NCBI GenBank assembly: GCA_903900705.1 | Contig: CAIUOG010000123.1 | Coordinates: 1 to 54,026, forward strand | Reading direction: 5' to 3' | Source: an uncultured Acidobacteriia bacterium | Lineage (GTDB): Bacteria; Acidobacteriota; Terriglobia; Bryobacterales; Bryobacteraceae | DNA length: 54,026 nt | Shown: positions 1 to 54,026 of the stretch, in pieces | Position numbering within the stretch: position 1 is the stretch's first letter | Layout: every line of letters starts with the position of its first letter | The notes under the pieces: generated by a model | Databases searched by the model: none | The model's input: the letters and a program-made list of their open reading frames with translations, nothing else | Told to the model about the DNA's origin: nothing | Program-made: the position numbers and the translations under genes

Positions 1-1197
1 CGCGTCATTAAGGGTTATCACGCCGAAGAGCGGGAAGCGAAGATCTTCGGTGAAGGGGTACAGCGGCTGTTTGAGAACGTCCGCAAGAGCCTCACCGCCA
101 TGTCGCTGATGTCTCTTTCGGCCACTGTCCTGATGGGCTTCGTGGGCTCCCTGATCATGTACATCGGTACGCGGCAGATCTTTACGCACTCGCTCACGTT
201 GGGCGGCTACGTTACGTTTGCGGCGTTTCTCGCTTTTCTGATCGCTCCCATCATCGGGATCGTGAATATCGGCACGCAGTTGAGCGAGGCGATGGCGGGG
301 CTTGAGCGGACGCGGGAAGTGCTGCGGGAGCGGCCGGAGGATGAAGATCCGGATCGCGTTCGTGACGCTGGTCGGATTGTAGGAGACGTAGAGTTTCGGA
401 ATGTGCGGTTCTCCTATCAGGAAGGCAAGGAAGTTCTGCACGGGATTTCGTTTGAGGCAAAGCCGGGTACCGTAACGGCCTTTGTGGGACCTTCGGGCTC
501 CGGAAAATCCACCACGATCGGCCTGATCGCCGCCTTTCATAAACCCTCAGGCGGACAGGTCCTGGTGGACGGTGTGGATTTGAACACGCTCCGACTCTCC
601 AGCTACCGGGCTCATCTGGGCGTCGTTCTCCAGGAAACGTTTCTGTTCGACGGCAACATCCGGGACAACGTGAAGTTCTCTCGTCCTGATGCCACCGAAG
701 AGCAGTTTCTCGAAGCGTGCCGCATTGCGCGCGTGGACGAGTTCGCGGAGAAACTGGAAAACGGTTACGACACGATTGTCGGTGAGCGTGGAGTGAAGCT
801 TTCCGGTGGCCAGCGGCAGCGGTTGTCCATTGCCAGAGCGATTCTGGCGGATCCGCGAATTCTGATTCTGGACGAAGCGACTTCGAGCCTGGATTCGGAA
901 TCCGAAGCCATGATTCAGCAGGGCCTGTCGCATCTGATGAAAGGGCGAACCACGTTCGTAATCGCGCACAGGCTGTCCACCATCCGGAAGGCGGATCAGA
1001 TTCTGGTAATCGAGTCGGGAGACGTGATTGAGCGCGGAACGCATCCCGAGCTTTTCGCGCAGCAGGGCCGCTACTGGGACATGTACACGCGGCAGCACCA
1101 ACTGGACGAAAATCTGTTCCTGGCCCCCGGCGAAGGCGACGTCATCCCGGAGGAAATGGCTCCCGTCGCAATTCCCGCCGCGCGACGTTCCCTTTGA
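1..1197 (+). CDS. ABC exporter, fused permease and ATPase (MsbA-like), 5' truncated
   Basis: The reading frame is open from base 1, so the gene begins before the window; 398 residues of its C-terminal part are present. The first ~120 residues are the end of the transmembrane domain, including the cytoplasmic loop typical of MsbA-type half transporters (RVIKGYHAEERE) and two hydrophobic segments. The nucleotide-binding domain follows: Walker A GPSGSGKST at residues 163-171 of the visible part, signature LSGGQRQR from residue 267, Walker B ILILDEATS and the switch histidine in VIAHRLST. The family exports lipids, lipid A precursors or drugs across the inner membrane as a dimer. The substrate cannot be read from this fragment. 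Confidence 0.93.
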   Translation, partial: RVIKGYHAEEREAKIFGEGVQRLFENVRKSLTAMSLMSLSATVLMGFVGSLIMYIGTRQIFTHSLTLGGYVTFAAFLAFLIAPIIGIVNIGTQLSEAMAGLERTREVLRERPEDEDPDRVRDAGRIVGDVEFRNVRFSYQEGKEVLHGISFEAKPGTVTAFVGPSGSGKSTTIGLIAAFHKPSGGQVLVDGVDLNTLRLSSYRAHLGVVLQETFLFDGNIRDNVKFSRPDATEEQFLEACRIARVDEFAEKLENGYDTIVGERGVKLSGGQRQRLSIARAILADPRILILDEATSSLDSESEAMIQQGLSHLMKGRTTFVIAHRLSTIRKADQILVIESGDVIERGTHPELFAQQGRYWDMYTRQHQLDENLFLAPGEGDVIPEEMAPVAIPAARRSL

Positions 1198-1222
1198 ACC
1201 AGCCGATCTAGTATCCTGAATC

Positions 1223-1238
1223 TTACCCGCCGGGGTAA
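1223..1238. promoter_or_regulatory. Small inverted repeat before the STAS gene
   Basis: A perfect 6-bp inverted repeat, TTACCC GCCG GGGTAA, lies in the 56-base gap between the ABC exporter and the STAS gene, 15 bases before the ATG. There is no T-run, so it is not an obvious terminator. It could be an operator or a leader hairpin; nothing else supports either reading. Confidence 0.3.
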
Positions 1239-1253
1239 TCGGATCTATACGTA

Positions 1254-1604
1254 ATGGTGCTAAGTTTGACGACGAGAAAGTGCGAACCGGACATCACGGT
1301 AGTGGAACTCGCGGGCCGCATCACGCTGGGCCGCGAGAGCTCTCAGATTGAAGTCAATGTGGTGAAGTTGCTGAACGAGGGCGAGAAGAATCTTGTGATC
1401 GACCTTTCCAGAGTGGATTACATCGACTCCACCGGTATCGGCATCATCGCGTATTGCTTCGGGAAGGTCACGCAGTTCAATGCCCGTTGCCGCGTCTCCG
1501 GCGCGCAGGGGCTGGTGATGGACCTTTTCAAAATCACACGCCTCGATTCGGTGATCCAGTTCTTCCCGGACGTCGAAAGCGCGTGCGAAAGCCTTCGAAG
1601 CTAG
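1254..1604 (+). CDS. STAS-domain anti-sigma factor antagonist
   Basis: A 116-residue single-domain STAS protein, the usual length for SpoIIAA/RsbV-type antagonists. The phosphorylation loop VDYIDSTGIG carries the serine normally phosphorylated by a partner-switching kinase. By family, the unphosphorylated form binds an anti-sigma kinase and releases a sigma factor, but no partner kinase or phosphatase lies in the window. The hypothetical gene that follows starts 6 bases later and is probably co-transcribed. It could instead act in a non-sigma partner-switching route, as some STAS proteins do. Confidence 0.9.
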   Translation: MVLSLTTRKCEPDITVVELAGRITLGRESSQIEVNVVKLLNEGEKNLVIDLSRVDYIDSTGIGIIAYCFGKVTQFNARCRVSGAQGLVMDLFKITRLDSVIQFFPDVESACESLRS

Positions 1605-1610
1605 CCAAAC

Positions 1611-2114
1611 ATGCAGGTATTGCAGGCAGGCAAACACAAGTTTATCCTTCTGGAGATCGATGGCGAGACTGTGGCTTCCGTGGCGCAGCAGGCCGGTTTC
1701 GAAGCGAACGTGAAGGAAACCGCGCGCACCATGGTGCTGGAACTGACAGCGGAGCAACGGGATACTCCCCTGCTGCTTTTTGACGCCGCGGATCCCGCCA
1801 ACCTCGGCTGGTTTTCACGTTGCCAGTTCTATGTGGATGGCCGTACCGGAGGTGTGATGCAAACACCACTTTCCGTGGCCAATAAGCGCGATCGCGCCGG
1901 ACGCACGGTGGGGAATTGCCTCCGCATGCGGATTGCGAAAGAACTGCCCGCCACGTTCCGACTGCCCGGCCGGCAACCGCTCACCGAACAGGTATTCTAT
2001 GGCATGCTGAACAACTTCCTGCTGGCGCTGACCAGGACGGGTGTCGCGGTTTGCGGTGGCCCGGCGGTTCAGCCACTGGCAGGCAGGACTGAAGCGCCGG
2101 GGTCCCGAAACTAA
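1611..2114 (+). CDS. Hypothetical protein linked to the STAS gene
   Basis: A 167-residue soluble protein that I do not recognise. It has no signal peptide or membrane segment. The N-terminal ~100 residues alternate short beta-like stretches (KFILLEIDG) with acidic helices; the C-terminal part is basic. It starts 6 bases after the STAS stop codon, so the two are probably translated from one message, and a role in the same signalling route is possible. No clear Shine-Dalgarno precedes the ATG, which fits translational coupling. It ends 8 bases before the convergent fabG end, and no terminator is seen. Confidence 0.65.
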   Translation: MQVLQAGKHKFILLEIDGETVASVAQQAGFEANVKETARTMVLELTAEQRDTPLLLFDAADPANLGWFSRCQFYVDGRTGGVMQTPLSVANKRDRAGRTVGNCLRMRIAKELPATFRLPGRQPLTEQVFYGMLNNFLLALTRTGVAVCGGPAVQPLAGRTEAPGSRN

Positions 2115-2122
2115 CTCTCTGT

Positions 2123-2857
2123 TTACCGCATATACATGCCACCGTTTACGTCGATGACGTTTCCGGTGATGTAGCTGGCTTCTTCACTGGCCAGAAAGCG
2201 CACGGCGGCGGCCACTTCTTCCGGCGCACCGATACGACCCATCGGGATATTCTGGGTGATGCGCGTCTTCTGTTCGTCCTTGAGAACATTCGTCATGTCG
2301 GTCTCAATAAAACCCGGCGCAACCGCGTTTACCGTGATGTTCCGCGAGGCAAGTTCCTGCGCCAGGGACTTGGTGAGCCCGAGCAGACCAGCCTTCGACG
2401 CGACATAGTTCGCCTGGCCCGGATTACCCGCCTGGCCCACCACCGAGGAAATGTTCACGATCCGGCCCCATCTTTCGCGCATCATTGGGGAGATGACTTG
2501 CTGGATGCAGAAGAACGCGCCGGAGAGGTTGGTCTGCAGCACCATGTTCCAGTCGTCAGGCTTCAGACGCAGCGCGAGGTTATCTTTCGTGACGCCGGCG
2601 TTGTTGACCAGAATGTCGATGCGACCGAACTCCTTTGTGACCCTGGAGAAACCCTCTTTGATGGAGTCAAACGAAGACAGGTCGAGCGCGACCACGAAGG
2701 CCTCGCCGCCGAGGGCCCGGATCTCGGCCGCAACCTCTTCCAGTTTGTCCACCTGGCGGGCTGCCAGAGCCACTTTGTTCCCTGCTTTGGCCAGTTCCAA
2801 AGCACATGCGCGACCGATTCCGCGGCTCGCTCCCGTTACCAATGCAATGCGATTCAT
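2123..2857 (-). CDS. fabG: 3-oxoacyl-[acyl-carrier-protein] reductase
   Basis: A short-chain dehydrogenase of 244 residues that reduces 3-oxoacyl-ACP with NADPH in fatty-acid elongation. Seen: the cofactor motif TGASRGIG at residues 8-15, the NNAG motif, the active-site serine region (NISSVVGQAGNPGQ), and YVASK carrying the catalytic Tyr and Lys. The tail VIDVNGGMYM matches FabG closely. The ATG at 2857 gives the normal N-terminus (MNRIALVTG); a start 9 codons upstream is possible but adds atypical residues. It stands alone rather than in a fab cluster and is divergent from ubiD across 47 bases. Confidence 0.9.
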   Translation of the reverse strand: MNRIALVTGASRGIGRACALELAKAGNKVALAARQVDKLEEVAAEIRALGGEAFVVALDLSSFDSIKEGFSRVTKEFGRIDILVNNAGVTKDNLALRLKPDDWNMVLQTNLSGAFFCIQQVISPMMRERWGRIVNISSVVGQAGNPGQANYVASKAGLLGLTKSLAQELASRNITVNAVAPGFIETDMTNVLKDEQKTRITQNIPMGRIGAPEEVAAAVRFLASEEASYITGNVIDVNGGMYMR

Positions 2858-2904
2858 AGAAGAGTAGTCCGAACTTGCAATCATAGTAGATTCAAACCAA
2901 TCCC

Positions 2905-4350
2905 ATGGCTTACGACGATCTGCGCGACTTTATTCGCGCCCTCGAAAAGAACAACGAACTGAAGCGGATCCCCTTTGAAGTGGACCCGAAGCTGGAAATC
3001 ACCGAATTTGCCGACCGCTCCGTGAAGGGCGGTGGCCCCGCGCTGCTGTTTGAGAAGCCGAAGGGCTCGAAGTACCCCTTGCTCATCAACAGCTTCGCCA
3101 GCATGAAGCGCATGGAGATCGCGCTGCAGGTGGATTCGGTGGATTCGGTGGCAAAGCGCATTGCCGAGTACCTGGAAATGCGCATGCCGGAAGGTCTGCT
3201 GAACAAGCTCAAAATGCTGCCGAAACTGGCGGAGATGGGCGCGTTCTTCCCGAAGATCGTTTCGAAAGGCGCCTGCCAGGAAGTGGTGAAGCGGGACGGT
3301 TTTTCCCTCTACGACTTCCCCGTTCTCACCTGCTGGCCGGATGACGGCGGTCCGTACATCACGCTCCCCATGGTGTTCACAAAGAATCCGGAGAATGGCA
3401 AGCGCAACTGCGGCATGTACCGGATGCAGGTCTACGACGAACGCACCACGGGCATGCACTGGCAGACCCACAAACAGGGTGCGGAACACTATCGCCGCCG
3501 TTTTGCGGATGGGCAGACCCGGATGGATGTTTCGGTGGCAATCGGCGCGGATCCGGCCACCATGTATTCCGCCATTCTGCCTTTGCCGCCCGATCTGGAC
3601 GAGATGATGATTGCCGGCTTCCTGCGTGGCAGTCCGGTCGAAATGGTGAAGTGCCAGACCAATGACATTGAAGTGCCGGCGAATGCGGAGATCGTACTGG
3701 AAGGCTACGTGGAATTGGGAGAACAGCGGCGGGAAGGCCCGTTTGGCGACCATACCGGCTACTATTCCCTCGCGGACGATTACCCGGTGTTCCACGTGAC
3801 CTGCGTCACCCATCGCAAAGACCCCATCTACGCGACCACCATCGTCGGGCCGCCACCGATGGAAGATTTCTACATGGGCAAGGCCATCGAGCGCATCTTC
3901 CTGCCTCTGATGCGCATGCAACTGCCCGAAGTGCGGGATATGTGCATGCCGGCGGAAGGCATCTTCCACAACATCATGCTGGTGTCGATCCGGAAATCGT
4001 ATCCGGGCCACGCCCGCAAGGTGATGAATGCGATCTGGGGTCTGGGCCAGGCGATGTTCACCAAGGTCATTATCGTGGTGGATGAAGACGTGGATGTGCA
4101 GAACGTGAGTGAAGTCGCGTGGCGCGCCCTCAACAATATCGACCCCGAACGCGACATTCAGTTCACGATGGGCCCGATCGATTCGCTGGACCACGCCAGC
4201 CGTCTGGTGAATTACGGCAGTAAGATGGGCGTGGACGCGACGAAGAAATGGCCGGGCGAAGGGTTTACGCGCGACTGGCCGGATGTTCTGAAGATGGCTC
4301 CGGACGTGAAGAAGAGGGTGGACGAGCTATGGAAAAAAGCCGGTTTGTAG
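2905..4350 (+). CDS. UbiD-family decarboxylase
   Basis: A 481-residue protein of the UbiD family, which uses prenylated FMN to decarboxylate aromatic or unsaturated acids. The length and the core motifs match the menaquinone/ubiquinone type: an N-terminal domain (DLRDFIRALEKNNELKRI), the central TGMHWQTHKQGAEHYRR block, and the GPFGDHTGYYS motif that lines the active site. No UbiX prenyltransferase is visible here. The downstream methyltransferase overlaps the 3' end by 22 bases, so the pair is translationally coupled. A quinone-pathway role is likely from the family, but other aryl acids are possible substrates. Confidence 0.9.
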   Translation: MAYDDLRDFIRALEKNNELKRIPFEVDPKLEITEFADRSVKGGGPALLFEKPKGSKYPLLINSFASMKRMEIALQVDSVDSVAKRIAEYLEMRMPEGLLNKLKMLPKLAEMGAFFPKIVSKGACQEVVKRDGFSLYDFPVLTCWPDDGGPYITLPMVFTKNPENGKRNCGMYRMQVYDERTTGMHWQTHKQGAEHYRRRFADGQTRMDVSVAIGADPATMYSAILPLPPDLDEMMIAGFLRGSPVEMVKCQTNDIEVPANAEIVLEGYVELGEQRREGPFGDHTGYYSLADDYPVFHVTCVTHRKDPIYATTIVGPPPMEDFYMGKAIERIFLPLMRMQLPEVRDMCMPAEGIFHNIMLVSIRKSYPGHARKVMNAIWGLGQAMFTKVIIVVDEDVDVQNVSEVAWRALNNIDPERDIQFTMGPIDSLDHASRLVNYGSKMGVDATKKWPGEGFTRDWPDVLKMAPDVKKRVDELWKKAGL

Positions 4351-5003
4351 GAATCGCCATTCTGGCGGCGCTGCTTTGCGCGCTGCCGTGTTCTGGCGCC
4401 GATGTTCATCCGATAACCAAGCGTCGCATTGCCGGGGTGATGGGCCCCGGCGGCGCTGACTGGCTGGTGCGGCCCGAGCGGCAGGAGGAAGAACATCCGG
4501 ATGAAGCTCTGGATGCGCTGAAGATTGCGAAGGGCGCGACCGTAGCCGACATTGGCGCGGGCGTCGGCTACTTCACCTGGCGGCTTTCCGAGCGTGTGGG
4601 TCCGGCGGGTGTGGTCTACGGTGAGGATATCCAGCAGGCCATGCTGGATCAGCTGGTCCGGAACATGAAGGCACGGAAGATCACCAATGTGAGGCCCGTG
4701 CTCGGTGGCATAGACGACCCCAGGTTACCCAACAGTTCCGTGGACCTGATTCTGCTGGTGGATGTTTATCACGAATTTTCAGAGCCCGTGAAGATGGTGG
4801 ACCGGATGCGCGAAGCCCTCCGTCCAGGCGGGAGGTTGGTGCTGCTGGAGTACCGTGCCGAAGATCCGAACGTGCCCATCCGTCCCGAGCATAAGATGAC
4901 GCTCAAACAGGTGCGTGCGGAGATTGAGCCGCAGGGCCTCGTGTTCGTCGAGTCCATCGAAACCCTGCCGCAGCAGCATATTATTGTTTTCCGGCGACCC
5001 TGA
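4329..5003 (+). CDS. Exported class I SAM-dependent methyltransferase
   Basis: A protein of 224 residues with an N-terminal hydrophobic segment typical of a Sec signal (FVGIAILAALLCALPCSG) followed by a Rossmann methyltransferase. SAM motif I is VADIGAGVGYFTWRL, and the post-motif LLVDVYHEF and PGGRLVLLEYR are also present. The ATG at 4329 has GAGGG upstream inside ubiD; longer starts only add residues before the signal. The gene overlaps ubiD, suggesting a joint quinone-like pathway, but the signal peptide would place the enzyme in the periplasm, which is unusual for a SAM enzyme. It might instead be membrane-anchored with a short N-terminal helix. Confidence 0.82.
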   Translation: MEKSRFVGIAILAALLCALPCSGADVHPITKRRIAGVMGPGGADWLVRPERQEEEHPDEALDALKIAKGATVADIGAGVGYFTWRLSERVGPAGVVYGEDIQQAMLDQLVRNMKARKITNVRPVLGGIDDPRLPNSSVDLILLVDVYHEFSEPVKMVDRMREALRPGGRLVLLEYRAEDPNVPIRPEHKMTLKQVRAEIEPQGLVFVESIETLPQQHIIVFRRP

Positions 5004-5022
5004 CGGCCTTACCCTGACTGCG

Positions 5023-7950
5023 TTACAGGGAAAGTTTCAGGGTGAACTGTAGTGATCGCGCGGGCAATTGATTCGTGATGCCGGTAAGCGGCGCGCCAAA
5101 CCCGGGCCCGGGCGTATTCGCATTGCCCCACGTTCCGCTATAGCCCACAAAATTCGCGCGGTTCAGAGCATTAAACGCCTCGGCGCGCGCCAGCACCCGG
5201 ATACCTTCCTTCCACAACCGGAACTCCCGTTCCAAATATGGCGAGAAGTCGTAGACGGGGTTTCCATGGCCGGCATTGCGCCCGATAACCACTCCGTTAA
5301 TCACAGGGCGGTCTGTGGTTGCGCCGGTGTCCCCGCTGTTGGTGGTGCCGGTGATGATGTTGTAAGGGAGTCCGCTGCCGAGCGTCAGTATTCCGCCCAC
5401 ATGAATCTTCAGGGGCGCAACATACAGGCCGCTCAGAACAAAACGCTGCCGCTGGTCGAACAAGGCATTCGCCTTTTCCACCTTGCCGGTGAAGTTCGCA
5501 TCATTCGGATTCTGGCTGGGAATATCCGGATCCACGTTGTCGATGGCATGCGACCAGGTATAGCTCGCCAGCATACTGAAATTTCGGCTGAACCGGTGCG
5601 TCAGGTTCACGTCCAGAGCCTGGTAGAACGCATAGCCGTTGTTCACGTCCGTCTGGATCACGGCATAGGACGGCTGAGGGTTGGTTGCCGTTACTGTATT
5701 GCAAGTCAGATTGTGCTGCGCGTACCACGCGATCCAGTACGGGCGCGTGCAGTTGGCGGCCTGCGGCGTACGGGATTGGCCGGCAACCGTGCGGATAAAC
5801 GGCGTGGGCGCATCCACATCGAGGGGACGATTGATCCGGAGGGTGTGGGAACCGACGTAATCCGCGCTCAGGATCCAGCCCTGCGCCAGGCGGCGCTCCA
5901 CACCGAAACTCCATTGTTCCGAATAGGGATTCAAGAGCTGCGAAGGGTAACCCGTGAGGGTATTGGTGGGAAAGAACTGATTCAGGAATGCGCTGTCGCC
6001 CGGGCGAACGTACAGGCTTCGCACCGGCACGGGAGCATTGGCGGGCAGCGCGGGCAATGGCGCGGCGGCGACGCTCGTCGGGAAACCCACCTGACCGGGT
6101 GAAGCGGTGTAGTTGAAGACTCCGGTGGGGCCGGTGAGGGCCCAGTTTGCCGCCATGTTGTCCACCAACTGCGAGTAGTAGATGCCGAAGCCGCTGCGCA
6201 CCACGGTTTTGCCATCACCCTTTACGTTCCAGGCGAAACCAAAGCGAGGCGCGAAGCTTTTCCGGGCGTCGGAGAACGTCTGTTGTTCATACCGCAGGCC
6301 TATGTTGAGGGTGAGGTCCGGACGGAGCCGGAAGTCATCCTGGCCAAAGACGGTCCAGATAGCGTCATTCACTGTGTAGTTCGCGTTGCCGTAGCTCTGG
6401 GTGTAGGTCTTGACGTTGGCGATGTTGCCCAGATAGGCGCTGCTCTCGCAGAACGTCAGGCTCTGCGTACAGGTGTTATAGACGAACTGCCCCTGATAAA
6501 TCGGCCCGCCAAACTCTTTGCTGTTACCCCCGTTGTGGGCCACGATCAGGTTCGCGCCGAACTTAAGCTGATGGTTGCCATAGACCGCGGAAAGAGTGTC
6601 GCTCACCTGGTATTGCCTGTTTTCGAGCAAGGCGGCCTGTGAGGTGCCGGTGGTGAAGGTGCCGCCGGTCGAAATCGGAACCTGGTATTGCGTCCCGTAG
6701 ATGACGGGATCGAACTGGGTGACTGGCGAGGCCAACTGGAACTGCGCCCGAAGGTTATTCACCAGGGTCGGGCTCAGAATCGCCGTCTCACCGAGTTCGA
6801 GGGAGTAGGTGCGGCGTCGGAAGATCCGGTCCACCGTTGGGAGGTTGTTGCCGCCAACGGCGCCGTTGGGATTGGTGTCATGGAAGCCATCGAGGTTGCC
6901 GCGAAGGAAGAGCGTGTTCCGGTCATTCAACTGACGGTCGGCCCGGAAGAAGCCGAGCCAGCCGCGGTAATGGCCGATAAAATTGCCCGGCGCAACGGGC
7001 GAGATCACCGGGGAGACGCGGTTTTGGCGGGTGTACTCGCCGGCGGCGAAGAAGTGCGTACGGTGATCGGAACCGATGGGCCCGGAGACGGCGGCATCCG
7101 ACTGGCCGAGGGTGTCACCCGTAATCGCGTTGCCGCTCGATGCCGTGGCGGATGTGAAGCCGGAAAGCGCGGCCGAGGTGGTCGCCGGCCGACACGTCTC
7201 CCCCAGTTCGCCGTGGAAAATGTCGGCGCCGCTCCGCGTCACAATGTTGACCGCGCTGCCCGTACTGCCTCCAAGTTCGGCGGAGAACTCATTCACCAGC
7301 ACCGTCATTTCCTGAATGGCCGCCTGCGGAAGGGTGGAGAAGATGGTTTGCCGTCCCCAGGCGTCATTCCCGCTCGCGCCATCCACTTCGAACCATGCCT
7401 GCCGCCGTCCCGCGCCATTGGTGGTGAAAAGGTTCTGATTGATAAAGACGTCGCCGGTGCTGATCGCAGGCCGGTTCGCGGCGCTCAGCAGGGGCAGGAA
7501 AGTGATCTTGTGGTTCGGAAGCGGGGTCTGGTTGATCTGGGCGGAATCCAGATGGATTCCTATCTGGGGCTGATCTGTGCGGATCTCTCCGGCAACACCA
7601 GTGACGGTGACGCGTTCCTGCCCTGCCCCGACGCTCAACCGCAGGGATATCTCGGCGGTGGAGCCACCTTCCAGAACCAAGCCTTTCCGCTGCGCTTCGG
7701 CAAAACCCTGTTTGGCCGCCGTGATCTCCCAGACACCGGCCACGGGCAACGCCGCCAGCGTAAAATTACCCGCGGTATCGGACTGTGCGGTGCGTTCCGC
7801 GCGCGTCTGCGTGTTCACTGCCTTGACAGAAGCGCCGGACACGGCCGCCTGACTGGGGTCGGAAATATGCCCGCGGACGGTTGCGGTATCGGGGGTTTGC
7901 GCGAGCAGCGAATGGATGAGCAGGGCGAGTAACACAATGATGCGGAGCAT
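5023..7950 (-). CDS. Oar-like TonB-dependent outer-membrane receptor 1
   Basis: 975 residues starting at the ATG that directly precedes a Sec signal peptide (LRIIVLLALLIHSLLAQ); longer starts only add a basic, non-signal extension. A carboxypeptidase-regulatory (Ig-like) domain follows (RGHISDPSQAAVSGASV, about residues 25-105), then a plug region and a beta-barrel rich in Asn, Tyr and Trp. The family imports large or scarce substrates through the outer membrane using TonB energy; the substrate is unknown. The last residue is Leu rather than the common Phe. The gene is divergent from the BNR propeller, with a shared 122-base control region. Confidence 0.9.
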   Translation of the reverse strand: MLRIIVLLALLIHSLLAQTPDTATVRGHISDPSQAAVSGASVKAVNTQTRAERTAQSDTAGNFTLAALPVAGVWEITAAKQGFAEAQRKGLVLEGGSTAEISLRLSVGAGQERVTVTGVAGEIRTDQPQIGIHLDSAQINQTPLPNHKITFLPLLSAANRPAISTGDVFINQNLFTTNGAGRRQAWFEVDGASGNDAWGRQTIFSTLPQAAIQEMTVLVNEFSAELGGSTGSAVNIVTRSGADIFHGELGETCRPATTSAALSGFTSATASSGNAITGDTLGQSDAAVSGPIGSDHRTHFFAAGEYTRQNRVSPVISPVAPGNFIGHYRGWLGFFRADRQLNDRNTLFLRGNLDGFHDTNPNGAVGGNNLPTVDRIFRRRTYSLELGETAILSPTLVNNLRAQFQLASPVTQFDPVIYGTQYQVPISTGGTFTTGTSQAALLENRQYQVSDTLSAVYGNHQLKFGANLIVAHNGGNSKEFGGPIYQGQFVYNTCTQSLTFCESSAYLGNIANVKTYTQSYGNANYTVNDAIWTVFGQDDFRLRPDLTLNIGLRYEQQTFSDARKSFAPRFGFAWNVKGDGKTVVRSGFGIYYSQLVDNMAANWALTGPTGVFNYTASPGQVGFPTSVAAAPLPALPANAPVPVRSLYVRPGDSAFLNQFFPTNTLTGYPSQLLNPYSEQWSFGVERRLAQGWILSADYVGSHTLRINRPLDVDAPTPFIRTVAGQSRTPQAANCTRPYWIAWYAQHNLTCNTVTATNPQPSYAVIQTDVNNGYAFYQALDVNLTHRFSRNFSMLASYTWSHAIDNVDPDIPSQNPNDANFTGKVEKANALFDQRQRFVLSGLYVAPLKIHVGGILTLGSGLPYNIITGTTNSGDTGATTDRPVINGVVIGRNAGHGNPVYDFSPYLEREFRLWKEGIRVLARAEAFNALNRANFVGYSGTWGNANTPGPGFGAPLTGITNQLPARSLQFTLKLSL

Positions 7951-7971
7951 TGGAATAAGCCGCCATGTTAG

Positions 7972-8001
7972 CGGTCGCGTGGTTCCTACTACCAGCGACC
8001 G
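7972..8001. promoter_or_regulatory. Inverted repeat in the divergent receptor 1/propeller region
   Basis: CGGTCGCGTGG at 7972-7982 pairs with CCAGCGACCG at 7992-8001 (10 bp with one bulged G, 9-base spacer). It lies near the start of receptor 1 (22 bp upstream of its ATG) and 71 bp upstream of the propeller gene, where an operator serving both divergent genes would be expected. I see no convincing -35/-10 pair around it. Confidence 0.35.
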
Positions 8002-8072
8002 TAATGAATGCAGCCCATTCACAACATTGCTTCCCCGCCGCGTTGGCCTCACGGGCGGATAATGGAGCGAAC

Positions 8073-11000
8073 ATGCGGCTTTCCACCAAACATCTCGTTG
8101 CGTCCGCCACCCTGCTTGCCCTTAGCCTGATCGCCGCCGCCCAGGAACCGGCGCAGTTTCGCCCCGCTCTCTGGTCCGGAATGAAATACCGGCTGATTGG
8201 TCCTTTCCGCGGAGGAAGAGTGACGACCGTGACCGGCGTGCCCTCTCAGCCCCAGACCTTTTACATGGGTTCCACCGGTGGCGGAGTGTGGAAGACGACG
8301 GATGCGGGCCACAACTGGACGAACATCTCCGATGGCTTCTTCTCCGTCGCGTCGATGGGTGCGGTGGAAGTGGCGCAATCGAATCCGAACGTAGTGTATG
8401 CGGGGACGGGTTCGTCGAAGATCCGCAGCAATGTTTCGATTGGCCGCGGAATCTATAAGTCGACGGACGCCGGTAAGACATGGACCTTCGCGGGGCTTCG
8501 GGACGTGGGGCAGATTTCGACCGTTCGCGTGGACCCCACGAATCCGGATCTGGTCTACGTGGCGGCGCTGGGGAATCCATTCATCGACAGCCCGGAACGC
8601 GGCATTTATCGCAGCACGGATGGCGGCGGGACCTGGAAGAAGGTTCTCTACATTTCCGACAGCGCCGGTGGGGCTGACCTCGAACTGCAACCGGGAAATC
8701 CCAAGGTTCTCTTCGCCACTCTCTGGCATGGTCAACGCAAGCCCTGGACCATCATCAGCGGCGCGAAGGAAGGCGGCATCTACAAAAGTACGGACGGTGG
8801 CGACACCTGGAACAAGCTCGGCGGAGGGCTGCCGAATGACATTTTCGGGCGTGCGAACGTGGCCATCTCCAATGCCCGGCCAAACCGGATTTACGCGTTG
8901 ATCGAGGCGAAACCGGGGTCCGGTCTGTATCGCTCGGAAGATGCGGGCGCCACCTGGACGCTGGTCAATGGGTCGGGCAACCTGATCACACGGCCTTTTT
9001 ATTACGACACGCTGGGCGTCGATCCGGTGAACCCGGACGTGGTCTGGGTAGGTAATGAGGGCTGGTACAAGAGCACGGATGGCGGGAAAAGCTTCCGCAG
9101 TTCGCCGGTGCCGCACGGGGATAACCACGATGTCTGGATCAATCCGAAGAATCCCGAGATCATGATCCAGTCCAATGACGGCGGTGCGAACGTTTCGATG
9201 GATGGCGGCAAAACCTGGAGCGTGCAATCCAACCAGCCGACCGCCGAGATCTACCAGGTGGCGGTGGATAACCAGTTTCCCTACCGCGTCTATGGCGCGC
9301 AGCAGGATGACGACACGGTGATTCTGCCGAGTTTGCCACTGGGGAACAACGTCGATTTCCGCATCGGACCAGGCTGCGAGACAGGCCCGATCATCCCGGA
9401 TATGGCGAATCCCGAAGTGGTGTACGGCGGCTGCAAGGGGCAGTTCAGTCGGTTTAACATCACGACCACCAACGAGCAGCGCTACTGGATCGGAGCCGAA
9501 TCCCTCTACGGGAATGGCGGTAAGACGCTGATTTATCGATTCCAGCGCGTCTCGCCCATGGAAGTCTCGCCGTTCAATTCAAAGGTGGTTTACTACGGCT
9601 CGCAATACCTGCACCGGACGACCGATGGCGGCGTTACGTGGACGAAAATCAGCCCGGATCTCACCGCCTTCCCGCCGGAAGGTCAGGAGGCGAGTGGTGA
9701 GCCAATCACCCGCGACGCGACCGGCGAGGAAGTTTACAGCACGCTATACACAATTCGGGAATCGACGAAACAGAAGGGGCTCATCTGGACAGGCTCAAAC
9801 GATGGCCTGATCTGGGTCACACGTGACGACGGCAAAACCTGGGCGAACGTCACGCCGAAAGACCTGCCGCCGGGTGGCCGCGTGCAGAATATTGAAGCCA
9901 GTCCGCATCGCCCCGGGACGGCCTACGCTGCGATCTACCGCTTTCTGCTGGGCGACTTCCAGCCGTACCTGTATCGGACGGACGACTTTGGCAAGACCTG
10001 GATACGGCTGACGGACGGGAAGAACGGCATTGCGGTTGATGAGCCCGTTCGCGTGGTTCGAGAGGACCCCGACCGGCCGCACCTGCTCTATGCCGGGACC
10101 GAGTTCGGTATCCATGTCTCGTTTGACGACGGCGCACACTGGCAGTCGTTCCAGCTGAACCTGCCGGTGACTCCGGTGACGGATATCCGGGTGGCTCACA
10201 AGGATCTGGTGCTCTCCACGCAGGGCCGGAGCGACTGGATTCTGGATAATCTGACGCCCCTGCACCAGTTGAACGACCGGCTGGCGGCGTCCCAGGCATG
10301 GCTTTTCAAGCCGCGCGACGCATACCGGATTCCGGGGCGGCAGACCGGAACGAACCGCGCCCTGGCGTACCCGTCGTCCGGGGCGCAGATCGATTACTAT
10401 CTGGCCGGTACGCCGGACGGTGACATCACCATCGACATTCTGGATGGCGCGGGACAGAGTATCCGCACGTTTTCAAGTGCGTATGGAACCGAAAGAACCG
10501 CCGGAGGCGGCGAGGCGCAGGTGGATGACGAAGGTGGGTTCCGCGCCCCGCCGCTACCGACGAAACTCGAGAAAACCCCGGGTATGCACCGGTTCACGTG
10601 GGATCTGAAATATCCCGGCCCCTGGATGAGCGAACAGCGTCCGGCGGGTCCGAACGGACCTGCGGCAGTGCCCGGCGTCTATTCCGTGAGATTCACGGCC
10701 GGTGCTTACACCGCGACACTGCCGGTGACGGTGATTGAAGACCCCAGGGTGACCAAAGACGGCGTCACGACGGCTCAGCTCAAAGAACAGTTCGAGCACA
10801 ATATGAGGGCGCGGGATCTGGTGAGCCAGGTGAACCAGGCGGTCGCACGGTTGCGCGAGGCGCAGCGGACAAAAAAAGATCCCGATACCCTGGCGAAGCT
10901 CGGCAAGCTTTCCGCAAAGATGGTGACTCCGCCCGTTCGTTACAGCAAGCCGGAGATCCAGACGCACATTCAGTACCTCTACGGCATGACGACCGGAGCC

Positions 11001-11105
11001 GACCAGAAGATTGGCCGGGACGCGGTGGAGCGGTATGAGTATCTGAAGAAGGATCTGGAGAAAGACCTGGCCGAACTGGTGGAACTGATCGGGCCGGTGA
11101 AGTAG
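8073..11105 (+). CDS. Secreted Asp-box (BNR/sortilin-like) beta-propeller protein
   Basis: 1010 residues. The ATG at 8073 has GGAG upstream and opens a Sec signal (LVASATLLALSLIAAAQ). Residues ~30-750 hold about eleven Asp-boxes (S/T-x-D-x-G-x-T-W), for example STDAGKTW, STDGGDTW and TDDFGKTW, the hallmark of sortilin/VPS10-type and sialidase-type propellers. The last ~250 residues form a beta-rich and then helical domain, with a cluster of Lys/Glu at the end. Such proteins are often labelled glycosyl hydrolases, but no sialidase catalytic arginine triad could be assigned. A surface binding role beside the divergent TonB receptor is an inference. Confidence 0.88.
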   Translation: MRLSTKHLVASATLLALSLIAAAQEPAQFRPALWSGMKYRLIGPFRGGRVTTVTGVPSQPQTFYMGSTGGGVWKTTDAGHNWTNISDGFFSVASMGAVEVAQSNPNVVYAGTGSSKIRSNVSIGRGIYKSTDAGKTWTFAGLRDVGQISTVRVDPTNPDLVYVAALGNPFIDSPERGIYRSTDGGGTWKKVLYISDSAGGADLELQPGNPKVLFATLWHGQRKPWTIISGAKEGGIYKSTDGGDTWNKLGGGLPNDIFGRANVAISNARPNRIYALIEAKPGSGLYRSEDAGATWTLVNGSGNLITRPFYYDTLGVDPVNPDVVWVGNEGWYKSTDGGKSFRSSPVPHGDNHDVWINPKNPEIMIQSNDGGANVSMDGGKTWSVQSNQPTAEIYQVAVDNQFPYRVYGAQQDDDTVILPSLPLGNNVDFRIGPGCETGPIIPDMANPEVVYGGCKGQFSRFNITTTNEQRYWIGAESLYGNGGKTLIYRFQRVSPMEVSPFNSKVVYYGSQYLHRTTDGGVTWTKISPDLTAFPPEGQEASGEPITRDATGEEVYSTLYTIRESTKQKGLIWTGSNDGLIWVTRDDGKTWANVTPKDLPPGGRVQNIEASPHRPGTAYAAIYRFLLGDFQPYLYRTDDFGKTWIRLTDGKNGIAVDEPVRVVREDPDRPHLLYAGTEFGIHVSFDDGAHWQSFQLNLPVTPVTDIRVAHKDLVLSTQGRSDWILDNLTPLHQLNDRLAASQAWLFKPRDAYRIPGRQTGTNRALAYPSSGAQIDYYLAGTPDGDITIDILDGAGQSIRTFSSAYGTERTAGGGEAQVDDEGGFRAPPLPTKLEKTPGMHRFTWDLKYPGPWMSEQRPAGPNGPAAVPGVYSVRFTAGAYTATLPVTVIEDPRVTKDGVTTAQLKEQFEHNMRARDLVSQVNQAVARLREAQRTKKDPDTLAKLGKLSAKMVTPPVRYSKPEIQTHIQYLYGMTTGADQKIGRDAVERYEYLKKDLEKDLAELVELIGPVK

Positions 11106-11108
11106 GCC

Positions 11109-12062
11109 TCAGTCCAGCAGCAGTTCGAGAGCGTGGTGGACGGCGTGCAAGATGGCCGGATGGAGCGCGAGGGCGCCGAGTCCGGCGGCGGCAAGCGCGG
11201 CGGTGGCAACGGGCACTGCGCTTGAGGTGTGCGACGGTTCGGGCCTGCCCAGCAGCCGGTCGACCCGTGCGGAGAGATCGCCGTTACAGCAGAGCAGAGA
11301 CGATGTGAGCAGGGGCTCGGGCGGACGACGCATCCGGGCACAGCGTACCAGCACATCCGCCAGCAGGATCGAGTCGCCGTAATCGCCGGCAACCGCCCGG
11401 TCGTCCGCAGCCCATTCGGTGAGGCGGGCCCAACTCCGCTCCATGGCCCGCACGCCGGGCAGGAACGGAATCAGGTTTGGCGACAGCAGGATCAGCAGGC
11501 GCTTCAGGTTGTCGCGCGATTGGAGGTGAGCTTTTTCGTGGCGGAGTGCAATGTCCAGTTCGGGCGCGGTCAACGCGCTCAGAAGCTCGCGTGAGATCAC
11601 CAGCCGGGAATGCAGGACTCCGGTCAGTGCCAGAACCGACGCAGGTCCCTCGATGACTCCGGCAGACCCTGCCCAGCCCGGCAGTTTCGTCTCCTGAGCG
11701 GGTCGAAAAAACGAAGCCGATTTGCGAAGCGCCCGGACCGATGCGGCGAGCGAAACCGAGCAAAGTACGACTCCCAATAAGGCGATGACAACGGAAACGG
11801 GACCCGCCTGCTCCTGGTCAAGCGCCGGTTCGAGACGCAGGTAACTGGGCACGCAAAGAATCCCGACGAAGAGTAAGCCGCCAGCCAAAGGGAGCAATCG
11901 CACGGCCAGAAGGAGCAAGGCTCCGAGGCGCGGTCGGCGGCGTTCCGCGAAACCGATAGCCAGTGGCGCAAGCAGTGAAATCAACAGGTTGAGGCTGGTG
12001 AAGACAAGAAAAAACGAAGCCAATGAGAGGCACAGGAGCCGACCGGCGTAGCCGAAGCTCAT
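11109..12062 (-). CDS. M56-family membrane metallopeptidase (BlaR1-like)
   Basis: 317 residues with several N-terminal hydrophobic helices and a zinc-peptidase motif HEKAH at residues 175-179. It is a BlaR1/MecR1-type membrane peptidase, but it is short and has no recognisable penicillin-sensor domain after the peptidase, so the signal is probably not a beta-lactam. By family it cleaves the partner BlaI-type repressor after receiving a signal. It overlaps the upstream blaI-like gene by 4 bases (ATGA), confirming the operon. Confidence 0.85.
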   Translation of the reverse strand: MSFGYAGRLLCLSLASFFLVFTSLNLLISLLAPLAIGFAERRRPRLGALLLLAVRLLPLAGGLLFVGILCVPSYLRLEPALDQEQAGPVSVVIALLGVVLCSVSLAASVRALRKSASFFRPAQETKLPGWAGSAGVIEGPASVLALTGVLHSRLVISRELLSALTAPELDIALRHEKAHLQSRDNLKRLLILLSPNLIPFLPGVRAMERSWARLTEWAADDRAVAGDYGDSILLADVLVRCARMRRPPEPLLTSSLLCCNGDLSARVDRLLGRPEPSHTSSAVPVATAALAAAGLGALALHPAILHAVHHALELLLD

Positions 12063-12469
12063 GCCGTTTCTCCGTTCCGCAGTTCTTCCCGTTTGGCGGC
12101 GATACGGCGTTCCAGTTCATCGAGCAGGGACTCATCGTACTGGCCCACGGCGTCCACCAGACAGGAAATCAGGGCTTCCGGCGAAGAGTGAGAGTTTGAG
12201 AACAGACCACTGACCAGTTTGCCCGCCTGGCGCTGCTCGAGTTCGGCGCGGGAATAGCGGGCCGAATAGAAGAAGGCTCGATCCTGCATCCGCCGGTTCA
12301 GGTACCCCTTCTTAAAAAGACGGTCGAGGGTTGTCATGACGGTGGTGTAGGCCAGGGAAGCCAGATGTTCGGCGGCGTCACGAACGCTGAATTCGCCCTG
12401 CCGCGCCCAGGCGAGATCCATGAGGCGGACTTCCAGGGGACCGAACTCTGCCGGGGTCTGTTGGGGCAT
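12059..12469 (-). CDS. BlaI/MecI/CopY-family transcriptional repressor
   Basis: 136 residues, the normal size for the family. The N-terminal winged helix is seen in LEVRLMDLAWARQGEFSVRDAAEHL and TTVMTTLDRLFKKGYLNRR, and the C-terminal part is the dimerisation region that the partner peptidase cuts. It starts 95 bases from the divergent molybdenum hydroxylase operon, so besides its own operon it may control that one; this is an inference from position. No classical TACA-N-TGTA Bla operator was found in the intergenic stretch. Confidence 0.9.
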   Translation of the reverse strand: MPQQTPAEFGPLEVRLMDLAWARQGEFSVRDAAEHLASLAYTTVMTTLDRLFKKGYLNRRMQDRAFFYSARYSRAELEQRQAGKLVSGLFSNSHSSPEALISCLVDAVGQYDESLLDELERRIAAKREELRNGETA

Positions 12470-12525
12470 GACGCTATTATGACGGGTCCGGCGGCACGAA
12501 AAAACAGCCCCGCCCCTGTACCCTC

Positions 12526-12555
12526 CGCATCATAAACGATATATTTGATAACGGA
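12526..12555. promoter_or_regulatory. AT-rich candidate operator/promoter between blaI and the Mo-hydroxylase genes
   Basis: In an otherwise GC-rich neighbourhood the stretch ATCATAAACGATATATTTGA and the following TAACGG form an AT-rich island with partial dyad symmetry (AAA...TTT). TATATT could serve as a -10 for the + strand operon, but the -35 (CTGTAC) is poor. It is the best place for the BlaI-type repressor to bind. Confidence 0.3.
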
Positions 12556-12564
12556 GCAAATCTG

Positions 12565-13062
12565 ATGGCCTTTAAACTGAACGTGAACGGGCACACCAGC
12601 ACAGTGGATGTGCCGGGTGATATGCCGTTGCTTTGGGTCCTGCGGGATGTACTGGATCTGAAAGGCGCAAAGTATGGTTGCGGCATCGGCCAGTGCGCCG
12701 CCTGCACCGTGCATCTGAATGGCAAGCCCGCGAAAGCCTGCCTCACCCCGGTTTCCGCTGTGGGAACGCAGGCGGTGACGACGATTGAGGGACTTTCGGC
12801 CGACGGGACTCACCCCGTCCAGGTCGCGTGGCAGGACATTGATGTGCCGCAGTGCGGCTACTGTCAGGCCGGCCAGATTATGTCCGCGGTCGCGCTGCTG
12901 GCGAAGACGCCAAAGCCGACCGACAAAGATATTGACTCCGCCATGAACGGCAACCTCTGCCGCTGCGGTACCTACGTTCGAATCCGGAAGGCCATTCACA
13001 AGGCCGCCGAACTGACCACTAACGCATCCGCGAAGACCGTCCAGGTCGCGGGCAAGGAATAG
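12565..13062 (+). CDS. [2Fe-2S] subunit of a molybdenum hydroxylase (IorA-like)
   Basis: 165 residues, the small electron-transfer subunit of the xanthine dehydrogenase/isoquinoline 1-oxidoreductase family. The plant-type [2Fe-2S] cluster ligands are C39, C44, C47 and C59; the second cluster ligands in the helical domain are C97, C100, C132 and C134. There is no signal peptide: such subunits are co-exported with the Tat-bearing large subunit. GGAG lies 10 bases before the ATG. The large subunit starts 16 bases downstream behind a strong GGAGGAG site. The family is well recognised; the substrate is not. Confidence 0.93.
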
Positions 13063-13077
13063 GGAGGAGACGTCCAC

Positions 13078-15303
13078 ATGAAGACTACACTCAATCGTCG
13101 TTTTTTCCTGAAGGTCGGCGCGGCTGTTGGCGGCGGCGTTCTCTTCAGCCTGGATCTGCCGGAAGTTCTGGCACAGGGCCGTGGTGGCGCACCCGCGCCG
13201 CCCATTGACGCCCACAATTTCATTAAGGTCGGCAGCGATGGGATCGTGACCATCATGGCCAAGAATCCGGAAACCGGCCAGGGCGTGCGGAATATGCTGC
13301 CCATGCTGATTGCCGAAGAACTCGACGTGGACTGGAAGAATGTCCGGCTGGAACAGGCTCTGCTGGATGACACGAAGTACACCGCGCAATCGTCGGGCGG
13401 CAGCACCGCGACGCCGACGGCGTGGATTCCGATGCGCCAGGCGGGCGCGGCGGGCCGCGCGATGTTCGTCGCCGCGGCTGCGCAGCAGTGGGGCGTGCCG
13501 GCCTCCGAACTGACCACGGCTTCGGGCGTGGTGAGTCACAAGGGTTCGAATCGCTCAATTGGCTACGGGGAACTGGCTTCCAAAGTCGCCGGCATGAAGT
13601 CGCCGGACGTAAGCACGCTGAAGCTCAAGGATCCGTCGGAATACAAGATCATCGGGCATCCGCATGTGGCCTATGACGTGAAGGCAATCACGACGGGCAA
13701 GCCGATGTTCGGTGTCGACGTGACGGTGCCGGGCATGCTGTACGCCGTGTTTGAGAAGTGCGGCGTCTTCGGCGGCAAGGTCGCCAGTTCGAACATCGAA
13801 GATATTAAGAAACTCCCCGGCATCAAGCAGGCGTTCGTAATCGAACGGCCCGACATTCCGGCCGACCAGGTGATCCCCGGCGACCCGGGTCTCGAAAGCG
13901 GCATTGCCATCCTGGGCGAAACCTGGTGGCATGCGCAGAGCGCCCGTAAGCAGCTGAAAGTGGTGTGGAACGAAGGCCCGCGCGCCACGGATTCGAGCAC
14001 CGTTCATGCACAAAAAGTGCAGGAGATGATCGCGAAGGGTCCGCAGCGGACCATCCGAGCCGATGGAGATGCGGATGCCGCGCTGAAGTCGGCCGCGAAA
14101 GTGGTGGAAGCGACCTATTCGTATCCGCATATTTCGCACGCGACGCTGGAACCGCAAAACTGCACCGCTCACTTCAAAGACGGCAAGCTGGAACTGTGGA
14201 CGAACAGCCAGCAGCCGCTCCGCGGCCGCCAGATGGCTGCCGACCTGCTGGGTATTTCGCAGAAGGACGTCAAGGTTCACATGGTGCGCGCGGGCGGTGG
14301 CTTCGGTCGCCGTCTGAACAACGACTACATTGTGGAAGCGGCCTACATCGCCAAGCAGGCGGGTGTGCCGGTGAAGCTGATCTGGTCGCGTGAAGACGAC
14401 ATGGCGCACGATTACTATCGCCCCGGCGGCTGGCAGCATCTGAAGGCAGGCGTGGATGCGAGCGGGAACGTGGTGGGCTGGAAGAACCACTTCATGAGCT
14501 TCGGCATCGGCGAGCAGTTCACCGCCTCCGCCGGCATGGGCCCCACCGAATTCCCGCAGCCGTTTATTAAGAACTACTCGCTGCAGGCTTCGGTACAGCC
14601 ACTGGGTGTGCGGACCGGCGCGCTGCGTGCGCCATCGAGCAACGCGTTTGCTTTCGTGATCCAGTCGTTTATCGACGAACTGGCGCATGCGGCCGGCAAA
14701 GATCCTGTGGAGTTCCGCCTAGCGCTGCTGAGCAACGGTAATGTGGCTCCGGCAGGCAATCCGATGCAGGCGAGCTTCGACGCGGAACGCATGAAGGGCG
14801 TCGTCAAGGCTGTGGCGGAACGTTCGGGCTGGGGGAAGACCACTCTGCCGAAAGGCCAGGCGCTCGGCATCGGCATGCACTTCAGTCATCGCGGCTATTA
14901 TGCCGAGGTGGCGCAGGTGAGTGTGGATGCGGCGAAGAAGGTGAAGGTCCACAAGGTGTGGGTGGTGGGTGACGTCGGCAGCCAGATCATCAACCCGAGC
15001 GGCGCGGAGAACCTGACGCAGGGCGCGGTGATCGACGGTCTGAGCGAAATGATGTCGCAGAAGATCACCATCGAGAAGGGCAAGGTGGTACAGACGAACT
15101 ATCACCAGCACGGGATGGTTCGGCTGGCGCAATGCCCGCCGGAGATCGACGTCCACTACCTGAAGACCAGCTTCTCGCCCACCGGCATCGGTGAGCCCGC
15201 TCTTCCCCCGCTGCTGCCGGCGGTCGCGAATGCGATCTTCAGCGCGTCGGGCAAGAGAGTTCGCTCGCTGCCTCTGATGGATTCCGGCTACAGCTGGGCG
15301 TGA
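13078..15303 (+). CDS. Molybdopterin-binding large subunit, Tat-exported (IorB-like)
   Basis: 741 residues. The N-terminus NRRFFLKVGAAVGGG is a twin-arginine signal, so the folded heterodimer should be moved to the periplasm. The body matches the aldehyde oxidase/xanthine dehydrogenase molybdopterin-binding fold in its isoquinoline 1-oxidoreductase branch; the C-terminal GIGEPALPPLLPAVANAI holds the conserved catalytic glutamate. No FAD subunit follows, so electrons probably go from the small subunit to a periplasmic or membrane acceptor, as in other two-subunit members. The next gene begins inside its stop codon (GTGA overlap). The hydroxylated substrate is unknown. Confidence 0.92.
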   Translation: MKTTLNRRFFLKVGAAVGGGVLFSLDLPEVLAQGRGGAPAPPIDAHNFIKVGSDGIVTIMAKNPETGQGVRNMLPMLIAEELDVDWKNVRLEQALLDDTKYTAQSSGGSTATPTAWIPMRQAGAAGRAMFVAAAAQQWGVPASELTTASGVVSHKGSNRSIGYGELASKVAGMKSPDVSTLKLKDPSEYKIIGHPHVAYDVKAITTGKPMFGVDVTVPGMLYAVFEKCGVFGGKVASSNIEDIKKLPGIKQAFVIERPDIPADQVIPGDPGLESGIAILGETWWHAQSARKQLKVVWNEGPRATDSSTVHAQKVQEMIAKGPQRTIRADGDADAALKSAAKVVEATYSYPHISHATLEPQNCTAHFKDGKLELWTNSQQPLRGRQMAADLLGISQKDVKVHMVRAGGGFGRRLNNDYIVEAAYIAKQAGVPVKLIWSREDDMAHDYYRPGGWQHLKAGVDASGNVVGWKNHFMSFGIGEQFTASAGMGPTEFPQPFIKNYSLQASVQPLGVRTGALRAPSSNAFAFVIQSFIDELAHAAGKDPVEFRLALLSNGNVAPAGNPMQASFDAERMKGVVKAVAERSGWGKTTLPKGQALGIGMHFSHRGYYAEVAQVSVDAAKKVKVHKVWVVGDVGSQIINPSGAENLTQGAVIDGLSEMMSQKITIEKGKVVQTNYHQHGMVRLAQCPPEIDVHYLKTSFSPTGIGEPALPPLLPAVANAIFSASGKRVRSLPLMDSGYSWA

Positions 15304-16028
15304 GACTCGCGGTTAGTTTTTTCCTGCTGGCTCTGGCGGCGTTTGCACAGGACGAACGCCGCGTGGTTTCTCCCGACGGACAGGTGGAGTTTCGCCTGTT
15401 CGTCGGTTCCCAATCCGATACAAGCCTGACGCGGGTGGCCTATCAACTCCGCTACAAGGGCAAACTCCTCATCAACACCTCCTATCTCGGCTTTGAACTC
15501 TTCACCTGGGAACCGCTGCTGGGCGAGAATACTGGTCTGATTTCCGAGACGCGTTCGGACCATGCGATCAAGGCGCGGTTCATGCAGAACGGCTCGCTGG
15601 CGCGCATTCTCGACGTGGAGGCGCGGGTGTTTGACGATGGCGTGGCGTTCCGTTACACCATTGGCATCTCGACCGGCGTGGAACGGCTGCAGATCGCGGA
15701 CGAAACAACGGAATTCGATCTGCCGCACACGCCCGGCGGGCCTTTTGCCGTGCCTTATTTTTCAGATCAGAAGGAACTGGGTTGGGTGGGGATTTCCGAA
15801 GTTCCGCTGGCCGGGTTCCCCGCCCTGACGCTGGGTGAAGAGGACTTTGAGGGGCGGAAGATTCTGTTCAGTCGCCTGACGCGGAAGCCCCATGCTTCAC
15901 CGGATGTGGTTTATGACGGCAAACCGCCACTCACCGGTCCGTGGCGCGTGATCGTGATCGCGCCGGACCGGGAAAGCGCTATGAAAGCACTGCAGGCGCG
16001 GCAAGCCAGTCTCGCATCGCGGCGGTAA
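15300..16028 (+). CDS. Secreted protein made of a GH97 N-terminal-like domain only
   Basis: 242 residues from a GTG start overlapping the preceding stop by 4 bases. It has a Sec signal (LAVSFFLLALAAFAQ), then a beta-rich domain resembling the N-terminal module of family 97 glycosidases (VVSPDGQVEFRLFV, RYKGKLLINTSYLGFELF). The catalytic TIM barrel of GH97 is absent, and there is no room for it because the next gene is antisense and overlaps by 50 bases. It could be a stand-alone sugar-binding module or the remnant of a larger enzyme; the intact frame and signal favour a functional protein. Confidence 0.75.
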   Translation: MRLAVSFFLLALAAFAQDERRVVSPDGQVEFRLFVGSQSDTSLTRVAYQLRYKGKLLINTSYLGFELFTWEPLLGENTGLISETRSDHAIKARFMQNGSLARILDVEARVFDDGVAFRYTIGISTGVERLQIADETTEFDLPHTPGGPFAVPYFSDQKELGWVGISEVPLAGFPALTLGEEDFEGRKILFSRLTRKPHASPDVVYDGKPPLTGPWRVIVIAPDRESAMKALQARQASLASRR

Positions 16029-16707
16029 CCGCTTCCGGGCTTTCCATCGGGGCCATGTGGCCGCAATTCGGGATCACGACCAGACGGCTTCCCGGCACTG
16101 CCTGGGCCATCGTCTGATGAATGGAGGGCGGACTCCAGGCGTCCTGCCCGCCGGTCAGCATCAGCGCGGGGCAGCGGATGGAAGCGAGAACAGCCGTGGC
16201 GTCCGGACGCTCCAGAAGAGCTTTAATCTGTGCGGCGTGGATCAACGGCGTTTTGCGCTCCAGCATGCGGATGATCGCCTCAAACAGTGCTTCGTTCTTC
16301 ATGTTTTCGGGATGGAGCATCGGGGGCAGCCATTGCCGCGCCATCGCTCCCATTCCCTCGTTTTGTGCGACTTCCAGCAGCGCGTAACGACTGCGCCGTT
16401 CCCGTTCGCCGGCATCGCCCGCGGGAAGCGGCGCAAATGCGGTGTCGAACAGGCCGATGCGGGTCACCCTTTCGGGCGCCAGGCGGTAGACTTCGAGGGC
16501 AACCCGACCTCCCATCGAATGACCGGCGACGGCAAACCTCGGGGGCGCGACGCGAAGGACTTTCTCCGCCATGGAACGGAGGCTGTCGAGTTCCCCATAA
16601 TCAACGCACACGCAATCGGCTACGTCACCCAGGGCTGTGATCTGGGAAGCCCAGACCTCGTCGTCGCAGAGGAGTCCGGGGAGAAGAACAAGGGGCTGTC
16701 TGGTCAC
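15979..16707 (-). CDS. Alpha/beta hydrolase
   Basis: 242 residues with the standard fold: an oxyanion region LVLLPGLLCDDEVW at the N-terminus, the nucleophile elbow GHSMGG with Ser64, and the catalytic His in NCGHMAPMESPEAV near the C-terminus. There is no signal peptide, so it is cytoplasmic. By family it is an esterase or hydrolase of small substrates; specificity cannot be told. It is the last gene of a leftward operon, 15 bases after the uridine-kinase-like gene. Its 3' end overlaps the convergent GH97-N gene by 50 bases. Confidence 0.88.
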   Translation of the reverse strand: MTRQPLVLLPGLLCDDEVWASQITALGDVADCVCVDYGELDSLRSMAEKVLRVAPPRFAVAGHSMGGRVALEVYRLAPERVTRIGLFDTAFAPLPAGDAGERERRSRYALLEVAQNEGMGAMARQWLPPMLHPENMKNEALFEAIIRMLERKTPLIHAAQIKALLERPDATAVLASIRCPALMLTGGQDAWSPPSIHQTMAQAVPGSRLVVIPNCGHMAPMESPEAVTAAMRDWLAAPAVLS

Positions 16708-16722
16708 TGCGACCAGCGTAGC

Positions 16723-17331
16723 TCAGGCGGAGGCTTGCAGGATGAACGCCAGCGAGTCGGCAACCGAGGAATCGATGGGCTGGGTGCCGGAAACGCTCAG
16801 ATGGGCGTACTTTTCGGTGGGAAGCACGTAGAGTTGCGCGCTCGGCCGGACCGTCGCGGTGTACTGATCGACGACGGACTGTTCGGTGCGACCGCGGAAC
16901 TGCACATCGCGTTCGATGCGCCGGGCGAGACACACGTCATCCGGCGCATGGACGTAAAATCTGGCGTTGCAAAGCGAACGCAGGTCCTCATCGTGAAGCC
17001 CGAAGATCCCCTCCACGATGAGATATTTCGATGGCCGGACATGGACGGTGGAATCGAGCCGGGTGTGGTACTCGAACGAGTAGATAGGGTGCTCGACCGC
17101 CTCACCGCGGGAGAGAGCGGCGATCTGCCGGTTGACGAGTTCCCAGTCGAGCAGAGCGGGGTCGTCGAAATTGCAGAGCGCACGCTCGGAGGGCGGGAGG
17201 TGGTCCTGACTCAGATAGTACGAGTCCAGCGAAAGCAAAATGGAGTCTTCCAGCTTTGCCTGAAGACGCACCGCGAGTTCCGTTTTACCGGAGCCCGAGG
17301 GACCGGCGATCCCGATGATGTAAGGTCTCAT
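16723..17331 (-). CDS. Uridine kinase-like P-loop kinase
   Basis: 202 residues. Walker A GPSGSGKT is at residues 10-17, followed by the LLSLDSYYLSQDHLPPSE segment and NFDDPALLDW, which in uridine kinases/phosphoribulokinases form the nucleoside-binding lid, and then RRIERDVQFRGRT. By family it phosphorylates uridine or cytidine with ATP or GTP in pyrimidine salvage. Sequence around the lid is typical, but related kinases of other small alcohols cannot be excluded. It overlaps the upstream transporter gene by 4 bases. Confidence 0.85.
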   Translation of the reverse strand: MRPYIIGIAGPSGSGKTELAVRLQAKLEDSILLSLDSYYLSQDHLPPSERALCNFDDPALLDWELVNRQIAALSRGEAVEHPIYSFEYHTRLDSTVHVRPSKYLIVEGIFGLHDEDLRSLCNARFYVHAPDDVCLARRIERDVQFRGRTEQSVVDQYTATVRPSAQLYVLPTEKYAHLSVSGTQPIDSSVADSLAFILQASA

Positions 17332-18005
17332 TCCGCCTTGAAGGGATTGAAGTTTGTGCTGCGATCAAAGAAGTCCACACCTTCCTCGCGCTTCAGGAAA
17401 TTTACCACGAGGTAGGTCAGCGGCGTCGCCAGCACCTCATATACCACTTTGAACAGGTAGCCGGACACGATGAGTTTGAACATGACGCCCAGCGGCTGGC
17501 CCCAGAAAATAAAGAAGATCACGATGCTGGTGTCGACTAACTGGCCCACAACGGTGGAGCCGACCGTGCGGGTCCAGAGCATGCGGCCATTGGTCCAGAG
17601 CTTCATTTTCGCGACCGTGAGGGAGTTGGCAAATTCACCGGCCCAGAAGGCGAGCAGACTGCCGGCGACATTGCGCGGCACCACGCCGAAGATGGTTTCG
17701 AAGGCGTTCTGATCTTTGAACTCAGGCGCGGGAGGCAGCCAGATGGCGAAAAGCCCAAAGGCGGTCATGATGACGCTGGCCATGAAGCCGGTCCAGATGG
17801 CCTTCCGGGAAGCGCTGTAGCCGTAGACTTCGGTGAAGACGTCGCCAAAGATATAGGTGATCGGGAAAAGCAGTTGGGCCGCGCTGAAGCGGAACCATCC
17901 GACCGCTACGAACTTCGGGGCGATCAGATTGGAAACGATCAGCACCACGACGAAGATGTTGATCAGAATATGGAGATACTTGTAGTCTTTCTCGATCTTG
18001 CTCAC
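17328..18005 (-). CDS. Queuosine-precursor transporter (YhhQ/QueT-type)
   Basis: 225 residues with about six membrane helices and a GTG start directly after the upstream stop codon. The motif VGSTVVGQLVDTSIVIFFIFWG and the ITYIFGDVFTEVYGY block are diagnostic of the YhhQ (DUF165) family, which takes up the queuosine precursors preQ0/preQ1 through the inner membrane. Neighbouring genes are not queuosine genes; coupling to the kinase-like gene is by a 4-base overlap. The family call is firm; the precise substrate form is inferred. Confidence 0.9.
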   Translation of the reverse strand: MSKIEKDYKYLHILINIFVVVLIVSNLIAPKFVAVGWFRFSAAQLLFPITYIFGDVFTEVYGYSASRKAIWTGFMASVIMTAFGLFAIWLPPAPEFKDQNAFETIFGVVPRNVAGSLLAFWAGEFANSLTVAKMKLWTNGRMLWTRTVGSTVVGQLVDTSIVIFFIFWGQPLGVMFKLIVSGYLFKVVYEVLATPLTYLVVNFLKREEGVDFFDRSTNFNPFKAE

Positions 18006-19250
18006 TTATAGCTTCCCTTCGAACGGTATCGAATGATCGCCGACAACGGCGAGGGTCTGCGGAGGCGAGTCAAGGCGGAAATATGACCAGGGCCCCGGGA
18101 TCCACGGATATTTGTTGATGACGTCTTCCTCTACTTCGATGCCAAAACCGGGCTCGCGCGGCACAATCAGATCGCCGCGCTCGATTTGAAGCGGCGCCTT
18201 GAGAATATCGGTCGCCAGCGGAAAAGGATACATTCCGGGCTTGCCGCCGTGGGAGTAGCAGGGGTATTCCAGCCATTCAACCACGGAATCCGTCCAGCAG
18301 ACTCCGAGTTGGGCCGCAGCCAGAATCTCGAGATCGGTTCCCCAGGCATGGAAGGCGAAGCGAAGTTCGCGGCGGGCGATGAGATGAAAGAGCCGTTTCG
18401 CCATGGCGTAACCGCCCTGGCAGACTACATCCATCTGGACGTAGTCGACGCAGCCGGAATCAATCAGGTCGGTAAAGCCATCTTCGTCCGGCTCGTGTTC
18501 GCCGGATGCCAGGGGTATGAACTCTTTCTCGCGCAGGGTCGTGTAGGCGTCGTGATCGGCGGGAGGCAGCGGTTCTTCAAGCCAGAGCGGATCGTATTCC
18601 GACATCGATTCGGCGACGCGGGCCACGGTATCGGCGGAATAACCGCGGTCACCCATTCGCCACCAGGCGTGGGCGTCGATCATCAGATCGACGGCCGGAC
18701 CAACGGCGTCGCGCATCAGGCGGACCGTCTTCACGTCGTCGTCCGGGCCGAGCGCGGGGCGCATCTTGTAGCCTCGGAAACCGAGACCGGCGATGGCGGC
18801 GGCCTCCTCGGCAAACTTCTCCGGCGGCTGGTACATGCCCGCGCTGCCGTAGAGCTTGATCTTTTCGCGCACGCGCCCGCCCACCACTTCGGAAACCGGG
18901 ACGGAGAATGATTTCGCGTAGATGTCCCAGAGCGCGACCTCCACTACACAATAGGCCTTCATCAGTTCGCGATTGCCCCGGCCCGGACCGGATTCGAAGC
19001 GGATACGAAGGGCATCGGGATCGGCGAGAGTAACGCCTTCGAGAAAGGGGGCGACGAAGAGACGAATCAGGTCGAAAACACGTTCGCTGCCCGGCCCTGG
19101 AGCGTGGCCGGTGATGCCCGCGGAGGTTTCGACCCGGATCAGCATGGCGTCACGCTTCAGAATCGTACGTTCTCCACCGTAGAATGGAAGCCGTATCGGT
19201 TCCGGGAACGGAAAGCTCATCAGAAACGGCTGGACCCGGATCAGTTTCAT
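18006..19250 (-). CDS. Mandelate racemase/muconate lactonizing (enolase superfamily) enzyme
   Basis: 414 residues. The N-terminal capping domain covers about 1-130; the barrel follows with GYKMRP (Lys position of the KxK/KxR motif) and the metal ligands in MIDAHAW, WLEEPL and SGEHE, plus the acid-base candidate in FHAWG. This suits a sugar-acid dehydratase-type member. By family it abstracts the proton next to a carboxylate with Mg2+. It is first in a leftward operon, with only 23 bases between its ATG and that of the divergent mgtC-like gene, so its promoter must lie within that gene. Confidence 0.88.
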   Translation of the reverse strand: MKLIRVQPFLMSFPFPEPIRLPFYGGERTILKRDAMLIRVETSAGITGHAPGPGSERVFDLIRLFVAPFLEGVTLADPDALRIRFESGPGRGNRELMKAYCVVEVALWDIYAKSFSVPVSEVVGGRVREKIKLYGSAGMYQPPEKFAEEAAAIAGLGFRGYKMRPALGPDDDVKTVRLMRDAVGPAVDLMIDAHAWWRMGDRGYSADTVARVAESMSEYDPLWLEEPLPPADHDAYTTLREKEFIPLASGEHEPDEDGFTDLIDSGCVDYVQMDVVCQGGYAMAKRLFHLIARRELRFAFHAWGTDLEILAAAQLGVCWTDSVVEWLEYPCYSHGGKPGMYPFPLATDILKAPLQIERGDLIVPREPGFGIEVEEDVINKYPWIPGPWSYFRLDSPPQTLAVVGDHSIPFEGKL

Positions 19251-19273
19251 ATCGAAAAAACAACAATAACAGC

Positions 19274-19735
19274 ATGCTTACCAATCTGATCGACTGGCAT
19301 CTTCTCTGGGTCACCGCGGTGAAGATCTTTTTCGCCTACGCGCTGACGTTGCCCATGGGCTGGTGGCGAGAGAAGGAAATGCACGCGGTGGGTATCCGGA
19401 CGTTTCCCATCGTGGCGATGGCGAGTTGCGGTTACATGATGATTTTTCAGGACGTTAAAGGGCTGGATGGCCAGACCCTGAACTCCCATATTCTGCAGGG
19501 TCTGGTGGCCGGCATCGGGTTCGTGGGGGGCGGGGCGATTGTTCGGGATGGAATGAGCGTGCATGGCACGGCGACAGCCGCATCGATCTGGAACACGGGC
19601 GCGATCGGGGCGGCGGTGGCGATCGGGAAATACGAAGTGGCGATCGTGCTGGCGTTTCTGAACCTGGTGACTTTACTGGCGCTGATGCCGATCAAGAAAA
19701 GGCTGGACGAAAGCCCTACCGACGCACGGGACTAA
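19274..19735 (+). CDS. MgtC/SapB-family membrane protein
   Basis: 153 residues with four or five membrane helices. The family core is clear: WWREKEMHAVGIRTFPIVAM and GLVAGIGFVGGGAIVRDG, then ATAASIWNTGAIGAAVAIG. The start at 19274 gives the expected N-terminus; an upstream start would add ~30 polar residues from the region antisense to the enolase-superfamily gene. No Shine-Dalgarno is visible in the A-rich 23-base leader. MgtC-like proteins affect survival in low magnesium or acid and can inhibit ATP synthase; whether this one does is unknown. Its stop overlaps the convergent lysE-like gene by 4 bases. Confidence 0.88.
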   Translation: MLTNLIDWHLLWVTAVKIFFAYALTLPMGWWREKEMHAVGIRTFPIVAMASCGYMMIFQDVKGLDGQTLNSHILQGLVAGIGFVGGGAIVRDGMSVHGTATAASIWNTGAIGAAVAIGKYEVAIVLAFLNLVTLLALMPIKKRLDESPTDARD

Positions 19736-20364
19736 ACGCCTGAACGAACGATGCCGCTGAAAACGAGGCGTGCGCTGAACAGCAGCAGGAAACTGCCGAA
19801 CACTCGCTCCGCTCCGGCTTTCAGGCGGCGGTAGATCCGCTGCACCGGCGCGGTTCCAAACAGTGTGGCGACCAGGGAGTACCAGACGCATTCATTGAAG
19901 AGCACGATCAGCGGGGATGCCCAGCGGATAGCCGCCGGAGTCTGAGGAGTGAAGAGCGCGGTGAAGACGGTTCCGAAAAAGACGATCACTTTCGGATTCG
20001 ATAAGCCCAGGAACAGGGCCTTTCGCCAGGCAGCGCCACGGGTGAGGCTTTGCCTGTCCAACTCCGGCAGGGGATCCCGGGCGTGAAGCCACATCATCAC
20101 TCCGATGTAGCCGAGGTAGCAGCCACCCGCAATGTGAAGGAATCGGTAGAGCGCCACGGCGCGCACCAGGAGGAACTGCCAGCCGAGCAGCGCCCCGAGG
20201 CACCAGGTCATGGAGGCTGTGACGGTGCCGGCCGCGGCGGCGAGCGCAACGTCGCGTCTGGAGGACACGGCCGTCTGCGTGACCAGTACGAAGGCCGGCC
20301 CGGGACTCATGGTGGCGGCAAGGTTCAGGGCGGCAATACCGAGCAGCGGCTGGAGATCGGACAC
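19732..20364 (-). CDS. LysE-family amino-acid exporter
   Basis: 210 residues with five to six hydrophobic helices and the family signature NLAATMSPGPAFVLVTQTAV at the N-terminus, followed by GLSNPKVIVFFGTVF in the middle. The family exports amino acids such as lysine, threonine or homoserine, or their derivatives, across the inner membrane. It stands alone between mgtC-like (convergent, 4-base overlap) and lpxA (divergent, 62 bases), so the context does not narrow the substrate. Confidence 0.88.
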   Translation of the reverse strand: MSDLQPLLGIAALNLAATMSPGPAFVLVTQTAVSSRRDVALAAAAGTVTASMTWCLGALLGWQFLLVRAVALYRFLHIAGGCYLGYIGVMMWLHARDPLPELDRQSLTRGAAWRKALFLGLSNPKVIVFFGTVFTALFTPQTPAAIRWASPLIVLFNECVWYSLVATLFGTAPVQRIYRRLKAGAERVFGSFLLLFSARLVFSGIVRSGV

Positions 20365-20426
20365 TTCCGGAGGATAGCAACCGGGTGCTTCGGAAGTGTT
20401 CCGGAGGCAGCCTCTATGATGGAGTC

Positions 20427-21215
20427 GTGGCTATCGACCCTTCCGCCGTGATTGCGCCCACGGCCCGCATCCATCCGGACGCTCAGATTGGAGCGCGTAC
20501 CCGCGTCGGGGAGTTCTGCGTTATCGAGCAGGACGTTTCGATTGGTGATGACTGCCTGCTGGAGCCGTATGTCTTCATCAAGCGCTGGACAACGCTGGGT
20601 GATCGCAACGAAATCTCTGCCGGGACGGTGCTGGGGACTGACCCGCTCGATAAGAATTTCAAAGGTGACCGGAGCTATCTGCGGATCGGCAATGACAACA
20701 AGATCCGGGAGCACTATACGATCTCCCGGGGGACGAAGCCGGAATCGGTGACCACGCTGGGCGACGGGAATTACATTATGACGTCCGGCCATGTGGCGCA
20801 TAACTGCACGGTCGGCAGCAATACGGTGATTGCCAGTTGCGCGTTGATCGCGGGTTATGTGGAGATTGAGGACCGGGCGTTCATTTCGGGTGGCGTGGTG
20901 GTGCACCAGTTCTCGAAGATCGGGAAACTGGCCATGATTGGGGGCAACACGCGCGTCAATCTGGATGTTCCGCCGTTCTTCCTTTATTCAGGCTTCAACG
21001 TGGAAGCGAAGGGGCTGAATATTGTGGGGCTGAAAAGGTCCGGCTTCAGCATGGCAGAGGTTTCGCGCCTTAAGAAGGCGTATCAGTTGTTGTACCGCTC
21101 CGGGCTGTTGCTGGAAGACGCGTTGCGCCACATCGAGGAAGAGGTTCCCGATGCCAATACGGCCCATCTGGTGGAATTTATCCGCCGGAGCGAACGCGGC
21201 ATCTGTCGGGAATAG
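20427..21215 (+). CDS. lpxA: Acyl-ACP-UDP-N-acetylglucosamine O-acyltransferase
   Basis: 262 residues, the same length as typical LpxA, from a GTG start that gives VAIDPSAVIAPTARIHP. It performs the first step of lipid A synthesis in the cytoplasm. The left-handed beta-helix hexapeptides are obvious (ARIHPDAQIGARTRVGEFCV); the catalytic histidine lies in GHVAHNCTVG, and the C-terminal helical domain holds GLKRSGFSM. An alternative GTG at 20385 would add 14 atypical residues. No other lpx gene is adjacent, so lipid A genes are scattered in this genome. Confidence 0.92.
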   Translation: MAIDPSAVIAPTARIHPDAQIGARTRVGEFCVIEQDVSIGDDCLLEPYVFIKRWTTLGDRNEISAGTVLGTDPLDKNFKGDRSYLRIGNDNKIREHYTISRGTKPESVTTLGDGNYIMTSGHVAHNCTVGSNTVIASCALIAGYVEIEDRAFISGGVVVHQFSKIGKLAMIGGNTRVNLDVPPFFLYSGFNVEAKGLNIVGLKRSGFSMAEVSRLKKAYQLLYRSGLLLEDALRHIEEEVPDANTAHLVEFIRRSERGICRE

Positions 21216-21488
21216 CTACCGACGCCGATAGTAGCGTTGCCCCCGGTCGTGCGAACCGGCATCCAGCAGGACGGCCACAATCAGGAAGATCAGATTCATG
21301 CCTTCGAGCGGGCGGTGATTGCTGACCATCCACGCGTAGACGATAGTCGTGATTGGCAGGAAAAAGAAGCCAAGCAGCGGGATTAATAACCCGTGGTATG
21401 CCCGATTGAGCATATGGGTGAAGAGCCACATTCCCACCAGCACCAGCCGGGGGAACGAAACCATCAGGATCACCAGCAGACAAGGCAT
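21216..21488 (-). CDS. Small conserved membrane protein of unknown function
   Basis: 90 residues with two or three membrane helices (LVILMVSFPRLVLVGMWLFT, then GLLIPLLGFFFLPITTIVYA, then a weaker third). The pattern of a central PLLGFFFLP and a basic tail after GSHDRG resembles small uncharacterised membrane proteins seen in several phyla; I cannot name a function. It ends directly at the lpxA stop on the opposite strand. The start ATG has a weak AGAGA upstream. It is shown as real because of its clear membrane topology and non-shadow composition. Confidence 0.7.
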   Translation of the reverse strand: MPCLLVILMVSFPRLVLVGMWLFTHMLNRAYHGLLIPLLGFFFLPITTIVYAWMVSNHRPLEGMNLIFLIVAVLLDAGSHDRGQRYYRRR

Positions 21489-21671
21489 GTTCTCTGCATT
21501 CTATGACGGATGCAGGGCGGAAGCGGTTCGGAATCTTTGGGACCCATCCAGGGGCGAACAGACCCTGTCCCGCGGGACCCCCTGCCGGAGGTTAGGCTTT
21601 CACGTTTTCCGTACGTGCGCCAAAGCACTCATATCTGGTAGCATTATTTCCATTCAGTTACCCGAATGGGG

Positions 21672-21696
21672 GTTCCGCCACGTTGACGTGCGGAAC
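21672..21696 (+). promoter_or_regulatory. Leader hairpin before receptor 2
   Basis: In the 227-base gap before receptor 2, GTTCCGC(C)ACG at 21672-21682 pairs with CGTGCGGAAC at 21687-21696 around a TTGA loop, giving a 10-bp stem with one bulge. It ends 5-10 bases before the ribosome binding site AGAAAGGA. It may stabilise the message or serve as an operator. I see no other convincing promoter element in the gap. Confidence 0.4.
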
Positions 21697-21715
21697 AGTT
21701 TAGAAAGGAATTCTC

Positions 21716-24700
21716 ATGCAGCGTCTGCGTAAGATCTGTGTTTTGATCGCCACCGTGTTGTTGTGTTGTGGTCTGGCGTTCTCACAGGCAGTAAACGGTA
21801 CCATCGTTGGAACCGTTACCGATAGTACGGGTGGCTCGATTGCCAACGCAAAAGTCACCCTGACCGAAACCAATACCAAGGTTGTCCATAACGGACAGAC
21901 CAATGAATCCGGCTCTTACAATTTTCTGGAGCTGCCGCCGGGTCTGTATTCTGTCCAGGTCGAAATGACCGGCTTCAAGAAAGAGATCAAGAGCGGGATT
22001 GTCCTCGAAGCGAACACCAGTCCCCGCGCCGATGTGCGGCTGGAACCCGGCGAAATTAACCAGACCATTGAGGTCTCCGCCAGCGGTTCCATCCTGCAGA
22101 CGGAACGCGCCGACACCGGCCGCGTGATTGACGAAAAGCTGGTGCAGGAGCTGCCGATGGGCGTTAACCGCAACTTCCAGAGCCTTCTGGATCTGGTTCC
22201 GGGCACGTCGGTTGAGACTTTCCAGCACTCGCAGGCGTTTAACGCGTCGAGTTCGCTGCAGACGAACGTCAACGGCCAGCCCCGCATGGGCAATAACTAT
22301 CAGGTGGAAGGCATCGATAACAATGAACGCACTGGCTTGCTGCAGATCCTGATCACGCCGGCGGAAGCGATTCAGCAGGTCAGCGTTTCCACTACCAATC
22401 ACGACCCGGAACTGGGCCGCGCCACCGGCGCCGTCGTCAACGTGATGATCAAGTCAGGCTCGAATGCTTATCACGGCGCACTTTACGAGTTCCTGCAGAA
22501 CAGCGCGCTCGATGCGCGGTCGTTCTTTAACCCGACGGTTGGGCATCTGGCCTATAACCAGTTTGGCGGCAACCTGGGTGCTCCCATCAAAAAAAATAAA
22601 CTGTTCTACTTTGCTAACTACGTCCGCACGGTGGACCGCGAAGCGAACACCAACCAGACGAATATCCCGAGCGGGCCGTTCCGTACCGGCGATCTGAGCG
22701 GTGACCCCGGCCACCAGGTCTATGACCCGGCCACCGGTTTGCAGGACGGTTCGGGCCAGTTGCGTACGCCGTTCCCTGGCAACATCATTCCCCAAAGCCG
22801 CATCAATCCGGTGTCGGCAAAAATCCTGTCCACATTCCTGCCGGCGACCAACGAGGCATTCTCGCCGACCAGCCAGACGAATGACTACTTCGCGCTGCTG
22901 CCGTTCCATAAAACCACCGATCAGGTGGATTCGAAAGTCGACTGGGTTCTGACGGATAAGGATCGCATCAGCGGTCGGTTCAGCTTTGCCCGCCCCACCA
23001 GTTTCCAGGCACCGATCTTCGGTGACGCGGGTGGTCCGGCGCAGGGCGCGTTCGAGGATACTGCGTTCCAGAAGACCTACAGCACTGGCCTGAACTACAA
23101 CCGGGTTTTGTCTCCGACTTTGCTTACCGAAGTCCGTGTGGGCGTCGCGCACTACCACAATGAAGCGGTGCAGTCCGACTACGGCAAGAATGATTCGACG
23201 AACTTCGGCATTCCGGGCGTTAACCTGGGCCCGTTCACAAGCGGCTTTGTCGGAATCAACATCGGCGGTTATTCGAGCCCGCTGTTCGGGTACTCGGCCA
23301 GCCTCCCCTGGGATCGCGCGGAAGCCAACATCGACATCGTGAACTCATGGACGAAGATCCTCAAAAATCACACCGTGAAGTTCGGCGTCGACATCCGCCG
23401 CCTGCGGGACGACCTGCTGCAGGACCAGACGTTCAGCCCGCGTGGCGTTTACACGTTCGGTACGCAGCAGACCGCGCTCCAGACCTGCACGGTGCAGGGA
23501 CCGACGCCGTCGGGTTGCTCCGGTTCATCACAGGGTCTGGCCAACGACATGGCGAGTTTCCTGCTCGATGTTCCGAACCAGGTGGCACGCGACGTGAATA
23601 CGTACTTCCCCGCTCTGCGCCAGACGCAGGTGTTCGCATATGTAGCCGACAACTGGACGGTAAGCCCCAAGCTGACCATCAATGCCGGTCTGCGCTGGGA
23701 ACTCTATCAGGCTCCGACGCCGCACTTCCCGGGTGGCTTCTCGAACTACAATCCCGACAACAATACGCTTGTGATCGCGGGTATCGGCAACAACCCGTTG
23801 AATATGGGCCTGCAGACGCGGTACAAGTACTTTGCGCCGCGTCTCGGCATTGCTTATCGCTATGACGAGAAGACCGTCTTCCGCACCGGCTTCGGCATCA
23901 GCTATACGCCATTCCCGGACAACAACTGGGCTTACAACTTCCCGGTTCGCGCCAACAATCAGTACCTCGCGCCGAGCGGCGCCGACAACTACGCGCCGGC
24001 AGTGCTGCCGGGCGGCAGGGCTCCGACCTTCCAGAACGGCTTCCCCGCTCCGGATCCGATTGTGGTGCCGACCAACGGCATCATCACGAACCCGAATCCC
24101 ACCACGGCGCAGAACGTGATTCCGCTCAACTATAAGAACGGCTACATCGAAAGCTGGAACATTGCCATTCAGCGCCAGTTGCCGTTCCGGTTTGCACTGG
24201 ACGTCGCTTACGTTGGCAGCCACGGCGTTGGTACTCCGGCCGCAATCAACCTGAATGCCGGCCAGAAGATTGGCGCGGGCAGCGCCGGTCAACCGTTCCT
24301 TGCAAAGTACGGCACCACTGCAGCGGTGACGCAGTACTTCGCCGGCTTCTCGTCGTCCTACAACTCCCTGCAGATTAAGCTGGACCGCCGCTACGCTTCG
24401 GGTCTCTCGGTCACCACCGCGTTTACCTGGCAGAAGGCGATGGACTTCCAGGGTGGTGACGATGGCGGTCTGGCCTTTTACGCCGGGCAGGGCATCGCCC
24501 GTAACTATGCGCGCGCCGATTTCGACCGCAAGTTCAACTTCGTGCAGAGCTACATCTACCAGACTCCGTTCGGCAAGGGGAAGCCATTCCTGACGAACAG
24601 CTTTGCCGGTAAGATCCTGGGTGGGTGGCAGGTCGCCGGTATTCTCTCGCTCCGCACCGGGACCCCGCTGACGTTCACGGGCAGCAACAGTCTGAATCTG

Positions 24701-25087
24701 GGCAGTGGCGGCACCGCGACGCTGGATCAGATTGCTCCGATCCAGGTGCTGGGCGGCATCAACACCGGCAATCCCTGGTTCAGCACCAGCAGCTTCGCCA
24801 AGGCTGCTACCAACGTCCAGGGCACCACGGGCCGAAACATCTTTGATGGTCCGGGTCTGTTCAGCCTGAATCTGGGCTTCTCACGCTGGATCGAAATCCG
24901 TGAAGGCTGGAAGCTGCAGCTTCGCGCGGACACGCTCAACCTGACTAATACGCCGCAGTTCTCGAATCCGAACACGGGCTTTGGCTCCAACTTCGGGTTT
25001 ATCACCGGCACCATCAGTTCGGGCACAGGTGTCAACGGAACGGGTGGAGGCCGCGTTGTGACGATGGGCGCCAAGGTCACCTTCTAA
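21716..25087 (+). CDS. Oar-like TonB-dependent outer-membrane receptor 2
   Basis: 1123 residues with AAAGGA before the ATG. A Sec signal (ICVLIATVLLCCGLAFSQ) is followed by a carboxypeptidase-regulatory domain (VNGTIVGTVTDSTGGSIANA, residues ~25-110), a plug (about 120-240) and a large beta-barrel ending in GAKVTF, with the terminal Phe used by the BAM machinery. The family is an energy-coupled importer of unknown, probably carbohydrate or peptide, substrates. It is monocistronic: a strong terminator follows 27 bases after the stop codon. It shares architecture with the receptors at 5023 and 36853 but is clearly a different paralogue. Confidence 0.93.
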   Translation: MQRLRKICVLIATVLLCCGLAFSQAVNGTIVGTVTDSTGGSIANAKVTLTETNTKVVHNGQTNESGSYNFLELPPGLYSVQVEMTGFKKEIKSGIVLEANTSPRADVRLEPGEINQTIEVSASGSILQTERADTGRVIDEKLVQELPMGVNRNFQSLLDLVPGTSVETFQHSQAFNASSSLQTNVNGQPRMGNNYQVEGIDNNERTGLLQILITPAEAIQQVSVSTTNHDPELGRATGAVVNVMIKSGSNAYHGALYEFLQNSALDARSFFNPTVGHLAYNQFGGNLGAPIKKNKLFYFANYVRTVDREANTNQTNIPSGPFRTGDLSGDPGHQVYDPATGLQDGSGQLRTPFPGNIIPQSRINPVSAKILSTFLPATNEAFSPTSQTNDYFALLPFHKTTDQVDSKVDWVLTDKDRISGRFSFARPTSFQAPIFGDAGGPAQGAFEDTAFQKTYSTGLNYNRVLSPTLLTEVRVGVAHYHNEAVQSDYGKNDSTNFGIPGVNLGPFTSGFVGINIGGYSSPLFGYSASLPWDRAEANIDIVNSWTKILKNHTVKFGVDIRRLRDDLLQDQTFSPRGVYTFGTQQTALQTCTVQGPTPSGCSGSSQGLANDMASFLLDVPNQVARDVNTYFPALRQTQVFAYVADNWTVSPKLTINAGLRWELYQAPTPHFPGGFSNYNPDNNTLVIAGIGNNPLNMGLQTRYKYFAPRLGIAYRYDEKTVFRTGFGISYTPFPDNNWAYNFPVRANNQYLAPSGADNYAPAVLPGGRAPTFQNGFPAPDPIVVPTNGIITNPNPTTAQNVIPLNYKNGYIESWNIAIQRQLPFRFALDVAYVGSHGVGTPAAINLNAGQKIGAGSAGQPFLAKYGTTAAVTQYFAGFSSSYNSLQIKLDRRYASGLSVTTAFTWQKAMDFQGGDDGGLAFYAGQGIARNYARADFDRKFNFVQSYIYQTPFGKGKPFLTNSFAGKILGGWQVAGILSLRTGTPLTFTGSNSLNLGSGGTATLDQIAPIQVLGGINTGNPWFSTSSFAKAATNVQGTTGRNIFDGPGLFSLNLGFSRWIEIREGWKLQLRADTLNLTNTPQFSNPNTGFGSNFGFITGTISSGTGVNGTGGGRVVTMGAKVTF

Positions 25088-25113
25088 TAACGACGCTTCA
25101 GGAGGTAGAACTC

Positions 25114-25148
25114 AAAAGGGCCTGCCAGGTTTGGCAGGCCCTTTTTTT
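25114..25148 (+). terminator. Strong intrinsic terminator after receptor 2
   Basis: AAAAGGGCCTGCCA at 25114-25127, loop GGTT, then TGGCAGGCCC and seven T at 25132-25148: a 12-14 bp stem with a U-run on the + strand. The opposite strand also has four U after the stem, so it can stop the convergent PEGA gene as well. Confidence 0.95.
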
Positions 25149-25161
25149 GTTGCGGACACCA

Positions 25162-25551
25162 TTACAGAACCGGGTGCAGCTTCAGCGTCTTGCCGGGCAC
25201 CACATAGACCTTTTCGGCAAACTGGGTACGGCCCTGTTCGCGGATCTGAATATCGTAATTGCCGGGACGCAGGCGCATGGTCCTGTTCTCATGCGTAGTG
25301 CCGGCATACGCCCCGTTGATGAAGACCTCGGCATCCTTCACTTTGGTTTCGAGCTTGACTTCTCCGGAGTTGGGATAGGCGTAGACCGGGCCGGCCCAAC
25401 CGGGACCCCAGTAGCTGCCCCAGTACGGTCCATAGCCGAATCCGGCGCCGTAGATGGGACGGGAAACGAAGACCGCACGGCCAGCGGCGGGCGCAGCCAC
25501 GGGGGCGATCATGATGACGAATGCGGCGAGAGTGAAGAATCCTTTTTTCAT
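25162..25551 (-). CDS. Exported PEGA-domain protein
   Basis: 129 residues. A Sec signal (FFTLAAFVIMIAPVAAPAAG) precedes a Gly/Tyr-rich stretch (GAGFGYGPYWGSYWGPG) and a PEGA-type beta domain (EVKLETKVKDAEVFINGAYA, later LRPGNYDIQI). PEGA domains are found in surface proteins and are thought to bind cell-surface carbohydrate or protein; the precise role is unknown. The ATG at 25551 has GGAGG upstream. Its promoter looks sigma-54-dependent, see 25574-25590, so the gene is probably induced rather than constitutive. Its 3' end faces the receptor 2 terminator. Confidence 0.85.
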   Translation of the reverse strand: MKKGFFTLAAFVIMIAPVAAPAAGRAVFVSRPIYGAGFGYGPYWGSYWGPGWAGPVYAYPNSGEVKLETKVKDAEVFINGAYAGTTHENRTMRLRPGNYDIQIREQGRTQFAEKVYVVPGKTLKLHPVL

Positions 25552-25573
25552 TGCAACCTCCGCTGTCCGGAAT

Positions 25574-25590
25574 AGCACGACCCGTGCCAA
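25574..25590 (-). promoter_or_regulatory. Sigma-54 promoter of the PEGA gene
   Basis: Read on the minus strand, TTGGCACGGGTCGTGCT matches the sigma-54 consensus YTGGCACGRNNNTTGCW at all fixed positions but one (G for the first T of TTGC). GG and GC are 10 bases apart. The expected transcript start is near 25563, leaving a 12-base leader that contains the GGAGG site and the ATG. The element is also a partial dyad (GCACG-GGT-CGTGC). Confidence 0.7.
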
Positions 25591-25754
25591 ACCGACGAGG
25601 TATTGTTTTCAATCAGATGGCGACGTTGCACCCTGGTTCACGTTCACCAGACGGTTGGAATCAGCCACCAGGCGGCCGGATTCGATATAAATTAATGGTT
25701 TGGTTCGGTCGATTTTGTGGGGTCCTGGCCGTCTTCCTTCCGGAGGGTTCTGAA

Positions 25755-26126
25755 ATGAAGTACATGCTGATGATTTATCAGGACGAGAACGCCCTGAGCG
25801 ATGCGGACCGGGAGGACTGTTACGCGGAATCGCTGCAACTGGCGGAGGACCTGAACGCAACTGGAAACTTTATTGCCACTGCGCCGCTCTACCCCACCTC
25901 TATGGCAACCAGTGTCCGTGTTCGTGACGGCGAGCCGCTGTTGACGGACGGTCCCTTCGCGGAGACCAGGGAGCAGTTTGGCGGGTACTTCCTGATAGAA
26001 GCTGCGAATGCTGATGAGGCCACCGGAATCGCGGCGCGAATTCCCGGGGCGCGGAAGGGGACGGTGGAAGTCCGTCCGGTGATTGAATTGGCCGGCATTC
26101 CGGTGAGAGGGGAGAAGAGGGTATGA
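25755..26126 (+). CDS. DGPF/YCII-domain protein
   Basis: 123 residues. The start is fixed by GGAGGG eight bases upstream and by the typical N-terminus [11 protein letters not shown]. The family motif [19 protein letters not shown] sits in the middle, and the VEVRPVIEL strand ends the ferredoxin-like fold. Such proteins are often encoded with ECF sigma factors of the SigI/SigJ type, but none is here; instead the next gene is a propeller protein, overlapping by 4 bases (ATGA). The biochemical role of the fold is unknown, so only the family is claimed. Confidence 0.88.
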
Positions 26127-27238
26127 GCAAAGTTCGGGTACTGGCGGGGACGCGCAAAGGCGCATTTATCCTGGAGTCTGACGGGAAGCGGGACAAGTGG
26201 AATGTGAGCGGTCCGTTTTTTGGTGGGTGGGAGATCTACCACCTGAAGGGTTCGCCGGTGAATCCCGACCGGATTTACGCGTCCCAATCGAGCGGCTGGT
26301 TCGGCCAGCAGGTGCAGCGCTCCGACGAGGGCGGCAAAACGTGGTCGCCGGTGGGTAACCAGTTCGCCTACGATGGCGTTCCAGGCACGCACCAGTGGTA
26401 CGACGGCACACCGCATCCGTGGGAGTTCAAGCGCGTCTGGCATCTGGAACCGTCTCCCACCGATGCGGAAACCGTGTTTGCGGGAATTGAGGATGCGGCG
26501 CTATTTAAATCGACGGATGGCGGTCAGGCGTGGGCGGAGCTTTCAGGACTCCGCCAGCATGGCACAGGCCCCAAATGGCAACCGGGCGCGGGCGGCATGT
26601 GTTTGCACACTGTTCTGCTGGATCCTTCGAATCCGGACCGGATGTACATCGCGATCTCGGCGGCGGGAGCATTTCGGACTGACGACGGGGGCAAGAGCTG
26701 GAAACCGATCAACCGAGGCCTTTACTCAAAGTTCCTGCCCGATCCAACGGCGGAAGTGGGGCACTGCGTGCACCACGTTGCCATGCACAAATCGCGACCG
26801 GAGGTTCTGTTCATGCAGAAGCACTGGGACATCATGCGGAGTGACAATGCCGGGGAGCAGTGGACGCGGGTCAGCGGCAACCTTCCCACCGATTTCGGGT
26901 TCGTGATCGACGTGCATGCCCATGAACCGGAGACCATTTATGTGGTACCGATCCACAGCGATTCCGAGCACTATCCGCCGAATGGCCAGCTGCGCGTGTT
27001 CCGGAGCCGGACCGGCGGGAATGAATGGGAACCACTGACCAAAGGGCTGCCGCAGGAAAACTGCTTCGTGAACGTGCTGCGCGACGCGATGGCGGTGGAT
27101 TCACTGGACGAATGCGGCGTCTATTTCGGCACGACCGGCGGGCAGGTCTATGCGTCGAATGATTCAGGCGACAACTGGACGGCAATTGTGCGGGATTTGC
27201 CGCCGGTCTTGTCGATCGAGGTCCAGACGCTGCCGTGA
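26123..27238 (+). CDS. Cytoplasmic Asp-box (BNR/WD40-YVTN-like) propeller protein
   Basis: 371 residues with no signal peptide or membrane segment, in contrast with the secreted propeller at 8073. About six Asp-boxes are visible ([39 protein letters not shown]), enough for a single propeller. The N-terminus [19 protein letters not shown] is typical of a branch annotated as WD40/YVTN/BNR-like or exo-alpha-sialidase-like; no sialidase activity is implied. It overlaps both neighbours by 4 bases, so the DGPF, propeller and MoaD-like genes form one tight operon. A scaffold or cofactor-binding role is an inference. Confidence 0.85.
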
Positions 27239-27531
27239 TTCAGGTGGAACTGCCAGCGCATCTGAGAACGCTGGCGCGCGTGCAGAGCACGGTGGAACTG
27301 GAGGTCTCCGGGCCGGTTACGCTGTGCTCTGTTCTGGATGCGCTGGAAGCGAAATGCCCGGTGCTGCGGGGCGCGATCCGGGATTACGGGACACTCAAAC
27401 GGAGGCCCTTCATCCGCTTCTTTGTCTGCGGGGAAGACTGGTCCCATGAAGCGGGGGACAGACCGTTGCCGGGTGCGGTGGCCGAGGGCCGGGAGCCATT
27501 CCTGCTGGTCGGTGCAATCGCGGGCGGATGA
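27235..27531 (+). CDS. MoaD/ThiS-like ubiquitin-fold protein with C-terminal Gly-Gly
   Basis: 98 residues from a GTG that overlaps the propeller stop. The beta-grasp pattern ([33 protein letters not shown]) is that of MoaD/ThiS sulfur carriers, and the protein ends exactly in the Gly-Gly that such proteins use for adenylation and thiocarboxylate or isopeptide formation. It is a little longer than MoaD (~80). No MoeB/ThiF-like activator, MoaE or thiamin gene is in the window. Its partner may be the propeller with which it is co-translated. Confidence 0.82.
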
Positions 27532-27630
27532 CCCGGTGAAATCGGCCAGGCCAAAGCGGACCGGACTGACTAAAAGATGTCTGGCTGGTTACTCACCCTC
27601 TTGCTATTCTGATGAGGGTATTGCCTTCCA

Positions 27631-29742
27631 ATGACGTTGTCGTTCCCGACGCCCACCAGCACCGAACGGCTCACATCCGCCCGCAGTCTGGGGCTTGATC
27701 CTGACGCCCTGATTCAAGCCTTCCGGCTGATGCAGACCTCCCGGTTTATTGACGACCGCGAGATCCTGCTGAAACGGCAGAATAAGATTTTCTTTCAGAT
27801 CAGTTGCGCGGGCCATGAAGCAATTCAGGTGGCTGCGGGAATGGTCTGCAAGGCGGGATACGACTGGTTTTATCCGTATTATCGAGACCGGGCTTTGGCT
27901 CTCACGTTGGGGATGACGCCCCTCGACATGCTGTTACAGGCTGTGGGCGCGGCTTCCGATCCGAGTTCGGGTGGACGCCAGATGCCATCGCACTGGAGTG
28001 ACCCGGCGCGCAACATTGTCTCCAGTTCGTCCGCCACCGGCACGCAGTTCACCCAGGCGGTAGGCTGTGCGGAGGCGCTGCGATTTCTGCATCCGAACGA
28101 AGATCGCGTGGTGCTGACATGCTCCGGTGAGGGCGCCACCAGTGAGGGAGAGTTCTGGGAGGCGATCAACCATGCCTGCCTGAGCCACGCGCCGGTGATC
28201 TTTCTGATTCAGGACAACGGCTACGCGATTTCGGTGCCTGTCGAGACCCAGACACCGGGCGGTTCGATCTCAAAACTGGTCAGTGGGTTCCCCGGTCTGC
28301 TGACGGTGGAAGTGGACGGAACAGATCTGATTTCGTCGTACCGCGCCATGCGCACGGCGGCGGCTTATTGCCGCGAAGGTCACGGCCCGGCGCTCGTTCA
28401 CGCGCATTGCACGCGACCGTATTCGCACTCGCTGAGTGACGACGAACGCCTTTATAAGACGGCGCGCGAACGGGAAGCCGAAGCGCTGCGCGATCCACTG
28501 GCAACGTTCCCGCAGTTCCTGATTGACGATGGGCTGATGGGGAAAGCCGCGCTCGACAAAATGGTGCGGGACATCCAGCATTCCATTTACGAGGATTCCA
28601 AGCGAGCGCTGCATGCGGCGTCTCCGGACCCGGCCACCGCGCTGGTACATCTCTACTCGGAAAGCGCTGACCCAACAGGCGCTGCTTTTGATCAGCCTGG
28701 TGTGCCGGAAGGCGATCCGAAGACGATGGCGGATCTGATTAACACCACGCTGAAAGAAGAGATGCGTCGCGATTCGCGGATTATCGTCTTCGGCGAGGAT
28801 GTGGCGGATTGCAGCCACGAAGGTAATCTGCCGGAAGTGAAAGGCAAAGGCGGCGTCTTCAAACTGACGGCCGGCCTGCAAAGCGAATTCGGGAGCCGGC
28901 GCTGTTTCAATTCTCCGATCGCGGAGGCCTCGATTGTGGGCCGGGCGAGCGGTATGGCCGCAGTGGGGCTGAAGCCGGTGGTTGAAATTCAGTTTTTCGA
29001 TTACATCTGGCCGGCAATGATGCAGATCCGCGACGAACTCGCGTCTCTGCGGTGGCGTTCCAATGGTGGTTTTTCCGCCCCGATGGTGATCCGCGTACCG
29101 ATCGGCGGTTACCTGAACGGCGGCGCCGTCTATCACAGCCAGTGTGGCGAAGTGGAGTTCACGCACATTCCCGGTATCCGCGTGGTTTTTCCGTCGAATG
29201 CGGCGGATGCGGCGGGTCTTCTGCGGACGGCGATCCGGTCTGACGATCCGGTCTTGTTCCTGGAGCACAAGAAACTCTATCGGGAGATGTACAACCGCTC
29301 GCAGTGGCGCGGCGAGGACTTCATGATCCCGTTCGGCAAGGCGAGGATCGCAAAGCCCGGTGATTCCCTTACGGTCATTACCTATGGCGCGGTGGTTCAC
29401 AAGGCCGAGATGGCTGCGCATGAGGTGGAGAAGCAGAATCCGGGCGTCAGCATTGAGGTGATTGATCTGCGATCACTCAACCCTTACGACTGGGAAGCAA
29501 TTTCCACCAGTGTGAAGAAGACCAGCCGTGTGATGATCGCGCATGAAGACACGCTGAGCTTCGGCTATGGCGCAGAGATCGCCGCGCGCATCGCAGATGA
29601 GTTGTTCTCATTCCTGGACGCGCCGGTGAAACGCGTGGCGGCGCTCGACACCTGGGTTGGCTACCATCCGAATCTGGAAGCGCGGATTCTGCCCCAGACG
29701 GACGATCTGGTGCAGACGATGGATTCGCTGCTGGCGTGGTAG
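27631..29742 (+). CDS. 2-oxo-acid dehydrogenase E1, alpha and beta fused
   Basis: 703 residues. The first ~350 form the alpha subunit with the thiamin diphosphate motif [20 protein letters not shown]...DNGYAIS; the second ~340 from [13 protein letters not shown] form the beta subunit ([40 protein letters not shown]). Such fusions of the branched-chain/acetoin type carry out oxidative decarboxylation of a 2-oxo acid, passing the acyl group to lipoyl E2. E2 and E3 are not next to it. A 99-base gap separates it from the MoaD-like gene, so it may have its own promoter (TATTCT at 27605 is a possible -10). A terminator follows only 180 bases after the stop. Confidence 0.92.
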
Positions 29743-29757
29743 TTTTTTTCAGGCCCT

Positions 29758-29890
29758 GTGTAACACTTCCGCGAAGTGCTAACACTAGGTAACCAGAAAG
29801 CGGTTTGAAACTGCTTCCCTGATATCGGCTGGTAACCGGAGGCCACGCACGATTCAACGGGGATTGACGTGAAAATACACGTCCCAGCCG
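29758..29890 (+). ncRNA. Candidate structured RNA or leader upstream of the TIM-barrel gene
   Basis: No gene is seen in this stretch. It can fold as: H1, CACTTC cgc GAAGTG (29764-29778) inside GTGT/ACAC; H2, GGTAACCAG (29788-29796) with CTGGTAACC (29829-29837) around AAGCGG/CTGCTT; H3, CGGCTGG (29826-29832) with CCAGCCG (29884-29890), enclosing GACGTG aaaata CACGTC (29866-29883). H2 and H3 share bases 29829-29832 and exclude each other, as in switching leaders. A terminator and a start-codon hairpin follow. I know no Rfam family that fits. Confidence 0.4.
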
Positions 29891-29923
29891 GAAGCACGGA
29901 GGCTCTGGCGAGTTTGTGAGGAG

Positions 29924-29957
29924 AAAAGAGGCGCATCGCGGAGGCGGCGCCTCTTTT
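29924..29957 (+). terminator. Intrinsic terminator before the TIM-barrel gene
   Basis: AAAAGAGGCGC at 29924-29934 pairs with GCGCCTCTTTT at 29947-29957 (11 bp, 12-base loop) and ends in four T. It can end transcription from the E1 gene or act as an attenuator of the leader. A second copy of the 3' arm (15 identical bases, GGCGGCGCCTCTTTT) lies at 29967-29981, so the 5' arm has two possible partners. Confidence 0.75.
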
Positions 29958-29987
29958 GCTTTTTCCGGCGGCGCCTCTTTTACTTGT

Positions 29988-30010
29988 TGCCGAGTGTTAT
30001 AGACTCGGCA
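29988..30010 (+). promoter_or_regulatory. Perfect hairpin next to the TIM-barrel start codon
   Basis: TGCCGAGT (29988-29995) and ACTCGGCA (30003-30010) form a perfect 8-bp stem with a 7-base loop, ending 4 bases before the ATG at 30015. The only weak ribosome site (CAGAG) overlaps the hairpin. As DNA it may be an operator; as RNA it would hide the translation start. Confidence 0.5.
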
Positions 30011-30014
30011 GAGT

Positions 30015-30884
30015 ATGTCCACACGAAGAGACTTTCATAAACTGATTGCCGGCGCGGCCCTCGCCGCGGTACCCGGCGCGAGTCTGGCGGCGGCAAAGCC
30101 GAATTCCGTGGTTCGCGGAGTCCAGATCGGCGCACAATCCTATAGTTTCCGAACGCTGTCACTGGATGATGCGATCCAGGCCATGGCTGCGATCGGCCTC
30201 AGCGAATGCGAGCTTTTTCAGGGGCACGCGGAACCATCGGGGATGAAGCGGGAAGAGATCCGCAAGTGGCGCGAAACGGTCGATCTGGATCATTTTCATC
30301 AAATTGCAGAGAAATTCCGGAAGGCAGGAGTGAATCTGTACGCTTACAACTATAGTTTCCGGCCGGACTTCAGCGATGCCGAACTGCAGCGTGGCTTCGA
30401 CATGGCGAAGGCCATGGGCGTCAAATACATTACCGCGTCATCCACCGTCCCGATGGGCGAAAAACTGTTCCCGTATTGCGAGAAAAACGGGATCGAGGTC
30501 GCCTTCCACGGCCATTCCCGCATGACGGATGGGGAATTCGCCTCGCCGGAGAGTTTCGACAAGGCCATGGCTGGCCGTTCGAAGTGGATCAAGATCAATC
30601 TCGACATCGGCCACTTCTGGGCGGCAGGCTTTGATCCGGTGGAATTCCTCGACAAACATCACGCCGACATCGTCACGATCCACATCAAAGACCGGAAGAA
30701 GAATCAGGGCGACAACATGCCGTTTGGAGAAGGCGACACGCCCATCGGGCCGGTTCTGAAGGTGCTGAGAGACAGAAAGTATAAGATTCCCGCGAATATC
30801 GAATACGAGTACAAGGGTGCGGCGGACCCGCAGACCGAAGTTTCGAAGTGCTACCAGTATTGCCGGAAACTGCTCGAAGCTTAA
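30015..30884 (+). CDS. Tat-exported sugar phosphate isomerase/epimerase-like TIM barrel
   Basis: 289 residues. The N-terminus STRRDFHKLIAGAALAAVPG is a twin-arginine signal, so the folded protein should be periplasmic. The rest is an AP-endonuclease-2-like TIM barrel (GVQIGAQSYSFRTL, GLSECELF, EVAFHGHSR, INLDIGHFWAAG, VTIHIKDR) with the His/Asp/Glu metal ligands of xylose isomerase-like epimerases. Acidobacteria hold many of these next to carbohydrate genes; here the neighbour on the other side is a two-component system. Reaction and substrate cannot be told. The start follows the 272-base structured leader. Confidence 0.87.
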   Translation: MSTRRDFHKLIAGAALAAVPGASLAAAKPNSVVRGVQIGAQSYSFRTLSLDDAIQAMAAIGLSECELFQGHAEPSGMKREEIRKWRETVDLDHFHQIAEKFRKAGVNLYAYNYSFRPDFSDAELQRGFDMAKAMGVKYITASSTVPMGEKLFPYCEKNGIEVAFHGHSRMTDGEFASPESFDKAMAGRSKWIKINLDIGHFWAAGFDPVEFLDKHHADIVTIHIKDRKKNQGDNMPFGEGDTPIGPVLKVLRDRKYKIPANIEYEYKGAADPQTEVSKCYQYCRKLLEA

Positions 30885-30885
30885 T

Positions 30886-31554
30886 CTAATCTTTCAGCCA
30901 GTCGTCCGCATGTTGTTCGAGGGCTATCCGCACCAGTTGGCTTCTGGTGCGGACGCCCGTCTTATCGAACAACTGCTGTAAAACGGTTTTGACGGAACTC
31001 TCTGAGAGATCCAGCCGGCCGCCGATTTCCTTGTTCGTCAAACCCTCGAATACTGCTTTGAGCACAGCCCGTTCCCGACTGGTGAGAATGTCACCTGGGT
31101 TTTGCGCGTCGGACCGAACGTCTGCTCTGGCTGCGGCACCGGTCACAAGCGACTGGACCGCGCGGGAATCCAGCCACATTTCGCCACTCGCGACTTTATG
31201 GATCGCTTCCACTAATTGGGCGGGGGGACTGTGCTTCAGGAATACCCCGGCCGAGCCATTCTCGAAAGCCCGCAGGGTTCCCAGATCACTGAGCCCGGCG
31301 GTCACCATCAGAATACGGGCGCGAAAGGCGCGGCGTTTGGCCTCTTCGAGCAGGACGGTACCCTGCTCGTTGCCAAGATCGTAATCCAGCAGGACCACAT
31401 CAATCGGCTCACGGGCAAGAACCTCGAGGGAATCCGCGATAGTGGCGCAGGTGGCCGCGATATGGAAGTCAGGCTCCGATTCGAGTAACCGGCTCAGGCT
31501 TTCGCGAAACAGGCTGTGATCGTCCACCAGCAGAATCCGGATCTGCCGCTTCAT
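30886..31554 (-). CDS. LuxR-family (NarL-type) response regulator
   Basis: 222 residues. The receiver domain has the acidic pair D11/D12 (LLVDDH), the phosphorylation site D57 in VVLLDYDLG, a Thr in LMVTAGL and a Lys in FLKHSP. The C-terminal GerE/LuxR helix-turn-helix is TSRERAVLKAVFEGLTNKEI, then SVKTVLQQLFDKTG. The ATG at 31554 has AAGGAAG upstream; a TTG five codons earlier is less likely. It overlaps the kinase gene upstream by 86 bases, so the pair is strictly co-expressed. Target genes are unknown; it is the most economical regulator for the direct repeats in front of its own operon. Confidence 0.92.
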   Translation of the reverse strand: MKRQIRILLVDDHSLFRESLSRLLESEPDFHIAATCATIADSLEVLAREPIDVVLLDYDLGNEQGTVLLEEAKRRAFRARILMVTAGLSDLGTLRAFENGSAGVFLKHSPPAQLVEAIHKVASGEMWLDSRAVQSLVTGAAARADVRSDAQNPGDILTSRERAVLKAVFEGLTNKEIGGRLDLSESSVKTVLQQLFDKTGVRTRSQLVRIALEQHADDWLKD

Positions 31555-32959
31555 AGGCTTCCTTTTCAACAGGGAGATTTACCGGTGTGGCCCGGGCGAG
31601 TTCCACAACAAAACAGGCTCCTTCGGGTTCGGGCTCAAAGCGCAGGTCGCCACGAAACGAGCGCATGAAGGCCCTTGACAGGTACAAACCCAGCCCCGCC
31701 TCCCGCGCCTGTTGCTGGAAAGGCCGGAAGAGACGGTCCGGCGCAGCAACCCCGCAACCGGTATCCCGAAAACGGACGGCGACGCGACGGGCATTGGCTT
31801 CAGCGGAGATGGTCAGTTCCCGCACGGGGCGATCCCGCATGGCCCGCTCACTGTTCCGGGTGAGGTTCAGAAAGACCTGCATCAGGCTTTGCCGGTCTGC
31901 CCATACGGTGGGCAGTGCGGACGGCACGTCCCAGCGAAGATGGATATCCTGTTCGTTCAGTGCCGATTCGACCACGATCCGAAGTTCTTCAAGCACCGAC
32001 GCCAGGTCCAGGCTGGCCACCTGGTCGGTCGTGTTGCGAAGTTCGAGTCCGGCAATTTTCTCGAGCGCGAGGATGAGATTGCCGAGAGCCTCGAAGTCTT
32101 TGTTGCCGTTCAGCCCGCCGGAGCGCGCCAGATTCGCATGAGCCATCGCGATGGCCCCGCAAACATTGCGGATCTCATGAGAGACGGCGGCGACCAGAAT
32201 GCGGGATCCTGCGAGCAGTTGATTCAGTCCGCCTTCTTCACGGCTTCGGAGATCTTCGGAAGTATCCACCACCATGGCGGCAAGGCGAGGGCCGACGCTC
32301 GTCTGATAGGTGGAAAACCAGAGATCGGCAAGAAATACTTCGCCGTTTGCACGGTGCCCCCGGCACTGCATGGCTGTACGCAGCGGCGAATGTTTGGCGT
32401 CCGGCGCCGGGACGTTGCCCAGGGAAGGCAGAAACTCATGCACGGAACGGCCACTGAGTTCTCCCGAGCGCACGGCGAACAGACGATGTGCGGCCTCGTT
32501 CGCGAGCAGGACACGACCGTCAGAAGTTGAAGTAAAAACCGCCGCCGGGCTGCTGTCCACCAGGACCTTCAGCTGCTCTTCGGCCTCCGCGCGGGCGCGA
32601 GCCTCGTGTTCAATCTGTTCCAGATGCTTTTGGGCGAGTTGACGGCTGCGCCCCGCTTCATAAACAAACAACCCCATGCAAACGAAGGCGGCGAAGATGA
32701 GGATATCGCGGGGAATGGCGACCGGTGAGAACCAGTCGAAGCTGTCGAACAGTTCGGTCAGGACAGTGCAGAGGGCGGCTGCAGAGGCGATCTGCCCCCG
32801 GCTCAGAACGGTACCGACGAGCAGCATGGGGAAAAGGTAGAGGAAGCCGAGAGGGATGTTGCCCTCAATTCGCCAGTCCACAATGGCGATGACCATGATC
32901 ATCACGCTGGCGCGGATCAGAACGGCGGTGCGGGTGCCTCGAACCAGAAAAGACAGCAT
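31469..32959 (-). CDS. Membrane-bound PAS sensor histidine kinase
   Basis: 496 residues. The first ~115 residues form about four membrane helices (VMIMVIAIVDW, LGFLYLFPMLLVGTVLS, ILIFAAFVCMGLFVY). A PAS domain follows (about 145-250, VLVDSSPAAVFTSTSDGRVL), then the phosphoacceptor box with His261 (AVSHEIRN), the N box FLNLTRNSERAM, the G1 box RFRDTGCGVA and the G2 box GLGLYLSRAF. It phosphorylates the response regulator encoded by the overlapping downstream gene. No Shine-Dalgarno is visible before the ATG; instead a hairpin (32968-32984) fills the short leader. The input signal is not evident. Confidence 0.92.
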   Translation of the reverse strand: MLSFLVRGTRTAVLIRASVMIMVIAIVDWRIEGNIPLGFLYLFPMLLVGTVLSRGQIASAAALCTVLTELFDSFDWFSPVAIPRDILIFAAFVCMGLFVYEAGRSRQLAQKHLEQIEHEARARAEAEEQLKVLVDSSPAAVFTSTSDGRVLLANEAAHRLFAVRSGELSGRSVHEFLPSLGNVPAPDAKHSPLRTAMQCRGHRANGEVFLADLWFSTYQTSVGPRLAAMVVDTSEDLRSREEGGLNQLLAGSRILVAAVSHEIRNVCGAIAMAHANLARSGGLNGNKDFEALGNLILALEKIAGLELRNTTDQVASLDLASVLEELRIVVESALNEQDIHLRWDVPSALPTVWADRQSLMQVFLNLTRNSERAMRDRPVRELTISAEANARRVAVRFRDTGCGVAAPDRLFRPFQQQAREAGLGLYLSRAFMRSFRGDLRFEPEPEGACFVVELARATPVNLPVEKEAYEAADPDSAGGRSQPVSRKPEPVTRIGA

Positions 32960-32967
32960 GCAGAAGG

Positions 32968-32984
32968 GGGCGCAGGGTGCGCCC
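32968..32984 (-). promoter_or_regulatory. Leader hairpin of the kinase operon
   Basis: Seven-bp stem GGGCGCA/TGCGCCC with a 3-base loop, 8 bases before the kinase ATG. It makes up nearly all of the predicted ~27-base leader, and no ribosome binding site is left outside it. It has no T-run and is not a terminator. Confidence 0.35.
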
Positions 32985-32992
32985 GATGCTTT

Positions 32993-33059
32993 ATTCTATG
33001 CCGCGCGGACGGGCAATTCCGGCAAAGCACCAAAAGATGGCCCGCCTGGCCGAAAGATG
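32993..33059 (-). promoter_or_regulatory. Kinase-operon promoter with GAAAGATG direct repeats
   Basis: On the minus strand TAGAAT (bases 32993-32998) is a good -10; no fair -35 exists at 17 bases. Upstream lie two direct repeats (on the + strand AAAAGATG 33032-33039 and GAAAGATG 33052-33059), 20 bases apart. Their distance to the -10 (33 bases) almost equals that of the repeats at receptor 3 (34 bases), see 40522-40589. This looks like an activator-dependent promoter. Confidence 0.45.
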
Positions 33060-33061
33060 AG

Positions 33062-34744
33062 CTAAGCGGACTCCCGCACGGCGATGTAACGGTCGATGGG
33101 CGGATGGTCCAGTCGCTGGACTTTGCCACTCGGTTTCGGCCAGGTGATTTCGACCCAGTCGATCTTCGGGGAGTTCCCCGCCCCGAGGATCTCGCGGGGA
33201 TCATGGGAGGAAAGGTAACTGCCGCCGCTGTTTTTGAGGCGCGAACGGACGACACCGCCGGCGGACCAGCGAATTTTCGCACCGATTGCGTCGCGGGTGC
33301 AGGTGACGCCTTCCAGTTTCAATCCGAGCCAGTGGTTACCGGCGCCGGCGTTGTTCCTCAGCAGCAGCGGGGGACCGCCGTTATTACCGATCAGGACATC
33401 CAGGCGGCCGTCATTGTTAAAGTCCCCCGCGGCGAGTCCACGCGCCGGCCAGGAATTGTAAAAGGCGGGACCGGCGTCCCTGCTCACATCCCGCAGCTTG
33501 CCATTTTCCTGATGAAAAAGCAGCAGAGGCTCGCGGTATTTCACGGCCGGCGAGTAGAGCTCGATCATGTCGTCCGGGTGACCGTTGGCAAGAATCAGAT
33601 CGACGGACCCGTCGTTATCGTAGTCAAAGAACTTCAGGCCCCAGCCGCTCAGCAGGCGGGTGGATTGCGCGATGCCGTTGGCGTGGGCGACATCGCGAAA
33701 CGTCTCGTCTTTCTGATTGCGGTAGAGAGAGAACATTTCCTGATCGACGTTGGCGACGAAGAGATCCTGATAGCCCGAGTTGAACACGTCGGCCGCGTCC
33801 ACGCCCATGCCCGAGCGGGGCTGTCCCTGCTCGCCGAAGGCGACCTCGGCGGGCAACGCCATTTCCTCGAACTTCCATTTACCGCTGCCTGGCCGGGCCG
33901 CTTTGTCCGGACCGCGGTTCACATAGAGGAAATTCTGCACCGTATCGTTGGCGACGAACAGGTCGAGATTGCCGTCGTTATTGATATCGGTGGCGACGAC
34001 ACCCAGACCCTTGCCGAGGGAGCGGGCGATGTCGGTACCGCCCTCGACCGCCGTGAATGTGCCGTCTCCATTGTTGTGATAGAGAAAGCTGGCGGTGGGT
34101 TTGAAAAAGCGCGGGATGCAGTAATAGCGCTTGCCCAGCTTGTTGTCGCCGCAGGAGACGTGCGCGGATGTGCCGTAGTCGACGAAGCTGCAGACGAACA
34201 GGTCGAGCCGACCGTCGTTGTCGTAGTCGAACCAGACGGCGCTGGTGGTCCAGCCCGGTGTTTCGAGGCCGACCTTCTTCGTTACGTCGGTGAACGTGCC
34301 GTCGTGATTGTTCCTGTACAGGATGCATTTGCCGTAGGCGGTGACGAAAATGTCGGGCCAGCCATCATTGTCGTAATCACCCACAGCCACACCCATGCCG
34401 AAGGTGCCGCCGCTGACGCCGGCCTTTTCGGTGACATCGGTAAACGTCCCGTCGCGATTGTTTTTATAGAGGGCGTTGCGGAGGGGTTTGTCCGGTTTGT
34501 AGAAATCGCAGGGGCCGCTGTTAACCAGGTAGATATCCATCCAGCCATCGTTATCGTAATCGAGAAAAGCCACGCCAGGCCCCAGTGCTTCCGGCAGATA
34601 GTGTTCCGGGGACATGGCGTTCTCGTGAACCCAGGAAATGCCGCTGACTGAGGCCGGAACCTCCTCAAACAGGGGAGGCGCGGCGGCTCCGGGGAGCAAT
34701 TTCGCGGTGGCGAGCGCAAGAATCTGGCGGCGGGACAGCTTCAT
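33062..34744 (-). CDS. FG-GAP/ASPIC-UnbV (CRTAC1-like) protein
   Basis: 560 residues. The N-terminus [20 protein letters not shown] is a Tat-like signal. The body has about seven calcium-binding FG-GAP repeats of the form DYDNDGxxDIxxx (for example [39 protein letters not shown]), making an integrin-like propeller. The C-terminal ASPIC/UnbV domain is seen in [15 protein letters not shown] and [15 protein letters not shown]. Proteins of this class are extracytoplasmic and often lie beside TPR genes. It begins one base after the stop of the cytochrome gene. Function unknown; a surface binding or structural role is likely. Confidence 0.9.
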
Positions 34745-34745
34745 G

Positions 34746-35672
34746 TCAGTCCGGATAGCTTTCGTTGGCTTTTACGATTCTGATTCTATGATCGGTGAAG
34801 CTTTTGTGCGCTCCGGGGAGATCGAGCTTCGGCATGTGGCAGGACACGCAGAGCTTTTTCGCGATCGGACAGGCGTTCGTGGATCGCTGTGCGTGGCAGG
34901 CGAGGCATCGGGCGTCATAATTGGCTTCGTTTGTTTCGAGCGGGGCGTGCGGATCATGGCAGGCGGTGCAGCGAATGCGGGCGTCGGTGGCGTCATAACA
35001 TTTGCTGCCCGCAAGGCGGTAGGGCTGGAAGCGCACGTTCTGGATGCCGCGGGGACCTTTCAGGGAGATCTCAGCCCAGGTGCGGTGGCATTCCCCGCAG
35101 AAATCGGACTGTTCTTCGGTGGTGAGACGGGCCAGTTTGCGAGGGAGCTTTGCAGGGTCGGAGAGGTGCGCTTCCGAAGCACCATGGCATCGCTCGCACT
35201 GAATACCAGCAAGAGGACCGGTGGAGTGGCAGGAGAAACACTGGCGCGCTTCGGAAACCGGGATGAGCCGGCCGGCCGCTTCGGCCAGACTGTGCGGCGT
35301 GATGGACTGCTGACCAATGGTGAGATCGAGCGCGCCGAGGGTACCGTAATAGCTGGCGCGGCTCTCGTACCAGCGGTTGTCCCGCTGATAGAGCCAGGTC
35401 TGCCCGGTGGAACCCTGGCCGAACGTCCAGGCGAGTGGGAACTTCAGGATGCCAGTGCCATCGGAAACCGTGTAATCGGACCCGTTGACCTCATACGAGT
35501 AGAGGCCCAGGCGTGTTTGGAGTCGCCGGTTCCCTCCCCCGGGTTGCAGCGCTCGCGTCATTCCCGCATCAGCGAATCTCGCGGTCTCTTTGCGGTGACA
35601 GGGGGCGCAGTCTTCCGGCGATCCGCCCTGTGCGCGCAGTGCAAACAGGCAGAAAAAAGCGGCGAGACTCAC
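34746..35672 (-). CDS. Secreted heptaheme c-type cytochrome
   Basis: 308 residues from a GTG overlapping the TPR stop (GTGA). A short signal ([14 protein letters not shown]) is followed by seven CXXCH haem sites: CAPCH, CFSCH, CERCH, CGECH, CTACH, CLACH and CVSCH, with extra histidines as possible sixth ligands. It resembles the multihaem cytochromes related to cytochrome c554 and the doubled-CXXCH family, which move electrons in the periplasm or reduce nitrogen compounds. No catalytic enzyme partner is adjacent; the two operon partners are a TPR protein and an FG-GAP propeller, so a surface electron-transfer complex is possible. Confidence 0.9.
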
Positions 35673-36778
35673 TTGATATTGAGTCCCTGCTGCTGTTTGA
35701 GCTGCGCGGCCGCGTTGAGTTTCTGTACGATGGCGCGTTCGCGGTCACCGTCGGGTTTTCGTTTCAGCCGGTAATAAATGGTGGCGAGCGCGACGTGCGC
35801 TTCGGTGAAGGCCGGCTCTTCCTTTACGATGGCTTCGAGTTCGGCGCGAGCGTCTTCCGCACTGCCTTCCTGCAGTCGGATGGTCGCGAGGTGATAGCGG
35901 GCGCGCAGTTCGCCGGGGCGCACGACGAGCGCTCGTTGCAGACAGGCGCGGGCCTCATCGTACTTCTGTTCGTCCTTCAGCAGCACGGCCAGTTGCAGAT
36001 TGGAAGCATAGTCGTTCGGGTTGGCTTCGAGGGCCTTACGGAAGGCCTCGGTTGCTCCCGCGGCGTCGCCGGTGCGGACCAGCGCCTGTCCGTAGTAGGT
36101 GTAGACATCGGGCAGCTTCGGATTGAGTTCGACGGCCTTCGACAGGTCCGCAAGGGCTTCCGGAAACTCCCCGGCGGAGAGTTTCGCCGTACCCAGCAGC
36201 AGACGGGATTCGGCGGAATCGCCATTGCGCAGGATGCGATCGATGATAGTCTGACCGCGTGCGATCTGGTTGTCGCGAACAAGGGCGGTACCGAAGAGGT
36301 AGGCGATAGCAAGGTCATCCTGGCGCTGATCGGCCAGTGGCGCGAGCAGTTCCGTCACGTTGCGGTTTCTGCCCATGGCGAGCCAGCAATCGGCCAGGAG
36401 CAGTGTGGGCTGCAACTGGTCGGGAACGGCTTTGTGAACGCGTTCGAAGGTGGCGGCGGCCAGAGCGGTCTGGCCGGATTTGTAATAGGCGAGGCCGAGG
36501 TTCATTTCGACCGCCGGATTTGGCTGCAGTTTGAGGGCGAGTTTGTATTGCGGAATGGCGTCGAGATAGCGGCCGGAGCGGGAGTAGGCCGCGCCGAGAT
36601 TGGAGAGCGCGAGCGGAGAATTGGGGCGAGCGGCCAGGTAGCGGCGGTACGCGTCTATTGCGCCATCAGTATCGCCGGTCTGCTGGAGCCCGATGGCATG
36701 CTTCAGAATGTCTTCGTTCGGGTCGGACTGCAGGAGCAGAACGGCTGCGAGCACGCGGATCAGTAGGAATATCGGCAT
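35669..36778 (-). CDS. Exported TPR protein
   Basis: 369 residues. A hydrophobic N-terminus (IFLLIRVLAAVLLLQ) suggests export, and the rest is a chain of about nine TPR units (AIDAYRRYLAARPNSPLALS, AVELNPKLPDVYTYYGQALV, and so on). TPR arrays hold complexes together. It is first in the operon with the heptaheme cytochrome and the FG-GAP protein, so it may scaffold them. The ATG directly follows the U-run of the receptor 3 terminator, and no ribosome site is visible, see findings. Confidence 0.87.
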   Translation of the reverse strand: MPIFLLIRVLAAVLLLQSDPNEDILKHAIGLQQTGDTDGAIDAYRRYLAARPNSPLALSNLGAAYSRSGRYLDAIPQYKLALKLQPNPAVEMNLGLAYYKSGQTALAAATFERVHKAVPDQLQPTLLLADCWLAMGRNRNVTELLAPLADQRQDDLAIAYLFGTALVRDNQIARGQTIIDRILRNGDSAESRLLLGTAKLSAGEFPEALADLSKAVELNPKLPDVYTYYGQALVRTGDAAGATEAFRKALEANPNDYASNLQLAVLLKDEQKYDEARACLQRALVVRPGELRARYHLATIRLQEGSAEDARAELEAIVKEEPAFTEAHVALATIYYRLKRKPDGDRERAIVQKLNAAAQLKQQQGLNIK

Positions 36779-36780
36779 CG

Positions 36781-36825
36781 AAAAAGAAAAAAACGGAGGG
36801 CGTCTCAGTTTCGAGATGCCCTCCG
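36781..36825 (-). terminator. Intrinsic terminator of receptor 3
   Basis: CGGAGGGCGTCTC at 36794-36806, loop AGTTTC, and GAGATGCCCTCCG at 36813-36825: a 13-bp stem with one G-U pair. On the minus strand it is followed by a T-rich run (TTTTTTTCTTTTT). It lies 28 bases after the receptor 3 stop and directly before the TPR gene. Confidence 0.92.
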
Positions 36826-36852
36826 CTGTATTCTACGCTCCGGAGTCAGGGT

Positions 36853-39800
36853 TTAGAAAGTCGCCTTGACCTGAAGCTGGACAATGCGATGGCCCTGTTT
36901 GGTGGTCACGATGCCGAACAGCGGGGTATTGATCTGTCCCGCGGTGGTCCCGCTGCCCGCAAAGCCGAGGTTGAGGTTGCTGCCGTTGAACGACCACAGT
37001 GGGTGGTTCAGGAAGTTGTAGCCGTCGATCCGGAACTGGAGCTTGATCTTTTCCATGATGGAGAAGTTCTTGAACACACCGAGATCGGCATTGAAGTACG
37101 CCGGACCGTAGACAGCCGGGAGTACCGTGGGTCCATTCTGGCCAACCTGCGTGGGGAAGCTGAAGCAGGAGGCGTTGATGAACTGATTGGGCCCGAGGTT
37201 CTTACGGGGGTCGCAGGTGAGAATCGGATTGAGCTGAATGTTCGGCGTACCGAGCAGCGACGTGTTCCCGACGTTGAAGGTGGTGCCGGGAATTTTGTAA
37301 CCGTTCAGCGAAAGGCTGAAATTCTGTCCGCGCTGGCCGGTGAGATTCGCGCCGCTCTGCACCTGCACGATGCCGGAGAACTGCCAGCCATTGATGAAGC
37401 CGCCAGCCAGTTTGTTGTGGACGACCTTGCCCATGTCATACGAGTAGAGCAGGTTGAAGATGTGAGGGCGGTTGGTGGCCTGCACGCCATAGTCGTTCCG
37501 AAGATTGAAGGAATCGAGCGTGGGGCTCAGGATGCCTAGTGCCTTGCCGAAGGTGTAGTTGGCGCTGAGCAGCGTGCGACCTTTGGAGCGCATGTACTTG
37601 ACCTGCATCGAGTTGTAATTCGCGTACAGGTTATTGGTGGCGAGGTTGATATCGCTGATGCCCAGCAGAGGACGGAAGTTATTGGCCGTCAGCGAGTTCG
37701 GATCCACGCCCTTGTTGTTGGCGGAGAGCATGGCGCCGACCGGCACGGCATTGATGTCGCTGCCGGCGCCGCCGCTGGTGTTCAGAATGTGGTGCGTCTG
37801 GTTGCCGACGTACGCCACTTCCAACAATCCGGACCAGGGGACACGCTGCGACACCGTAAAGCTGTAGCTGTCGGTGACGGGATTGTCGCTGTCCTTCGAA
37901 TCGACCGCGCCAATCGAGAGCGCAGCCGTGTTGAACGGCAGGGTATCGAGTTCACTGGCGAGCAGCGGAGTGGCGGTGGCGGAACCGGCCCAGGGAGTAT
38001 TCACCGTGCCCTGATTGTTCGTGAGATTGACGGTCTGCGTGCCGGCGGAAACGTTGAGACCGGTGGTGAACTGTCCGGAGTGGTAGTAGTAACGGCCCCA
38101 ACCGCCGCGCAGAACGGTTTTGCCCGTACCGAAAAGATCGTACGCGACGCCGAAGCGGGGCTGGTAAAACGCTGCGCGGGTGGGGAAGCCGCTAACCGGA
38201 ACGCTGGGGTCGCGCTTGTTCCAGACGAAGCCGCAATACTGCAGCGGCGTGCAACTGGAACTGTACTTCGAGGGGTCGAAGATGGAGTAGCCGAAGCCCA
38301 GGTTATCGGTCCAGGGAGTGAAGCGCGTGATGCGGATACCGAGTTCCAGAGTCAACTGCTTGCTGACTTTCCACGAATCCTGCACGAAACCTTCGTAGGT
38401 GTTGTAGGAGATGTCGTTGATCCGGTTGAAGTTAGTTTCGGTGTAGGCGTTCATGTTGCCGATGATCATGTCGGCCCAGGCGCTGCCCAGCGAGTTGGAA
38501 CTGGTGCTGGTGTAGGTCATCGCGCCCTGGGTGCTGGCGTTATTCGGCTGAGCATTGCGGATGTGCTCCCAGAAGATGCCGGCCTTCAGGGTGTGTTTTC
38601 CCCAGATTTTAGAGACCGTATCGCTGAAGCTGGGCAACCACTTATCGGCGTAGAGGCCCTGGACGGAGCCGCCCACTTCAAAGCCGCCGTAGGTGCCGAT
38701 GCTGGGCACTTCGCCGGAGGCGTTGATGTTCGGGAACTGCGTCACCCCGTTTTTGAACAGGCCCTTATAGCCGTAGCCAACCGTGGAGCGGGTCACTTTG
38801 GAAGGGTCGGCAAAGACGTTCGGGAAGCCGATGAAGGTGTAGCCGAAGACTGCTTCGTTCGTCATGGACGAGTTGAAGACGTGGGTGAGGGACGCGGTCA
38901 CGGAATCGGACTGGTTCTTGCCCTGAATCGGCGTCGGGTACGGCTGCGCGTTGGTCTGCGCGGAGGACCACAGGCCGATCGGGAACAGCTGGACTTCACG
39001 CTGCATGTTGTAGCGAACGTAGAGCTTCGTGTTGTCGCTGATGCTGTAGTCGATGCGGGTCATCCACTGGAAGTTGTTCTGGTTGAAGGTCCGGTCGTCC
39101 ACCCAGTTGAAGCCACCGTTGGAGTTGGGGTCGGCGTTCGGCATCTGGAAGAGGTTCATCAGAGCCTGGGTGTTCGGGTTGATGGCGGATTTGGGGACAA
39201 TGCCGCCCGGAAACTGCGCGATGCCGCGGGAGTTCAGCTGCGACGGCGCCTGGCCGCTGCTGCCGAGAATCGTACCCAGCTTAGCCAGTTCTCCGGGTGA
39301 AAAATCGCCATTTCGCATGCCTGCGGTGGGGACGGTGGCACGCAGGAGCCCAGTATCCAGCACCTGATAGTAGTACTGGTAGCCAGTAAAGAAGAAGAGC
39401 TTGTCGCGTTTGCGGTTAAAGTTGACCTTCGGAAGCTGCACGGGACCGCCGAGCGTAAAGCCGGGGTAATAGTAGGCGTTGGTGGGACGGGCGGTGCGGC
39501 TGTAGTTCGAGAGCCAGTCATTGGCGTTCAGAACGGCGTTTCGCGCAGAGAGGAAGGCGGAACCATGATAGTTCTGACCGCCGCCTTTGGCGACCGAGCT
39601 GATCACGCCCGGGCCCTTCTGATTCTCGGCGCTGAAGTTGGACATGGTCACCTTGAACTCCGAGATCATGTTCGAGTTGGGATTGACCGGCGTGGCGCAG
39701 TTGCAGCCGGGGTCGGAGACGTGCGCGCCGTCGGCAGTGACGTCAAGAGAGTTGCCGGGAAGCCCGTTGTACGAGTAAGCGCCGTTGAGGGGGCTCTGGT

Positions 39801-40380
39801 TGCCGCCGCCGCCGTTGCCGTTGATGCCGATGGTCTGACCGTTGTAGTTCGCCCCGTTCGAAGTGCCGTTCGAAATACCGAAGCCGGGCATGATTTTGAT
39901 GAATTCCGCAGCGTTGGTTCCGAGCTGGACAAAGTTATCCAGTTCCTTGGAGGTCAGGCGATCCGCCTTTTCACCGGAATCGACGGGAGCCACCAGGTCG
40001 ATATCGCCGGTGACTTCCACCACATTCGAGGTACTGCCGACCTTGAGAGCTACGTTGACATTGATTTTGTCGCCGCCGAGGATGGAAATGCCGGTTTCCT
40101 TGAAGGATTCGAACCCTTTCGCGGTCACAGTCAGCTGGTATGCGCCCGGGGGGACGGAAACAAAGGTGTAGTAACCATCATGGTTGGCTACCGTGTCGCG
40201 CTGGGAACCGGATTGCTGGTCCCGAAGCTGGAGAGTCGCGCCCGCAACCACCGCGCCGGAGGGGTCTGATATGACACCAGTCAGAGTGCCATAGATGGAC
40301 TGCGCCTGCGCGCTGCCGGAAATAAGTGCGAATAATGCAAGGCCGAGCGCAATCGGCGCGCGGTTGACAAAGGATCTCAT
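36853..40380 (-). CDS. Oar-like TonB-dependent outer-membrane receptor 3
   Basis: 1175 residues. The ATG at 40380 opens a Sec signal (APIALGLALFALISGSAQA); longer frames upstream only extend into the promoter. The regulatory domain (YGTLTGVISDPSGAVVAGA) covers about 30-115, then plug and barrel, ending in LQVKATF. It is the largest of the three receptors. AGGAG lies 13 bases before the ATG, rather far. A promoter with three GAAAGATG repeats lies about 140 bases upstream, pointing to specific activation. Substrate unknown. A strong terminator follows. Confidence 0.93.
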   Translation of the reverse strand: MRSFVNRAPIALGLALFALISGSAQAQSIYGTLTGVISDPSGAVVAGATLQLRDQQSGSQRDTVANHDGYYTFVSVPPGAYQLTVTAKGFESFKETGISILGGDKINVNVALKVGSTSNVVEVTGDIDLVAPVDSGEKADRLTSKELDNFVQLGTNAAEFIKIMPGFGISNGTSNGANYNGQTIGINGNGGGGNQSPLNGAYSYNGLPGNSLDVTADGAHVSDPGCNCATPVNPNSNMISEFKVTMSNFSAENQKGPGVISSVAKGGGQNYHGSAFLSARNAVLNANDWLSNYSRTARPTNAYYYPGFTLGGPVQLPKVNFNRKRDKLFFFTGYQYYYQVLDTGLLRATVPTAGMRNGDFSPGELAKLGTILGSSGQAPSQLNSRGIAQFPGGIVPKSAINPNTQALMNLFQMPNADPNSNGGFNWVDDRTFNQNNFQWMTRIDYSISDNTKLYVRYNMQREVQLFPIGLWSSAQTNAQPYPTPIQGKNQSDSVTASLTHVFNSSMTNEAVFGYTFIGFPNVFADPSKVTRSTVGYGYKGLFKNGVTQFPNINASGEVPSIGTYGGFEVGGSVQGLYADKWLPSFSDTVSKIWGKHTLKAGIFWEHIRNAQPNNASTQGAMTYTSTSSNSLGSAWADMIIGNMNAYTETNFNRINDISYNTYEGFVQDSWKVSKQLTLELGIRITRFTPWTDNLGFGYSIFDPSKYSSSCTPLQYCGFVWNKRDPSVPVSGFPTRAAFYQPRFGVAYDLFGTGKTVLRGGWGRYYYHSGQFTTGLNVSAGTQTVNLTNNQGTVNTPWAGSATATPLLASELDTLPFNTAALSIGAVDSKDSDNPVTDSYSFTVSQRVPWSGLLEVAYVGNQTHHILNTSGGAGSDINAVPVGAMLSANNKGVDPNSLTANNFRPLLGISDINLATNNLYANYNSMQVKYMRSKGRTLLSANYTFGKALGILSPTLDSFNLRNDYGVQATNRPHIFNLLYSYDMGKVVHNKLAGGFINGWQFSGIVQVQSGANLTGQRGQNFSLSLNGYKIPGTTFNVGNTSLLGTPNIQLNPILTCDPRKNLGPNQFINASCFSFPTQVGQNGPTVLPAVYGPAYFNADLGVFKNFSIMEKIKLQFRIDGYNFLNHPLWSFNGSNLNLGFAGSGTTAGQINTPLFGIVTTKQGHRIVQLQVKATF

Positions 40381-40521
40381 TGTTGGGTTTAGACTCCTGG
40401 ACCGAAGCTGAATCGGAAACCAGTCTATATAATCGGGCGACGGCGCGCAATAACCGACAGATGATTTATCGCCACTTTTTCCCGGGAACGTCCGGGGGAG
40501 CGTTTTCCCTTTCGGGTCCGG

Positions 40522-40589
40522 AGGATAGCCAACACACCCGAAAGATGTCAAGTGATTGCCGGAAAGATGAAGGGCTTCATCGAAAGATA
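40522..40589 (-). promoter_or_regulatory. Receptor 3 promoter with three GAAAGATG direct repeats
   Basis: On the minus strand a perfect -35 TTGACA (40546-40551) is followed after 18 bases by TATCCT (40522-40527). On the + strand, GAAAGATG-type repeats lie at 40540-40547 (overlapping the -35), 40562-40569 and 40582-40589 (last base A), 22 and 20 bases apart, all on one face of the helix. They are also upstream of tolC on the other strand. Confidence 0.5.
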
Positions 40590-40625
40590 AACACAATCGC
40601 GAGGGTACGAAGGTTAAATTAGGAT

Positions 40626-41894
40626 TTGAGACTGCAACCGCCCCGCAAATCAGTCCGGCTTTGCGCGGGCCTCGTATTTGCAAGCTTCTCCCCCTTTCAC
40701 GCGCTCGCACAGCAGCCTCTGACGTGGCAGCAGTTGCGGGCGAAGTTTGAAACGGCCAACCCTACACTCAGGGCGGGACAGCTTTCAATTGACGAAGCCC
40801 GTACGATGGAAATCACGGCGTTTCTGCGACCCAATCCGTCGCTGACAACGGCGCTGGATCAGTTGAACCCGTTCACCCCGAATCCGTATCGTCCGCTCGG
40901 TTCGGCCTTTCCGCTGCTCTCAGCCAGCTACCTCCACGAACGCGGGAACAAGCGTGAACTGCGCCTCGAAAGCGCGAAGAAGAACACGGCCATTACGGTC
41001 TCCCAGCAGGAAGATCTGGAACGGAACCTCATCTTCAGCCTGCGGAACGCGTTTGTAATGACGCTGCAGCAAAAGGCGATCCTGCAGGTCACGAAAGACA
41101 ACCTCGCCTACTATGACCGGTTTCTCGCCGTCAGCCAGGAGCGGCTGAAGGCTGGCGACATCGCGCAGGTGGATATGATGCGGCTCGAACTGCAGCGGGT
41201 CCAGTTCGAATCGGATGTGCAGACCGCCGAGGTGAATGTGAGAACCGCGAAGATCCAGTTGCTCAACCTGCTGAATGACCGGACGCCCGTCGAACAATTC
41301 GACGTGACCGGCAACTTCGACTTCGGAGAGAACCTGACTCCACTCGAAGAGTTCCGACAACTGGCCCTGGCGACCCGGCCGGATCTTCGCATTGCCATGC
41401 AGGCGGTGGATAAGGCCCGGACCGATCATGATCTGGCAGTCGCCAACGGTTCCACTGACCCGACCTTTTCCGTAGACTCTGGGCGCAACCCGCCGATTCC
41501 CGCATATGTCGGCTTCAGCATGAACATTCCGCTGCGCATCTTCGACCGAAACCAGGGCGAGAAGGAACGGACGGCGATTGACATCCGGCGGAACCAGCGG
41601 CTGGAGGAGGTGGCCAAAGCACAGGTTTTCAGTGATGTGGACTCTTCCTACGCGGTGCTCAACAGCAGTCTGACGCTGTTGCGACCGTACAAGCAAAAGT
41701 ATCTGGATGAGGCGACCAGGGTGCGGGATACGGTCGCGTTCGCTTACCAGCGTGGAGGCGCTTCCCTGCTCGACTTTCTCAGTGCGGAAAACGATTACCG
41801 GAGCATCCGGCTGAACTATCTCAATCTGGTGGGTTCTTATCTGACGGCGGCGAGCCAGCTGAATCTCGCGGTGGGCCGGGAGGTGATTCAGTGA
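40626..41894 (+). CDS. TolC-family outer-membrane efflux protein (CzcC-like)
   Basis: 422 residues. The in-frame stop at 40620 and the lack of any ATG or GTG before residue 60 leave TTG at 40626 as the start; the AGGA site is unusually close (1 base). A signal peptide follows (LCAGLVFASFSPFHALAQ), then two repeats of the TolC/OEP coiled-coil domain (LTWQQLRAKFETANPTLRAG, and AEVNVRTAKIQLLNLLNDRT). It forms the outer channel of a tripartite efflux pump with the adaptor and RND genes that follow. The adaptor start overlaps its stop (GTGA). Confidence 0.9.
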   Translation: MRLQPPRKSVRLCAGLVFASFSPFHALAQQPLTWQQLRAKFETANPTLRAGQLSIDEARTMEITAFLRPNPSLTTALDQLNPFTPNPYRPLGSAFPLLSASYLHERGNKRELRLESAKKNTAITVSQQEDLERNLIFSLRNAFVMTLQQKAILQVTKDNLAYYDRFLAVSQERLKAGDIAQVDMMRLELQRVQFESDVQTAEVNVRTAKIQLLNLLNDRTPVEQFDVTGNFDFGENLTPLEEFRQLALATRPDLRIAMQAVDKARTDHDLAVANGSTDPTFSVDSGRNPPIPAYVGFSMNIPLRIFDRNQGEKERTAIDIRRNQRLEEVAKAQVFSDVDSSYAVLNSSLTLLRPYKQKYLDEATRVRDTVAFAYQRGGASLLDFLSAENDYRSIRLNYLNLVGSYLTAASQLNLAVGREVIQ

Positions 41895-43030
41895 GGCGAA
41901 CGAGTTTCTGGAAGATGGTATTGTGCGCTGGTCTGGTGCTGGTATCGGCGGCGTGCAGCAAAGAGAAAAAGGCGGACCCGGCGGCGGAAGCGCCCCCGGC
42001 GAACGTCCAGGTTGAGCATACCGGCGATTCGGCCACGGTCAAGGTGGATCATCCCGAGCAATTCCCTGTGGTGGCAGCCGCAAAATACGAGGCTGCGGCG
42101 GAGTTGAATGTGACCGGCACCGTTGCTCCCGACGTGGCTCGGGCAGTACCGGTGATCACGCTGGCTTCGGGCCGCGTGCTCGAAGTACACGCGCGGTTGG
42201 GGGACACGGTCACCAAAGGCCAACTGCTGATGCGGGTGCAAAGCACGGATATTTCGGGCGCATTTTCCGACTACCGTCAGTCACTGGCGGACCAGACACT
42301 GGCGAAGACACAACTGGAACGCGCAAAAATCCTGCTCGACAAGGGCGCGATCGCCCAGAAGGATTACGAACTGGCGGTGAATGCGGCGGACAAGGCCAAC
42401 GTGATGGTGGAAAATCTGCGCGAACGGATTCGCGTGCTGGGCGCGGATATCAACAAGCCTTCCGCGATTGTGGACATCGTGGCTCCGATCACCGGTGTGA
42501 TTACGGATCAGCAGGTGACGGCGGCGGCCGGGGTGCAGGGACTGTCATCCCCCAATCCATTCACGATTTCGGATCTTTCCACCGTCTGGATCATTTGCGA
42601 CGTCTATGAGAACGATCTGAAGAGCGTCCGGCTTGGCGAAACCGCCAGCGTCCGACTGAACGCGTATCCGGATCAGACGTTCACAGGGAAGGTCAGCAAC
42701 ATCGGACCGGTGCTGGACCCGAATCTGCGAACGGCCAAGGTTCGCATTGAGATGAAGAATTCCGGGAATATGCGGGTGGGGATGTTTGTCACGGCGACCT
42801 TCCGGGGTACGGAGAAACAGGTCCACGCCAGCGTGCCGGCAACCGCCGTGTTGCATCTGCATGACCGCGATTGGGTCTACGCGCCGAGTGGCGGGAACAC
42901 TTTCCGGCAGATTGAGGTGAAGGGCGGCCGCATGCTGCCGCCAAATCTGCAGGAGATCCTTTCCGGCATCGCGCCGGGTGACCCTGTGGTGACAAACGCT
43001 CTGGTGCTGCAGAACACTACCTCGCAGTAG
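41891..43030 (+). CDS. RND efflux periplasmic adaptor (CzcB/CusB-like)
   Basis: 379 residues with a lipoprotein-like N-terminus (LVLVSAAC, Cys22). Typical adaptor layout: a biotinyl-lipoyl hairpin (VITLASGRVLEVHARLGDTV), a long alpha-hairpin with DYRQSLADQTLAKTQLERAK, and a beta-barrel domain (TVWIICDVYENDLKSVRLGE). It links the RND pump to the TolC-type channel. It is the only adaptor gene in the cluster although two RND pump genes follow. A 114-base gap, holding a small hairpin (43102-43119), separates it from the first pump, in contrast with the other tightly packed genes. Confidence 0.9.
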   Translation: MRRTSFWKMVLCAGLVLVSAACSKEKKADPAAEAPPANVQVEHTGDSATVKVDHPEQFPVVAAAKYEAAAELNVTGTVAPDVARAVPVITLASGRVLEVHARLGDTVTKGQLLMRVQSTDISGAFSDYRQSLADQTLAKTQLERAKILLDKGAIAQKDYELAVNAADKANVMVENLRERIRVLGADINKPSAIVDIVAPITGVITDQQVTAAAGVQGLSSPNPFTISDLSTVWIICDVYENDLKSVRLGETASVRLNAYPDQTFTGKVSNIGPVLDPNLRTAKVRIEMKNSGNMRVGMFVTATFRGTEKQVHASVPATAVLHLHDRDWVYAPSGGNTFRQIEVKGGRMLPPNLQEILSGIAPGDPVVTNALVLQNTTSQ

Positions 43031-43101
43031 CGAACGGCAGCCCATTCCAAACACAACGCGTGATGGCGAACGGGTTCCCCTGGGGAATGCGCAGGGGCGG
43101 A

Positions 43102-43119
43102 GCCTGCCCGATTGCAGGC
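43102..43119 (+). promoter_or_regulatory. Hairpin between adaptor and first RND pump
   Basis: GCCTGC ccgatt GCAGGC, a 6-bp stem in the 114-base gap before the first RND gene, 26 bases ahead of its ATG. There is no U-run, so it is not a classical terminator. It may mark an RNA-processing point that sets the adaptor-to-pump ratio; that is a guess. Confidence 0.3.
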
Positions 43120-43144
43120 AGCAGAGAGAAGACAGGTCAGATCC

Positions 43145-46100
43145 ATGATTCGCACAGTCGTCGATTTTGCGCTGAACAATCGGTTTATCATCCTTGCCGC
43201 GGCATTACTGCTGCTGGTCTGGGGCGCGATTTCCTTCCATAACCTGCCGGTGGAAGCCTATCCGGATGTGGCTAACAACTACGTGCAGGTGATCACGCAG
43301 TGGCCCGGACGCGCGGCGGAGGAGGTGGAACAGCAGGTGACGATCCCGGTCGAGATTGTGATGAACGGCATCCCGCATCTGGAACACCTGCGGTCGACAT
43401 CACTCTTCGGCCTGTCGAGCGTGACGATGGTTTTCGACGACGAGTCCTCGAATGATGCCAACCGGCAGAAGGTGTTGGAACGGCTCACGACGGTCAGCCT
43501 GCCCACCGGATTGCAGCCTCAGATCGGGTCGGACTTCAGCCCGGTGGGCCAGATTTACTTCTACACGCTGACGAGCACGAATCCACAGTATGACCTGATG
43601 GAACTGAAGCGCCTGGAGGACTGGGTGCTCGAAAAGCAGTTCAAATCCGTGCCGAACGTGGTGGATGTTTCCAGCTTTGGCGGTGTGACGCGGGAATACC
43701 AGGTTCGCCTGGATCCCGACAAGCTGGTCGCCTACGGCCTCAGCCTGGCGCAGGTGGAGCAGCAGCTTGCCGGGAATAACGTGAACGCCGGCGGCAGCTT
43801 TATCGAAGCTGGGTTGCAACAGATCAATGTACGGGAAGTAGGTCTGGTGCGGGATGTGAATGATATCGCCGAGACGGTGATCCGAACGCAGTCCGGAACC
43901 GCTCTGCGCGTTCGCGACATCGCGACTGTGACCCAGGGACCGAAGATCCGGCTGGGCCAGTTTGCGCGGGCTTTGCACCGGGCGGACGGCAGGATTATCG
44001 ACAACAGCGACACCGTTTCGGGGATCGTACTGCTGCGGAAAGGCGCGGAGTCGGACGCCACGCTTGAAGCGATCCACGAAAAGGTGAAGGAACTCAACGA
44101 AAAGATTTTGCCACCGGGCGTAAAGGTCTGGCCATTTCTGGATCGCAGCGAACTGGTGCACTATACGACCCACACGGTGATGCACAACCTGACGGAGGGA
44201 ATTGTGCTGGTGGCGATTATTCTGTTCCTGTTTCTGGGCAACATCCGGGGTGCGCTGATCGTGGCGCTGACGATTCCGTTCTCGCTGCTATTCGCGTCGA
44301 TTTGTCTCGATATCCGCCACATACCGGCGAATCTGCTTTCGCTGGGCGCGCTCGATTTCGGCATGGTGGTGGACGGCGCGGTTGTGATGATTGAAAACAT
44401 TGTCCGTCACATGGGGCGGCACGATCATGGCGGGCCGAAGACGGTGGTGGAGCGAATCCGGGAGGCGGCGCATGAAGTGCAGCGGCCCGTGTTCTACGCC
44501 ATCGGGATCATCATTACCGCGTACCTGCCGATCTTCACTTTGCAGCGCGTGGAGGGCCGGTTGTTCCAGCCCATGGCCTGGACCGTCGCCTTTGCTCTGC
44601 TGGGCGCGCTGCTGTTTTCGATGCTGATTGCGCCGGTGCTGGCCAGTCTGGTGTTCCGCTCCGGCGCTTCGGAATGGCACAATCCGGTGCTGGTGGGGCT
44701 CACGAAGGGTTACCGGGTAGCGGTCCGGGGGGCCATTGAACACCGTTACATTACCGTGGGCTTCGCCCTTCTGTGCATGGGTGGCGCAGGGTATCTGGCG
44801 CTGAGCGGCGTGATCGGCTCCGAATTTCTGCCGCATCTGGATGAAGGCGCGATCTGGGTGCGCGGCACTCTGGCGCCGAGCACCGGGCCCGGCGAAGGAA
44901 TTCGTCTGATGAATCAGGCGCGGGTGGTGTTGGCGGCATTTCCGGAGGTGACCACGGTCACCAGTCAGATCGGGAGACCGGATGACGGGACGGACACCAC
45001 GGGATTTTTCAACACCGAGTATTTTGTGGATCTGAAGCCCAAGGAACAGTGGCGGCCGGTGTTCGGAGAAAACAAAGAAGAACTGATCGCGGCCATGGAC
45101 CGCGAACTGGAAAAGATGCCCGGCGCGCTCTGGAATTTCTCGCAGCCGATCTCGGACAACATGGAAGAGGCCGTCAGCGGTGTGAAGGGCGAACTGGCCG
45201 TTAAGATCTACGGCGATGATCTGAAAGTGCTGGAGGAGAAGGGCGAACGGATAGTCGACGTGATGCGCGCAATCCCCGGGATTCAGGATCTGGGGTTATT
45301 CCGCGTGATCGGGCAGCCGAACCTGAACATTTCCGTGAACCGGAAGGCCGCGGCGCGGTTCGGGATCAACGTGGCGGATGTACAGGACGCGGTACAGACG
45401 GCGATTGGCGGCAACGCCATCACACAGGTATTGCAGGGCGAACAGCGGTACGATCTGGTGGCACGTTACCTGCCGCAGTATCGGGACTCACAGGATGCGA
45501 TTGCGAAGATCCGGCTGGTGGCGCCGTCCGGCGAACGGGTGGCGCTGGCGCAGCTTTGCGATATTCAGGTTTCGGACGGCGCGTCGGAGATCTACCGGGA
45601 GTCGAATTCGCGGTACGTGGCGCTGAAGTACAGCGTGAGGGGACGTGACCTGGGCAGCGCGGTGGAAGAAGCGATTGCCAGGGTCAATAAACAGGTGCAG
45701 CTTCCCCCCGGGTACCACATCGACTGGGCCGGCGAGTATGAGAGCGCGCAACGGTCTCAGCGGCGTCTGGCGATCGTGCTCCCGATCACGCTGCTGGTGA
45801 TTTTCCTGATCCTCTACACGATGTTCAACTCGCTCAAATGGGCGATGCTGATCTTCTGCAATGTGGCGATGGCGCCGCTGGGTGGATTGCTGGCGCTGGT
45901 ACTGACGCATACGCATTTCAGCGTTTCCTCCGGCGTCGGATTCCTCGCGCTGTTTGGCGTCTCGGTGCAGACCGGGGTAATCATGCTGGAGTACATCAAT
46001 CAGCTGCGTGTGCGGGGCCACACGATTGAGGACTCCGCGATTGAAGGCGCGGTGCTGCGTCTGCGTCCTATACTGATGACCTCTTTGGTAGCAACGCTGG

Positions 46101-46282
46101 GCCTGCTGCCGGCTGCCCTTTCGACCGGGATCGGTTCCGATTCGCAGAAACCGTTCGCAATCGTGATTGTGGGCGGATTGATGGCGGCGTTGCTGCTGAG
46201 CATCTTCCTGCTGCCGACGATTTACGTGTGGATAGCGGGCGAAGGGGATGTGTTGCCGCCTGCGGAAGGGGAGTTTGACTGA
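43145..46282 (+). CDS. CusA/CzcA-family RND efflux pump, copy 1
   Basis: 1045 residues, twelve predicted helices with two large periplasmic loops. The proton-relay set is complete: D404, D410 and E417 in LDFGMVVDGAVVMIEN, equal to D402, D408 and E415 of CzcA. The start is at the conserved MIRTVVDFALNNRF; the upstream 11 codons are not typical. The family exports heavy-metal cations or small molecules from periplasm or cytoplasm through the TolC channel. The substrate, perhaps a metal, is not certain. The KDPG-aldolase ATG overlaps the stop by one base. A second, closely similar pump follows at 47224. Confidence 0.95.
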   Translation: MIRTVVDFALNNRFIILAAALLLLVWGAISFHNLPVEAYPDVANNYVQVITQWPGRAAEEVEQQVTIPVEIVMNGIPHLEHLRSTSLFGLSSVTMVFDDESSNDANRQKVLERLTTVSLPTGLQPQIGSDFSPVGQIYFYTLTSTNPQYDLMELKRLEDWVLEKQFKSVPNVVDVSSFGGVTREYQVRLDPDKLVAYGLSLAQVEQQLAGNNVNAGGSFIEAGLQQINVREVGLVRDVNDIAETVIRTQSGTALRVRDIATVTQGPKIRLGQFARALHRADGRIIDNSDTVSGIVLLRKGAESDATLEAIHEKVKELNEKILPPGVKVWPFLDRSELVHYTTHTVMHNLTEGIVLVAIILFLFLGNIRGALIVALTIPFSLLFASICLDIRHIPANLLSLGALDFGMVVDGAVVMIENIVRHMGRHDHGGPKTVVERIREAAHEVQRPVFYAIGIIITAYLPIFTLQRVEGRLFQPMAWTVAFALLGALLFSMLIAPVLASLVFRSGASEWHNPVLVGLTKGYRVAVRGAIEHRYITVGFALLCMGGAGYLALSGVIGSEFLPHLDEGAIWVRGTLAPSTGPGEGIRLMNQARVVLAAFPEVTTVTSQIGRPDDGTDTTGFFNTEYFVDLKPKEQWRPVFGENKEELIAAMDRELEKMPGALWNFSQPISDNMEEAVSGVKGELAVKIYGDDLKVLEEKGERIVDVMRAIPGIQDLGLFRVIGQPNLNISVNRKAAARFGINVADVQDAVQTAIGGNAITQVLQGEQRYDLVARYLPQYRDSQDAIAKIRLVAPSGERVALAQLCDIQVSDGASEIYRESNSRYVALKYSVRGRDLGSAVEEAIARVNKQVQLPPGYHIDWAGEYESAQRSQRRLAIVLPITLLVIFLILYTMFNSLKWAMLIFCNVAMAPLGGLLALVLTHTHFSVSSGVGFLALFGVSVQTGVIMLEYINQLRVRGHTIEDSAIEGAVLRLRPILMTSLVATLGLLPAALSTGIGSDSQKPFAIVIVGGLMAALLLSIFLLPTIYVWIAGEGDVLPPAEGEFD

Positions 46283-46932
46283 TGCGAAAAGAAACGGTCG
46301 CGGCCGCCATCACATCGTCGGGGATGGTACCGGCGATCCGGGTGCCATCCGCTGAAGATGCCGTTTTTGCGGCGACGATTCTGGCCCGGGGCGGAATCAC
46401 GCTGGTGGAACTCACGATGACGGTGCCGGACGGGGTGAGCGTGATAGCCGGCCTTCGACGCAGTCATCCGGATCTGCTGGTGGGCGCGGGGACCGTTCTC
46501 GACGTGGAGACGGCCGAGGCGTGTCTGGATGCCGGCGCCGCCTTCCTCACGAGCCCGGGCTTTGAGCCCGATGTGGTGAGTTTTGCCAACAGCAGAAACG
46601 TGATGGTGATCCCCGGCGTCATGTCTCCGACGGAGGTGATGATGGCATCAAAGGCGGGTGCGGGATTCGTGAAAGTCTTTCCCTGTGCACAGCTGGGCGG
46701 TCCGGGTTACATCCAGGCGTTGCGGCGACCCTTTCCCCATATCCCGATGATCGCTTCAGGGGGCGTCACGCAGCAGACCGCCGGGGAATTCATCCGCGCC
46801 GGAGCGGTGGCGGTGGGAATACGGGAAGAATTGATTCCCTCCGAGGCCGTTGCCCGGCGGGATGAGCACTGGATTCTGGAATTGGCGCACCGCTTTCGTC
46901 TGATCATTGATCGTGCGCGAGGCCGGCAGTAG
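46282..46932 (+). CDS. KDPG/KHG aldolase (2-keto-3-deoxy-6-phosphogluconate type), copy 1
   Basis: 216 residues of the Eda fold. The Schiff-base lysine is K131 in FVKVFPC and the general base is E43 in VELTMTVP, the form seen in Thermotoga-type enzymes; VGAGTV and IASGGV complete the phosphate site. It would cleave 2-keto-3-deoxy-6-phosphogluconate (or 4-hydroxy-2-oxoglutarate) to pyruvate and an aldehyde. It is cytoplasmic. It is read from the pump's message by a 1-base overlap (TGATG), although no Entner-Doudoroff gene is near. Its role in an efflux operon is unclear. Confidence 0.9.
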   Translation: MRKETVAAAITSSGMVPAIRVPSAEDAVFAATILARGGITLVELTMTVPDGVSVIAGLRRSHPDLLVGAGTVLDVETAEACLDAGAAFLTSPGFEPDVVSFANSRNVMVIPGVMSPTEVMMASKAGAGFVKVFPCAQLGGPGYIQALRRPFPHIPMIASGGVTQQTAGEFIRAGAVAVGIREELIPSEAVARRDEHWILELAHRFRLIIDRARGRQ

Positions 46933-46934
46933 AG

Positions 46935-47150
46935 ATGCCGAATTCTGAAGAACAGGCGCGGTTCTATCTGATCCGCGTTGCAGGTTCCTATGAGGTCTGG
47001 GAACTGCGCCGTCGAGACCTTGAGCGCGAACTGAACCTCCACCACGCGCAAAGCATAGTCAGCTTCCGACTGCGGCGTGAGGCTGAGAATGCCCTCCAGG
47101 CGCTCTTCCCCGCCAGACGGAATAGACAGACCCGGGATAATACGCTCTGA
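46935..47150 (+). CDS. Small unrecognised ORF between the two pump modules
   Basis: 71 codons, starting 2 bases after the aldolase stop. The product is charged and helical (ELRRRDLERELNLHHAQSIV, REAENALQALFP) with no recognised domain. There is no good ribosome site, and an antisense frame of similar length exists, so coding is doubtful. If it is not translated, the 291-base stretch 46933-47223 holds only this and the start-site hairpin of the second pump. It may be a relic of the duplication event. Confidence 0.25.
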   Translation: MPNSEEQARFYLIRVAGSYEVWELRRRDLERELNLHHAQSIVSFRLRREAENALQALFPARRNRQTRDNTL

Positions 47151-47183
47151 ACCGCCCAATACCGAATGCGCCTGTGACAAACT

Positions 47184-47221
47184 GAGTGAGCGTCCTCAAT
47201 AACGGAATTTTCGCGTCACTC
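47184..47221 (+). promoter_or_regulatory. Hairpin over the start of the second RND gene
   Basis: GAGTGAGCG (47184-47192) pairs with CGCGTCACTC (47212-47221) through a 9-bp stem with one bulge, ending 2 bases before the ATG at 47224. No Shine-Dalgarno lies between hairpin and ATG; the nearest purine run (CGGA) is in the loop. It could lower translation of the second pump or be an operator. Confidence 0.4.
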
Positions 47222-47223
47222 TT

Positions 47224-50200
47224 ATGATCCGGGCCCTCGTCGACTTTGCTCTTAATAACCGCTTTTTAATTGTGCTGGCAACCACGCTCCTCCTGGTCTG
47301 GGGCGCCATTTCTTTCCACAATCTGCCTGTGGAAGCCTATCCCGACGTGGCGAATAACTACGTGCAGGTGATCACGCAGTGGCCTGGACGCGCCGCGGAG
47401 GAAGTGGAACAGCAGGTGACAACGCCGCTCGAGACCGTGATGAACGGGATCCCGCACCTGGACCATCTTCGTTCGGTCTCGATCTTCGGCCTTTCCAGCC
47501 TGAATCTGATCTTCGACGACGAATCGCTGAACGGAGAAAACAGGCAGAAGGTTCTGGAACGGCTGAGCCAGGTCAATCTGCCCGCCGGATTGCAGCCGCA
47601 GATTGGCTCCGATTACAGCCCGGTGGGCCAGATCTATTTCTACACGCTGCAGAGCAAGAATCCGACCGTCGATCTGATGGCGCTGAAGTCCCTGCAGGAC
47701 TGGGTGATTCTGAAACAGTTCAAGTCCGTCCCGAATGTGGTGGATGTGTCGAGTTTTGGCGGCACCACGCGTGAGTACCAGGTGGCGGTGAATCCCGACA
47801 AGCTGGTTTCTTACGGGCTGACGATCAGCCAGGTGGAGCAGCAACTGGCGAATAACAACATCAACGCCGGCGGAAGCTTTATTGAACAGGGGCTGCAGCA
47901 GATCAATATCCGCGCGGTGGGTCTGGTGCGCGATGTGCACGACATCGAGAAGACGGTCATCAAAACGCAGAATGGCGCGGCGATCCGGGTTCGGGACATC
48001 GCGACGGTGTCGCAGGGAGCGAAGATCCGGCTGGGGAAACTCGGCAAAGCGATCCGCCGGGAAGACGGCCATGTGGTGGATAACGAGGATGTGGTGCAGG
48101 GGTTGGTGCTGCTGCGAAAGGGCGCCGATTCCGACTCCACGCTGATCGGCATTCACGACAAGGTAAAAGAACTGAACGAGCACATCCTGCCGCCCGGCGT
48201 TCGGATTGTGCCGCACCTCGATCGCAGCGAACTACTGGCCTACACGACCCACACGGTGTTGCATAACCTGACGGAAGGCATCATCCTGGTGGCCGTGATC
48301 CTATTCATCTTCCTCGGCAACGTGCGGGGCGCCTTTATCGTGGCCCTCACGATTCCCTTCTCCCTGCTGTTTGCCGCCATCTGTCTGGATTTGAACAAGA
48401 TCCCGGCTAACCTGCTTTCGCTCGGGGCGCTGGATTTCGGCATGGTTGTGGAAGGCGCGGTGGTGATGGTGGAGAACATCATCGGGCACATGGCGCACCG
48501 CCGGGATTCAAGCATTCCTACCATCCGTTCCATACGGGAGGCGGCGCACGAGGTGCAGCGACCGGTCTTCTATTCGATCGGCATCATTATCACCGCGTAT
48601 ATTCCGATCTTCACGCTGCAGCGAGTGGAAGGGCGGCTCTTCAAGCCCATGGCCTGGACGGTGTCTTTTGCGCTCATCGGGGCATTGCTGTTCGCGATGC
48701 TGATCGCGCCGGTACTGAGCAGCTTTCTGTTCCGCAGCACTGTAAAGGAATGGAAGAATCCGCTGGTCACGGCGATGACGTCCGGCTACGGCTGGCTGCT
48801 GCGGCGCGCGATTCACTTCCGCTGGATTACGCTGGCGATCGCCGCGGGTTCATTCGGGGTTTCCGCGTGGCTGCTGACGAGTGGCGCCATCGGGTCAGAG
48901 TTTCTGCCCCACCTCGATGAGGGCGCCATCTGGGCGCGCGCGACGCTGGCGCCGAGTACGGGTCCGGCATCGGGAATCGCGCTGATGGACAAGGCGAGGG
49001 TGATTATTGCCTCGTTCCCGGAGGTCCGGCAGGTGGTTTCGCAGATCGGACGCCCCGACGACGGCACGGATACCACCGGGTTCTTCAACACGGAATATTT
49101 CATCGATCTGAAGCCCAAGGAAGAGTGGCGTCCGGTGTTTGGGGAGAACAAGGAAGAGCTGATTGCCGCCATTGACCGGGAACTCGAAAAGATTCCGGGC
49201 GCACTGTGGAATTTCTCGCAGCCGATTGCCGACAACATGGAAGAAGCGGTCAGCGGGGTGAAGGGGCAGCTCGCCATCAAGATTTACGGTGACGACCTGG
49301 GCACGCTGGAGGCGAAGGGCGCGGAGATCGTCAACGTGATGCGGACCATCAAGGGTGTGGCCGATCTGGGGCTGTTCCGGGTAATCGGGCAGCCGAATCT
49401 GCAGTTCGAAGTGGACCGCGACAAGGCCGCGCGCTATGGCATGAATGTGACGGACGTGCAGGATGCCATTGAGACCGCTGTGGGCGGCAAGGCCGTGTCC
49501 CAGGTACTGCAGGGCGAACAGCGCTACGATCTGGTGGTCCGTTATGACACGCCCTACCGAAGCACAAAAGAGACGATTGAAAGCATCCGGCTGCTGACGC
49601 CCGCGGGAGAGCGGGTTGCCCTGTCACAGCTCTGCAATGTCAAAGTGCTGGATGGCGCATCCGAAATTTATCGTGAGGGCAATTCGCGCTATGTGGCGCT
49701 GAAGTACAGCGTGGAAGGGCGCGATCTGGGCAGCACCGTGGAAGAAGCGATTGCGAAGGTGGGTAAAGAGGTCAAGCTTCCTGTTGGCTACAAAGTCGAT
49801 TGGGCGGGCGAATACGAGAGCGCCAAACGGTCGCAGCGGCGGCTGATGATCGTGGTGCCGATCACGCTGCTGGTGATCTGTATGATCCTCTACACCATGT
49901 TTAATTCGGTGAAGTGGGTGATGCTGATTGTGGCGAACGTGGCGATGGCGCCGCTTGGAGGTTTACTTGCTCTGCTGTTCACCGGGACGCACATGAGCGT
50001 GTCATCGGGAGTTGGCTTTCTGGCGTTGTTCGGGGTTTCGGTGCAGACAGGCGTGATCATGCTGGAATACATCAATCAGTTACGGGCGCGCGGCGAACCG
50101 ATTCTCGAAGCGGCCATCGATGGTTCGGTGAAACGCCTGCGACCGATCATGATGACGATGCTGGTGGCGAGCGTCGGTCTGCTACCGGCCGCGCTTTCGC

Positions 50201-50358
50201 GCGGCATCGGCTCGGATTCGCAGAGGCCATTCGCTATTGTGATTGTCGGAGGCCTTGTAGCCGCACTGATTCTGGGGGTGTTCCTGCTGCCAACGTTGTA
50301 CGTCTGGGTGGCCCGGGACAGTGATGTTCTGCCGGCTCCGGAAGGAGAGATCGAATAG
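47224..50358 (+). CDS. CusA/CzcA-family RND efflux pump, copy 2
   Basis: 1044 residues, a close paralogue of the pump at 43145: residues 22-66 are identical in both and nearly all motifs align without gaps. The relay set here is D404, E410 and E417 (LDFGMVVEGAVVMVEN), so the middle aspartate is Glu. It has no adaptor of its own and presumably shares the upstream adaptor and TolC. The gene begins right after a hairpin and lacks a clear ribosome site. Its message runs into a second KDPG aldolase, 2 bases downstream. Confidence 0.95.
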   Translation: MIRALVDFALNNRFLIVLATTLLLVWGAISFHNLPVEAYPDVANNYVQVITQWPGRAAEEVEQQVTTPLETVMNGIPHLDHLRSVSIFGLSSLNLIFDDESLNGENRQKVLERLSQVNLPAGLQPQIGSDYSPVGQIYFYTLQSKNPTVDLMALKSLQDWVILKQFKSVPNVVDVSSFGGTTREYQVAVNPDKLVSYGLTISQVEQQLANNNINAGGSFIEQGLQQINIRAVGLVRDVHDIEKTVIKTQNGAAIRVRDIATVSQGAKIRLGKLGKAIRREDGHVVDNEDVVQGLVLLRKGADSDSTLIGIHDKVKELNEHILPPGVRIVPHLDRSELLAYTTHTVLHNLTEGIILVAVILFIFLGNVRGAFIVALTIPFSLLFAAICLDLNKIPANLLSLGALDFGMVVEGAVVMVENIIGHMAHRRDSSIPTIRSIREAAHEVQRPVFYSIGIIITAYIPIFTLQRVEGRLFKPMAWTVSFALIGALLFAMLIAPVLSSFLFRSTVKEWKNPLVTAMTSGYGWLLRRAIHFRWITLAIAAGSFGVSAWLLTSGAIGSEFLPHLDEGAIWARATLAPSTGPASGIALMDKARVIIASFPEVRQVVSQIGRPDDGTDTTGFFNTEYFIDLKPKEEWRPVFGENKEELIAAIDRELEKIPGALWNFSQPIADNMEEAVSGVKGQLAIKIYGDDLGTLEAKGAEIVNVMRTIKGVADLGLFRVIGQPNLQFEVDRDKAARYGMNVTDVQDAIETAVGGKAVSQVLQGEQRYDLVVRYDTPYRSTKETIESIRLLTPAGERVALSQLCNVKVLDGASEIYREGNSRYVALKYSVEGRDLGSTVEEAIAKVGKEVKLPVGYKVDWAGEYESAKRSQRRLMIVVPITLLVICMILYTMFNSVKWVMLIVANVAMAPLGGLLALLFTGTHMSVSSGVGFLALFGVSVQTGVIMLEYINQLRARGEPILEAAIDGSVKRLRPIMMTMLVASVGLLPAALSRGIGSDSQRPFAIVIVGGLVAALILGVFLLPTLYVWVARDSDVLPAPEGEIE

Positions 50359-50360
50359 AA

Positions 50361-51020
50361 ATGACCCGGGAGGCAGTGCGGGCGGCAATAGAACAGACCG
50401 GTATTGTTCCGGCCATCCGGACCGGGAGCGCGGCCGACGCGCTCTTTGCGGCGGAGACCGTTTTCGCCGGTGGCTTACACATCCTGGAACTGACCATGAC
50501 GGTGCCTGGAGCGCTGGAGGTGATTGCGCAACTGCGTCGTACGCATCCGGGACTTCTGGTTGGGGCGGGCACGGTGCTGGATGCTGATACCGCGGAAGCG
50601 TGTCTTGATGCCGGAGCCGCGTTTCTGACGAGCCCCGGTTTCGAACCCGGTGTGCTGGAAGTGGGGTTGCGGAGAAAAATCGCCGTCATTCCGGGTGTGC
50701 TGACACCCACGGAAGTAATGATGGCTTCGAAAGCCGGCGCAGACTTTGTGAAGGTGTTTCCGTGCTCGGCGGTCGGCGGTCCGAGCTACATCAAAGCGCT
50801 GCGTGCGCCGTTCCCCCATATCGCGATGATTGCGTCCGGAGGCGTCACACAACACACGGCCGGTGATTTCATTCGTGCGGGCGCGGTGGCATTGGGGATT
50901 CGTGAGGAACTGATCCCACCGGAGGCGGTGATCAATCGCGATCACCAATGGATCGGGGAACTCACGAACCGATTTCAAACGATTGTAAAGCGGGCCAGGA
51001 CGCCAAGGGCGGGCAGCTGA
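50361..51020 (+). CDS. KDPG/KHG aldolase, copy 2
   Basis: 219 residues, the paralogue of the aldolase at 46282. The catalytic residues E43 (ILELTMTVP) and K131 (FVKVFPC) and the VGAGTV motif are all kept, so both copies look active. AAGGAGA lies 14 bases before the ATG. It ends the rightward efflux cluster. The pairing of a pump with an aldolase is therefore repeated twice in a row, which argues against chance placement. A GC-rich hairpin spans its stop codon. Confidence 0.9.
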   Translation: MTREAVRAAIEQTGIVPAIRTGSAADALFAAETVFAGGLHILELTMTVPGALEVIAQLRRTHPGLLVGAGTVLDADTAEACLDAGAAFLTSPGFEPGVLEVGLRRKIAVIPGVLTPTEVMMASKAGADFVKVFPCSAVGGPSYIKALRAPFPHIAMIASGGVTQHTAGDFIRAGAVALGIREELIPPEAVINRDHQWIGELTNRFQTIVKRARTPRAGS

Positions 51021-51032
51021 CAGCCGCCCGCC
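51008..51032 (+). terminator. Possible U-less terminator after the efflux cluster
   Basis: GGCGGGC (51008-51014) pairs with GCCCGCC (51026-51032), spanning the aldolase stop codon. A second, competing stem CCGCC/GGCGG overlaps it. No U-run follows, so this is only a weak terminator candidate between convergent genes. Confidence 0.3.
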
Positions 51033-51044
51033 TGTGGCGGAACA

Positions 51045-52265
51045 TTAGTGGGGAAACGTTCCCGGCATCAAGGTTGCGGGAGTCGTCAGCGGAAGAGTGT
51101 TACGGAAGTACTGCTCGGAGGCCAGGCGGCGGTAGATGTCGCCCGCAACGCTCGAAGCCATGGATCCGATGGATGGCTTGCCGCCCGTCAGCATCACGAC
51201 GACCACCAGCTTCCTTCCCGAACCTTCGTTGAACGATCCGAACCAGCCAAGGTGGGTGCGGCCTTCGCTGCAGGTACCGGTCTTCCCTAAAATTTCGTCG
51301 TCCTGCTTCGCGCGCCGGGCCGTGCCAAATTCCACGGCGCCGCGCATGCCGGGTTTCATATCCGGGATGAAGCGGGCAATATCCAGGTTTCGTTTCACCT
51401 GCGGATTGAAGCTCCGGATCTCTTCCTGGTTGCGCGGATACTGCAGCCAATAGAGCGTACCGCCGTTCTCGACGGCCCCCATGAGGGCTGCGAGTTCCAG
51501 TGGCGTCTGTGAGATTTCTTCACCGAAACTGGTCAGCATTCCCATACCACCCTCTTTGGGAGGGGCCGGAGGGAAATAACCGGGATGCTCGCCTTCGATG
51601 TTCAGCCCGGCTTTCTCACCGTAACCAAACAGGCGGGCGTAGTAGTTCATGCGGTCATAGCCGAGTTTGACGCCGAGGTTGGCGAAGTAATAGTTGTTCG
51701 AAAATGCCAAAGCGTCGGTGAGATCCATGGACCGCTTGCTGTAGAAACGCACCGGACTGGTCCGGGCAACGAGCCCTTCTTTCAGGGCAGCCAGACCCAC
51801 CGAGACCTTGATGGTGGAACAGGGCTGGAAACCACCACCGAGCGCGAGTTGCTGGTTGACGATCGTAAGGATTCTGCCCGAGGTGGGGTCTGCGACCACC
51901 ACGGATCCGTTCAGCGGACCGAGAGCCTCCACGGCGGCTTTGCGCACGATCAGGTCTTCGCCTTCGGTCCGGTCCCCAATGGTTGAGTCTTTGTAAGTCG
52001 GCTCATCCCAGGTTTGCACCCAGACCTTGCGCCGTGGAGTCCTGGCTGCGATGGTGGCCGCTACGCCGGCTTTGACAGCCGTAGTGGTGTGGATAACAGG
52101 CTTGGGCGCAACCTTTGCAGTCGGGCGGGCAGAGGTTTTCACGGCAGCCTTCTTCTTATGTTTTACGGGGGTTACGGCGTACGCGCTGGTAGCCGATAGT
52201 CCGAGGCAAAGCGATGCCAGGACGGCGAACCCGATGAGCTGAGCGGCGAAAGAGGGCTTCCTCAT
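51045..52265 (-). CDS. Penicillin-binding transpeptidase-domain protein
   Basis: 406 residues. A membrane anchor or signal (LIGFAVLASLCLGLSATSAY) is followed by a basic, Ala/Lys/Thr-rich linker (~25-90) and a transpeptidase domain with all three motifs: S150-T-I-K153, S189-N-N and K328-T-G. There is no PBP dimer domain or glycosyltransferase domain, so it is a compact D,D-transpeptidase or carboxypeptidase in the periplasm, or a relative of class D beta-lactamases. ATG at 52265 has AAAGG upstream; a longer frame has no signal at its front. A good promoter lies at 52345-52373. Confidence 0.88.
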   Translation of the reverse strand: MRKPSFAAQLIGFAVLASLCLGLSATSAYAVTPVKHKKKAAVKTSARPTAKVAPKPVIHTTTAVKAGVAATIAARTPRRKVWVQTWDEPTYKDSTIGDRTEGEDLIVRKAAVEALGPLNGSVVVADPTSGRILTIVNQQLALGGGFQPCSTIKVSVGLAALKEGLVARTSPVRFYSKRSMDLTDALAFSNNYYFANLGVKLGYDRMNYYARLFGYGEKAGLNIEGEHPGYFPPAPPKEGGMGMLTSFGEEISQTPLELAALMGAVENGGTLYWLQYPRNQEEIRSFNPQVKRNLDIARFIPDMKPGMRGAVEFGTARRAKQDDEILGKTGTCSEGRTHLGWFGSFNEGSGRKLVVVVMLTGGKPSIGSMASSVAGDIYRRLASEQYFRNTLPLTTPATLMPGTFPH

Positions 52266-52344
52266 CCAGACCTTTGACGCAGAAGATAGAGAGCACTGTG
52301 CGGGGACGCAACAGTTTACAATCCGGGGAGCAGCCGGAATCCTT

Positions 52345-52373
52345 ATTTTGTAACTTTCTGCCTTCCGCGTCAA
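52345..52373 (-). promoter_or_regulatory. Sigma-70 promoter of the transpeptidase gene
   Basis: On the minus strand TTGACG (52368-52373) and CAAAAT (52345-52350) are separated by 17 bases. It lies 80 bases upstream of the ATG in a 137-base gap that otherwise holds nothing obvious. Confidence 0.5.
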
Positions 52374-52402
52374 TGGCATGGTTTCAATTACAGTAACAGC
52401 AA

Positions 52403-53149
52403 TTATGCCGCTGTCCAGCCACCATCAATGGGCATCACGGCTCCGTTGACGAACGCCGCTTCGGTCGAACACAGGTAAAGCACAAGGTGTGCGATTTCAT
52501 CCGGCTTCCCGAGTCGGCCGACCGGCTGGCGCTGGTTGAGTTCGGCGCGGACTTTCTCCTTTTCGTGGCTGTGATATTTCTCGAGGTAGCCTTCCACAAA
52601 GGGTGTGTCCACCGTTCCGGGAGCAATGCAGTTGACCCGGATCTCCGTCGGGTAATCCACCGCAAGCTGACGGGTCATCGCGACCACCGCGCCCTTCGTA
52701 CCGCAGTAGGCGAAGCGCTTCTTTACTCCCACCACGCCGGCGACCGAGCCGATGTTCACAATGCAGCCGTGGCTCGCCCGCAGCAGCGGCATGCAGAACT
52801 TCGTCACGAGGTAGAGGCCGCGAACGTTGACGCGGAAGATGCGGTCAAAATCGTCCGCCTCGGTTTCTTCCACGCCGCCAACCAGACCGATTCCGGCATT
52901 GTTCACCAGGATATCGAGCTTGCCAACGGAGGCGATTCCTTCGCGCACCGCGGCTTCGTCCGTAATATCAAAGATGCGGTAGGAAGCGCCAGGAAGTTCG
53001 GCTGCCAGTTTCTCCGCTTTGGATTTGTCGATGTCAACGATCACAACACTTGCGCCCGCGGCGGCGAGGACGCGCGAGGTCTGCTCGCCAATACCGCTCG
53101 CGCCGCCGGTGACCAGCGCTGTTTTTCCGTCAACTCTGAAAGGTGTCAT
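52403..53149 (-). CDS. Short-chain dehydrogenase/reductase
   Basis: 248 residues. The nucleotide motif TGGASGIG is near residue 15, NNAGIG follows, and the active site SVAGVVGVKKRFAYCGTKGA holds the Ser, Tyr and Lys. C-terminal PIDGGWTA is typical of classical SDRs. The acid D36-type residue after the second strand (VVIVDIDKSKAE) favours NAD. It could oxidise a sugar or a hydroxy acid; not known. The ATG at 53149 is only 3 bases from the divergent glycosylase GTG. Confidence 0.87.
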   Translation of the reverse strand: MTPFRVDGKTALVTGGASGIGEQTSRVLAAAGASVVIVDIDKSKAEKLAAELPGASYRIFDITDEAAVREGIASVGKLDILVNNAGIGLVGGVEETEADDFDRIFRVNVRGLYLVTKFCMPLLRASHGCIVNIGSVAGVVGVKKRFAYCGTKGAVVAMTRQLAVDYPTEIRVNCIAPGTVDTPFVEGYLEKYHSHEKEKVRAELNQRQPVGRLGKPDEIAHLVLYLCSTEAAFVNGAVMPIDGGWTAA

Positions 53150-53152
53150 CGC

Positions 53153-53869
53153 GTGAATTGTAACAACGCGCTCCGCGCGCTGAATCGGGAGATCGTCGAA
53201 TGTACGCGATGCCCCCGGCTGATCCGGCACTGCAAAGAAGTCGCTGCCATGAAACGCCGGGCCTATGTGGACTGGGAGTATTGGGGGAAACCGGTGCCGT
53301 CGTTTGGCGATCCGGCCGCCCGGATGATGATCCTCGGCCTTGCTCCCGGCGCACATGGCGCTAATCGTACGGGACGTATGTTCACCGGCGATCGTTCCGG
53401 CGACTTTCTGTACCGGTCACTGCATCGGGCCGGTTTCGCGTCTCAGGCGGAGAGCCGGGACCGGGAGGACGGTCTGGAATTACATGACGCGTGGATATCC
53501 GCTTCGGCGCACTGCGCGCCTCCGGACAATAAGCCATCACCGGCGGAGCTGCGCAGGTGCCGCCCGTATTTCGAGCGGGAACTGAAGCTGCTGAAGGAAC
53601 TTCGGCTGGTGGTTGTGCTGGGCAAAATCGCAATGGACAGCTACCTCGCGGTGCTGAAGGCGCATGGCGTGATTGACAAATTGGCGCCCTTTCGCTTCGG
53701 TCATGACGCCCTGTATTGGCCGGGCGGGCCGGCGCTGCTGTGCTCATACCACCCGAGCCAGCAGAACACGTCGACCGGAAAGCTCACCCAGGACATGCTG
53801 GATGACCTATTCCTGCACGCCCGGGAGATTATTCAATCCGGATCAGATCCCTCTGCACCTCGCCGGTAG
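53153..53869 (+). CDS. udgB: Family 5 uracil-DNA glycosylase (UdgB)
   Basis: 238 residues. Motif A GLAPGAHGANRTGRMFTGD and motif B SYHPSQQNT are diagnostic of UDGb, which removes uracil and some deaminated or hypoxanthine bases. The four iron-sulfur cysteines are present: C17 and C20 in ECTRCPR, then HCAPPDNKPSPAELRRC. The GTG at 53153 has AAAGGTG upstream, inside the divergent SDR gene. It overlaps the convergent M24 gene by 41 bases at its 3' end. Confidence 0.92.
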   Translation: MNCNNALRALNREIVECTRCPRLIRHCKEVAAMKRRAYVDWEYWGKPVPSFGDPAARMMILGLAPGAHGANRTGRMFTGDRSGDFLYRSLHRAGFASQAESRDREDGLELHDAWISASAHCAPPDNKPSPAELRRCRPYFERELKLLKELRLVVVLGKIAMDSYLAVLKAHGVIDKLAPFRFGHDALYWPGGPALLCSYHPSQQNTSTGKLTQDMLDDLFLHAREIIQSGSDPSAPRR

Positions 53870-54026
53870 TGGTGGCGCTGCCCGCGCCAATAAACATGTT
53901 CACTTCAGACCGGACACCGAACTCCGGGAGGTAGATGCCGGGCTCGATGGAGAACAGTGCCCCGGGCAGAAGTCGCCGCTCGTCATGCGTTTCCAGATTG
54001 TCCATGTTGGCGCCGGTGCCATGGAC
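53829..54026 (-). CDS. M24-family metallopeptidase (Xaa-Pro aminopeptidase-like), N-terminal part outside the window
   Basis: 65 C-terminal residues on the minus strand, entering at the window's right end. HGTGANMDNLETHDERRLLP, SIEPGIYLPEFGVRSEVN and the closing RDLIRIE give the pita-bread metal-binding glutamates (in SIEPG and VRSEV) seen in Xaa-Pro aminopeptidases and related M24 enzymes. The gene overlaps the glycosylase 3' end by 41 bases. Substrate class by family: proline-containing peptides. Confidence 0.85.
   Translation of the reverse strand, partial: VHGTGANMDNLETHDERRLLPGALFSIEPGIYLPEFGVRSEVNMFIGAGSATTTGEVQRDLIRIE

Follow-up and report, generated by a model that had tools for sequence, protein, structure and literature searches.

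Why should genes for a KDPG aldolase sit immediately behind genes for heavy-metal-type RND pumps, twice in succession, in an operon with a single adaptor? The question is raised by contig CAIUOG010000123.1 of an uncultured Acidobacteriia bacterium (assembly GCA_903900705.1), of which we analysed a stretch of 54,026 nucleotides, hereafter the window.

An RND operon with two pump-aldolase pairs

The operon has the gene order channel, adaptor, pump1-eda1, pump2-eda2, with the following features:

40626..41894, + strand: OEP/TolC-type outer-membrane channel (PF02321, E 1.4e-37)
41891..43030, + strand: sole periplasmic adaptor, RND_mfp, CzcB-like (PF16576 and TIGR01730 over cut-off; TIGR00999 below cut-off)
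43145..46282, + strand: pump1, CusA/CzcA-family RND transporter, TM4 motif DFGMVVDGAVVMIEN (TIGR00914, 964.8 bits)
46282..46932, + strand: eda1, KDPG-aldolase-like, AxGG clade (TIGR01182, 176.8 bits; residues; trees)
46933..47223, no strand: eda1-pump2 gap of 291 bases (six-frame hmmsearch; blastn)
47224..50358, + strand: pump2, CusA/CzcA-family RND transporter, TM4 motif DFGMVVEGAVVMVEN (TIGR00914, 955 bits)
50361..51020, + strand: eda2, KDPG-aldolase-like, AxGG clade (TIGR01182, 179.4 bits; predicted structure)

A first-pass annotation, made from the sequence without database searches, had described TolC-type and adaptor genes followed by two pump-aldolase pairs. Open reading frames and profile searches bear out this arrangement and its exact spacing, with an overlap of 1 base between pump1 and eda1 and a gap of 2 bases between pump2 and eda2. 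Searches of the gap between eda1 and pump2 turned up no leftover of an adaptor or channel: a six-frame hmmsearch with four operon profiles gave a best E no better than 0.25, and blastn against the loci fetched by that stage returned only the gap's own copies. A promoter and terminator scan found no more sites than in shuffled sequences.

Both pumps score well above the TIGR00914 cut-off (701.45 bits) and thus belong to the HME-RND family. Their best match among solved structures is ZneA (782 bits), followed by CusA (599 bits). The methionine triad of CusA (M573-M623-M672), whose role is described in an excerpt of PMC8092243, is missing from pump1 and pump2 and is replaced by R, N and E in 12/12 aligned pumps including these two. 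A CusA-type Cu(I)/Ag(I) exporter was rejected on this ground, and a copper or silver substrate is therefore unlikely.

The aldolases keep their catalytic residues and change the acceptor side

The two aldolases are 68-69% identical, exceed the TIGR01182 cut-off (156.05 bits) and score 136.2 (eda1) and 151.3 (eda2) bits against PF01081 (cut-off 27.8). The predicted structure of eda2 is an alpha/beta barrel of the class I aldolase type (mean pLDDT 96.6). E43 and K131, singled out in the first-pass annotation, are present in both proteins; in E. coli numbering, Glu45 and Lys133 are kept. We take these two residues to be catalytic and Lys133 to form the Schiff base. In place of the PT161GG acceptor/phosphoryl loop both proteins read A-S-G-G, with A-S at positions 160-161, and positions 183-184 are R-E. 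According to an excerpt of PMC3962226, changes at 161 and 184 shift E. coli Eda towards non-phosphorylated substrates; excerpts of PMC4012138, PMC8092243 and PMC8277102 provided further background.

A distinct aldolase clade recurs in RND operons

A tree that retained the motif columns was built from 136 distinct aldolases of the Acidobacteriota loci retrieved. A single branch (support 99) separates 97 sequences with an AxGG loop from 39 with PTGG. All 75 RND-linked copies fall inside the AxGG clade, which also holds 18 unlinked copies and 4 at contig edges; the corresponding PTGG counts are 0, 34 and 5 (Fisher p 4.8e-18 with the nine contig-edge rows left out, the rows not being independent). 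A copy was called linked if a profile for an OEP, an adaptor or an RND gene matched within 1.5 kb; two copies at 1.6-1.7 kb were also counted as linked, and one PTGG copy (L236), whose weak channel/adaptor match is 4 kb away, was scored as unlinked.

The sample had several sources. Sixty aldolase regions were picked by identity to eda2, and 20 regions served as low-identity controls. The 80 named loci were retrieved with a profile built on linked aldolases, a choice that can push up the proportion of linked copies. In the subset chosen by eda2 identity alone (the 60 regions and the window), linked/unlinked/edge counts are 38/10/1 for AxGG and 0/12/1 for PTGG. A further 40 pump regions were deliberately taken from contigs without a listed aldolase, so that their lack of one is by choice; that so many close pumps do without nevertheless indicates that the pump does not need the aldolase.

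Most AxGG copies close an RND operon at its 3' end: a channel, adaptor or pump gene precedes 70 of the linked 75 on the same strand, and 68 of those 70 have no such gene downstream. Linked aldolases occur in at least 33 genomes besides that of the window, spanning at least 12 genera and at least four families, in a class search that drew 299 genomes (including the window's); the counts are lower bounds because only part of the matches was fetched. Pump partners differ among them. The same tail gene appears in three operon orders and beside pumps of a deep, separate branch (L113, L123), and partners have been exchanged: the pump of L201 is 91% like that of L121, and its aldolase is 95% like that of L112 and 73% like that of L121. 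Chance adjacency was rejected because the linkage recurs across genera and families. The first-pass annotation had read the doubled aldolase as a sign of a real pump-aldolase link and had proposed a genome search for such pairs. That search extends the pairing beyond the window, across genera, families and pump partners, and suggests an unrecognised enzyme-pump partnership.

The residue changes seen in the window run through the clade. The canonical Pro160 is replaced in 97/97 AxGG sequences (by Ala in 96) and Thr161 in 90/97, the remaining seven keeping it; P160 and T161 are both present in 39/39 PTGG sequences. Among the 73 AxGG copies linked within 1.5 kb, all have A160 and 67 have A, S or G at 161. 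Position 184 is mostly R, G, S, T, K or E. Since Glu45 is kept in 97/97 and Lys133 in 96/97, the aldolase chemistry is probably preserved; a change in the acceptor pocket, judged from these alignments, is likewise probable. R or K at 184 in 35/97 sequences could bind an anion, and this, with the T161 kept in seven, leaves a non-phosphorylated substrate short of proof.

Genomic neighbourhoods also separate the clades. A PfkB-kinase-like family lies within 6.5 kb of 25/39 PTGG copies and of 0/97 AxGG copies, a comparison weakened, as are other statements of missing neighbours, by the 26/97 AxGG copies with less than 3 kb on one side. Neighbour families are single-linkage BLAST clusters named by Pfam from 1-3 members (the PfkB-like one from a single member). 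The sugar-acid neighbourhood (a PfkB-type kinase and the like), which is usual for KDPG aldolases rather than strictly defining, was thus not found for AxGG. The window's own 6.1-Mb genome (G000) keeps one other PF01081 gene, of PTGG type, on contig C25, where none of the listed RND matches falls, and has 11 PfkB-family and 5 IlvD/Edd-family matches.

These data bear on whether eda1 and eda2 are ordinary KDPG/KHG aldolases that stand beside pumps by inherited gene order, with no functional tie. Their profile scores and fold are those of a plain KDPG aldolase, gene order can last by descent, and the 18 AxGG copies with readable flanks and no RND gene nearby count for this explanation and against the tie that we favour. 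We nonetheless consider it unlikely: the genome has another, PTGG aldolase, AxGG copies were not seen near the PfkB-like family, the linkage holds across four families, three operon orders and changes of pump, and acceptor-side residues are altered clade-wide.

Searches beyond the class place the clade in context. A phylum-wide search covered 297 genomes, 86 with a match; among the best 30 matches, which were located, the sole AxGG locus is that of the window. The other 29, of which 14 belong to other classes, are PTGG, and their short flanks contain no RND gene. The best 80 of at least 516 aldolase relatives in genome contigs are all titled Acidobacteriota except one titled Betaproteobacteria, on a contig exactly as long as C126 of genome G253. 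The AxGG sequences form a paralogous clade of their own within the class I pyruvate aldolases, one that, among the matches listed, has so far been seen only in Acidobacteriota. Viral carriage was discarded: none of the 11 pattern matches from a scan of viral contigs with eda2 was a relative. A literature search, with subscription papers mostly outside its reach, found no pump-linked aldolase.

Pumps and aldolases have conflicting histories

The locus had been annotated as a tandem duplication of one pump-aldolase module, both copies presumably diverging later. Gene order is the same in both pairs, spacing is tight, and identity is high (75% between the pumps). Moreover, codons at identical residues are shared more often in the pumps (0.55) than in the aldolases (0.36). 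Pump residues 22-66 are indeed the same in both pumps (45/45), as the first-pass annotation pointed out. This segment is conserved across the whole family, with a mean identity to pump2 of 0.84 across the 97 pumps compared (28th of 1000 such segments) and a 45/45 match in 4/97 pumps, counting pump1 and pump2; its identity is therefore no sign of recent duplication, and recent gene conversion there was rejected.

The trees point away from a joint duplication. Pump2, which is 92% identical to the L083 pump of another genome, G133, falls in a seven-member clade with pumps of other genera (100/100), and pump1 lies outside it, grouping with L260, a G133 pump without an aldolase gene (with support of just 83/82 in the careful tree). 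A topology constrained to unite pump1, pump2 and the G133 pump was rejected (AU p 6e-55). The aldolases show the opposite: eda1 and eda2 share a clade with the G133 aldolase (100/98), and keeping eda1 outside the group of eda2, L083, L086 and L084 was rejected (p 0.003). Both constrained groups were defined with an earlier tree already in view, and the wide pump tree is from FastTree only, with RND pieces under 850 residues left out. The adaptor groups with that of L083, its nearest match (76%, support 100), from the G133 operon in which the relatives of pump2 and eda2 lie. Over 52 loci, pump and aldolase divergence are only moderately correlated (Mantel r 0.36).

The pumps are thus old paralogues, and the common ancestor of the aldolases is more recent. 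Comparing the two trees, as the first-pass annotation had suggested, leaves its single-event duplication of the whole module unsupported, with the adaptor following the pump2 lineage; we regard such an event as already strongly disfavoured and very improbable. Instead, a pump1-eda1 cassette probably joined an operon that consisted of channel, adaptor, pump2 and eda2.

Two pumps behind one adaptor

Might the pumps form one mixed trimer on the lone adaptor, as in the E. coli MdtBC heterotrimer (excerpt of PMC8277102), with the aldolases as passengers? The layout of one adaptor and two pump genes in one apparent operon resembles that system, and at the position of the CusA proton-relay residue D405 pump2 aligns a Glu and pump1 an Asp, an asymmetry of the sort that divided labour might produce. 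The same Glu, however, is found in the pump2 relatives L083, L084 and L086, each the sole pump in the stretch fetched, and therefore need not reflect partnership. L260, nearest to pump1, likewise has no second pump in 15 kb. A partner thus does not seem obligatory for either lineage, and we rate a mixed trimer as quite unlikely.

A proposed role for the aldolase

Taking the evidence together, the reading that we favour, at somewhat better than even odds, is that the locus is an HME-type tripartite RND operon with an inserted pump-aldolase cassette, in which the altered aldolase would be tied to the pump. The enzyme would still form or cleave a C-C bond by way of a Schiff base with pyruvate, with a partner aldehyde other than the phosphorylated Entner-Doudoroff sugar. 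Its reaction may be coupled to export by making or removing an exported 2-keto acid; alternatively, pyruvate could be added to a toxic aldehyde, enabling its export. Pump1 and pump2 would then form two homotrimers with one adaptor and one channel in common, each with its own aldolase. The first-pass annotation had proposed that pyruvate or keto-acid metabolism feeds the exported compound. The kept catalytic residues fit this idea, but the altered acceptor pocket speaks against a routine role in KDPG metabolism.

More doubtful, though still worth stating, is a broader version of this proposal: that in this lineage RND exporters have a dedicated KDPG-aldolase paralogue that adds pyruvate to, or removes it from, a non-sugar, non-phosphorylated carbonyl, the 4-hydroxy-2-keto acid or product being the cargo. 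The system would then export aldehydes or keto acids after handling them enzymatically; a tail enzyme swapped between operons would set the chemistry, and the HME-type pump would carry a non-metal substrate.

The aldolase could instead guard against pump-related metal or oxidative stress by supplying pyruvate, whatever the acceptor. The pumps belong to a heavy-metal family, the class I catalytic residues are kept and pyruvate is a peroxide scavenger. Cells have many sources of pyruvate, however, and the absence of the CusA triad makes copper or silver an unlikely substrate, and the change in the pocket would be left unexplained. We find this explanation rather improbable.

If the AxGG clade is tied to RND operons and has an altered acceptor pocket, the names heavy-metal exporter and Entner-Doudoroff aldolase, which come from the family models, are probably misleading in these soil bacteria, and the aldolase would offer a direct, assayable handle on pump cargo. 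Enzyme engineers have targeted the very positions, 161 and 184, at which the clade is naturally substituted, so the clade may also offer ready-made pyruvate aldolases of different specificity.

Comparison with known systems

Compared with Eda of E. coli K-12 (b1850) and Thermotoga maritima (1WA3/1VLW), the window enzymes differ at P160-T161 and at 183-184, and they reside in an RND operon rather than in a sugar-acid gene group. The engineered E. coli variants T161S, S184F and T161S/S184L, described in an excerpt of PMC3962226, are altered at the same two acceptor-site positions, and their Ser161 is the residue of eda1 and eda2 too; AxGG sequences, as aligned, additionally lack P160 and carry mostly the residues listed above at 184.

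Among pumps, ZneCAB/CzcCBA and CusCBA share the TIGR00914 family with pump1 and pump2; the window operon differs in its extra aldolase gene and in pumps without the CusA triad. The MdtABC operon places two pump genes behind one adaptor, as the window operon does. Unlike MdtABC, however, the window pumps are HME rather than HAE-1, the relatives of each pump occur singly, and aldolases are present.

A tandem pump–aldolase operon

The operon lies in the window at 40626-51020, all on the + strand, and comprises a channel gene (OEP), a single adaptor gene (MFP) and two pump–aldolase pairs in the following order:

40626-51020, + strand: whole operon, opening with the OEP channel and the adaptor
43145-46282, + strand: RND pump (pump1)
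46282-46932, + strand: KDPG aldolase-like protein (eda1)
47224-50358, + strand: RND pump (pump2)
50361-51020, + strand: KDPG aldolase-like protein (eda2)
Upstream of the channel gene, divergent: gene for a large outer-membrane barrel protein bearing a carboxypeptidase-regulatory domain
Downstream of the operon, convergent: transpeptidase-domain gene and SDR gene

Re-checking reproduced the gene coordinates and overlaps, the pump residues identical in both copies and the catalytic residues, as reported in the first-pass annotation. The pump-linked pair is not the sole aldolase of the window's 6.1 Mb genome, because a third copy, with the canonical PTGG motif, is kept on contig C25. Two pump–aldolase pairs in tandem were found only in the window among 201 stretches mapped. 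Some 6-9 kb upstream of the operon, a PAS histidine kinase adjoins an FG-GAP/UnbV_ASPIC protein (31472-34744), and these protein types also adjoin other RND–aldolase operons.

Distribution of the pump–aldolase linkage

The search set was 299 genomes of the class, with the genome of the window among them; eda2 found matches in 217 (E 1e-15) and pump2 in 241 (E 1e-180). Fetched regions comprised 60 aldolase, 20 distant-aldolase control and 40 pump regions, plus the best 80 of at least 516 loci from a genome_contigs scan with a profile of linked aldolases; all but one of the window aldolase relatives among these 80 were from Acidobacteriota MAGs, many of them labelled Terriglobia, Bryobacterales or Acidobacteriaceae. 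Removing copies left 136 distinct aldolases, of which 73 had an RND-operon gene within 1.5 kb, three lay further away from one, 51 had none nearby and nine stood at contig edges. The pairing is widespread, with linked aldolases in at least 33 of the 298 class genomes besides the window's own, spanning 12 genera and four family codes.

With two copies at 1.6-1.7 kb counted in, 75 aldolases are linked. Seventy of them lie on the same strand and 3' of a channel, adaptor or pump gene, 68 of these with no such gene downstream, which in most cases makes the aldolase the tail gene; five lie on the opposite strand. Three operon orders were seen: OEP-MFP-RND-EDA; MFP-RND-OEP-EDA, in which 16 linked copies have a BBP2 porin family nearby; and MFP-RND-small protein-OEP-EDA, whose pump occupies a deep separate branch. 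The spacer protein of the third order (~185-200 residues; locus L113, 3908-4465) has relatives in L115, L123 and L137, and the L113 member had no Pfam match. Exceptions include an aldolase between adaptor and pump (L217) and divergent aldolases (L091, L097, L162). Loci L096/L165 and L180 read channel-adaptor-aldolase with no pump within the stretch fetched, the aldolase occupying the pump's place; the L096/L165 contig stops 1.1 kb past it. Two convergent aldolases of the clade with an altered acceptor motif (AxGG) stand beside a single RND pump at a Bryobacteraceae MAG contig end (L145, 4384-5803), and L204 has a similar pair.

Neighbourhoods of AxGG and PTGG aldolases

Neighbour families were scored within 6.5 kb of the aldolase, at least 3 kb being available on each side for 71 of 97 AxGG and 30 of 39 PTGG rows. 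PfkB-like and SDR-like families, each named from one member, accompany 25 of the 39 PTGG copies and none of the AxGG ones; 14 PTGG copies and one AxGG copy have an MFS family close by, and 11 PTGG copies a KduI-like one. AxGG copies are flanked by RND genes, by BBP2 porins (16 linked copies, two others), by a family of 243-residue proteins (10 linked, two others) and by an FG-GAP family (nine linked). A further cluster, of mixed content and with DUF4118 histidine kinases among its members, lies near 15 linked and three other AxGG copies and four PTGG copies, and so is not specific.

In one AxGG protein (locus L118, 6124-6798, genome G149) Arg replaces the Schiff-base Lys (FLRVFPC), and the protein is therefore probably no longer an aldolase; no RND gene is present near it in the stretch fetched.

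Histories of the pumps and aldolases

The first-pass annotation had read the module as duplicated as one, a view that the disagreement between the pump and aldolase trees speaks strongly against. A careful tree of 31 pumps places pump2 in a clade of seven rows (100/100), together with pumps from genomes G133, G210, G145, G043, G149 and G296, and leaves pump1 outside it, grouped weakly with the L260 pump of G133 (83/82). The aldolases eda1 and eda2 form one clade with a G133 aldolase (100/98). A tree constrained to unite pump1, pump2 and the pump of G133 is worse by 131 log units (p 6e-55), and one joining eda2 with the G133, G145 and G149 copies to the exclusion of eda1 is rejected (p 0.003), though both constrained groups were chosen after viewing earlier trees and the p values take no account of that choice. 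The window adaptor groups with that of G133 (76% identity, support 100), whose operon reads OEP-MFP-pump2-eda2; the channel gene groups ambiguously. Most simply, an OEP-MFP-pump2-eda2 operon would have gained pump1, with the second aldolase copy arriving alongside it or afterwards.

This history fits a wider habit of loose pairing, as aldolase identity follows pump identity to a moderate degree only across 52 linked loci (r 0.36; 0 of 999 permutations as high) and locus L201 combines an aldolase (8001-8645) 95% like that of L112 and 73% like that of L121 with an adaptor, pump and channel 85, 91 and 80% like those of L121, an apparent exchange of the tail aldolase. On a 99-row FastTree pump tree the aldolase switches between present and absent 19 times; supported branches force no fewer than 14 of these switches, though linked and unlinked loci had reached the analysis by different routes.

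Proposed pump assembly and function

Within the stretches fetched, relatives of both pumps are found without a partner pump, so two homotrimers on a shared adaptor seem preferable to the mixed trimer also proposed at first pass. Elsewhere, locus L263 (2219-8889, genome G116) has a tandem RND pump pair behind one adaptor and no aldolase anywhere in its contig.

Although the family is annotated as heavy-metal, the window pumps lack the Cu/Ag methionine triad. At the proton-relay position equivalent to CusA D405, Glu stands in for Asp (DFGMVVEGA) in a clade that includes pump2 (in TM4), L083, L084, L086 and L243-L245, and also outside it in L150, L269 and L274.

On the favoured reading, the aldolase, probably cytoplasmic, would apply pyruvate chemistry to the compound exported by the pump, or to one whose export follows; the anatomy, clade, linkage, residues and histories are observed, and the substrate, reaction direction and enzyme–pump coupling are inferred. 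The literature searched, mostly papers free of subscription, yielded no report of a pump–aldolase link. The fold, family and pump type are already known; what appears to be new is a clade of aldolases that is tied to RND operons and has an altered acceptor site.
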